Origin: an uncultured Prochlorococcus sp.
GTDB lineage: Bacteria > Cyanobacteriota > Cyanobacteriia > PCC-6307 > Cyanobiaceae
Assembly (NCBI GenBank): GCA_902558895.1
Contig: CACEFS010000011.1
Span: 1-39,794, forward strand
Reading direction: 5' to 3'
DNA length: 39,794 nucleotides
Part shown: positions 1 through 39,794 of the stretch, one piece after another
Numbering within the stretch: position 1 is the stretch's first letter
How the letters are laid out: every line of letters begins with the position of its first letter
Translations under genes and position numbers: made by a program
Notes under the pieces: model-generated
The model's input: the letters and a program-made list of their open reading frames with translations, nothing else
Database searches by the model: none
Told to the model about the DNA's origin: nothing

Positions 1-725
1 TTTCTAAAGAAGCGAGAGACTATGGACTTCCTATTCCCAAGGGAGTCTTACTTGTTGGAGCGCAAGGAACTGGGAAATCGCTTACCGCAAAATCAATTTC
101 TAAGAGTTGGTCGATGCCTCTTCTTAGGTTAGATGTCGGAAGACTATTTTCTAGCCTTGTTGGTTCAAGCGAAGCAAGAACAAGAGAAACGATATTAAGA
201 GCTGAGGCCATGTCTCCTTGTATCCTTTGGATAGATGAAATTGATAAGGGCTTTGGTGGCGATGCTAGAAGTGATGGAGGGACAAGCCAAAGGGTTTTAG
301 CAAGTTTGCTAACTTGGATGGCGGAGAAAGAATCCGCCGTATTTGTAATCGCTACCGCAAATGCTATAGATAAGCTTCCTGCTGAATTATTAAGGAAAGG
401 TAGGTTTGATGAGATATTTTTTCTTGATTTGCCAAATTCTGAAGAAAGATTAAGTATTCTGGATTTGCACTTAAAAAAAAGAAGACCAAGTTACAGTTTT
501 CCTCTCTCTACTATCATCGACAGAACAGATGGATTCTCAGGCGCAGAACTTGAGCAAGCAGTAATAGAAGGGATGCATATTTCATTCTCTGAGAATAGAG
601 AACTTATGGAGAAAGATTTAATAAAGGCGGTTTCTGAATTAGTACCCTTATCTAGAACAGCTAAAGAGCAAATTAATTTACTAAAAGAATGGTCATCCAC
701 TGGTAGGGCACGTTCAGCTTCCTGA
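1..725 (+). CDS. Ycf46-like AAA+ ATPase, C-terminal part (5' end outside window)
   Basis: The frame is open from the first complete codon at base 3, so the gene starts upstream of the window. A Walker A motif GAQGTGKS is encoded at 57-80, before the first in-frame ATG at 114, which shows that ATG is internal. Walker B follows as ILWIDEID, then a sensor/arginine-finger region (FVIATANAIDKLP, RKGRFDEIFFLDLP) and a C-terminal helical lid. This layout matches the Ycf46 family of cyanobacteria and plastids, AAA ATPases distantly related to FtsH but without a protease domain. A role in photosynthetic or carbon-uptake regulation has been reported for cyanobacterial members; nothing in this sequence proves a substrate. 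Family assignment is firm, function is not. Confidence 0.85.
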   Translation, partial: SKEARDYGLPIPKGVLLVGAQGTGKSLTAKSISKSWSMPLLRLDVGRLFSSLVGSSEARTRETILRAEAMSPCILWIDEIDKGFGGDARSDGGTSQRVLASLLTWMAEKESAVFVIATANAIDKLPAELLRKGRFDEIFFLDLPNSEERLSILDLHLKKRRPSYSFPLSTIIDRTDGFSGAELEQAVIEGMHISFSENRELMEKDLIKAVSELVPLSRTAKEQINLLKEWSSTGRARSAS

Positions 726-848
726 CTAATTTTTAATTTATTAATGATATTTCTTAAGTTATGAATCATTAATTTAGTTAATTTTTAGTCAAAAATGCCT
801 AATAATTAATTTAGATTAATTATCTTGAATAAGTTATAAAAAAAAAGA

Positions 849-2126
849 GTGTTAGATCAAAAATTAATAAGAGAGAATCCAACTTCAGTTGAAGAAAGTT
901 TGTCCCTTAGAGGAAAAGTTTTTAATATTTCCCAAATACAAGAATTAACTCTTCAAAAAAAAGAAATTGATATAGAAATATCCACTCTCCAATCTGAGAG
1001 CAAAAAATTAAGTAAATTGATCGGTCAAGAAATAAGCAATTCTCAAAACAATGATTCCCCCGAAGTAAATAATTTAAAGAAAAAAGGAAATGAATTCAGA
1101 ACCAAAATTTCAGAATTTGAAGAGAGAAAAAGAACATTAGATAAAAAAATACATAATGAAATTTGTAATTTGCCAAATTTACCTAGTAAAGATGCTCCTA
1201 TTGGGAAAGATGAAAGTCATAATGTCCAAGTAAAAACTTGGGGAGATCCTTTAGTAACAGAAAATCTTAAATCTCACTGGGAGATTGGAGAAAGACTTAA
1301 TCTTTTTGACTCTATTAAATCAACTAAAATATCAAAAAGCCGTTTTATTACACTTATTGGTAATGGTGCAAGATTAGAGAGGGCATTAATAAATTTTATG
1401 CTCGATATGCATACTAAAAATGGTTATTTAGAGTTAATGCCTCCAGCTTTAGTTAATTCAGAAAGTCTTACCGGGTCTGGTCAGTTACCTAAATTTTCAA
1501 ATGAAAGTTTTAAATGTTCTAATGACGACTTATGGCTTTCTCCCACAGCTGAAGTTCCACTAACTGCTTTTCATAGAAATGATATTATTGATCAAAAGCA
1601 TTTACCCCTTAAGTATGTTGCATATAGCCCATGTTTTAGAAGAGAAGCTGGAAGTTATGGAAAGGATACTAAAGGTTTAATAAGACTTCATCAATTTAAT
1701 AAAGTTGAACTATACTGGTTTTGTGATCCAGTAAAATCTATAGAAGCTCATAAAAAGATCACTTCAGATGCAGAGAGTATCTTAAAAAAGCTCAATCTAC
1801 CCTACAGATTAATTGATATTTGTACTGGAGACTTAGGTTTTTCTTCAAGCAGGACGTTTGATCTCGAAGTTTGGCTACCAAGTAGTAAATGTTATAGGGA
1901 AATTTCAAGTTGTAGCAATTGTCTAGACTTTCAAGCTCGCAGATCATCAATAAGAGCAAAGATTAATAAAAAGAATACATATCTGCATACCTTAAATGGT
2001 AGTGGGCTCGCTATTGGAAGAACTATGGCTGCTATTCTTGAGAATGGCCAACAAACTGATGGGAGCGTAAAAATTCCAGAAGCTTTAGTTCCATATTTTG
2101 GATCAAATTCTTTAAAAACTGCTTAA
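849..2126 (+). CDS. serS: Seryl-tRNA synthetase (GTG start)
   Basis: This class II aminoacyl-tRNA synthetase charges tRNA-Ser with serine in the cytoplasm. It is 425 residues, the normal bacterial length. The N-terminal ~100 residues form the charged coiled-coil arm that contacts the tRNA long variable arm. The catalytic domain has class II motif 2 ([20 protein letters not shown], then QFNKVE) and motif 3 ([16 protein letters not shown]). The start is GTG at 849, and the protein begins in the standard way, [10 protein letters not shown]. The next gene begins 9 bases after the stop, so serS and the downstream protease are probably co-transcribed. Confidence 0.97.
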
Positions 2127-2135
2127 TATAACTAG

Positions 2136-3215
2136 ATGAACGTTTTAACCTCAATAACAGTTCTAGGATTTCTCATTTTTTTTCATGAGATGGGACATTT
2201 TCTTGCTGCAATTTTGCAAGGTATCTATGTTGATGGGTTTTCAATTGGTTTTGGACCATCAATAATTCAGAAAAGATATAAAAATATAACCTATTCACTT
2301 AGAGCATTTCCATTAGGAGGCTTTGTTTCCTTTCCAGATGAAGAAATAAATAATATTGACCCTAAAGATCCAAATCTTTTAAAAAATAGGCCAATTATTC
2401 AAAGAATTATTGTTATATCAGCTGGGGTATTTGCTAACTTAATTCTTGCCTATACTATCTTAATTATAAATGTAACTACCATTGGTATTCCATTTGATCC
2501 CGAGCCAGGTATTTTAGTCTTGGCTACTCAGCCAGAGAAGGCTGCTTCTATTGCTGGATTACAAGCAGGGGATAAAATCTTAAAAATTGAAAGCGGTGCT
2601 TTAGGAGTTGGCGATCAAGCAGTTTCTGCTTTAGTAAAAGAGATTCAAAATTCATCAGAGAACCCAATTTCAATAACAATAGATAGAGATGGAGTTCTGA
2701 AAGATTTAACTTTGGTACCAAAAAATATAGATGGGAAAGGTACAATAGGAGCTCAATTACAACCTAATATAAAAAAAGAAACTAAAAAGACAAAAAACAT
2801 ATTCGAACTTTTTAAATACACCAATAATGAGTTTTCATCACTCTTGGTAAAAACAATACAAGGTTATAAAGGATTAATTACAAATTTCTCCTCAACAGCT
2901 CAACAATTAAGTGGGCCTGTAAAAATAGTTGAAATTGGTGCTCAACTATCACAACAAGGAGGAACCGGGATATTATTATTTGCCGCACTAATTTCTATAA
3001 ATTTAGCAGTTCTCAATTCTTTACCATTACCACTATTAGATGGGGGACAACTTGTTTTCACTTTAATTGAAGGTTTTAGGGGAAAACCAGTCCCAGTTAA
3101 GGTACAAATGGTTGTTACTCAATCCAGTTTCTTTCTTTTAGTTGGACTTAGTGTTCTGCTCATAATAAGAGATACTAGTCAGCTTTTAATAGTGCAAAGA
3201 TTATTAAACCAATAA
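2136..3215 (+). CDS. rseP: RseP-type site-2 protease (M50 zinc metalloprotease with PDZ)
   Basis: This is an intramembrane zinc metalloprotease that cleaves membrane-anchored substrates such as anti-sigma factors. The HExxH zinc motif is HEMGH at residues 17-21 inside the first membrane helix. A single PDZ domain lies at about residues 115-200 (AGLQAGDKILKIESG). The C-terminal conserved motif LPLPLLDGG near residue 300 supplies the third zinc ligand, and a final membrane helix follows. The length of 359 residues fits the single-PDZ cyanobacterial form. It lies just after serS and upstream of rpsN. The actual substrate in this organism cannot be read from the sequence. Confidence 0.92.
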   Translation: MNVLTSITVLGFLIFFHEMGHFLAAILQGIYVDGFSIGFGPSIIQKRYKNITYSLRAFPLGGFVSFPDEEINNIDPKDPNLLKNRPIIQRIIVISAGVFANLILAYTILIINVTTIGIPFDPEPGILVLATQPEKAASIAGLQAGDKILKIESGALGVGDQAVSALVKEIQNSSENPISITIDRDGVLKDLTLVPKNIDGKGTIGAQLQPNIKKETKKTKNIFELFKYTNNEFSSLLVKTIQGYKGLITNFSSTAQQLSGPVKIVEIGAQLSQQGGTGILLFAALISINLAVLNSLPLPLLDGGQLVFTLIEGFRGKPVPVKVQMVVTQSSFFLLVGLSVLLIIRDTSQLLIVQRLLNQ

Positions 3216-3244
3216 ATAAATTTTTAAAATTGTTATCCAAGCTG

Positions 3245-3265
3245 TTAAACTATTAAATAGTTTAA
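3245..3265. repeat. Perfect 10-bp inverted repeat in the rpsN leader
   Basis: The arms ttaaactatt and aatagtttaa are perfectly complementary around one central base. The element lies 9 bases before the rpsN ATG, after the rseP stop. It could be an RNA hairpin affecting rpsN translation or a protein-binding operator. All but two base pairs are A-T, so chance occurrence in this AT-rich DNA is possible. Confidence 0.4.
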
Positions 3266-3274
3266 TATTACTAA

Positions 3275-3577
3275 ATGGCTAAAAAGTCCATGATTGCGAG
3301 AGATGTCAAACGCAAAAAGCTTGTACAGAAATATGCCGCAAAAAGAAAATCATTATTAGATGAATTTAATGCAGCAAAAGATCCTATGGAAAGATTGGAA
3401 ATACATAGAAAGATACAGGGTCTACCCAGAAACTCTGCCCCAAACAGAGTAAGGAATAGATGTTGGGCAACTGGTAAGCCTAGAGGAGTTTATAGAGACT
3501 TTGGTCTTTGCAGGAATCAGTTAAGGCAAAGAGCTCATAACGGTGAGCTTCCTGGATTAGTTAAATCAAGTTGGTAA
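3275..3577 (+). CDS. rpsN: 30S ribosomal protein S14
   Basis: This small-subunit head protein is 100 residues long and begins [20 protein letters not shown], a classic S14 N-terminus. The C-terminal core has [20 protein letters not shown] and ends in GLVKSSW. It is the long, zinc-free type: the four-cysteine ribbon of short S14 proteins is absent. It stands alone between a membrane protease and pnp rather than in the S10/spc ribosomal operon, an arrangement I recall from cyanobacteria. The ATG at 3275 gives the standard N-terminus. Confidence 0.98.
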
Positions 3578-3641
3578 TTTAATTTTTTATCTAGAAATTA
3601 TATTTACTCAAGAAAAAATGGTAATTAAATTAATTAAGGTT

Positions 3642-3710
3642 CATTTTAGGGACATTTTTAAAATTTAATAGCTTATCTAAATAATTTACTCAATATGTCC
3701 CTATAAAATG
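3642..3710 (+). promoter_or_regulatory. Long imperfect inverted repeat in the pnp leader, possible autoregulatory stem
   Basis: Left arm 3642-3655 (cattttagggacat) is fully complementary to right arm 3695-3710 (atgtccctataaaatg) apart from a two-base bulge, giving a 14-pair stem with a 39-base loop. It ends 36 bases before the GTG start of pnp. In E. coli, PNPase represses its own mRNA through a leader stem cut by RNase III; a similar role here is inference. No U-run follows, so a terminator for rpsN is unlikely. The right arm also contains tataaaat, a possible -10 box, so a DNA operator reading is also open. Confidence 0.5.
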
Positions 3711-3746
3711 TAAGAATAATTTATGTATAGATTTATAATTTAAAAA

Positions 3747-5912
3747 GTGGAAGGACAAAATAAGTCGATCACGTTTGACGGACGAGAGATACGACTAACT
3801 ACAGGACTATATGCTCCTCAAGCGAATGGATCAGTAATGATTGAGTGTGGTGACACCTCTTTATTAGTTACAGCAACAAAAACGTCTAGAAAAGAAGTTG
3901 CAGACTTTTTACCTCTTATATGTGACTATGAGGAAAAACTCTATGCTGCAGGGAGAATACCAGGTGGTTTTATGAGGAGAGAGGGTCGCCCTCCTGAAAG
4001 AGCTACTTTAATTTCAAGGTTGATTGATAGGCCAATGAGACCACTTTTTCCCTCATGGATGCGAGAAGAGATACAAATAGTTGCCTCTTGCCTTTCTTTA
4101 GATGAAAGGGTCCCAGCAGATGTTTTAGCAGTTACTGGGGCTTCAATAGCAACTTTACTTGGAGAGATCCCATTTTATGGGCCTATGGCTGCAGTTAGAG
4201 TTGGACTGATTGGGGATGATTTTATTTTAAATCCTAGCTACAGAGAAATAGAAAAAGGAGATTTAGACATTGTTGTTGCAGGATCACCTGACGGCATTGT
4301 TATGATTGAAGCAGGTGCTAACCAATTGTCAGAGCAAGATACAATTGAAGCTATAGATTTTGGATACGAAGCAGTAACCGAACTAATTAAATCTCAAGAA
4401 GACTTACTAAAAGATTTAGGTATAAAGGAGGTTAAACCATCCCCCCCTGAAGAAGATAAAAAATTACCCTCTTATTTAGAGAAAAATTGTACTAAGGGAA
4501 TTGAGTTAGTTTTAAAGAAATTTGACCAGTCTAAAGAAGAGAGAGATCTTGAACTTGAAAAAATAAAAGAAGAGACTCAAGGTAAAATTGAATCTTTAAA
4601 AGATGATAATGAGTTAAAAGTTCTTCTTTCGGATAATGATAAGTTGTTAAGTTCTGACTTTAAAAAACTTACAAAGAAATTAATGAGGTCCCAGATAATT
4701 AATGATGGCAAACGAGTTGATGGTCGTGAATTGGATGAAGTCAGAAAAATTTCAGCATCTGCGGGAATTCTACCCAAGAGAGTTCATGGTTCTGCATTAT
4801 TTCAGAGAGGTTTGACTCAAGTCTTATCAACGACAACTTTGGGGACTCCAAGTGACGCTCAGGAAATGGATGACCTTAATCCAAGCACTGAAAAAACTTA
4901 TATACATCATTATAATTTCCCTCCTTATTCAGTTGGAGAAACAAGACCAATGAGAACCCCCGGCAGAAGAGAAATTGGGCATGGAGCACTTGCAGAAAGA
5001 GCAATTATTCCAGTGCTCCCTGGGAAAGAAACATTCCCATATGTATTAAGAGTTGTTAGCGAAGTTTTAAGTTCGAATGGATCGACTTCCATGGGTTCTG
5101 TATGTGGAAGTACACTTTCGTTATTAGATGCCGGTGTTCCTTTAAAAGCCCTTGTTAGTGGTACTGCTATGGGTTTAATAAAAGAGGGAAAGGACATACG
5201 AATTCTCACAGATATTCAGGGGATCGAGGACTTTCTTGGTGACATGGACTTTAAAGTTGCTGGTACTGAAAAGGGAATAACAGCATTACAAATGGATATG
5301 AAAATTACAGGTCTGTCAGTTTCTGTTATTTCAGATGCAATTAAAAAAGCTCGCCCTGCAAGATTACATATCTTAGAAAAAATGCAAGAGGCGATAGATA
5401 AACCTCAAGAAGCATTATCGCCCCACGCACCAAGACTCTTAAGCTTTAGGATTGATCCAGAGCTAATAGGGACAGTTATTGGACCTGGCGGAAGAACCAT
5501 TAAAGGAATTACCGAAAGAACAAATACAAAAATAGATATTGAAGATGGAGGAATTGTTACTATCGCATCACACGATGGAGCTGCAGCTGAAGAAGCTCAG
5601 AAGATAATTGAGGGATTAACTAGAAAAGTACATGAAGGTGAAATTTTCACTGGAGTAGTAACTCGAATAATTCCGATTGGCGCATTTGTTGAAATTCTTC
5701 CTGGTAAAGAAGGAATGGTTCACATATCCCAACTATCTGAAGCGAGAGTTGAGAGGGTTGAAGATGTTGTAAGGCAAGGAGATGAAGTTACTGTAAGGGT
5801 TCGCGAAATTGACAGCCGAGGAAGGATTAATCTAACTTTGAGGGGAGTTTCACAAAATGGCGGGATGTCTTATCCTGAGCCAACACCTACACCAGTAGCC
5901 CCTCTAAACTAG
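3747..5912 (+). CDS. pnp: Polyribonucleotide nucleotidyltransferase (PNPase, GTG start)
   Basis: This phosphorolytic 3'-to-5' exoribonuclease works in mRNA decay as a trimer. At 721 residues it is full length. The order is two RNase PH domains (start about residue 5; second about residue 320, [20 protein letters not shown]) separated by an all-helical linker, then a KH domain with the GxxG loop ([15 protein letters not shown]) and an S1 domain ([20 protein letters not shown]). The linker (about residues 225-315) is lysine/glutamate-rich. The start is GTG at 3747, giving [16 protein letters not shown] long leader stem precedes it. It ends 4 bases from the convergent cysQ stop. Confidence 0.97.
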
Positions 5913-5916
5913 AGTA

Positions 5917-6813
5917 CTAAGGAAAAATATTAAATTCTTCAATAATTTCTCTTACTTGCGAGCAGATTCTTTTGTGGTTCAGCTTATTATTAGTGGCAAT
6001 TATTATCCCTGAATGTTTGAGATCAACTGTACCATAAACCAAATCTTCGTTATCAATATTAGTTATTGATCCTCCAGCTGCTTTTAAAATAGCTTCCGGT
6101 GCAGCAAAATCCCAATCTTTTGGTGCATTTTTGCCTGGCAAACTCAATGCAATATAAATATCACTATCTCCTCTAAGAATTGAAGCAACTTTGCAACCAA
6201 TACTGCCCATTACAATAGTTTTCTTGAACTTAATTTTTTCAATTAAATCCTTTAATTTTTGATTCCTATGATTTTTACTGGTAACTATTGTCATCTCTTC
6301 GAGAATATTTGTTTCAGACAAATTTTGCTTTCGAATATTTCCATCTCTGTTCTCACACCAAATTTTTTCTGCACAAGAAATCCATAGTTCATTTTTTTCA
6401 GGGATAAGAACAATCCCAATATATGGCTTTCGTTTATAATTTAGAGCTAAATGCATTGCATAATTTTGTGTTCCTTGAATAAAATCTTTAGTACCGTCTA
6501 GAGGATCAAGAACCCACAGCCAGTCAACGTTATCAGAATAGTTAGCTTGTATTTTGAAATTTTCTTCACTCAAGATCTCCCAATTAGTATCTTGATATGT
6601 TTCGTTTATTCTGTTAATAATTAATTCGTTAACTTCTAAATCAGCTAACGTTACAGGGTCACAATTATTTTTATTTTTTAGGATTTCATTTTTTTGTTCT
6701 AATTTTTTTAAATTATTGGCATAGTACAACATGATATCTGCAGCTTCCCAACTTAAACTCCTCAGATTATCTATAAGATTATTAATTTCTACTCCAAAAG
6801 GTAATTTAATCAC
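5917..6813 (-). CDS. cysQ: CysQ-like 3'(2'),5'-bisphosphate nucleotidase / inositol monophosphatase family
   Basis: This is a Mg2+-dependent, lithium-sensitive-type phosphatase. The family hydrolyses 3'-phosphoadenosine 5'-phosphate (PAP), the by-product of sulfate assimilation and sulfotransferases, or inositol phosphates. The metal-binding motifs are in order: DPVTLADLEVNE, EILSEEN, WVLDPLDGTKDFIQGT and a C-terminal WDFAAPEAILKAAGG. Length (298) is normal. The start is GTG at 6813, only 3 bases from the divergent rsmI ATG. The exact substrate is not fixed by motifs; PAP is favoured by the CysQ-like layout. A PAPS-type sulfotransferase later in the window would generate PAP, a functional link that is inference. 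Confidence 0.85.
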   Translation of the reverse strand: MIKLPFGVEINNLIDNLRSLSWEAADIMLYYANNLKKLEQKNEILKNKNNCDPVTLADLEVNELIINRINETYQDTNWEILSEENFKIQANYSDNVDWLWVLDPLDGTKDFIQGTQNYAMHLALNYKRKPYIGIVLIPEKNELWISCAEKIWCENRDGNIRKQNLSETNILEEMTIVTSKNHRNQKLKDLIEKIKFKKTIVMGSIGCKVASILRGDSDIYIALSLPGKNAPKDWDFAAPEAILKAAGGSITNIDNEDLVYGTVDLKHSGIIIATNNKLNHKRICSQVREIIEEFNIFP

Positions 6814-6816
6814 TTA

Positions 6817-7680
6817 ATGACAAATAATAATTCATTATCTCATAGAAAAGAAGAACCTGAAGCGGGAATTTTATATTTAGTTGGTACGCCGATTGGGAAT
6901 TTAAATGATATCTCCCCAAGAGCAATTAATATTCTTGCGAATGCATCTTTAATTGCTTGCGAAGACACCCGAAAAACCAGAAAAATAATGAATAAATTTA
7001 GTATTTCTAATAATTTAGTCAGTTTTAATAAAGAAAATTCCCTAAAAAAAATTCCTAAATTAATTAATGATCTTAAAGAAGGAAAGTCAATTGCAATTGT
7101 GAGTGATGCAGGGATGCCAGGAATCTGTGATCCTGGTGAAAAGATAGTCAGTAAAGCTATATCTCAAGGCTATGATGTCATTTGTATACCGGGAGCCTGT
7201 GCTGCAATAACAGCTCTAGTCTCGAGTGGAATGCCATCTTCTAAATTTATATTCGAGGGATTCCTGCCTAAAAAAAAAGTTGATCGAGAAAAAATTCTTT
7301 ATGAAATTAGTAAGAATGAGAAAACAACCATAATTTATGAATCTCCCCATCGTCTTAAGAAATTGATGAGAGAATTATTACATTTCTGTGGAGGTGAAAG
7401 AGAAATTTTTGTAGCGAGAGAATTAACTAAAAAATTTGAAGAACATGTAAGCAATAGGATTGCTAGTACAATAGAATTTTTTAAGGATAAAGAGATAATT
7501 GGAGAGATAACAATAGTAATAAAAGGTATTCACAAAGAGAAAAATGAAGAAATTAATATGTCAGATCTAAAAAAGGATCTTAATGAATTAATAAAAGCAG
7601 GTTTAAGTTTATCAGCAGCTTCAAAGTTTTTAGCAAAAAAATATGGCATAAAAAAAAGCATAATTTATAATTTAATTTAG
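6817..7680 (+). CDS. rsmI: 16S rRNA (cytidine1402-2'-O)-methyltransferase RsmI
   Basis: RsmI transfers a methyl group from SAM to the 2'-O of C1402 in the ribosomal decoding centre. The tetrapyrrole-methylase fold is clear: LYLVGTPIGNLNDISPRAI near the N-terminus, CEDTRKTRKIMNKF, SDAGMPGICDPGEKIV, and the SAM-binding IPGACAAITALVSSGMP, then FIFEGFLPKKKVDRE. The length of 287 residues is typical. The start ATG is 3 bases from the cysQ start on the other strand, so each gene's promoter must lie inside the other. A small membrane-protein gene follows after 19 bases and is probably co-transcribed. Confidence 0.95.
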   Translation: MTNNNSLSHRKEEPEAGILYLVGTPIGNLNDISPRAINILANASLIACEDTRKTRKIMNKFSISNNLVSFNKENSLKKIPKLINDLKEGKSIAIVSDAGMPGICDPGEKIVSKAISQGYDVICIPGACAAITALVSSGMPSSKFIFEGFLPKKKVDREKILYEISKNEKTTIIYESPHRLKKLMRELLHFCGGEREIFVARELTKKFEEHVSNRIASTIEFFKDKEIIGEITIVIKGIHKEKNEEINMSDLKKDLNELIKAGLSLSAASKFLAKKYGIKKSIIYNLI

Positions 7681-7699
7681 ATTTCAAAAAAATCAAAAT

Positions 7700-7939
7700 A
7701 TGACAGTTTTATTAAAAAAAATAATTTTTGCAATTACTTTCAATTCTTGTTTATTTCTATTGTTAATAGTTGGGATACAAAATAGCTCTAATAAAAGTAA
7801 GATTAACCTCTTAATAAACGAGACGGTTAAATTACCAATAAGTTTTATTATTGGGGTAAGTTTTATTGGCGGTTCTGTATTGGGAAGCTTTTTAAAACTT
7901 AATTACAAAAACAAAAGTTCATATTTTAAAGAGCTATAA
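7700..7939 (+). CDS. Small two-helix membrane protein, LapA/DUF1049-like
   Basis: This 79-residue protein has two hydrophobic segments (about residues 7-26 and 46-66) joined by a short polar loop. The pattern VGIQNSSNKSKINLL, then a second helix with GGSVLGSFLKLNYK, is the layout of LapA (DUF1049) domain proteins, which in gammaproteobacteria assist lipopolysaccharide assembly. The similarity is topological and weak at residue level. It follows rsmI closely and its 3' end overlaps the convergent HTH gene by 14 bases. A role in envelope biology is inference. Confidence 0.65.
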   Translation: MTVLLKKIIFAITFNSCLFLLLIVGIQNSSNKSKINLLINETVKLPISFIIGVSFIGGSVLGSFLKLNYKNKSSYFKEL

Positions 7940-8606
7940 GTTTCTCATCACTTACAATCCTAGATATTCCTCTCGAAATTAATATAGGTGATACAATTCT
8001 GAATACATCTGTATTAGGAACTTTAATAACTTTTTGTTCCTTACTGCAAGCTCTTTTTGCTAATTTTAAATCCAAATATATTTCTATTGTTTTTCTATCT
8101 AAGTCCTCATTTGGGAGAAATTGCCATTCTGGGTAATCTTTCAATAATTTTATTTCTAATTCAATATTTTTATGAACAATCATATAAACAGTTTTTGGAA
8201 AATCAATTTCTTGTATAGGAATAGATGACAATTCTTTGCGAGGAGCATTTTCTATTTCAAAATTTAAAGGAGAAATTTCTACAAATTCTGTTCTGGAAAA
8301 ATTATTATCACATTGATCAGCATAAAAAGTTTGTTCTTCGGTAGATTCATTTTTAGAAAATTTCTTTGCTAATTCATAGTCATTTTTTTTCTTTTTATCC
8401 TTTTCTAAAAGATGATTTAATTTATCAATATTTTTATTATTTTTAAGTATTTCCTTATATATTTTTTCCCCAAGATTTTTCTTTAAGTTTCTAGATATTG
8501 TTAATATTGAACAATTAAACACTTCCGATAATGCTTCAATAGTTTTACCATTTTTAAAATATTCAGATATTTCACTTTTTTGTTTTTCTGTAAGTCTTTT
8601 GGCCAA
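7926..8606 (-). CDS. HTH-containing conserved protein of unknown function (TTG start)
   Basis: I do not recognise a named family. The N-terminus (MAKRLTEKQKSEI, then KTIEALSEVFNCSILTISRN) reads as a helix-turn-helix of the kind seen in transposase- or sigma-like DNA-binding segments, at about residues 8-42. A lysine-rich, low-complexity linker (about 50-85) leads to a conserved-looking C-terminal half with DYPEWQFLPNEDLDRK and RIVSPILISRGISRIV. The only sensible start is TTG at 8606, because the nearby ATG is out of frame and quickly stopped. Its position between housekeeping genes and the tRNA suggests a core picocyanobacterial gene. A transcription factor is plausible but unproven. Confidence 0.7.
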   Translation of the reverse strand: MAKRLTEKQKSEISEYFKNGKTIEALSEVFNCSILTISRNLKKNLGEKIYKEILKNNKNIDKLNHLLEKDKKKKNDYELAKKFSKNESTEEQTFYADQCDNNFSRTEFVEISPLNFEIENAPRKELSSIPIQEIDFPKTVYMIVHKNIELEIKLLKDYPEWQFLPNEDLDRKTIEIYLDLKLAKRACSKEQKVIKVPNTDVFRIVSPILISRGISRIVSDEKLIAL

Positions 8607-8843
8607 ATTTAATTCATTTTGTTCTCTCCAAATTTTACAATAATTTTAGAGAAAAAATAAATAACATTTAAAAAAATAATTTTATAAAAATATAGTATTT
8701 CTTTTTGATAATTTACTTGTTGAGTGTTCATGGCTGTTTTAAAATAGAAAGGTTATTTGGGGTATTTATTGAGAGAACAGTCAAAATAAGATGGAATTTC
8801 ATCTCTAGGACTTTTCTGAGACTTAAAAACCAAAAAACATATT

Positions 8844-9088
<245 letters not shown>

Positions 9089-9443
9089 TTTATTAAATAC
9101 AAAATTGATTATTATTGATTATTATTTTTTATAAATCTTTTAAGAAATTTTTTATTTTCAAGAGAAAAGATAACAGTCTTGAAAAAATAAACTTAAATAA
9201 GTTTAATAAAGCATAATAGAGGTAGTCCTTTTCTTTCTTTTTAAGAAAATTATTTGATGTACAATCCTATCAATTAAGATTAAAAATTATATTTTGGATT
9301 TTTATATCTGGATCAACAATTAGTGTATAAGAGTCTGAGAGAGAAAATAATAATTTACAAGAAATCAAGATTATCTTTAAATTATTATTAGCCGTAAATA
9401 GTTTCTTTTTATTTATTTGAACTATATAGATTAAAATTGGATA
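9089..9443. other. Intergenic stretch at the start of the surface-polysaccharide island
   Basis: No gene is supported in these 355 bases. The DNA is very AT-rich. It begins with a short direct repeat (attgattatt twice in a row near 9100-9122). A weak minus-strand hairpin with a T-run lies near 9182-9205. The segment just before the ugd ATG contains actatatagatt, a possible -10 region for ugd, but no convincing -35 box. I saw no clear fragment of a known gene. Confidence 0.5.
9182..9205 (-). terminator. Weak rho-independent-type hairpin on the minus strand
   Basis: Read on the minus strand, taaactta and taagttta form an 8-bp stem with a 2-base loop, directly followed by six T. The stem has only one G-C pair, so stability is low. 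It could stop transcripts running antisense through ugd. No obvious gene ends just before it, which lowers confidence. Confidence 0.3.
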
Positions 9444-10883
9444 ATGAAAATACCTATTAAAAACATTTGTTGTATTGGTGCTGGTTACGTTGGTGGACCA
9501 ACTATGGCAGTTTTGGCTTACAAATGCCCTCAAATAACTATAAATGTCGTTGATGTTAATCAAAACAGGATAGATTCTTGGAATTCTCAAGATTTGTCCA
9601 AATTACCTATTTTTGAACCTGGATTAAAAGAAATAATTACTAAAACAAGGAATAAAAATTTATTTTTTTCTATACATATAGGTGAATGCATAGCAAATGC
9701 AGATATGGTTTTCATCTCAGTAAATACACCAACTAAAACAAAAGGTCTTGGAGCAGGCAAAGCAAGTGATCTAAAGTGGGTTGAGGCGAGCGCTAGACAA
9801 GTAGCTTTGCATGCCAAGGCTCATACCATAGTTGTAGAAAAGAGTACACTACCGGTACGAACTGCTGAAGTAGTAACAAAAATTTTGAAATCTTCAAATA
9901 ATTATGAAAATTTAAAAAGAAAATCAAGTTTTGATATTTTATCAAATCCTGAATTTCTATCCGAAGGAAGTGCTATAGATGACTTATTTAATCCTGATAG
10001 AGTTTTAATAGGGGGAGAAAGTCAAGATGCGATGAATTCTTTAGGTGAAATTTACAAAAATTGGGTTCCAGAAGAAAAGATTTTATACACAAATATTTGG
10101 AGCAGTGAACTTGCAAAGCTAACTGCGAATGCTTTCTTAGCACAACGCATAAGTTCAATAAACGCAATTGGCGCTTTATGTGAGGCAACGGGAGCTGATG
10201 TTAGAGAAGTGGCAAGGGCAATAGGCACAGACAGCCGAATCGGTTCAAAATTTCTTAATTCTGGACCAGGGTTTGGGGGAAGTTGTTTCAAAAAAGATAT
10301 ATTGAATCTTGTTTATTTAGCAGACTACTATGGTCTAAAAGAAGTAGCAAATTTTTGGGAAGAGGTAGTTAAATTAAATGACTGGCATCAACACAGGATT
10401 TCTAGATTAATAATAAAAAAACTTTTTGGCACTGTATCAGGTAAAAAAATTTGCATACTTGGATTTTCCTTCAAATCAAATACAAATGATACGAGAGAAT
10501 CAGCAGCAATAAACATTTGCAGAGATCTGATTGAAGAAGGTGCAATATTATTTATAAATGATCCTAAGGTTGAGCCAAAACAAATTGCTATTGACTTGAA
10601 TAAAGATGAATATAAAGAACTTAAAGATATAAATAAGATTCAATTACTCAATGTAGAAGGTTTATGGTGTTTCGAAGAGAATATTTATAATGCATTTGAA
10701 AATGCTGACGCAATAGTAGTATTAACAGAGTGGCATGAATATTCATTAATAGACTGGGGAATAGCTTCAAGAAAGGTTAGAAAACCATGCTTCATATTTG
10801 ATTCAAGATCAATTTTAGTCAAAGAGGATATAGTCAAAAATGATCTGAATTTTTGGAGAGTTGGTGATGGGAATTGTCCCTAA
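9444..10883 (+). CDS. ugd: UDP-glucose 6-dehydrogenase (eukaryote-like long type)
   Basis: Ugd oxidises UDP-glucose twice with NAD+ to UDP-glucuronate, feeding acidic sugars to surface glycans. The N-terminal Rossmann motif is IGAGYVGGPTMAVLAY; the catalytic cysteine is in PGFGGSCFKKDILNLVY (Cys281). The C-terminal UDP-binding domain contains LGFSFKSNTNDTRESAA. At 479 residues with KCPQITINVVDVN it resembles the animal/plant UGDH type rather than the ~390-residue enterobacterial one. It is first in the island and faces a divergent galE-like remnant. Together with the epimerase at 15,126 it could supply UDP-galacturonate. Enzyme identity is firm. Confidence 0.95.
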   Translation: MKIPIKNICCIGAGYVGGPTMAVLAYKCPQITINVVDVNQNRIDSWNSQDLSKLPIFEPGLKEIITKTRNKNLFFSIHIGECIANADMVFISVNTPTKTKGLGAGKASDLKWVEASARQVALHAKAHTIVVEKSTLPVRTAEVVTKILKSSNNYENLKRKSSFDILSNPEFLSEGSAIDDLFNPDRVLIGGESQDAMNSLGEIYKNWVPEEKILYTNIWSSELAKLTANAFLAQRISSINAIGALCEATGADVREVARAIGTDSRIGSKFLNSGPGFGGSCFKKDILNLVYLADYYGLKEVANFWEEVVKLNDWHQHRISRLIIKKLFGTVSGKKICILGFSFKSNTNDTRESAAINICRDLIEEGAILFINDPKVEPKQIAIDLNKDEYKELKDINKIQLLNVEGLWCFEENIYNAFENADAIVVLTEWHEYSLIDWGIASRKVRKPCFIFDSRSILVKEDIVKNDLNFWRVGDGNCP

Positions 10884-10884
10884 A

Positions 10885-11115
10885 AAATCTTTTTCCAAAA
10901 ATTTATAATTTCTTATATCTCCTTAAAAAATTTTAATTTTATCTTCATCAAAATTAAAAGATTTATTCAATATATTCTTCAACTTTTCAAAAACATTTTT
11001 TGGACCTATTTAATAAAGAATCTGCCACATAAATATTGAAATCTTGTTTAAGAAAGCTAAACATTCTTGACTTACTTTAAATCCAGCTCCACATGTAATT
11101 AAAATAATTTTAAAG
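10885..11115 (-). pseudogene. Decayed N-terminal fragment of a UDP-glucose 4-epimerase (galE-like)
   Basis: Reading the minus strand from about 11,115 and moving between frames gives a continuous resemblance to a GalE N-terminus: KIILITCGAGF, then SQECLAFLKQDFNIYVADSL, LLNRSKKCF, KNILNKSFNFDEDKIKIF, GDIRNYKFLEK. The intact galE in this window has the parallel order ILVTGGAGFIGSHTCLVLLE, IDSFINSSQ, KIHLIKGDIK. Stop codons and frameshifts interrupt the fragment at several points, and GG of the nucleotide loop has become CG. It ends against the ugd stop, so about the last three quarters of the gene are gone. It differs too much from the intact galE to be a recent copy. Confidence 0.72.
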
Positions 11116-11322
11116 TCCTATTCACTGCATATATTTTTATTACTATAGAGAAAATATTAATATTGATTAATAATAAATAAGCACTAAATATACTCCGCTA
11201 TGGTTTTGAGAATTGATTTTTATTTGATTTTTAATCATGATATAGTTCAAAATTAAAACATAATTTTATTAATGATGGATAAATGATACAAAAACAATTT
11301 AAACCAATTATTTATTAACTTA
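11116..11322. other. Short intergenic region downstream of manC
   Basis: These ~200 AT-rich bases separate the manC stop from the galE remnant. I found no open frame, no convincing hairpin with a T-run, and no recognisable gene fragment. Confidence 0.5.
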
Positions 11323-12777
11323 TTATCTGCCATACAAATCTTCAAATCTAACAATATCATCTTCTCCTAAATAATTTCCACTTTGCACCTCTATTAGAAT
11401 TAAAGGCAAATCAGATGGATTTGATAATCTATGTTTTGCTCCTAAAGGAATATATGCACTTTCATTTTCACTCAGTGTCATTTTATTACTATCAATTTCA
11501 ACCTTAGCAATCCCTTTTACAACTATCCAATGTTCTGATCTTTTATGATGCATTTGTAATGATAATGATGCGCCTGGATTAACTTCAATTTTTTTTATTT
11601 GCCAAGTTTCACCCTCTTCAATTGATAAATAAGAACCCCATGGTCTAAAAACTTTTTTGTGAATTACAGCTTCATCAAAACCTTTTTCTTTCATATGGGA
11701 TACCACTCCTTTAATCCTTTGTGAAGAATTTTTACTAGTTACTAATACTGCATCTTTTGTTTCCACAATTACAACATTTTCTAGTCCAATACTAACAACT
11801 AACTTTTCCTCACTTTTTATCAAAGAATTTTTAGTATCTTTAATTAAAACCCTTCCATTTATAGCATTTCCAACTTCATCTTTTTTAGATATTTCCCAAA
11901 GAGATTGCCAACTTCCAATATCATCCCAACCGCAGCTAAGTAAAATAACAAAAGCTTTATTTGTTTTTTCAAACACTGAGATATCTATTGAAATATCTTC
12001 GCAATTAATAAATGAATCTTTATCTAATCTTAAAAAATCAAGATCTTTTTTACTTTGTCGAAGACATCTCTCGCAATTTTTCAGAATTTCTGGAGTAAAT
12101 TTCTTTACCTCACTAATTATAGAACTTGCTTTAAATACAAACATACCGCTATTCCAGAAATATTTTTTATCTCTAATAAACATTTCTGCCGTTTTTTTGT
12201 CAGGTTTTTCTGCGAAATAATCAACTTTACTAGTGATAGTCTTTTCATAATCAAGTTTGTTTTCAGATTTTATATATCCATATCCCGTAGCAGGAAATGT
12301 AGGGGGAACTCCGAAAATAACTAAATTACCATCTAAAGCAATATCAATGCTTTTTCTAATTGCCAAATGGAATTTACTAATATCTTCAATCTGGTGATCT
12401 GCGGACAAAATTAAAAGTATTGGTTCAATATTTGTATCCTTAAATTTATCTAAAACTCTTAAAGCAGAAATTGTTATAGCAGGAGTAGTATTTCTTCCTT
12501 CGGGTTCAAGAAGTATATCAAGTGGCTCAACACCTATTTCTGTCATTTGATGAGCAACTATAAACCTATGTTCCTTATTACATATAACAATAGGCTTACT
12601 AATATCTTCCAAGCTTTCGATCCTTTTATAAGTTTTTTGTAACATTGTATATTCATCACTTTCTAATAAATTCAAAAACTGTTTAGGAAAACTTTTTCTG
12701 GAAAGAGGCCAAAGTCTGGAGCCAGTTCCACCTGCAAGAATAATTGGGATAATTTTTCTTACAGTTTTTGATTTCAT
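11323..12777 (-). CDS. manC: Mannose-1-phosphate guanylyltransferase / mannose-6-phosphate isomerase
   Basis: This bifunctional type II enzyme makes GDP-mannose from mannose-1-phosphate and GTP, and interconverts fructose-6-P and mannose-6-P. The N-terminal nucleotidyltransferase signature is LAGGTGSRLWPLSRKSFPKQ, followed by QMTEIGVEPLDILLEPEGRN and YFAEKPDKKTAEMF. The C-terminal cupin isomerase domain has RPWGSYLSIEEGETWQIKKI and MHHKRSEHWIVVKGIAKVE. Length (484) is typical. It starts at ATG 12,777, sharing one base with the gmd stop (TAATG), so the two are translationally coupled. No phosphomannomutase is in the window. Confidence 0.96.
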   Translation of the reverse strand: MKSKTVRKIIPIILAGGTGSRLWPLSRKSFPKQFLNLLESDEYTMLQKTYKRIESLEDISKPIVICNKEHRFIVAHQMTEIGVEPLDILLEPEGRNTTPAITISALRVLDKFKDTNIEPILLILSADHQIEDISKFHLAIRKSIDIALDGNLVIFGVPPTFPATGYGYIKSENKLDYEKTITSKVDYFAEKPDKKTAEMFIRDKKYFWNSGMFVFKASSIISEVKKFTPEILKNCERCLRQSKKDLDFLRLDKDSFINCEDISIDISVFEKTNKAFVILLSCGWDDIGSWQSLWEISKKDEVGNAINGRVLIKDTKNSLIKSEEKLVVSIGLENVVIVETKDAVLVTSKNSSQRIKGVVSHMKEKGFDEAVIHKKVFRPWGSYLSIEEGETWQIKKIEVNPGASLSLQMHHKRSEHWIVVKGIAKVEIDSNKMTLSENESAYIPLGAKHRLSNPSDLPLILIEVQSGNYLGEDDIVRFEDLYGR

Positions 12778-13892
12778 TATTCTTTAGAACCAAATATTGA
12801 AAAACCTTCCTCTTTTAGCAAATACTCTTTTTTTGCTTCATTCAAATCTTCCTTAATCATCTCAGCTATTAATTCGTTTAAAGATATACTAGGCCTCCAA
12901 TCTAGCTTTTTTTTCGCTTTTGATGCATCCCCAAGTAACTGCTCGACTTCAGTTGGCCTAAAATACCTAGGATCAATTTTAACAACTATTTCTCCTGTAT
13001 CTGATCTTTTTCCTACTTCATCTAAACCACTATTTTCCCAAATAATACCTTTTCCCCCTTTTTCTTTATTCCAACCTAGCTCTAAAGAACTTAATTCTAT
13101 AAATTCTCTGACACTATTCATTTGCCCAGACGCTATAACATAATCCTCAGGTTTTTCTTGTTGAAGCATAAGCCATTGCATATAAACATAATCTTTAGCA
13201 TGCCCCCAATCTCTTTTTGCATCAAGATTTCCCATATAGATACATTTTTCGAGTCCACAATTTATTCTTGAAAGTCCTCTAGTTATTTTTCTTGTGACAA
13301 AAGTTTCACCTCTCCTTGGACTTTCATGGTTAAAAAGAATACCGTTACAAGCAAAAATATCATAAGCCTCTCTGTAATTTACTACTATCCAATATGCATA
13401 CAATTTTGCTACTGCATAAGGACTCCTAGGATAAAAAGGAGTTGATTCTTTCTGTGGTACTTCCTGAACCATTCCATACAATTCACTTGTACTGGCTTGA
13501 TATATTTTAGTTTTTCTAGTTAGATTTAAATTTTTAACTGCCTCAAGAATTCTAAGTATTCCTAATGCATCACAATTAGCTGTATATTCAGGAGTTTCAA
13601 AACTTACTGCAACATGACTCTGAGCTCCCAAGTTATAGATTTCATCTGGCTGAATCTTTTGTATGATTTTCATTATATTTGTACTATCAAGCAAGTCTCC
13701 ATAATGAAGAAAAAACTTTGTATTGCTTTCATGCGGGTCTTGATATAAATGATTAATCCTTGAGGTATTGAAAGAACTTGAGCGTCTTTTCAAACCATGA
13801 ACTTCATAACCTTTTTCTAAAAGCAATTCAGTCAAATAACTACCATCTTGGCCTGTAATTCCTGTTATTAAAGCGACCTTTTTATTATTCAT
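12777..13892 (-). CDS. gmd: GDP-mannose 4,6-dehydratase
   Basis: Gmd converts GDP-D-mannose to GDP-4-keto-6-deoxy-D-mannose, the precursor of GDP-L-fucose and other deoxyhexoses. The NADP-binding motif is [20 protein letters not shown], followed by the conserved [19 protein letters not shown]. The SDR catalytic motif is [15 protein letters not shown], and the [18 protein letters not shown] block is diagnostic for Gmd. Length of 371 is normal. It sits between galE and manC on the minus strand, 91 bases downstream of galE. The next enzyme in the pathway (fcl) is encoded on the opposite strand at 16,239. Confidence 0.97.
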
Positions 13893-13983
13893 TTAAGATT
13901 CATATACATATTAAACTCTACATTAAATCGAGAATTTACAAAGTTTTCTTTCAAGAATAGATGCATTTTTATGAAATAAATAT

Positions 13984-15036
13984 TTAATATCCGTTAGGAT
14001 TTTTTAATTGCCAATTCCATCCATCTTTGCATATATCCTCAATATTCCTTGTGGGTAGCCAATTTAAAATTGACTTTGCTAGCGAATTATCTGCTACGAC
14101 ACTAGCGTTATCTCCAATACGTCTATTTTCAAAACTAAATGGTACTTCAACATTATTAACCTTTTCAAAAATTCTTATAAATTCTAAAACACTTGTCCCT
14201 ATACCTGTTCCAAGATTTATAGTTATGAATTGAGGTTTTTCTTCAGTTAAATAGATTAATGCTGATAAATGACCTTCTGCAAGATCCATTACATGAATAT
14301 AGTCTCTTACACCCGTTCCGTCTTTGGTTTGCCAATCAGACCCAAATATTTTGATTTCACTTTGTTTACCCATTGCTACGCGCGTTATCTGTGGATATAT
14401 ATTGTAAATCTTACCTAGTGGATTTTCCCCAATATAACCAGATTCATGAGCTCCCACAGGATTAAAGTACCTCAAACAAGCAATTCTCCACTCAGATTTT
14501 TTACTATTAAATAAATGATGCAAGATTCTTTCTACAGTAAGCTTAGTATGACCATAAGGATTTATTGGCTCACACAAGTCATTCTCATTAAGTAACCTAT
14601 TTGATTTTGCTTTATAAACAGTCGCACTACTGCTAAATACTAAGTTTTTACAATCAAATTTTTCCATCGTTCTACAAAGATTGATTGTTCCTAAAACATT
14701 ATTTTCCCAATATGAGATAGGTTCTAATATTGAATCAGAAACTGACTTTAGGCCTGCAAAATGTATGACTGCTTCAATTTTTTTATTAAGTTTTTGACTA
14801 ATTTGGAATACTTTCTCAATATCACTTTTAACCTTAATGTCTCCCTTAATTAAGTGAATTTTACTTTCAACATCTACATTTACATTTTTTAAGACTAAGC
14901 AAACTTTTTCGATAGATATTTGAGAAGAATTTATAAATGAATCGATTACAAAAATGTCAAGCCCATTTTCTAAAAGTACAAGACAAGTGTGTGAACCAAT
15001 AAAACCTGCCCCTCCAGTTACAAGTATTGATTTCAT
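13984..15036 (-). CDS. galE: UDP-glucose 4-epimerase
   Basis: GalE interconverts UDP-glucose and UDP-galactose (and in some members the N-acetyl forms). The NAD motif is ILVTGGAGFIGSHTCLVLLE at the N-terminus; the catalytic pair lies in INPYGHTKLTVERIL, with SSSATVY for the serine. The conserved ACLRYFNPVGAHESG and DGTGVRDYIHVMDLAEGHLS blocks identify GalE specifically. Length of 350 is typical. It leads the galE-gmd-manC minus-strand operon, and faces a UDP-glucuronate-epimerase-like gene across 89 bases, so both promoters must sit there. A second, decayed galE-like fragment lies at the other end of the same operon. Confidence 0.95.
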   Translation of the reverse strand: MKSILVTGGAGFIGSHTCLVLLENGLDIFVIDSFINSSQISIEKVCLVLKNVNVDVESKIHLIKGDIKVKSDIEKVFQISQKLNKKIEAVIHFAGLKSVSDSILEPISYWENNVLGTINLCRTMEKFDCKNLVFSSSATVYKAKSNRLLNENDLCEPINPYGHTKLTVERILHHLFNSKKSEWRIACLRYFNPVGAHESGYIGENPLGKIYNIYPQITRVAMGKQSEIKIFGSDWQTKDGTGVRDYIHVMDLAEGHLSALIYLTEEKPQFITINLGTGIGTSVLEFIRIFEKVNNVEVPFSFENRRIGDNASVVADNSLAKSILNWLPTRNIEDICKDGWNWQLKNPNGY

Positions 15037-15125
15037 TTACAGTTAGAATTAATTATTTTAAGTTATATCAAACAAACTTTGATTAATTACTAATTAAACT
15101 TAAATTATAAAAATTAAACATAAAT

Positions 15126-16148
15126 ATGTCGAACATTATTATAGTAACTGGAGCAGCTGGTTTTATTGGTTTTCATCTATGCAAAAAACTTCTTGAAAAT
15201 GGAACTAATGTAATTGGTATTGATAACATAAATGATTATTACGATATAAATCTAAAAGAAAAAAGACTAGATATTTTGAACAAGTTTCCTTTGAAAAATA
15301 ATATGTGGGAATTTTTTAAAATTGACTTGGAGAACAAAAATGCACTTTTAAAAGTATTCGAAAAATATAATCCTAAGACAGTTGTGAATTTAGCAGCTCA
15401 AGCAGGAGTTAGATATTCACTCAAAAATCCAAGTGCATATATTTATTCCAATATTGTTGGTTTTTCAAATATTTTGGAAGCATGCAAAATAAACGAAGTA
15501 AAAAATCTTTTATATGCAAGCAGTAGCTCAGTATATGGAGGCAATACTAAAGTTCCTTTCTCAGAAAGTGATTCTGTTAATCATCCTGTGAGTCTCTATG
15601 CTGCAACAAAACTTTCAAATGAACTTATGGCTCACTCCTATAGTCATTTGTTCGGGCTTTCTTGTACTGGATTAAGGTTCTTTACAGTCTATGGTCCATG
15701 GGGAAGGCCAGATATGGCGCCAATGATATTTACAAAAGCAATTTTATCCAATCAACCCATTAAAATTTTCAATAACGGAGATATGTCTAGAAGTTTTACT
15801 TACATAGATGACATAATTGAAATGACATACAAATTAATAAATAAACCAGCAACTCCAGATTATAAATTCAATAGAAATAATCCAAATCCTTCAACAAGCT
15901 GGAATAATCATAGAATTTTTAATTTAGGTAATGAGAACTCAATAAAACTGCTTGATTTCATTCAATTACTAGAAGATGAATTACAAATAGAATCATTTAA
16001 ACAATTTGAAAACATGCAACCTGGAGATGTACAAAATACAGCATCAAATTGTTCATCCTTAAATGAATGGATTGGATTCACTGACTATACTCCTTTAAAA
16101 AAAGGAGTAAAATATTTCATAAAATGGTATAAAGATTTTTATAAATAA
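15126..16148 (+). CDS. UDP-glucuronate 4-epimerase-like SDR sugar epimerase
   Basis: This extended short-chain dehydrogenase probably epimerises UDP-glucuronate to UDP-galacturonate. The N-terminus VTGAAGFIGFHLCKKLLENG followed by IGIDNINDYYDINLKEKRL is the usual hallmark of the bacterial UDP-GlcA 4-epimerase group. The active site is ASSSSVYGG and YAATKLSNELMAH. The blocks FFTVYGPWGRPDMAPMIFTK and NGDMSRSFTYIDDI also match. At 340 residues it has no N-terminal membrane anchor, unlike plant GAE. Its partner Ugd, which makes the substrate, is the first gene of the island. Substrate is inferred from family signature. Confidence 0.82.
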   Translation: MSNIIIVTGAAGFIGFHLCKKLLENGTNVIGIDNINDYYDINLKEKRLDILNKFPLKNNMWEFFKIDLENKNALLKVFEKYNPKTVVNLAAQAGVRYSLKNPSAYIYSNIVGFSNILEACKINEVKNLLYASSSSVYGGNTKVPFSESDSVNHPVSLYAATKLSNELMAHSYSHLFGLSCTGLRFFTVYGPWGRPDMAPMIFTKAILSNQPIKIFNNGDMSRSFTYIDDIIEMTYKLINKPATPDYKFNRNNPNPSTSWNNHRIFNLGNENSIKLLDFIQLLEDELQIESFKQFENMQPGDVQNTASNCSSLNEWIGFTDYTPLKKGVKYFIKWYKDFYK

Positions 16149-16186
16149 TGATTTATATTTATAATTAAATTAATATAAAAGTCTTC

Positions 16187-16206
16187 ATCTTTATTTAAAG
16201 ATTTTT
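16187..16206 (+). terminator. Weak hairpin with T-run after the uronate epimerase gene
   Basis: The sequence atctttatttaaagat forms a 7-bp stem with a 2-base loop, followed directly by four T. It lies between the 15,126 gene's stop and the fcl start. The stem is A-T dominated, so it is at best a weak or attenuating terminator. Confidence 0.35.
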
Positions 16207-16238
16207 CACCAATATTGTTTAATAATTACGATATAAAA

Positions 16239-17240
16239 ATGAAAAAAGAAATTCAGCATAATGAAAGAATTTTTATTGCTGGCGCTAACGGAATGGTAGG
16301 TAAATCAATTAAAAGGAGTTTACTTAAATCAGGTTATGGAATTAAAGAAAATAATGGGTTACTACTTACTCCCTCCAGAAAAGAATTAGACCTTTTAAAC
16401 TACAATGAGGTAGAAAGTTGGTTCATTAAAAATAAACCCACTATTGTAATCTTGGCAGCTGCAAAAGTCGGGGGTATTCAAGCTAATAATTCCATGCCTG
16501 CTGACTTTATACTTGAAAATTTAAAAATACAAACTAATGTAATTGAGAATTCTTGGAAAGCAAATGTCAAAAGATTTGTTTTTTTGGGAAGTAGCTGTAT
16601 TTATCCTAAATTTGCTCAACAACCTATAAAAGAGGATTATCTGTTAGAAAGTCACCTAGAAGCAACTAACGAATGGTATGCCATCGCAAAAATAGCGGGC
16701 CTTAAATTGTGCGAGGCATTAAGAAGTCAGCATAAATTCGATACAATATCTCTAATGCCTACAAATTTATATGGTCCAGGAGATAATTACCATCCACAAA
16801 ATAGCCATGTGATGGCTGCATTGATTTCAAAATTTTCTAAAGCTACTTTAAACTCTGAACCTATTGTAGAGTGCTGGGGATCAGGTTCTCCTCTTAGAGA
16901 ATTCTTGCATGTAGATGATCTTGCTGATGCTGTAGTATTTTGTTTAGAAAATTGGCAACCTACTAGAGAAGATTCTCCAAAAGATATATTTGGAAATCCA
17001 TTAAATCATCTAAATGTAGGAACAGGAAAAGATATTTCAATTAAGCAATTAGCAAATAAAATATCATCATTAATTGGATTTAAAGGTGAAATTATTTGGG
17101 ACAAATCAAAACCTGATGGAACACCAAAAAAACAACTAGACATATCGAAAATTTCTAAATTAGGATGGTCTCCAAAAGTAAGCTTAGATAAAGGTATTAG
17201 CGAAACGATATCAATTTATAAAAAAACTTATGAAAATTAA
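16239..17240 (+). CDS. fcl: GDP-L-fucose synthase
   Basis: This enzyme carries out 3,5-epimerisation and NADPH reduction of GDP-4-keto-6-deoxymannose to GDP-L-fucose. The nucleotide motif is IFIAGANGMVGKSIKRSLL. Family-specific blocks are AAAKVGGIQANNSMPADFI, LGSSCIYPKFAQQPIKEDYL and the catalytic YAIAKIAGLKLCEAL; NLYGPGDNYHPQNSHVM and PLREFLHVDDLADA follow. I chose ATG 16,239 over an in-frame TTG 24 bases upstream, because the ATG product has the usual short leader before the Rossmann strand. It completes the GDP-fucose route with manC and gmd, which are on the opposite strand. Confidence 0.95.
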   Translation: MKKEIQHNERIFIAGANGMVGKSIKRSLLKSGYGIKENNGLLLTPSRKELDLLNYNEVESWFIKNKPTIVILAAAKVGGIQANNSMPADFILENLKIQTNVIENSWKANVKRFVFLGSSCIYPKFAQQPIKEDYLLESHLEATNEWYAIAKIAGLKLCEALRSQHKFDTISLMPTNLYGPGDNYHPQNSHVMAALISKFSKATLNSEPIVECWGSGSPLREFLHVDDLADAVVFCLENWQPTREDSPKDIFGNPLNHLNVGTGKDISIKQLANKISSLIGFKGEIIWDKSKPDGTPKKQLDISKISKLGWSPKVSLDKGISETISIYKKTYEN

Positions 17241-17355
17241 TTCCTAATCCAAAAATTTAAAATCTTTTTACAAAATTTAATTAGAGAAAAACTAGATTTA
17301 ATTAAATAAAATTTAAACCAAATTTAAAATTTAAAATAAATAATTACATATAAAT

Positions 17356-17823
17356 TTAAAAATCATTTCTAATACTATTCAAAATCTTTATTTGAGAGGA
17401 AAGAGGACTAGTCCCAGGATGAATTTGCATTAAATAATCTAGAGCTTCTTGCATAGAAAGATTTTTATTCCTAATCAACCAAGCCATACAAATAAGAGGT
17501 GATCTTTCAACAGCTGCTAAACAATGTACCAATACTGGCCCTTTAGTTAACAATTCAGATAAAACATCTAATGCTTTATTTATTTCATCTACATTAATTT
17601 CTCTCTTATATTTATGGTCAGGTAAAACTACCCTTTTGGCATAAAACATTTGTTCTAACTCTTTCGGTGGTTTAGCCTCTGAAACTGAGCATAAACTCAG
17701 AATAGAAATAATACCTTTGCTCTCTATAGTTTGAAGATCTGATAGTTTACTTGGAGCCCGGCCAATGGCTAATTCATTTATTAAAACCCAATCGAGCTCA
17801 TAACTTTTTTCAGAACGTTGCAT
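17356..17823 (-). CDS. Dual-specificity-type protein phosphatase next to the BY-kinase
   Basis: The protein (155 residues) has the cysteine phosphatase signature HCLAAVERSP, an HCx5R loop with Cys101 and Arg107, and a preceding VVLPDH whose Asp69 is a candidate general acid. This is the dual-specificity (VHR/cyanobacterial DSP) layout, not the low-molecular-weight Wzb fold and not the PHP-domain CpsB type. It starts 9 bases after the stop of the upstream Wzc-like kinase gene, so the two form an operon. The natural inference is that it removes phosphates from the kinase's C-terminal tyrosine cluster. Direct activity on it is not shown by sequence. Confidence 0.82.
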   Translation of the reverse strand: MQRSEKSYELDWVLINELAIGRAPSKLSDLQTIESKGIISILSLCSVSEAKPPKELEQMFYAKRVVLPDHKYKREINVDEINKALDVLSELLTKGPVLVHCLAAVERSPLICMAWLIRNKNLSMQEALDYLMQIHPGTSPLSSQIKILNSIRNDF

Positions 17824-17832
17824 CTTTATTTA

Positions 17833-20232
17833 TCATTTATCTATCCATTGAAAAAATCTTTGGTTTGCTCTCTTTATTTTTAAAAATATTGATTTTAAAA
17901 GAGGATTAGAAGCTAAAAAATTATTCAATTTTTTATTTGAAAAATCTTCTAAATCATCAACTTCATATGATTTCTTATCATATTTATCAGAATTTTCTAT
18001 ATATTCAGAATACGTATATTGATACGCTCCATATCCGTATTTATAGTTATAACCATATCCATATTTTCCAGCGGAAAAGGATTTCTCCTCAGGTTTTTCC
18101 ATATTATTGGCTAAAACCCCCAGTATATTACCTCCACTTAATTTTATACTAGAAACACTTTCCATAGGCATTTTTCTATTTACATAAGAAATACCAATTA
18201 TAAGAACAATTCCATCAACATTTTCTGCAAGAATAGAAACATCAGATAAACCCAAAATTGGAGGCAAATCGAGAAGTATATAATCATAATTACTATCATT
18301 ACGCAGTTGATTTATAAGTTTTTTCATTCGTTCAGAACCCATTAATCTGGTTGAATCAGGGGGTATAGGACCCGATGTAACTAAATCAATCTCAGAAAAA
18401 TTGGGACATTTTTGTATAATTTCTTCAAACTTTTGATTTGGGTCAGTTAGATAATTGGACAAGCCTTTGAGATTATTTATTTTTAACCTTTTGTGAATAG
18501 ATGGTTTCCTCATATCCGAGTCTATTAATAATACTTTTTGTCCTAGATCTGCAAGGGTTTTCGCAAATAATAAATTCAAAAGAGATTTACCTTCTTTAGG
18601 AATAGAACTTGTAATAGCAATAACCTTTAATTTATTTTCGCTTTCTACAAATCTTAATGAAGTAAATAAACTTCTTAATGACTCTTGATAAAAAAATCTT
18701 TGATAAACATTATCCTTTGAATCTTTTTGTGACTTTTCTGAAAATTCTTCTAAAAATATATCAACTTCATCCCTAACATTTTTAAAATTTTTAATAAATG
18801 GAATACTTCCTAAGATGGGAAGTCCTAAATCTTCTTGTATTTCTTTAGTAGAATGAAAAACATAATCCATTCTATCTCTAATTAGTGCAAAAAATAATCC
18901 TAAAAATAGTCCATAAAAAAGACCTAAAATTAAATTCCTAGCAATTGATGGTTTTATTGGCTTATCAGACATCACTGGATCAGCTATTATTCTCCAAGGG
19001 AAGCTTGCTTGAGCCATTTCTAATTGAAACTTTTCTCTTGCAGATAATAGGCTATTTAAATTCTGGTTAGAAATTTCTAATCTCTGTTTTAAATTATTAA
19101 ATTCTTTTATCAATGAAGGCTTTTTAAAAAAATTATTTTTAATAGTGTCCTTTTGTTCATTTTTTGTTTTTATTTGAGAGGCAGCCAAATCTAATGCAAT
19201 ATCAACAGCATTTAATTGATTTTCAATAAATAAAGGTCTTATTTCTTCTACTCTTTTTTTTAAACTTCTTATTACTTTTGAGTCCTTTGTATACTTAGTA
19301 CTTGCCTTTGCAAGTTCAGTTTCTAAAGTTATCAATGTGGATAGTAAACCTTGATCAACATCTGTGAAGACTAATCCTCCAGATGATTTTTCAGGGCTTT
19401 TTACAATATCCTGAAAACTTCTAGCTGTTAATTTGCCATTCACGATTTGTTCCCTAACATCCAAAAGGCGCTTTTTATTACTTTCAAGTTCTAAAATATT
19501 CTTATCAAGCTCCATTTCTTGCTCTTTAAGTTTTATTCCTTCTTGTGTTGGTTCAATAAGTGAATATTTTTTTCTGAATGTTTCAAGCTGGTTTTCTAAT
19601 TCTCTATTTTTATACTGAATTGTAGGTGCTTGATTATTTAGAAATTCCAAGCCATCACTAATTTTGCGTTGTTTTTGTTGTAAAGCTGATTCTAAATATT
19701 TTCTACTGAGGTCCCTTAAAATTTTTAAACCCTTTAATTTATTATTTGTTCTTAAATTTACTTTTAAAATACCGTCAGCTCTTCTTCGATCTATGGTGAT
19801 ACTCTCAATAAATACATTTTTTGATAATTTTTCATAAGTAATAGAGTGTTTTCTTGCTATATCTTCCAGTAATAAAGGACTTTTGAGGAGTGTTATAAGC
19901 GTCGGTATGTCATTATCAGTTGTATTTTTTGCAATATTCTCTAAAGCTGAATCATTAAATTCTAATTTCCTATTGCCTGATGAAAGAGGATCACTAATTA
20001 ACAAAGAGAATGTTCCTTGATAAGTAGGTTTAAATATTCTTGTAAAGACAGTTTGGACAGAAATAAAACTAAAGACAACAAATATGGTTACAGTAATTAA
20101 TTTTTTTCTTCTTTTACATACCTTTATAAATTCATCTATATTAAAACCACTATCAATAGTATTGTTATCTGAATTTCCATATTTTTCTCTACTTGATGGA
20201 AAATTTTTATCTTGATTTCTTAGCTCATCCAT
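17833..20232 (-). CDS. Wzc-like polysaccharide co-polymerase / BY-kinase
   Basis: This 799-residue inner-membrane protein combines a chain-length-control domain with a bacterial tyrosine kinase. The Wzz-type N-terminal domain begins after the first membrane helix (about residues 45-62); residues 190-410 are a long coiled coil; the second helix is at about 433-451 (NLILGLFYGLFLGLFFAL). The cytoplasmic kinase has Walker A ITSSIPKEGKS (about 540-550), Walker A' VLLIDSDMRKP (about 567-577), and Walker B YDYILLDLPP (about 649-658). About a dozen tyrosines cluster from residue 724 to 756, the autophosphorylation tail. It is divergent from the Wza-like gene, with 148 bases between them. Confidence 0.93.
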   Translation of the reverse strand: MDELRNQDKNFPSSREKYGNSDNNTIDSGFNIDEFIKVCKRRKKLITVTIFVVFSFISVQTVFTRIFKPTYQGTFSLLISDPLSSGNRKLEFNDSALENIAKNTTDNDIPTLITLLKSPLLLEDIARKHSITYEKLSKNVFIESITIDRRRADGILKVNLRTNNKLKGLKILRDLSRKYLESALQQKQRKISDGLEFLNNQAPTIQYKNRELENQLETFRKKYSLIEPTQEGIKLKEQEMELDKNILELESNKKRLLDVREQIVNGKLTARSFQDIVKSPEKSSGGLVFTDVDQGLLSTLITLETELAKASTKYTKDSKVIRSLKKRVEEIRPLFIENQLNAVDIALDLAASQIKTKNEQKDTIKNNFFKKPSLIKEFNNLKQRLEISNQNLNSLLSAREKFQLEMAQASFPWRIIADPVMSDKPIKPSIARNLILGLFYGLFLGLFFALIRDRMDYVFHSTKEIQEDLGLPILGSIPFIKNFKNVRDEVDIFLEEFSEKSQKDSKDNVYQRFFYQESLRSLFTSLRFVESENKLKVIAITSSIPKEGKSLLNLLFAKTLADLGQKVLLIDSDMRKPSIHKRLKINNLKGLSNYLTDPNQKFEEIIQKCPNFSEIDLVTSGPIPPDSTRLMGSERMKKLINQLRNDSNYDYILLDLPPILGLSDVSILAENVDGIVLIIGISYVNRKMPMESVSSIKLSGGNILGVLANNMEKPEEKSFSAGKYGYGYNYKYGYGAYQYTYSEYIENSDKYDKKSYEVDDLEDFSNKKLNNFLASNPLLKSIFLKIKRANQRFFQWIDK

Positions 20233-20380
20233 AAGATAAATTTTTTATTTTTAAATTAAATAAACCCAACACTTAACAATATACTTTGTAAGATAAATCA
20301 ATATTTATAAGTTGTAACATTCAAAAATAAGCAATTATGAATTAGGATAAATTATCGACAATCTTAATAAAGAAGAATTC

Positions 20381-21445
20381 ATGAATTTTTTGCAAGTGCC
20401 CCTTGCTTTATTGTTCCTTTTTATTCCAAATTTCTATTTAAAATCCTTTGCAGAATCTATAAGGGGAAAATCAGAACTAAGGAATACTATAAGTGAAGAT
20501 ATTAATGATGAAGCTTCTTTGCAAGAATCATATTATTTATTGGGACCTGGGGATAAATTACGCTTATTAGTTCAAGATAATAAAGAAGAATTCGACGGAG
20601 AATATAATATCCTGAACGATGGTTCAGCAACTTTCCCTTTAATAGGTCAAGTTTATCTGGAAAATTTATCTATAGAGCAAGCGAGTAATTTAATAGAAAA
20701 AAAATTTAGTAAAGAATTATTAGTTCCTCAAATTTCATTAACAATAGAAGAAACAAGGCCAATTAAGGTTTCTATAATTGGTGAAGTTAACCGCCCAGGT
20801 ATCTACTCGACTTATGAAGAAGGCATAGAAATAGCTACTTTAATAGATGCTATTAGGGCAGCTGGTGGGATCACACCAAACTCTAACCTCACAAATGTAA
20901 CAATTAAAAGAAGGCTTCCAGGTTATTTTGAGGAATACAAAATTGCTAAAATAGATTTATTTGATTTAATTTATACCGGTAATCAATTACAAAATCCTTT
21001 TCTTTTAGACCGAGATACTATCAAAATAGAGAGAGTTGAAACACTGCCTAAAAATATTGCTAAAACTGCTACATCTGCGTTATCTCCAAAGTCTATCAAT
21101 GTAACAATAGTTGGGGAGGTTGAACTTCCAGGTACTTTTAAAACTGAAGCGAATACCCCATTGCTGCAGGCTGTTCTTAAAGCAGGAGGACTTAAATCAC
21201 CTCAAGCCAATAAACAAAGAATCGAATTAATAAGGTTGAATGATAATGGTTCAGTTTCAAGATTGAGATTTAAATATAATTTATCAAAGGGAATATCTAA
21301 AGAAAACAATCCACCTTTAATAAATGGAGATGTAATAAAGGTTTATCCTACAAATCTAACAAAAGTTGGAAAAGGAATTAATGCCATAACTAGTCCCTTG
21401 ACAGGATTAGTTAATGCTATAAGCTTATTCAGATTATTAGGTTAG
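20381..21445 (+). CDS. Wza-like outer-membrane polysaccharide export protein (SLBB domains)
   Basis: The N-terminus MNFLQVPLALLFLFIPNFYL is a signal peptide, probably cut near SFAES; no lipobox cysteine is present, unlike E. coli Wza. A Poly_export domain follows (YYLLGPGDKLRLLVQDN to about residue 125), then two SLBB domains (about 130-215 with VSIIGEVNRPGIYSTYEEG, and about 240-320 with VTIVGEVELPGTF). At 354 residues the protein is close to the usual cyanobacterial length. It is divergent from the BY-kinase gene and 16 bases before the ABC flippase gene, suggesting co-transcription. It should form the periplasmic and outer-membrane channel for the exported glycan. Confidence 0.9.
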   Translation: MNFLQVPLALLFLFIPNFYLKSFAESIRGKSELRNTISEDINDEASLQESYYLLGPGDKLRLLVQDNKEEFDGEYNILNDGSATFPLIGQVYLENLSIEQASNLIEKKFSKELLVPQISLTIEETRPIKVSIIGEVNRPGIYSTYEEGIEIATLIDAIRAAGGITPNSNLTNVTIKRRLPGYFEEYKIAKIDLFDLIYTGNQLQNPFLLDRDTIKIERVETLPKNIAKTATSALSPKSINVTIVGEVELPGTFKTEANTPLLQAVLKAGGLKSPQANKQRIELIRLNDNGSVSRLRFKYNLSKGISKENNPPLINGDVIKVYPTNLTKVGKGINAITSPLTGLVNAISLFRLLG

Positions 21446-21461
21446 AGAGCCAATAAAGATT

Positions 21462-23252
21462 ATGTTTCTAAAAGATTCACTTATATTTTCTATTTGGCGA
21501 TATATTAGTGTTTTTGAAAAATACATTGGCAAGAGAATTTATTTGATATTCTTTTTTTCCTTCATAGGTGCAACAGCAGAGAGTCTCGGCATCCTTTTTT
21601 TAATTCCCCTTTTGCAGAGTTTAGGAAATAATAAAATTGATTCAAATAATATACTTAACAAATTTATAAATTTGCAAGATTTAAATGATCCTATTCAAAT
21701 TATTTTCTATGTTCTATTAGCATTTTTAGTAAAGGCTTTTTTTATCTTTATTGCTTATTATTTTATTTCGAACATAAGAGCAGGCTTATTAGGAAAAATT
21801 AAAAAAATTGTATTTGAGAAATACTCTCGGGCAAAATATAGTTACTTCGAATCTTCTGAAGTTGGATTCCTTTCAAGTGTAATAAATTTCCAAGTTAGAT
21901 CGATGATGCAATCCTTTTTTTTCTTATCTACTGTAATTGTTCAAATTTTAAATGCAGGTATCTTAATATTAATTGCTTATTTGATCGCAAAATTGCAGGC
22001 TGTTCTTGCTCTTTTTGGGGGAATATTAATTTTTCTTGGATTTAACTACATAAATAAATACATAACAAAACAATCAATTATTTATGCTAAAACCGAAGCT
22101 AAATCATCTAGTTATGTGAATCAATTTCTAAATGCTTTTAAGTATCTCAAATCAACTAATCAAAATGATTATTTTGGAAAATCATTTCATAAATCTACTA
22201 ATATTCTAATCTCAAAGGAAAGAAATATAGGCATTGCTAATTCATTAACTCTCGCAATAAGAGATCCTTTGGCAATTATAATAATATTGTTCATGATCTT
22301 TATCCAAGTAAGAATATTAGGTCTTCCAGTTGCTCCTGTTTTAGTTTCAATTCTTTTATTTTATCGAGCATTAAATTCTATTGTCGGTTGTCAAATAAAT
22401 TGGCAGCAATCAATGGAATTTATAGGTTCACTAGAAATTATTGATAAAGAAATCAAAAAGCTCAACAAGAATATTGAAAAAAATGGACAAATAATTATTC
22501 AAGATATTAAAAAGGGAATTTTCTTTAAAGAAATAAAATTAAGTTTGAATAAAGAACAAAAAAATATCATAGATGGAATTACAATAAATTTTCCAAAGAA
22601 TAGAACAGTTGCAATAGTTGGACCCTCAGGGGCTGGGAAAAGTACAATTATAGATTTACTTACTTTAAATAGAATTCCTACTGAAGGATGTTTACTTATT
22701 GATGAAAATAAAAGTATTGATGTTAAGAAAGAATCTTGGAGAGATCTAATCGGTTATGTACAGCAAGAAACCACAATCTTTGATTGCAGCATAAAAGAAA
22801 ATATCACAATGATTCCCGATGAATCATATTACCCAAAAAAAATTTCAAATAAAATTATATCAGTCGCAAAAGCAGCAAATATTCATGATTTCATAGAATC
22901 TCTTCCTGAAGGGTATTTTACTGCAGCTGGAGATAAAGGTATAAAATTGTCAGGAGGGCAAAGACAAAGAATTTGCTTAGCAAGAGAACTATTTAGGGAA
23001 CCTAAAATAATGCTTCTTGATGAAGCAACAAGCGCACTTGATATTAAAAATGAGAAGATAGTTCAAAAAAGTATTGAAAAATTAAAAGGTAAACTGACAA
23101 CAATAATGATCACTCATAGACTTTCATCAATTAAGTTTTGTGATTATATTTATGTTATTAAAAATGGAAAAATAACAGAAGAAGGGACATATAAAAGTCT
23201 CATAGCTAACGAAAATAGTTATATAAATACTAGTAATAATATAAAGATTTAA
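21462..23252 (+). CDS. ABC transporter with fused membrane and ATPase domains, PglK/MsbA-like
   Basis: This half-size exporter (596 residues) has a six-helix membrane domain (about 1-330) and a C-terminal ATPase. Walker A is IVGPSGAGKST, the signature is IKLSGGQRQRICLARELF, Walker B is KIMLLDEATSALD, and the switch histidine lies in MITHRLSSI. PglK-type enzymes of this layout flip undecaprenyl-linked oligosaccharides. No MOP-type Wzx was seen in the window, so this may do that job. It sits after the Wza-like gene and before rfbF. Lipid A-type (MsbA) substrates cannot be excluded by motif. Confidence 0.88.
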   Translation: MFLKDSLIFSIWRYISVFEKYIGKRIYLIFFFSFIGATAESLGILFLIPLLQSLGNNKIDSNNILNKFINLQDLNDPIQIIFYVLLAFLVKAFFIFIAYYFISNIRAGLLGKIKKIVFEKYSRAKYSYFESSEVGFLSSVINFQVRSMMQSFFFLSTVIVQILNAGILILIAYLIAKLQAVLALFGGILIFLGFNYINKYITKQSIIYAKTEAKSSSYVNQFLNAFKYLKSTNQNDYFGKSFHKSTNILISKERNIGIANSLTLAIRDPLAIIIILFMIFIQVRILGLPVAPVLVSILLFYRALNSIVGCQINWQQSMEFIGSLEIIDKEIKKLNKNIEKNGQIIIQDIKKGIFFKEIKLSLNKEQKNIIDGITINFPKNRTVAIVGPSGAGKSTIIDLLTLNRIPTEGCLLIDENKSIDVKKESWRDLIGYVQQETTIFDCSIKENITMIPDESYYPKKISNKIISVAKAANIHDFIESLPEGYFTAAGDKGIKLSGGQRQRICLARELFREPKIMLLDEATSALDIKNEKIVQKSIEKLKGKLTTIMITHRLSSIKFCDYIYVIKNGKITEEGTYKSLIANENSYINTSNNIKI

Positions 23253-23336
23253 GAAATTTTTTCTTTAATATCAGGTAAGGTTTTTTATTTGTTTTAAATT
23301 TCTCTATTGAATAATTTTATAAATTGAAGTCTTAAA

Positions 23337-23374
23337 ATTTTATGCCAAATTAAGAATATTATTTGGCATAAAAT
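23337..23374. repeat. Perfect 14-bp inverted repeat upstream of rfbF
   Basis: The arms attttatgccaaat (23337-23350) and atttggcataaaat (23361-23374) are fully complementary with a 10-base loop. The element lies 55 bases before the rfbF ATG and 84 after the ABC-transporter stop. No T-run follows on either strand, so a standard terminator is unlikely. Its symmetric shape suits a protein-binding operator or an mRNA-stability hairpin. Confidence 0.55.
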
Positions 23375-23428
23375 AAATAGATATGATTCATAATGTAGAA
23401 TGTTAACTCAAATTAAAAGTTTTCTTTA

Positions 23429-24199
23429 ATGAAAGCAGTTATTCTTGCAGGAGGTTTGGGCACTCGACTGAGTGAGGAGACACATTTGAAGCCTAAGCCT
23501 ATGGTTGAGATTGGTGGAAAGCCTATTATTTGGCATATCTTAAAAATTTATAGCTTCTATGGAATAAATGAATTTATTATTTGTTGTGGTTATAAAGGTC
23601 ATCTAATAAAAGAATATTTCTCTAATTATTTCCTTTATACGAATGATATTACTCTTGATATTGCAAATAATAAAATAGAAACACTTTCTAAAAATTCTGA
23701 AAAATGGAAAATTACATTAGTTGATACTGGTGAGAATACATTAACAGGAGGAAGATTAAAGCGAGTTAGCGATTACCTAGATGAAGATGAATCGTTCTGT
23801 TTCACATATGGTGATGGAGTATCCAATATAGATATCAAAGAGTTAATATCATTTCATAAAAATGAGGGAAGAATAGCAACATTAACTGCCGTTCAACCTC
23901 CAGGCAGATTCGGCCAAATAGCCTTTCAGAGAGGTAAAGTACTTGCTTTTGAGGAAAAACCAAAAGGTGATAATAATTGGATAAATGGTGGTTTTTTTGT
24001 ACTTAATAAAAAAGTCATAGACCTTATTGAAGGAGATCAATCAATTTGGGAACAAGAACCGCTCAAAAATTTAGCCAAAAGCGGTCAATTATCTGCCTTT
24101 CACCACAAAGGTTTTTGGCAACCAATGGATACTTTAAAAGATAAAATACTACTAGAAGAACTATGGAACAATGGTAAAGCCCCTTGGAAAGTATGGTAA
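23429..24199 (+). CDS. rfbF: Glucose-1-phosphate cytidylyltransferase
   Basis: RfbF makes CDP-glucose from glucose-1-phosphate and CTP, the first step to CDP-linked dideoxy or branched sugars. The N-terminal signature AVILAGGLGTRLSEETHLKP and KPMVEIGGKPIIWHILKIYS is diagnostic, followed by FCFTYGDGVSNIDIKELI, VQPPGRFGQI and INGGFFVLNKKV. Length of 256 is typical. It is preceded by a long palindrome, and its 3' end overlaps the rfbG start by 7 bases. No E1/RfbH-type dehydratase for 3-deoxygenation is found in this window. Confidence 0.96.
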   Translation: MKAVILAGGLGTRLSEETHLKPKPMVEIGGKPIIWHILKIYSFYGINEFIICCGYKGHLIKEYFSNYFLYTNDITLDIANNKIETLSKNSEKWKITLVDTGENTLTGGRLKRVSDYLDEDESFCFTYGDGVSNIDIKELISFHKNEGRIATLTAVQPPGRFGQIAFQRGKVLAFEEKPKGDNNWINGGFFVLNKKVIDLIEGDQSIWEQEPLKNLAKSGQLSAFHHKGFWQPMDTLKDKILLEELWNNGKAPWKVW

Positions 24200-25305
24200 A
24201 AATTAATAATAAATTTTGGCAAAACAAAAAAGTTTTTATAACTGGGCATACAGGTTTTAAAGGGGCTTGGTTAACTTTATGGCTAAGAATGCTTGGAGCT
24301 AAAGTTTTTGGTTATTCATTGGAGGAAGTAAGCTCTGAAAATTTATTTAACGAACTTTACTCAAATAAAGTTAAATATTTTAAAACAGACTTCTATCATC
24401 ATATTGGCAATATCCTTGATCAAGAAAAACTAAATAACACCATAAAAGATTTTCAACCTGAAATAGTTATTCACTTGGCTGCTCAAGCATTAGTTAGAAA
24501 AAGCTATAAAGAACCAATTAAAACATGGGAGACTAATGTAATGGGTTCAATAAAGGTATTAGAAAGTTTAAAAAATCTGCAAAATAATTGTGCCGTTGTA
24601 ATGGTAACAACTGATAAAGTTTACAAAAATAATGAATGGATATATGGCTATAGAGAAAATGATAGGTTAGGAGGAAATGATCCCTATAGCGCAAGCAAAG
24701 CTGCATGCGAAATAGCAATAGATAGCTGGAGAAAAAGCTTTTGTGGAAATTTTAAACATCAAACAAATAAGTTAAAAATTGCGACAGCAAGATCTGGAAA
24801 TGTTATCGGTGGAGGTGATTGGTCTGAGGATAGAATAATTCCTGATGCAGTAAGAGCTTTAAAAGAAAAGAAACCTATAATTATTAGAAATCCGCACTCG
24901 GTAAGACCATGGCAACATGTTTTGGATCCTTTATCAGGTTACTTAAAATTAGCTGAATTATTAACAATTAACAATAATATAAATATTGATTTATGTACTA
25001 GTTTCAATTTTGGGCCTCATCAGCAAAACCAAATAAAAGTATCTGAACTGATAAATATGATTTTAGGATATTGGCCTGGAAGATGGGAAAAAGAATCACT
25101 TTCTGACAAACTTGAAGAGTCAAAACTTTTAACTTTAGAAATAGAGAAGGCAAAAAGTTTCTTAAAATGGGAACCAACTTGGGATTTAAAGTCAACTGCA
25201 TCTCATACAATTAATTGGTATAAAAAATATTCTTTAGAAGGAATTAATGCATTTGAATGTTGCAAAAAAGACATAGAAGATTTTCAATTGGATCAAATAG
25301 AATAA
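24193..25305 (+). CDS. rfbG: CDP-glucose 4,6-dehydratase
   Basis: RfbG converts CDP-glucose to CDP-4-keto-6-deoxyglucose. The NAD motif is VFITGHTGFKGAWLTLWLRM, with HLAAQALVRKSYKEPIKTWE, the TTDKVYKNNEW loop and catalytic YSASKAACE. Length of about 370 is typical. I chose ATG 24,193 rather than the in-frame TTG nine bases upstream. It gives VKINNKFWQNKKVFITG, the usual leader, and a 7-base overlap with rfbF. Its 3' end is 9 bases from the convergent glycosyltransferase stop. Possible consumers of its product are the ThDP enzyme and C-methyltransferase in the distal operon. Confidence 0.95.
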   Translation: MVKINNKFWQNKKVFITGHTGFKGAWLTLWLRMLGAKVFGYSLEEVSSENLFNELYSNKVKYFKTDFYHHIGNILDQEKLNNTIKDFQPEIVIHLAAQALVRKSYKEPIKTWETNVMGSIKVLESLKNLQNNCAVVMVTTDKVYKNNEWIYGYRENDRLGGNDPYSASKAACEIAIDSWRKSFCGNFKHQTNKLKIATARSGNVIGGGDWSEDRIIPDAVRALKEKKPIIIRNPHSVRPWQHVLDPLSGYLKLAELLTINNNINIDLCTSFNFGPHQQNQIKVSELINMILGYWPGRWEKESLSDKLEESKLLTLEIEKAKSFLKWEPTWDLKSTASHTINWYKKYSLEGINAFECCKKDIEDFQLDQIE

Positions 25306-25314
25306 AAAAATTTT

Positions 25315-26616
25315 TTAAATGGATTTATTAATAATATTTAGATATTTTTTTGTAATAATTTCTGGTGTAGCATTTTCAAGTAAAAATGATCTTGCTTTTT
25401 TTCCTAATTTCAACTTTTCACTTGAATTACTTTTCAAGTAATTTATCCATTCTGAAAGACCTTTACTATCGCCATTTCTAAAACATTTGCCAAAATCATT
25501 TTTGCAAATTATATTATTCAAATAAGAGTTAGATGAACTTACTCCAGCTATTGGAGTTGAAGCTGCTAAATGACCATAAAGTTTTGATGGAGCTATTGTT
25601 CCATCAGTGTTTTCTAATTGAGTTACAAGTGCTAAATCTGCTGAGGCTAAAGAATAAGGTAAAACAGATAATGGCTGGCTGGGAAGAAAAGTCACGTTGA
25701 ACAGATTATTATTTTTACAAAAATTCTTTAATGGAAGTATCCGTGGTCCTGAACCTATAAAGAGAAACAAAATATCATCATCATTTTTAAGTTGATAAAC
25801 ACTTTCTTGAATTGTTTCTATATCATGGCACCTTCCAAAATTGCCGGAATACATTACTACAAATTTATTTTTTAAATTATGATCATTTACAAAGAAATTA
25901 TCTTTTTTGGGAATTGGCTTTATTATCTTTGCATCAACCCAACTATAAATTATTGAAATTTTATCTTCATCTAAGTTTTTATAAGAATGTAGAATTTTAC
26001 TTTTCATATGCTCACTTAATACAATTAAATTATCAGACTTTTTATATACAATATGATTTATAAATCTCCAAAACTTTATTAAAAAAGAATCAACCGAGAG
26101 TGTTTTTGTATTTACCAAAATATCTGGATACAAATCATATAATATAAATATAAAAGGTTTTCTAAAAATAAAAAAAACTAAATATGCCAAGAAAGTCATA
26201 AAAGGTGGTTCAGTAGTAAAAATAAATAAATCAATTTTTGAACCAAAAGATTCCTTTATTAACTTCAAGATAAAATTTAGCGAAAATATTAAACTATTTA
26301 TGGTTTTACCTTTAATTGTCCTAGGAAAGATCCTAGATGTATTTGAACGAATTATTAGTCTCGATCCATCTCTTTCCCTAGAAGGAGCTTCTTTAATATC
26401 ATAAGAATAAGAGGGCTGACCAGTAAATATTATAAAATTTAAACTTTTAGTTGCTATTCTCTTAGTTAAATCATCTAAAAGTTGACCAGTTGCAGCATAA
26501 TCAGGAGGAAAATATTGATTTACTAAAGCTATATTTTTTTTAAGTCTTTTTGAAGATACATTTTTGGGAATTTTTTTTATTTTTTTTCTAAAAAAAATAT
26601 TCTTTAATCTTTTCAT
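25315..26616 (-). CDS. GT4-family glycosyltransferase (WbuB-like)
   Basis: This is a two-Rossmann (GT-B) retaining glycosyltransferase acting at the cytoplasmic membrane face. The N-terminal block YFPPDYAATGQLLDDLTKRI is typical of WbuB-type enzymes that move sugars such as fucosamine derivatives. A central hydrophobic stretch (about residues 130-155) is common in this group. The C-terminal domain shows VVMYSGNFGRCHDIETIQ, LFIGSGPRI and the donor region APSKLYGHLAASTPIAGV. ATG 26,616 is preferred over an adjacent TTG. The sugar is not predictable from sequence. Confidence 0.88.
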   Translation of the reverse strand: MKRLKNIFFRKKIKKIPKNVSSKRLKKNIALVNQYFPPDYAATGQLLDDLTKRIATKSLNFIIFTGQPSYSYDIKEAPSRERDGSRLIIRSNTSRIFPRTIKGKTINSLIFSLNFILKLIKESFGSKIDLFIFTTEPPFMTFLAYLVFFIFRKPFIFILYDLYPDILVNTKTLSVDSFLIKFWRFINHIVYKKSDNLIVLSEHMKSKILHSYKNLDEDKISIIYSWVDAKIIKPIPKKDNFFVNDHNLKNKFVVMYSGNFGRCHDIETIQESVYQLKNDDDILFLFIGSGPRILPLKNFCKNNNLFNVTFLPSQPLSVLPYSLASADLALVTQLENTDGTIAPSKLYGHLAASTPIAGVSSSNSYLNNIICKNDFGKCFRNGDSKGLSEWINYLKSNSSEKLKLGKKARSFLLENATPEIITKKYLNIINKSI

Positions 26617-26808
26617 CAATAACTTATTAATAAATCAATACTATGATATTGAGTATCTCTTTATAAATAAGATTTATAATATTTAATTAAAAAATATTAT
26701 CAAGATTTAATTATATGATTTTAAATTTTATATTTCGTTTAATGCAATTAATAAATTTAGTTTTATTAATAAGAGCAATTTTTTCTAATAATATTTTTTA
26801 AATATTTT

Positions 26809-27699
26809 CTATATTTTTAAATCAATGTCTAATATTTTCTTAACTGAATAGTTTAATGATTTTTTATTTTTTTTGGAAAAATAATATACTTCAAAAATTT
26901 TAACGTCTACTAAGATTCGATACCAAAAAGATTGCATAAAATGAAAAATAAATCCTTTCTTACCATCAAGAAATCCTAATCTAATGAAGTATCTATAGAT
27001 AAAATAAATTAGGGGTCTCAAAAAAAATGGTAAATTTGAATAAATATTATTCTTCAAAATAACAACTAATGGTAATTTGTTTTTTCTAGTTTTTTTGTTA
27101 TCTAAATTATTCTTTCTTAATTTAATCATTTCCACAGCTTCTTTACTTGCATAGGAATTATGTTTACTTATCCAAAATGTAAATGGCTTAAGTGAATGAT
27201 CATAAATGCTACCTTTAAAGTTTATCTTTTTACCTTTTACTAATAAATGTTCATCCATTAATCTATCCTCACACATAGCCTTTTTGGGGCGAACAAGTCT
27301 CATTGTTTTTCTCTCATAACAAGAACCATGCCTTATGGTTTTACCTAAAAAAACTATATTTCTATTTACATATATACCTTCTATATTTTCTTTCACCCTA
27401 GGTAAAGAAAATAACAATTCTGATTTCAAATTTTCAGAAATAATTTCATCGGCATCTATTCTTAATAACCATTGTGCTTCAAATTCAAGTTTTTTTAAAG
27501 ACCAATTTAATTGATTTGCATGATTATCAAAAGGTCTATACAATACTTTAGCACCCATATTCTTAGCAATAGATGTAGTCTTGTCGGTGGAATATGAATC
27601 TACGATATATATTGATTTTGTAACACTAAGGCATGACTCTAAACATCTTTTAATATGAATTTCCTCATTAAATGTCATAATTAAAATTATTAAATTCAT
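26809..27699 (-). CDS. GT2-family glycosyltransferase (WaaE/KdtX-like)
   Basis: A GT-A fold inverting glycosyltransferase of 296 residues. The start LIILIMTFNEEIHIKRCLES and the YIVDSYSTDKTTSIAKNMGA block are the nucleotide-binding half. The metal-binding motif is LLRIDADEII. The C-terminal half, rich in aromatic and basic residues (FFLRPLIYFIYRYFIRLGF, LDGKKGF), is the pattern of LPS-core-type enzymes that sit on the inner membrane. It is divergent from the Wzy-like gene across 72 bases. Donor and acceptor are not known. Confidence 0.88.
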   Translation of the reverse strand: MNLIILIMTFNEEIHIKRCLESCLSVTKSIYIVDSYSTDKTTSIAKNMGAKVLYRPFDNHANQLNWSLKKLEFEAQWLLRIDADEIISENLKSELLFSLPRVKENIEGIYVNRNIVFLGKTIRHGSCYERKTMRLVRPKKAMCEDRLMDEHLLVKGKKINFKGSIYDHSLKPFTFWISKHNSYASKEAVEMIKLRKNNLDNKKTRKNKLPLVVILKNNIYSNLPFFLRPLIYFIYRYFIRLGFLDGKKGFIFHFMQSFWYRILVDVKIFEVYYFSKKNKKSLNYSVKKILDIDLKI

Positions 27700-27771
27700 G
27701 TAGAAATTTTATAAATTTATTAACATATCCTAATGGAAAGCTTTATAAAAAACAGTGTCTCATAAAAAATC

Positions 27772-28968
27772 ATGATACAGTTCACTTTTCTTTTTATATT
27801 TTTCATATTTCATATATTATTTTTCTTTAATTATTTTTTCTTTGGGACTGAATACAATGAATTTTTTGGAATGAAAATATCTTATTTATATGATTCAGAT
27901 GTTGCATCTCAAACTTTTGTTTTCACATTAATTTCATTTATATCAATTTTCTTAGGTCTGATTAGTAATAAATTTTTTAAATTCAAAGCGAAAGCAACTA
28001 AATTATTTAGAGATACTTACAACACTATATCTTTAAAATTATTAGTAATATTTATTACTGGAATTGCGTTTTTTATTTCATTAAATTTATTTTTTGAACT
28101 AACAGGATATGGATTAATTGCTGAATCGAGAGCACAAAGTACATTTAAAACAGCTATTTTTGACCTCAGATATATAACTTTAATTTATATATCATACAAC
28201 CTACTTAATTACAAAATTAGCGATCTCTTCAAAGCTAGACAAAGAACTTATACACTAGCCTTATCTATCATTTATATTTTTTCATGTTTAATTCTTCAAA
28301 CTAGATCAATAATATTCGAATTATTTTTTACATTATTGTATACATATCTCTTATGGAACAAAAATAAAATCAAGCTTAAATATATTTTAGTTCTAATTTT
28401 ATTTTCAATAATTCCAAATTTATTACTACTTTTCAGAGTTGATTTATACAACTTAAGTTTCAAAGATATTGTCTCATCTATATTTCAGTATGAATATTCT
28501 TTTACTTTAGCCAATCTTATTTCTACGAATATAGTTAACGATAAATTGTTGATATTCTCAGATGGTTTTACATTCTTATCAAAACTATATATCTTAATTC
28601 CCTCAGTCTTTAGAAATCTACTTGATATTCAGGGTAGTCAATCATATTATTATCAATATATTTCAGAACTTTCCGGAGTTTTTGGAGGAGGCTTTTCTTT
28701 TTTAGGTGAGCTTTACGCAAATTTTGGAGAATTTACTTATTTAATATTATTTATTATAGGTGTTTTAATAACAAGAATGATCGCTATTAATCTTGCCAAT
28801 TTAGGATCTGCATCACTTATTGCAGCAACTTATCCTTTGATTATTTCCAATTTAATCTTGACATTAAGAAATGATATTTTTCCCTTTATAAAAATTTGTA
28901 TTTATATATTGATTATTGCAAATTTTATGAAATTTTTTTCAAAAATCAAACTATTAAAAAACCAATGA
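27772..28968 (+). CDS. Wzy-like O-antigen/EPS polymerase, multi-pass membrane protein
   Basis: This 398-residue protein is almost wholly hydrophobic, with about 10-12 predicted helices. A large periplasmic loop with LDIQGSQSYYYQYISELS and FGGGFSFLGELYANFGEFTY lies at about residues 280-325. The GGGFSFLGELYANFG element, with small and acidic residues before a final helix group, is common in O-antigen polymerase (EpsG/Wzy) families. Sequence identity in this family is low, so the call rests on topology and location among transferases. It probably joins repeat units delivered by the flippase. Confidence 0.8.
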   Translation: MIQFTFLFIFFIFHILFFFNYFFFGTEYNEFFGMKISYLYDSDVASQTFVFTLISFISIFLGLISNKFFKFKAKATKLFRDTYNTISLKLLVIFITGIAFFISLNLFFELTGYGLIAESRAQSTFKTAIFDLRYITLIYISYNLLNYKISDLFKARQRTYTLALSIIYIFSCLILQTRSIIFELFFTLLYTYLLWNKNKIKLKYILVLILFSIIPNLLLLFRVDLYNLSFKDIVSSIFQYEYSFTLANLISTNIVNDKLLIFSDGFTFLSKLYILIPSVFRNLLDIQGSQSYYYQYISELSGVFGGGFSFLGELYANFGEFTYLILFIIGVLITRMIAINLANLGSASLIAATYPLIISNLILTLRNDIFPFIKICIYILIIANFMKFFSKIKLLKNQ

Positions 28969-29017
28969 AATATATTCAAGCAATTCTTGTTTCTTAGAAT
29001 TTCTAAAAACTTTCCTG

Positions 29018-30007
29018 CTAAGAATTAATTAAATTAAGAATATGTTCTCTATAATTTGACTTTATAATATTAAGATCAAATTTATTTTTAATCTTATTAG
29101 AAATTTTTGGAGCAATATAAATCCATTTTTCTAAAAATTTATGTAAATCCTCGCAATTAGTTTCACTTTTTAGCTCGACATAGCAACAGTAATCAATGAT
29201 TGAGACCGCTTTTTGATATAAGATTATTAAAGGGGTGCCTATACAAAGTGTTTCAATAATCGGTAAACCAAAGCCTTCGTCTCTAGATGGTAGAAACAAA
29301 AAATCTGCCTTAGAATATAGAGATATTAACTCTTCATTACTAACATTAACAAGACAAGATAATTTTCCTTGATCTATTAATTTTTTCCAACTACTAATTT
29401 CTTTTTTTGTAAATGCAGAACCAACGCAAATTAGATTAAAGTTTTTTATTTTGCTATCACATAAAGCTTTCAAACCCTCATCAAAATTCTTTTCTCCATT
29501 TCGTTTCCCAACATAAAGAAATAAAAACTTATCTTTACTTTTAAGATTGGGAATTTTTGGCTTAAACTCAATATAGTCTGAAGGTAGAGGATTTAAAATT
29601 ACACAACACTTATTTATTAAATTCGGATAAAACTCTGAGAATTCATTAAATGTCTTATCTGAAACGCATACGATTTTATCAGCCGAAAGATATGATAAAT
29701 ATATATAAATACGCTTTAAAAGACTTCTTAATCCTATCTTTCTTTCTTCCATCAAATCATGGCAAACACATAAGCTTAAGCCAGGACCAATTTTAATTGT
29801 GTGATAAGAATTTAAATAAAAATCATCTTTTATTGCATAAATAAATCTAGATGGTTTTGAGATCTCAATATCATCGCCCAAAAAGTTTTCAGGAATTTTA
29901 TTCCCTAATTTATTATTTTTATCAAAATCCAAAAGACTACTCCATAATGTAGTTATACCTCCTTTCTTTTGAATCCTAAATATTAATGGATTAAACTTAA
30001 ATTTCAT
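29018..30007 (-). CDS. GT4/GT1-family glycosyltransferase
   Basis: A 329-residue GT-B glycosyltransferase. The C-terminal nucleotide-sugar site is clear: FLFLYVGKRNGEKNFDEGLK, the FLPSRDEGFGLPIIETLCIG acidic/glycine region (E-x7-E type), and TPLIILY. The N-terminal domain is shorter than usual, beginning with FKFNPLIFRIQKKGGITTLW, and retains ICVCHDLME-type acceptor motifs (here LSLCVCHDLMEERKIG). It is separated by 200 bases from the next transferase gene and is convergent with the Wzy-like gene. Sugar specificity is unknown. Confidence 0.85.
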   Translation of the reverse strand: MKFKFNPLIFRIQKKGGITTLWSSLLDFDKNNKLGNKIPENFLGDDIEISKPSRFIYAIKDDFYLNSYHTIKIGPGLSLCVCHDLMEERKIGLRSLLKRIYIYLSYLSADKIVCVSDKTFNEFSEFYPNLINKCCVILNPLPSDYIEFKPKIPNLKSKDKFLFLYVGKRNGEKNFDEGLKALCDSKIKNFNLICVGSAFTKKEISSWKKLIDQGKLSCLVNVSNEELISLYSKADFLFLPSRDEGFGLPIIETLCIGTPLIILYQKAVSIIDYCCYVELKSETNCEDLHKFLEKWIYIAPKISNKIKNKFDLNIIKSNYREHILNLINS

Positions 30008-30207
30008 TATTAATTGCCTTTTATAATTTTAAGTACTATGGAGTAAGAATTTAAAGAAAATAAAATATGGAATTAAATTCATACTTAAGTTTAATCCAGT
30101 TTTTTTATCTCATACTTTTCTAGCATAATCTATACTTCTTGACTAAGGTAATGTTTCATTGTAATTCATTTTGCTCTTATAAATTAAATAAAAATTTATT
30201 AAAAATT

Positions 30208-31047
30208 CTATGATTTTTTGTTATTCTGATTTCTAATTTCAACATAGGGTTTATACAAATGCGGATTATTTTCTTTAAGTTTATTTGATGCCAAAACTGA
30301 GAATTTTGCAAAGATATAAGATAAATATGCTGTAGTGTATATGAGACCTCTTATTCCAAAAACATAAGTTGGCCTTAAAATTAAAGCATTAAAAATATTT
30401 TTAATAAACAAAATTACTAATTGTTTAATATTTAAATCCTTGCACGAAAAAGCCTCTGCTTCTAAATATCGAGGGAATTTTTTAAAGAAATCTAAAGCAT
30501 TTTCATTAGAAAGATGTAAAATATAAGAATCATGGTCAGATATTTTAGGTTGTGATATTTTAAAAATTTCTTTATTCAAAAATCCAACTTCAGTATGAAT
30601 CTTATCAGCTAAATAAACATTTTCTCTTTTGATAAGTAATACTTTTGTGTTTTTTGAAAAAGGATTTACTGAAAAATAACTACCAAACATATAAGAGAGG
30701 TGTGGTAATGAAATCGCCTTTACTCCAGGTCTTCTAATAGAATTTTCTATAATATTTTTGAGATTCTCTCCTACTAAATCAGATGCCGTTAAGAATAAAC
30801 ACCATTTACAAGAACCGGTTTTCTTAAAAAGTTTAATTAATTTTTCAGTCCTATATGTATTTGGAATTTTCTTCACTACAGCACCCAATCTCTTACAAAT
30901 ATCTACAGTATTATCTGTTGACTCTTTATCGAATATAATAACTTCTTTTGCCCATGATAGTCTTATTAAACATGCTTCGATTCTATGTGCTTCATTTCTG
31001 ACAGTGATATAGACAGATATATCTAATAAATTATTATCATTTTTCAA
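30208..31047 (-). CDS. GT2-family glycosyltransferase, DxD motif altered (TTG start)
   Basis: The N-terminus SVYITVRNEAHRIEACLIRL and VIIFDKESTDNTVDICKRLG match the GT2 nucleotide-binding half seen in WaaE-type transferases. At the place of the metal-binding D-x-D-E of its neighbour, this protein reads LFLTASDLVGENL, so only one acidic residue (or two, counting the downstream Glu) remains. The C-terminal half (ILRPTYVFGIRGLIYTTAYL) is membrane-associating. No in-frame ATG lies near the start; TTG at 31,047 is the likely codon. It may be an active variant or a decaying gene; the frame is intact. Confidence 0.78.
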   Translation of the reverse strand: MKNDNNLLDISVYITVRNEAHRIEACLIRLSWAKEVIIFDKESTDNTVDICKRLGAVVKKIPNTYRTEKLIKLFKKTGSCKWCLFLTASDLVGENLKNIIENSIRRPGVKAISLPHLSYMFGSYFSVNPFSKNTKVLLIKRENVYLADKIHTEVGFLNKEIFKISQPKISDHDSYILHLSNENALDFFKKFPRYLEAEAFSCKDLNIKQLVILFIKNIFNALILRPTYVFGIRGLIYTTAYLSYIFAKFSVLASNKLKENNPHLYKPYVEIRNQNNKKS

Positions 31048-31260
31048 TTTATTTATATATACAATATTTAAAAACTGAGTTAATGATACACCAAAAAATG
31101 TAATAGAACAATTCTAAATAAAAATAAATAATGAAAGAAATTTTTATTATTAGAACTTAATTTTTTATTATTTCGGCAAATTAAACTACTAAATAGCATA
31201 TATAAAATAAATAATTTATCTTTCATTTTTTTTATTAAAAATTTTAACTATAAAGATGAA
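31048..31260. other. Start of a 1-kb gene-free region; imperfect inverted repeat inside
   Basis: No gene is supported here. An imperfect inverted repeat joins 31112-31125 (ttctaaataaaaat) with 31140-31155 (atttttattattagaa), a 14-pair A-T stem with a two-base bulge. It sits 65 bases upstream of the divergent GT2 start. Together with the FkbM-like remnant and the following ~140 AT-rich bases (31,933-32,071) it makes up the ~1-kb space between the GT2 and WecA-like genes. Confidence 0.4.
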
Positions 31261-31932
31261 TTGAAAAAAATAAAGTTTTTAAGATCTTTAATATTAAAAA
31301 AATTGAGAAAATAAGGTATAAGAATAGATATTTTTATGGTCTGAAAAAAAATTTTTCCCAAATTATGGATTCAATAAGGTTACTATTTCTATTGTTAAAA
31401 ATGGAATCTTACAAAATTAAAATTTTTTAAAAAGTTAATTTTTTATTCTTCAAAGGTTTTAGAATTTGGAACTAAAATTATATAATTGACTCAATTATTT
31501 GAGGATCTACTTTCAGAAATAGCCAACTTTTTGCTCTTGAGACTTCACATATTAATCTTAAATCCCGAAAAATAATGTCAGAAAGAATCTTTTGGAGAAT
31601 TTACTAATTATTTAAGAAAAGATTTTAAATTTTTTAAATAATAATGAATTTTTAAAAACTCAATTTGCAAAAAATAACAACTTTAAAATCTTTAGATATT
31701 AAAGTCTCTACTATTGAAGAGATCTTTAATGAGTAAAATATGTTTAATCTTTTGATCAAAATTCATGATGATGGATTTGAATTACTTTTTGAGATTTGAA
31801 AAGAATTTTAAAATCAATTAAAAGAATTATGATTGTAATATCAAATAATCATCACGAAATATTCAACTTGCTAAAACTATTAAAATTACATCATTAGATA
31901 ATTCAAGGAAAATGCCTGATTGGAATTACTGA
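31261..31932 (+). pseudogene. Decayed FkbM-family methyltransferase
   Basis: Plus-strand translation across frames gives pieces in the right order for an FkbM methyltransferase. They are LKKIKFLRSLILKKLRK (start 31,261), FFPNYGFNKVTISIVKNGIL (from 31,352), FALETSHINLKS (compare FAFEPSHxNFKxL), KSLDIKVSTIEEIFNE, LLIKIHDDGFEL (compare KIDVEGFEL), RIMIVISNNHHEIFNLLK, and LDNSRKMPDWNY before the stop at 31,930. At least five stops or frameshifts break the reading. The total length of ~670 bp suits a short FkbM gene. The nucleotide-sugar or glycan O-methylation it once gave is presumably lost. Family assignment is by motif only. Confidence 0.58.
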
Positions 31933-32071
31933 AAAAAAGATAATAAAATAAAAATTACTTTGTTGTTAAATATAAAATATTAGTAACTACCCCCTGATTA
32001 GTATTTTTTTTATTAGTACATTTTTAATATTTTTATTCAATTGTATAATAAAAATATATTTTGAATTAGTT

Positions 32072-33115
32072 GTGTATTTACCTTTTTTTATATCTTTTTT
32101 CTTTACATTTTTAATTACTCCTTTAATAAATAGATTAAGTTCTTATTTTGGTTTATTAGATAAACCTGATGCTAGAAGAAGGCATGATAAACCCACTGCC
32201 AGATTAGGGGGGATAGCAATTTTTATATCATGTTTATTATCCTTATTATTATTAAATATTTTTGCATTTAACTTTTTTGAAATCAATAGTTCAGGTAATG
32301 CAACAAAGGATATATCAATATTCTTTTTTGGTTTGATTACTTATTTTTTAATTGGTTTATCAGATGATATTTATAGATTATCACCTTGGCCAAGGCTTGC
32401 AGCGCAGGGAATTATCGCAGCAATTATTTGGTTTTTAGGTTTAAGAATTGAAAGCTATGATTTTTTTATTTCAGGCAATTTAGATCCTTTTGTAAGTTTT
32501 TTCTTTACAATTTTTTGGATTATGGGTATTACTAATGCAATTAATTGGTTAGACGGACTAGATGGTTTAGCATCTGGTGTATCATCTGTTTCATTTGTAG
32601 GAATTGGGATAATTGCATTAAATAACAATAATATTTTGGTTGCCACCTTATCAGCCATTTTAGCAGGCAGTTGCGTAGGTTTTCTTTCTCTTAATTCTCA
32701 TCCGGCAAAAATTTTTATGGGTGATAGTGGTTCTTTTCTAATAGGTTTTTCATTAGCCTCTCTCTCTTTAATGGGATTCACTAATTATGAAAACAATATT
32801 GATTTTATACCTGTTTTAATTATTCTCTTCTTACCTATTATAGATATGATCCAAGTAATATTTGGAAGACTAATCAAGAGAAAATCTCCTTTTTTTCCTG
32901 ACAGAAGTCATTTACATTATAAATTAATTAATTTGGGCTTCAGTCAAAAACAAGTTTTTATTCTATATTTCTCAATAAGCATAATTCTATTATTAGCTTA
33001 TATGATTTCGGTAAAAATTAATTTCTCCTATGGCTTATTGGTAATTAATTTGATGCTAAATTTATATTTTTTAGTAAGAAATAATTTAAGGTTGAAGCCT
33101 AAATCAAAAAAATAA
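32072..33115 (+). CDS. WecA/TagO-like undecaprenyl-phosphate sugar-1-phosphate transferase (GTG start)
   Basis: This polytopic enzyme (347 residues, about 10-11 helices) starts glycan assembly by moving a HexNAc-1-phosphate from a UDP-sugar to undecaprenyl phosphate. Diagnostic motifs, in order, are DARRRHDKPTARLGGIAIF, the DDxxxx pair at Asp98-Asp99 (IGLSDDIYRL), NAINWLDGLDGLASG, HPAKIFMGDSGSFLIGF and the cytoplasmic DRSHLHYKLINLGFSQKQ. The ending DRSHLHYKL separates WecA/TagO types from MraY. Start is GTG at 32,072. Its stop is 11 bases from the convergent SDR-HAD gene's stop. It probably makes the lipid-linked first sugar for the chains built here. Confidence 0.93.
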   Translation: MYLPFFISFFFTFLITPLINRLSSYFGLLDKPDARRRHDKPTARLGGIAIFISCLLSLLLLNIFAFNFFEINSSGNATKDISIFFFGLITYFLIGLSDDIYRLSPWPRLAAQGIIAAIIWFLGLRIESYDFFISGNLDPFVSFFFTIFWIMGITNAINWLDGLDGLASGVSSVSFVGIGIIALNNNNILVATLSAILAGSCVGFLSLNSHPAKIFMGDSGSFLIGFSLASLSLMGFTNYENNIDFIPVLIILFLPIIDMIQVIFGRLIKRKSPFFPDRSHLHYKLINLGFSQKQVFILYFSISIILLLAYMISVKINFSYGLLVINLMLNLYFLVRNNLRLKPKSKK

Positions 33116-33126
33116 TTTTAATTTAT

Positions 33127-34428
33127 TTATTCAGAAAGAAAATTTGGAGAGATTAACTTATCATCAATATAGAAATCTGCACTAGGCTTTCCAAATTTTA
33201 ATAAATGATATTTAAGTCCCCAATCTTTAAATCTCTCTTTAGTTAATTTACTCCAATCAATACCAGACTCATACCCCCTAGCAGTAAATAAAATGATCTC
33301 GTTTCCTTCATCATAGAGTTTATTAATTCCTTTTATATTATCAAGCAATGGTTTTGATTTACTATAGTCATTGTCATCTATAAGAGTACCAATGATACCA
33401 TCTATATCAATTACATATTTTTTCTTTTTAGGTATGTTTAAAGACCATTCTTTAAGAAATTCTTTTTGGCATAAAAATTGATCCTTATCTTCAAAATTAA
33501 TTATTTTTGTATAGTAATCCTGAATTATTTGATCAATTGATTCTGCCCAAGGTCTCAAATATTCATGAGTTTTTTTCATGCAGGGTACATAGTTTCTCCT
33601 CAAGACTTTATTATTTTCTTTAATTTCTTTATCAAAAATTAATTCGCTTTTTGTCAAGATAGCTATTTTCTTTGCAATTTCTAAAATACTAATTACCTCG
33701 GTTCCACCAATATTATAAGTACCTGGCGGAATATCATTTTTAAAAATAAATGACAATAAATAATGACTTAAACCTCTTGAAGAAAGATAAGTTCTTTTAG
33801 ATAAACCATCACTATTGAGAGTTATTTTTTTACTTTCTAAAGATGATTTAAAAAATGAAAAAATTGCAGAATGAGATTTTTTAAAATCAGGAGAAGCAAA
33901 TGAAAAAAGTCTTAAATTATAAGTATTTTTAAAATTTGTAGAAAAATAGTTTTCTTGAAATGCCTTTGCAAGGCCATAATAATCAGAACAAGCATTTAAA
34001 TTAAATTGACTTAAACAATTTTTCTCACTTAGTATTTGGCTTTCATTTAAAGCACCATATACTGCTCCAGAACTTACAAAAATAAGCTTCTTGCAATTAG
34101 AAATCTTTGTTAAATATAAAATTCTTTCTGTTGATATGGATACTGTTCTAAATAGTTTACTGGGTGATTTAAAAGCTTGTTTATTAGTATCAGCTGCAGC
34201 ATGAAATATAATATCTATAGAAACTTTTGGAAACGTCATTTTTTCCAAATCTCCAACAATTATCTTTGCCTTTAATTTTTTTAATAAGAAAGATATTTCC
34301 AAATCAAGATTAATAGGATCTCTACAAAGAACATAGAAGTTATATTTCCTATATTCCGCATTATTTAAAAGAGATCTCAATAATGATTTTCCTAAAAAAC
34401 CAGTGCAGCCTGTAAGGAAAATATTCAT
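33127..34428 (-). CDS. Fusion of NAD(P)-dependent sugar epimerase/reductase and HAD phosphatase
   Basis: Residues 1-310 form an extended SDR: TGCTGFLGKSLLRSLL, then SSGAVYGALN, the catalytic Tyr151-x3-Lys155 (YYGLAK), and GTYNIGGTEVISILEIAKK. Residues 335-433 are a small HAD-like domain with motif I VIDIDGIIGTL (Asp341, Asp343), motif II ILFTARG (Thr382), and motif III Lys414 with ADFYIDDK (Asp422-Asp423). All catalytic positions appear present. Stand-alone HAD proteins of this type are common in capsule clusters, usually separate from an SDR. Start ATG shares a base with the upstream methyltransferase stop (TAATG). Reaction and substrate are unknown; sugar-phosphate dephosphorylation and ketosugar reduction are inference. 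Confidence 0.82.
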   Translation of the reverse strand: MNIFLTGCTGFLGKSLLRSLLNNAEYRKYNFYVLCRDPINLDLEISFLLKKLKAKIIVGDLEKMTFPKVSIDIIFHAAADTNKQAFKSPSKLFRTVSISTERILYLTKISNCKKLIFVSSGAVYGALNESQILSEKNCLSQFNLNACSDYYGLAKAFQENYFSTNFKNTYNLRLFSFASPDFKKSHSAIFSFFKSSLESKKITLNSDGLSKRTYLSSRGLSHYLLSFIFKNDIPPGTYNIGGTEVISILEIAKKIAILTKSELIFDKEIKENNKVLRRNYVPCMKKTHEYLRPWAESIDQIIQDYYTKIINFEDKDQFLCQKEFLKEWSLNIPKKKKYVIDIDGIIGTLIDDNDYSKSKPLLDNIKGINKLYDEGNEIILFTARGYESGIDWSKLTKERFKDWGLKYHLLKFGKPSADFYIDDKLISPNFLSE

Positions 34429-35600
34429 TATTTTATATTTATTTGGTCAAAAAGCTCAGAATATTTAAGAATATGCCTTATGCCCATCTCATAAGCAACT
34501 TTAGCAAGATATTCTTCAGAAGATCTTGCAAGAATAACACATACATTTGGTTCATTAACTCTTAAATAATCTGGATGATCTATTCTGAAACCATTACTTG
34601 CATCTAATTTTCCATACATATGAGTATCAACAAGCATGTAAACATCATTTTTTGATAAATTTCCATATTTCACTAAAGAATCAAAAATTCTATTAGCTCC
34701 CCAATAAGCTACTTTTTGTTTTTTTGCTAAAGGAGATAATTTCAGTTCAACTATTTTCTTAAGAATTTTTCTATTTTCTGGAATTATAGATTTATATCGA
34801 TTAATCTTTGGAAACATTAGTACAGCTTTTTCTTGTTTTAAATTTATTTTCTTTAAACCTTTTTTAAATAATATTTTTATGTTATAGATATCACTTTCAA
34901 AGTTTCTGACAACTTCAAATCCATTTTTTTGTGCAAGATTTATAAGAGTAGTATATGAGAAATGGAAAGAGTGTTTATCAATGAAAAATTCTTCTACACC
35001 TCTATTATCTTCAATAATATTAATTTCTGGTACTTCTACATACATAAGTCCATTTTCTGATAATACTTCATAACTTTTTCTAATCATTTCATCAGCGGAA
35101 TTAGCATGTTCCAGTGTTTGACATGAATATATGAAATCATATTTTTTATGAAATTTTACATTTTCAAATTTCTCCCAAATAACTTCTAAATTTGATGCTT
35201 CATAATAATCAACATATTCACTTTGCAAAGTCCTATCAGGCTCTACACCAGAAACAAAATTAACATAATTTTTAGTTAGGATAAATTTGATAAAGTCCCC
35301 TCTATTTGAACCTATATCGAGAATATTTTTAGGTTTAAATGCATCTAAGATTGGTTCTAAATATGACTTAGCATCTGTGAACCTAATACCTTTACCATGT
35401 CTTACATTACCCCAATTGGCATCTGTGCTTATTGTTTTTTTAATTCCAAGATTTTTTGAATTATAAAGATTATATTTCGTCTGAACTAAAGCACATGATT
35501 CACATATAAAAACTTCTGCACCTCTTTGAGATTTTATGGGAGTATAAAAACTTAAAAGTTTATCAAAAGTTTTACAACTGTCACAAAATAATTTTTCCAT
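34428..35600 (-). CDS. Zinc-finger class I SAM C-methyltransferase (Methyltransf_13/14 type)
   Basis: This 390-residue enzyme has the three-part layout of sugar C-methyltransferases such as those making TDP- or CDP-linked branched sugars. An N-terminal zinc-binding domain carries Cys6, Cys9, Cys33 and Cys36. The SAM-binding fold begins with NILDIGSNRGDFIKFI (about 92-107) and has YSCQTLEHANSADEMIRK. The C-terminal domain contains VAYWGANRIFDSLVKYG and HMYGKLDASNGFRI, a Methyltransf_14-like part. It adds a methyl branch to a keto-sugar carbon in known members. The gene starts one base after the sulfotransferase stop and ends within the SDR-HAD start, so coupling is tight. Confidence 0.87.
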   Translation of the reverse strand: MEKLFCDSCKTFDKLLSFYTPIKSQRGAEVFICESCALVQTKYNLYNSKNLGIKKTISTDANWGNVRHGKGIRFTDAKSYLEPILDAFKPKNILDIGSNRGDFIKFILTKNYVNFVSGVEPDRTLQSEYVDYYEASNLEVIWEKFENVKFHKKYDFIYSCQTLEHANSADEMIRKSYEVLSENGLMYVEVPEINIIEDNRGVEEFFIDKHSFHFSYTTLINLAQKNGFEVVRNFESDIYNIKILFKKGLKKINLKQEKAVLMFPKINRYKSIIPENRKILKKIVELKLSPLAKKQKVAYWGANRIFDSLVKYGNLSKNDVYMLVDTHMYGKLDASNGFRIDHPDYLRVNEPNVCVILARSSEEYLAKVAYEMGIRHILKYSELFDQINIK

Positions 35601-35601
35601 C

Positions 35602-36447
35602 CTAATAATTTATTAAGGGTAGTTTTTTTTCAAGATCATATCCATATTCAGACCCTTTTTCTTCACAAATTCTTTTTAAAATTGTTTCTTGATTCTTTGT
35701 ACAGTTAAATTCCAATGGGAGGAAAACATTTCTTGGTTTTTGAAGAAAATCAAAATAATAATTAGTAGGATCCAAATCTAAAAATTCTAATAATAGATTC
35801 AATGCTTCTTTTGATTTTACCAATTCTTCCAGCTTAAAAACAGAATATCTATCTTTGGAAATCTTTAAAAGAGAACTATCTATACATTTATTAATTTCGA
35901 GCCAATGTCTGCATACTTTTTCAAATCTTGATAAAGATATTTCATTTTCATCAATAATACTATTGTTAGTTTTCAATTTCCACCAATACTTTTTTTCTAA
36001 AGGAGGGATTTCATTTTTATTCATTCCATTATTTATCCAACCGGCCAAACATCTTACGGATTCATCATCGTACATTTCTTCTCTTAATTTATAGTAAAAA
36101 CTTGGTACGACTCTCCTAGGATCTCTTATTAAATGAATAAATCTTGAATCTGGAAAAACCTCGGCCAAAATATCAATAATCCATGATGCTTTATTAGATG
36201 AATCTAACCATATTTCTTTTCTTGAATAATTTATAGCTGAAAAATAATGTCGAAAAACTTCTTCTTTACATTCTTCTTTTGAGATACAGCCCATAGAATA
36301 CAAACAAGATATTTTTTGAATGTTCTCGCACATATATTCATGATGGGCTTCAATTTTTGAATTCCCTCGTAACATTCGAAAAATAGACCTAGTCCCATTT
36401 CTTCCACTTCCAACTATAAACAAAGGTTTAGAATGAGTAAATTTCAT
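35602..36447 (-). CDS. PAPS-dependent sulfotransferase-family protein
   Basis: The N-terminus LFIVGSGRNGTRSIFRML contains the 5'-phosphosulfate-binding loop (GSGRNGTRS, residues 13-21). FIHLIRDPRRVVPSFY (about 103-118) is the 3'-phosphate-binding segment, including Arg108 and Ser116. This is the P-loop sulfotransferase fold, which moves sulfate from PAPS to a hydroxyl or amine. Length of 281 is normal. Members in surface-glycan loci often sulfate sugars; the target here is not known. Its start overlaps the ThDP gene stop by four bases (ATGA), and it ends one base before the methyltransferase start. PAP formed could be cleared by the CysQ-like enzyme at 5,917. Confidence 0.84.
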   Translation of the reverse strand: MKFTHSKPLFIVGSGRNGTRSIFRMLRGNSKIEAHHEYMCENIQKISCLYSMGCISKEECKEEVFRHYFSAINYSRKEIWLDSSNKASWIIDILAEVFPDSRFIHLIRDPRRVVPSFYYKLREEMYDDESVRCLAGWINNGMNKNEIPPLEKKYWWKLKTNNSIIDENEISLSRFEKVCRHWLEINKCIDSSLLKISKDRYSVFKLEELVKSKEALNLLLEFLDLDPTNYYFDFLQKPRNVFLPLEFNCTKNQETILKRICEEKGSEYGYDLEKKLPLINY

Positions 36448-38288
36448 AATCCTTCTTCTTTTCTTGCCTTAATACTTTTTTCAGATAGCTTACAATATAG
36501 GAGAGAACTCTCTAAATCATCCATTTCAAGAAGAGGACTCATATCTTCAATGGGCATAGATGTCATATTTCCATCTTCCTCTTGAATTGCAGCAACTTTG
36601 GGCCATAATTTTTCATTCTCAATTAAATTAACATCAATTAATATTTGTTCAGGTGATAGTAAAAATTTATCTAGCAAATGAAAATTACTTTTATTTATAG
36701 CTACATAGTTTAATCCATAAGAATTACAAATTTCTTTTAAATCTGGCATAAATAACTTACTTTTCTTATCAGAACCCACTCTATTACCTTTAAAATATCC
36801 ATCTTGGGTTACTCTAATTGAAGTATATCCATTATTATTTAAAACTATAATCTTAAAGTTTTGATTAATTTGTGAAAGAGTAGCAAATTCTTGTATGTTT
36901 AGTTGTAAACTTCCATCACTTTCTATAAGAAATTTATTTTTATATCGATTCGAAAAACATCCTCCTATGAATGCTGGCAATCCATAGCCCATTGCTCCTA
37001 AACCTGAAGTTAATAATATTCTCTGATTTTTTTTATTTTTAAATCCAGTATAAAAAGACTCAATTGCGAGTCCAGAACTTCCAGTAACTATAAGACTATT
37101 TTCAGGTATCAACTCTCCAAGTGAATCGATAATTTCAAAATGGGTAATATGATTTTTATTGCTTGGAATATCTCCATCACAAATTGAAAATTTATTTTTG
37201 AGATATACGCAATGATTTTGCCAACTCTCAAATGGTTGCAAACTTTCCTTTTTCAGAAGATATTCTGCTACCATCTTGAAGTTACAACATATTTTATTTG
37301 CCTCCAGTAATTTACATTCATTCAACTGAGATTGATCTATATCAATAACGTATTTTTTTAAGGCATTTCTTGCAAAATTTAATGGGTCATAAGCGGTAAC
37401 AATATTATCTAGTCTTGCTCCAAAGGAGATAAAAATATCTGAAGCTTGGATTGCAATATTTGGAGCTCTTAGGGCGACATTCCCAGGCTTTCCTATATAG
37501 AGATTATGATCAAACGGCAATAAATCAGAGGAGTTCCAAGTAAATACAGAAGGTAAAGATAAGTGATCTATTAATTTACTTACTAGATTATATGAGCCGG
37601 ATAACCTACAACCATGACCAAATAATGCAATAGGTCTTTTTGAAATTTTTAGTTTTTGATAGAAGTCATCTAAACAATTCTTTGTTTCTTGTGTAAGTTC
37701 TTTTGTTAATCCTATATTCTCAAGCTTACTATTAGAAAAACTCTCTAGTTGATTCCATTCGGGTATTTTCGCAGCTTGAACATCTAAGGGTATATCAATC
37801 CAGACGGGGCCTTTTCTCCCCTCATTCATAAGGTAAAAAGCCTTTTCCAAGTGGTATCTTATTTTTAATGGATTTAATACTGTGATCGCATATTTAGAAT
37901 GATTTTTTACCATTTCAATTATATTTACTTCTTGAACTCCTGATTGCCTTATTCCAGCATCAGCTTTCATAATATCTGGTGTTTTAACTTGACCAGAAAA
38001 AACAATTAAAGGAACCGATTCTATCCACGCTCCAACAAAAGGTGTAATTATATTAGTAGCCCCTGGTCCAGTGGTTACCAAAGCAACACCAGGTTTTTCT
38101 TCAATCCTACCGTAATATTCTGCTGCGATTCCAACTGCTTGTTCATGATGCATTGGAATATACCTTAAATTCTTGTTTCTTCCTAAAGAATCTACCAAAT
38201 GCATAGCTCCGCCCCCTGGGAGCATAAAAACTTGAGAAATATTTTTATTAGCTATAAATTCAAATACTAAATCACTCAACTTAATCAC
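36444..38288 (-). CDS. ThDP-dependent acetolactate-synthase-like enzyme (YerE-like)
   Basis: This 614-residue enzyme has the three-domain layout of ALS/pyruvate-oxidase ThDP enzymes. The catalytic glutamate is in MHHEQAVGIAAEYYGR (Glu49). The pyrophosphate motif reads ESDGSLQLNIQEF then LNNNGYTSIR, so GDG-x-NN has Ser for the first Gly (Ser457). The tail PKVAAIQEEDGNM with MPIEDMSPLL is the pattern of sugar-cluster ThDP proteins such as YerE, which adds a two-carbon unit from pyruvate to CDP-ketosugars. I place the start at GTG 38,288, which shares one base with the neuB-like stop (TAGTG), rather than TTG 15 bases upstream; it gives the standard VIKLSDLVFEFI. Substrate is inferred. Confidence 0.83.
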   Translation of the reverse strand: MIKLSDLVFEFIANKNISQVFMLPGGGAMHLVDSLGRNKNLRYIPMHHEQAVGIAAEYYGRIEEKPGVALVTTGPGATNIITPFVGAWIESVPLIVFSGQVKTPDIMKADAGIRQSGVQEVNIIEMVKNHSKYAITVLNPLKIRYHLEKAFYLMNEGRKGPVWIDIPLDVQAAKIPEWNQLESFSNSKLENIGLTKELTQETKNCLDDFYQKLKISKRPIALFGHGCRLSGSYNLVSKLIDHLSLPSVFTWNSSDLLPFDHNLYIGKPGNVALRAPNIAIQASDIFISFGARLDNIVTAYDPLNFARNALKKYVIDIDQSQLNECKLLEANKICCNFKMVAEYLLKKESLQPFESWQNHCVYLKNKFSICDGDIPSNKNHITHFEIIDSLGELIPENSLIVTGSSGLAIESFYTGFKNKKNQRILLTSGLGAMGYGLPAFIGGCFSNRYKNKFLIESDGSLQLNIQEFATLSQINQNFKIIVLNNNGYTSIRVTQDGYFKGNRVGSDKKSKLFMPDLKEICNSYGLNYVAINKSNFHLLDKFLLSPEQILIDVNLIENEKLWPKVAAIQEEDGNMTSMPIEDMSPLLEMDDLESSLLYCKLSEKSIKARKEEGL

Positions 38289-39787
38289 TAAAAAATTCTC
38301 CAATGTGTTAAGTAAGTTTTTCTGTTTTTATTTTTGTGGATTTCTTCATCAGTATAAAAAGAATCTTCTTTAATATGGGTCGAAGAAATTTCCTCAATAA
38401 CAATACCATTCTCTGTACTAAAAAAGTGTCTTGTTTCTGGTTCTACAATAATTACATCGCCAACATTCATTTTGCGACTCTCATCGTTGAGAATTATAGT
38501 TCCTTCTCCCCAAAGGACATGAAAGGTCTCTTCTTTTTGCTTATGGTATTGTTCTGGATGGGATTGACCAGGTAGAAGTATTAAAATTTTTTTACAATAT
38601 TCTCTATTAACTACAGTAATCATAGTTAGGCCAAATTTTAAAAATTGTTCAATCCCATAATGATGAGATATTTCAAGGTCTGCAAATTTAGGGAATGTAA
38701 TTTTTGACTCTTTTAGAAGAGCTACTACTTTTGTGGCAATCTCTAAAACTTTTACTCGAGAATTTTCGAGATTTACTCTTTCCAAGAAAACAGGTTCATC
38801 TTTAAAAATATCTTCTTTTAATGAATAATGTTTGTATTTACTTAAGTTGTTAGCTGTTAATTGATTTTCTGAAGGAGGAAAGGCAAAATAAATATCATCA
38901 GCACTAATTATATCACCAACTTTTAAGTCTTTCTTTGCAAAGACTCCTCTTTGCAATTTCCTTAAGCTATCAGATTCGTTACTAGAAGGACTATATCTAA
39001 ATTTTGATTCACCCATTATTTCGATTGATTTAGATAATTGTTTTATCCAATTTAAAAATTCTTCTGGAGAAGTCGAATATTTATTTTTTTTGATATTTTT
39101 CGTTTCTACAGCAACATGTTTTTCAAAAGACCGAGCCCCAAGTGCTAATGCCAATGGAGCAATATCTATAGAAGAAGGATCTTCATGAGAAGAAAAACCT
39201 ATATCAATATTGGGGAATTTATTTTTTAAATAATTAACTTGGGCTACATTAAGATTTTCATAGGGAGTAGGATACTCCCCAACACAATGCTGTAATAAAA
39301 AATAGATATTTCTATTTTGAAAGAATGAAACAACTTGTTCTACAACTTCTTCATTAGCGCCGGCGCATGATGCAACAACTTTCTTATTACAACTAGCAAT
39401 TTTCTCTAATAAAGGCCAATCCCCAAATGAACAACTTGCTATTTTTATAAAATCTACATCATGTTCAACAAGAGTATTAACTGAGTTCTCATCAAAAGGG
39501 GTTACCATCGTTCCCATTTTTTTTAAATTACAAAAAGAAATAAGTTCTTTAAATTCATCCTTTGAAAGTTTAGTCTCGGAAAATCTTTTGATAAGAGGAA
39601 TTGTAAAATCACCTGCCATATCTTTTCTGATAAACGTATCTAAATCCCTGTATTGAAATTTAAAAACGAAATCAAATTGATCTTTATAATTTTTACAAAT
39701 TTCAGAATAAGTATCTATGATTTTTTTTCCATGGCTTAAATCTCCTGAATGATTATTAGCCATTTCTAAAATTATTAACGGTTTCAT
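38288..39787 (-). CDS. NeuB-family sugar acid synthase fused to SAF and cupin domains
   Basis: NeuB enzymes condense PEP with a HexNAc or related sugar to give nonulosonic acids. The N-terminal TIM barrel has EMANNHSGDLSHGKKIIDTY, KFQYRDLDTFIRKDMAG, TPFDENSVNTL, HCVGEYPTPYENLN and IGFSSHEDPS, with FEKHVAVETK near residue 222. An SAF domain is at about 280-340 (RGVFAKKDLKVGDIISADDI). A cupin domain follows at about 370-475 (LLPGQSHPEQYHKQKEETFH, then GEGTIILNDE and VEPETRHFF), with His410, His415 and Glu420 as possible metal ligands. The whole is 499 residues against ~345 for normal NeuB. ATG 39,787 is the start. It is the first visible gene of the operon. NeuC and NeuA homologues are not in this window. 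Confidence 0.88.
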   Translation of the reverse strand: MKPLIILEMANNHSGDLSHGKKIIDTYSEICKNYKDQFDFVFKFQYRDLDTFIRKDMAGDFTIPLIKRFSETKLSKDEFKELISFCNLKKMGTMVTPFDENSVNTLVEHDVDFIKIASCSFGDWPLLEKIASCNKKVVASCAGANEEVVEQVVSFFQNRNIYFLLQHCVGEYPTPYENLNVAQVNYLKNKFPNIDIGFSSHEDPSSIDIAPLALALGARSFEKHVAVETKNIKKNKYSTSPEEFLNWIKQLSKSIEIMGESKFRYSPSSNESDSLRKLQRGVFAKKDLKVGDIISADDIYFAFPPSENQLTANNLSKYKHYSLKEDIFKDEPVFLERVNLENSRVKVLEIATKVVALLKESKITFPKFADLEISHHYGIEQFLKFGLTMITVVNREYCKKILILLPGQSHPEQYHKQKEETFHVLWGEGTIILNDESRKMNVGDVIIVEPETRHFFSTENGIVIEEISSTHIKEDSFYTDEEIHKNKNRKTYLTHWRIF

Positions 39788-39794
39788 GTTTAAA

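Follow-up and report, generated by a model that had tools for sequence, protein, structure and literature searches.

A NeuB-isomerase fusion paired with a YerE-like carboligase in Prochlorococcus: a probable route to a sulfated, long-chain branched sugar

Introduction

The YerE-like class of ThDP enzymes, which makes C-branched sugars, is already known. According to a review (PMC12247030), these enzymes couple alpha-keto acids to CDP-4-keto-3,6-dideoxyglucose, and yersiniose A (YerE) and erwiniose (ErwE) both arise by such ThDP carboligation of an alpha-keto acid with CDP-3,6-dideoxy-4-keto-glucose. The donors differ, being pyruvate or a hydroxylated 2-oxo acid: pyruvate is the preferred donor of YerE and is also accepted by JanthE, longer, hydroxylated donors are favoured by ErwE, and MygE, the YerE-like enzyme by which Mycobacterium gastri reportedly produces gastriose, a branched sugar, accepts C3-C8 donors and is reported to be inactive with ketones in vitro (PMC12247030, in which the word NeuB does not occur). 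JanthE, itself YerE-like, joins alpha-keto acids and ketones; its structure is PDB 8rph (PMC12188165). A YerE-like enzyme also belongs to the caryophyllose pathway of Mycobacterium marinum (MMAR_2332), whose 4-C branch is deoxy at C2' (PMC12247030 and PMC5706390). Caryophyllose is described in the latter paper as a 4-C-(1,3,4,5-tetrahydroxyhexyl) dideoxyhexose, and its 2'-deoxy branch is what one would expect a decarboxylated 3-deoxy-2-oxo acid to yield.

NeuB and a ThDP enzyme also meet in the sfmABCDE operon of Shewanella oneidensis, where sfmA-D encode NeuB, ThDP, SDR and methyltransferase proteins. Deletions showed that flagellin is not modified normally without these genes; the modification includes a C9H16O7 unit bearing additional CH2 groups (PMC3765264).

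The DNA analysed here (the window) is an entire Prochlorococcus contig of 39,794 bases from a 1.15-Mb, 70.5% complete assembly. A first-pass annotation had put forward five coupled genes at its end as a candidate for an undescribed sugar pathway.

Results

The five genes, all on the minus strand, were confirmed by ORF coordinates and Pfam, as were the junctions between them. The neuB gene starts 7 bases short of the contig end; in the direction of transcription it is followed by genes for a ThDP enzyme, a sulfotransferase, a methyltransferase and an SDR-HAD protein. The ThDP and sulfotransferase genes overlap by 4 bases (36,444-36,447), the sulfotransferase and methyltransferase genes are separated by one base (35,601), and the methyltransferase and SDR genes overlap by one base (34,428). 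The 1-base overlap between the neuB and ThDP genes holds if the latter starts with GTG at 38,288, which we prefer because it matches the start of a relative in locus L032 (MIKLSDLVFEF / MPRLADAVFEF). The mechanical ORF starts with TTG at 38,303, a possible alternative that gives a 16-base overlap with the NeuB gene.

The first protein is a 499-aa fusion. Residues 1-339 (38,771-39,787, minus strand) are a NeuB-type PEP-dependent ulosonate synthase with its SAF region, and residues 340-499 (38,288-38,770, minus strand) a D-lyxose-isomerase-like cupin domain (Pfam: NeuB 1.3e-40, SAF, Cupin_2 1.3e-10). Pfam, solved structures and the predicted model agree that the NeuB and SAF fold of sialic acid and nonulosonic acid synthases is present; the earlier suggestion that this protein would make a sugar acid is supported. 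The closest solved structure is 3g8r (303 bits vs 64-86 bits for other NeuB/PseI/SpsE entries), on which the NeuB model superposes at 1.5 A. This putative spore coat polysaccharide biosynthesis protein E of Chromobacterium violaceum is near-identical to the NeuB part of a Chromobacterium fusion (L067), although its chain of 350 aa does not cover the isomerase domain. The operon protein scores below the NCBIfam NeuB and PseI cut-offs (141.6 vs 399.65 and 128.8 vs 340.25). Phe303 occupies the position of Arg314 of meningococcal NeuB (mapped from the 4ipi alignment), a residue which we take to contact the N-acetyl group. That column holds F in 51, I in 26, M in 4 and W in 1 of the 83 aligned rows and Arg in none, the remaining row being a gap.

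The cupin domain is closest to the D-lyxose isomerases 2y0o (5.6e-10) and 7nzo (2e-9) among solved structures, and its model superposes on 7nzq/2y0o at 1.7-2.0 A over about 170 columns. It has a cupin fold with the His/His/Glu/His metal site of the D-lyxose isomerase type, the ligands H410, H415, E420 and H454 being conserved in 80-82 of the 83 aligned rows. By sequence and model it is a putative aldose-ketose isomerase.

The ThDP enzyme (36,444-38,288, minus strand, with the preferred start) matches the Pfam TPP_enzyme N, C and M domains (4.4e-31, 1.1e-20 and 2.3e-18). Its closest solved relative is JanthE (8rph, 286 bits, alignment spanning residues 7-602), AHAS entries reaching at most 223 bits, and it falls far under the NCBIfam AHAS equivalog cut-off (277.3 vs 538.35 bits). 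The catalytic Glu is conserved in 78 of 79 rows, the operon enzyme included. The XDG ThDP-binding motif, which has an unusual first residue both in JanthE (CDG) and in the operon enzyme (SDG), reads SDG in 56 rows, GDG in 21 and TDG in one, with one gap. Judged by these matches the enzyme is YerE-like and not the acetolactate synthase of branched-chain amino acid synthesis; its predicted activity is the addition of an acyl anion to a ketone. A second, separate ThDP gene on another contig (C4), 29% identical to it, is taken as ilvB.

The CDP-sugar genes lie elsewhere in the window. rfbF, for glucose-1-phosphate cytidylyltransferase (23,429-24,199, plus strand; TIGR02623, 450.6 bits, cut-off 300.25), overlaps rfbG, for CDP-glucose 4,6-dehydratase (24,184-25,305, plus strand; TIGR02622, 487.3 bits, cut-off 278.45), whose product would make the predicted 4-keto acceptor. 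The first-pass annotation had guessed well in naming CDP-4-keto-6-deoxyglucose as a partner, but overlooked these two genes at 23,429-25,305. Around them are glycosyltransferase genes (25,315-26,619, 26,809-27,699 and 29,018-30,007, minus strand; Pfam Glycos_transf_1/2), and a WecA/MraY-type polyprenyl-phosphate sugar-phosphate transferase is encoded at 32,072-33,115 (plus strand; PF00953, 3.4e-37). No 3-dehydrase of the RfbH type was found in the 70.5%-complete assembly, which holds only a Lys-type aminotransferase and in which the contig breaks off 7 bases upstream of neuB. Three related Prochlorococcus genomes have a His-type DegT protein, and in locus L039 such a gene lies immediately upstream of neuB. 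For the one His-type protein scanned RfbH was the top NCBIfam model, at a score below its cut-off (319.5 vs 423).

The co-occurrence check that the first-pass annotation had suggested gave a positive result, and the pairing of the fusion with the ThDP enzyme reaches beyond one strain. One scan confirmed 360 relatives of the cupin domain, and in the best 80 loci a ThDP gene follows the NeuB-isomerase fusion in 77, from cyanobacteria to mycobacteria. It is on the NeuB strand in all 77, and in 75 the matched stretches are at most 1 kb apart. Of the three exceptions, L082 and L083 are near contig ends (in L083 NUDIX and methyltransferase genes directly follow neuB), and L091 has no ThDP gene in the 4.5 kb readable downstream. 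Pairwise distances of NeuB and ThDP proteins correlate at 0.77 (76 loci), a value that shared descent alone could partly give. At least one of rfbF, rfbG and rfbH occurs in 65 of the 80 loci, the other 15 having none; where 8 kb or more of upstream sequence is present (55 loci), the count is 48. Among 149 genomes, our own included, RfbG was over its cut-off in 7/7 with the ThDP enzyme (called at E<=1e-65) vs 28/142 others (Fisher 2.4e-5, shared descent ignored).

These data bear on whether the NeuB product might itself be the sugar, in a pathway to a CMP-linked nonulosonic or octulosonic acid where the ThDP enzyme and the remaining proteins act on a different residue. The NeuB domain would suit such a pathway, and in one genome (G041, locus L033), outside the seven with the ThDP enzyme, the fusion clusters with CMP-transferase, HAD and 2-hydroxyacid dehydrogenase genes; therefore the fusion by itself does not fix the pathway. 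We nevertheless regard a CMP-linked product as improbable here. Companions of the CMP-synthetase (NeuA) kind, which the first-pass annotation had suggested looking for, did not appear: CMP-synthetase-like genes were found in none of the 80 best fusion loci (two queries from the same genus, E<=1e-3, which distant ones could escape) and not in the window, which ends 7 bases before neuB, vs a CMP-transferase-like gene in 15 of 20 ordinary neuB loci from the genus, the ThDP gene being absent from all 20. The scores below the NeuB/PseI cut-offs, the lack of conservation of Arg314 and the tight coupling of NeuB to the ThDP gene also speak against it. The five genes bear little resemblance to a sialic-acid pathway.

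The remaining three genes would encode tailoring enzymes. The sulfotransferase (35,602-36,447, minus strand; Sulfotransfer_3, 6.7e-12) is of the PAPS type by family. The SAM methyltransferase (34,428-35,600, minus strand; Methyltransf_23, 5.3e-16) has a C-terminal C-methyltransferase Pfam domain below its cut-off (16.3 vs 23.5 bits). Its predicted model (pLDDT 81.5), for which KijD1, MtmC and TcaB9 fill ranks 1-18 in Foldseek, indicates the three-domain fold of NDP-sugar C-methyltransferases (TcaB9/KijD1); the target may be carbon or oxygen. The SDR of the NAD-epimerase type (33,127-34,428, minus strand; Epimerase/SDR, 1.3e-20) is a candidate for reduction of the branch ketone, and an SDR gene occurs in 60 of the 80 best fusion loci. 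It is fused to a small HAD phosphatase (about 33,127-33,432, minus strand), an assignment supported by a match (6e-11) to the solved capsule biosynthesis protein 9iqw; the EcbF/BcbF-type NCBIfam score is far under cut-off (23.6 vs 162 bits). In L032 sdr and had are two separate, adjoining genes.

The order NeuB, ThDP, sulfotransferase, methyltransferase is found again in a Nitrospiraceae MAG, where one gene is inserted (L042), and also in a Methylobacterium and in one relative (the other two loci, L113 and L151; in L151 about 1 kb separates the ThDP and sulfotransferase genes). The sulfotransferase homologues are 37-42% identical and the adjoining methyltransferases 33-42%; in L042 an APS kinase gene is close by. 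The downstream genes in L032 are unlike those of the window, as one would expect if unrelated tailoring genes had come together by chance in a variable island for surface glycans, the ThDP enzyme being a spare acetolactate synthase. Given the repeated order, the pairing in 77/80 loci, the separate ThDP gene on C4 and the greater closeness to JanthE than to AHAS, we find chance assembly very hard to credit.

Discussion

A clear relative of the core is locus L046 of M. gastri, arranged as rfbG-rfbH / rfbF-glycosyltransferase-NeuB fusion-ThDP-HAD-two methyltransferases / SDR, with rfbF, rfbG and rfbH all over their NCBIfam cut-offs. Its ThDP gene presumably encodes MygE. Like the window, this cluster has rfbF/G, the NeuB-isomerase fusion, the ThDP enzyme, HAD, methyltransferase and SDR. 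It differs from the window in encoding RfbH and two different methyltransferases, and nothing in its 20 kb matches our sulfotransferase. The window has that sulfotransferase together with a C-methyltransferase-like enzyme and an SDR-HAD fusion, and shows no 3-dehydrase. The first-pass annotation had held that its case would fail if the same families were tied to a known sugar in one genome; M. gastri is reported to make gastriose (PMC12247030) and so comes partway to this. To call the system undescribed was thus too strong, since the YerE-like class is known and the core has a relative in M. gastri. What seems new is the NeuB donor route: the first half of the pairing seems to have been left unexplained so far, though the literature may already assign it.

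From gene content, linkage, families, predicted folds and residues we infer the following reactions, substrates and product. RfbF and RfbG would supply CDP-4-keto-6-deoxyglucose, which in many relatives a 3-dehydrase would then convert to the 3,6-dideoxy-4-keto form. The isomerase-like domain would convert a ketose to the corresponding aldose, which is probably a pentose and which NeuB would condense with PEP to a 3-deoxy-2-ulosonic acid, the HAD domain removing the phosphate if one is there. The ThDP enzyme would decarboxylate this alpha-keto acid and join the acyl carbanion to the ketone at C4 of the CDP-4-keto-deoxyhexose, giving a branch deoxy at C2', whose C1' ketone the SDR could reduce. 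The methyltransferase and the PAPS sulfotransferase would decorate the sugar, destined for a surface glycan. We think it probable that the operon, with its NeuB-made donor, yields a long-chain C-branched deoxy sugar, methylated and sulfated. The branched, sulfated higher sugar for the surface that had been proposed earlier is supported, probably also methylated. For the ThDP enzyme the formation of a C-C bond is supported; gain or loss of a two-carbon unit is probably wrong, because neighbouring genes and literature suggest transfer of the whole decarboxylated chain.

A two-carbon branch would arise if pyruvate were the donor and NeuB acted in a separate step, and YerE and JanthE do use pyruvate (PMC12247030). 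That the ThDP gene adjoins that of NeuB and shares its inheritance (the 77 loci and the distance correlation above) makes this unlikely, as do other YerE-like loci, in which a different module beside the ThDP gene could make the alpha-keto acid or alter the sugar. Beside conserved rfbF/G this donor module is an HMGL/DmpG aldolase with acetaldehyde dehydrogenase (L144), a dehydroquinate-synthase-like protein with an SDR (L153, L155) or another NeuB (L152, L154); in G090 and L145 the aldolase-dehydrogenase module occurs with the rfb genes on another contig. In four genomes from the genus of M. gastri, the matching cluster position is taken by a different ThDP enzyme (36-39%), together with a NeuB without the isomerase domain or the dehydroquinate-synthase-like module.

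It could also be imagined that a free polyhydroxy acyl group is put on an amino sugar, as perhaps in S. oneidensis; that analogy is our own reading of the mass data in PMC3765264, not the authors'. The sfmABCDE operon, compared by gene content, differs in having an ATP-grasp protein, no sulfotransferase and no CDP-sugar genes. Pfam shows no ATP-grasp ligase among our five genes and the rfbF/rfbG linkage indicates a CDP sugar, so that we give acylation little credence.

Returning to the NeuB-made donor, we lean towards a wider reading in which the NeuB-isomerase subfamily would make 3-deoxy-2-ulosonic acids purely as acyl-anion donors to its own YerE-like ThDP partner, and swapped cassettes would give long-chain C-branched sugars in combinatorial variety, the Prochlorococcus form being sulfated. 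The cassettes would be NeuB-isomerase, plain NeuB, HMGL aldolase and the dehydroquinate-synthase-like module, with a constant CDP-deoxyhexose core; this widely distributed subfamily, which annotation would label as sialic acid synthase, would then make no surface sugar itself.

This reading proposes a function for widespread NeuB-isomerase fusions and for structure 3g8r, and names a likely origin of the long donor acids required by YerE-like enzymes such as MygE. How gastriose-type sugars are made could be tested directly once two or three of the enzymes are purified, and new carboligases for tertiary alcohols are on offer. For Prochlorococcus, it predicts that a very abundant ocean phototroph would carry a sulfated branched sugar on its surface.

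The operon and the proposed pathway

The first-pass annotation had described an operon at 33127-39787, and ORF reading, Pfam and NCBIfam bore out its five ORFs, all on the minus strand, and their near-zero junctions: a NeuB-cupin fusion (neuB), a ThDP enzyme, a sulfotransferase, a methyltransferase and an SDR-HAD protein. The reading with the best support is that the operon builds a C-branched sugar with a donor made by NeuB, every reaction being one that we infer: the fusion would make a 3-deoxy-2-ulosonic acid, which the ThDP enzyme would decarboxylate and join to C4 of a CDP-4-keto-deoxyhexose. The window's rfbF and rfbG (23,429-25,305) both score above the NCBIfam cut-offs. The window is a single complete contig (39,794 bases) with the start of neuB 7 bases from its end, thus the upstream neighbour of neuB lies beyond the contig; the assembly measures 1.15 Mb and is 70.5% complete. 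UDP-glucose/GDP-mannose dehydrogenase, mannose-1-phosphate guanylyltransferase-type and GDP-mannose 4,6-dehydratase-type genes (9444-13892, Pfam) represent an additional nucleotide-sugar supply on the same island.

The fusion protein and the ThDP enzyme

Residues 1-339 of the fusion correspond to NeuB+SAF. Their best solved match is 3g8r (303 bits), other NeuB, PseI and SpsE entries scoring 64-86 bits. 3g8r, whose title reads putative spore coat polysaccharide biosynthesis protein E, comes from Chromobacterium violaceum; it represents the NeuB half of such a fusion and is near-identical to that half of the Chromobacterium fusion in locus L067. In sequence, the C-terminal 160 residues resemble D-lyxose isomerases (5.6e-10 and 2e-9), and the predicted fold of this domain agrees with theirs to 1.7-2.0 A; the pTM of the fusion model was 0.63, which leaves the relative placement of the domains uncertain. 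The cupin metal ligands are conserved in 80-82 of 83 aligned rows. Meningococcal NeuB has Arg314, which contacts the N-acetyl group; at the equivalent position no family member has Arg, and our fusion has Phe. Arg314 appears in the titles of 4ipi and 4ipj. A pentose/hexose-class isomerase joined to NeuB fits a five-carbon acceptor. No phage or plasmid record spanned 80% of the fusion query, and the matches listed were confined to its NeuB half.

The best solved match of the ThDP enzyme is 8rph (JanthE), and judged by its sequence the operon's enzyme is YerE-like. An amino-acid acetolactate synthase was ruled out by the NCBIfam cut-off, by the closer match to JanthE and by a second ThDP gene of the genome, which is on a separate contig and which we take to be ilvB. 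In an alignment of 79 ThDP enzymes (77 loci, the window and genome G034), the motif that is usually GDG begins with Ser in 56, including ours, with Gly in 21 and with Thr in one, and one has a gap. According to PMC12188165, 8rph is the YerE-like enzyme JanthE, whose motif is given as CDG there and in PMC12247030. A Rhodocyclaceae MAG (L060, 11706-15035) has, next to an additional NeuB (27%), an additional ThDP gene of more distant relationship (38%).

Co-occurrence of the genes

A cupin-alignment scan with one genome per species yielded 360 confirmed relatives; Prochlorococcus sp. AG-363-M17 and P. marinus MIT 9314 are among the genomes with other close fusions. We studied the best 80 of the 360 by cupin similarity, with flanks of up to 10 kb; their titles include cyanobacteria, proteobacteria, mycobacteria, Nitrospiraceae, Chlorobiaceae, Chloroflexi and others. 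Genes were counted by tblastn with fixed score limits, because ORF picking misassigned the strand of some genes in GC-rich loci. The loci are not independent, since L038 and a contig of genome G008 are the same and the compared cluster proteins of L045 and L046 are 100% alike. A ThDP gene was found in 77 of the 80 loci (the exceptions are L082, L083 and L091), always on the NeuB strand (77/77), the matched stretches being at most 200 bases apart in 60 and at most 1 kb apart in 75. The co-occurrence check proposed by the first-pass annotation gave a NeuB-ThDP pair across many phyla, and co-occurrence, order and spacing rule out clustering by pure chance.

CDP-glucose genes were frequent in the 80 loci (rfbH 61, rfbF 54, rfbG 52), as were SDR (60), related methyltransferase (41), NUDIX (34) and HAD (31) genes; 15 loci lacked rfbF, rfbG and rfbH altogether. 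In the 55 loci whose flank upstream of neuB reached 8 kb or more, rfbF/G/H were complete in 37 and at least one was present in 48. Among 149 genomes of the genus, the window's own included, the ThDP enzyme (E<=1e-65) occurred in seven, all within the 35 with RfbG above cut-off (Fisher 2.4e-5, kinship ignored); RfbG is also encoded in the genomes of L039 and L041. A radical-SAM/SPASM protein (30/80 loci) and a 272-aa protein without Pfam match (18/80) often accompany the NeuB-ThDP pair; both are seen at L032:13498-15474 (Pfam), with relatives in L044, L063, L067 and others.

The sulfotransferase was found in two of the 80 loci. Methylobacterium sp. WL119 (L113) has NeuB-ThDP-sulfotransferase-methyltransferase-SDR, ordered as in the window. 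A Nitrospiraceae MAG (L042) has the window's order too, with two insertions: a 205-aa gene without Pfam match separates NeuB from ThDP, while the gene for APS kinase, an enzyme that makes PAPS, lies between methyltransferase and SDR. In 248 genomes from the family of the L113 genome the sulfotransferase (E<=1e-25) occurred in two, that genome itself and G392, where rfbF-rfbG-NeuB-ThDP is followed after about 1 kb by sulfotransferase and methyltransferase, with no SDR above the score limit. A structure-sequence search found no close solved relative of the sulfotransferase. The predicted fold of the methyltransferase is that of sugar C3-methyltransferases, suggesting a putative carbon methylation; its target could be C3 of the 4-keto sugar or, in the branch, the position adjacent to the C1' ketone.

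Comparison with ordinary neuB loci

Ordinary neuB is common in the genus (NeuB match at 1e-20 in 35/149 genomes), and only five of these 35 genomes have the ThDP enzyme. The controls were 20 of 36 other NeuB places, each with 4-20 kb readable, the three fusions and G034 being excluded. They contained a CMP-transferase-like gene in 15 cases, part of the hits being weak or KdsB-like, and a ThDP gene in none; the 80 fusion loci had no CMP-transferase-like gene, a comparison biased toward the controls by queries from the window's genus. With these classical-pathway checks failing, as no such gene was found in the 80 loci and Arg314 is not conserved, we reject the classical sialic or pseudaminic acid route. 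A counter-example is G041, outside the ThDP-positive set (E<=1e-65), whose fusion (41%) is accompanied by HAD, D-2-hydroxyacid dehydrogenase and cytidylyltransferase genes (Pfam) and, by eye, a Gfo/Idh-like gene (L033, G041:C1:1244000-1263900, 12278-17320). Perhaps a related ulosonic acid serves as a sugar there.

The 3-dehydrase

An RfbH-like 3-dehydrase was not found in the window's genome, at its 70.5% completeness, and the genome's sole DegT hit carries the aminotransferase lysine. In three related Prochlorococcus genomes a DegT protein carries His where the PLP lysine would be and lacks the cysteines of RfbH. For the one such protein scanned RfbH was the nearest model, under its cut-off (319.5 vs 423 bits). 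By its sequence the His-type DegT protein is a possible Fe-S-free 3-dehydrase. L132, L133 and L134 are such proteins, from Prochlorococcus genomes bearing these clusters. In L039 the gene is immediately upstream of neuB, thus the window's counterpart may lie past the end of the contig. If there is none, CDP-4-keto-6-deoxyglucose would itself serve as acceptor.

Relation to known branched sugars

According to PMC12247030, YerE-like enzymes join alpha-keto acids with CDP-4-keto-3,6-dideoxyglucose, and ErwE favours functionalised chains of more than four carbons. The paper associates caryophyllose with MMAR_2332, and the gastriose of Mycobacterium gastri with MygE, an enzyme that takes C3-C8 donors when benzaldehyde is the acceptor but showed no in vitro activity with ketones. 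Its text contains none of the words NeuB, sialic, phosphoenolpyruvate and ulosonic. The M. gastri locus (L046) shares rfbF/rfbG, NeuB fusion, ThDP, HAD and SDR with the window and has in addition rfbH and two other methyltransferases, one of them of FkbM type. Its order is rfbG, rfbH, then rfbF-GT-NeuB fusion-ThDP-HAD-methyltransferase-FkbM methyltransferase, plus SDR; rfbF, rfbG and rfbH are all above NCBIfam cut-offs, and the next-best ThDP gene of the genome has 34% identity. Gastriose is a 3,6-dideoxy-4-C-(1,3-dimethoxy-4,5,6,7-tetrahydroxyheptyl)-hexose. Its seven-carbon branch, deoxy at C2', equals 3-deoxy-octulosonic acid minus CO2, and its two methyl groups match the two methyltransferases of L046. 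The branch of caryophyllose, 1,3,4,5-tetrahydroxyhexyl, is deoxy at C2' as well (PMC5706390).

In the genus of M. gastri a ThDP match (1e-82) was found in 8 of 198 genomes. Four of the eight proteins are 85-100% alike; the genes of the other four (36-39%) occupy the matching cluster position beside rfbF/G/H and the same glycosyltransferase. L152 and L154 have a NeuB without isomerase domain, L153 and L155 a dehydroquinate-synthase-like gene (Pfam on the L153 gene) and an SDR. In genomes G108 and G090 the ThDP enzyme is paired with acetaldehyde dehydrogenase and an HMGL/DmpG aldolase, a family making 4-hydroxy-2-oxo acids; the rfb genes of G090 are on other contigs. The presence of different modules at one cluster place implies that the ThDP enzyme and its neighbour module swap together, the CDP-sugar genes remaining constant. 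In G034, from the window's genus, ThDP, SDR, dehydroquinate-synthase-like, 423-aa protein, plain NeuB, HAD and SDR genes adjoin rfbF/G/H (L035, G034:C3:58000-77900, 9240-19901); the 423-aa protein has no Pfam match and is kinase-like by eye. The NeuB proteins of L152 and L154 are 68-69% identical to that of G034, a sequence similarity that suggests long-distance transfer.

A genetic precedent comes from Shewanella oneidensis, where sfmA-D encode NeuB, ThDP, SDR and methyltransferase and are required if flagellin is to be modified normally; part of this modification is a C9H16O7 unit bearing one or two additional CH2 (PMC3765264). The likeness to our operon is one of gene families. Among the matches listed in our literature search only this paper joins NeuB with a ThDP enzyme; the donor step may already be assigned to NeuB elsewhere. 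The first-pass annotation's candidate for an undescribed system stands in part: sugar branching by YerE-like enzymes is already known as a kind; new, as far as the literature searched shows, are the donor module of NeuB and isomerase, its wide distribution, the swapping of modules and the sulfated variant.
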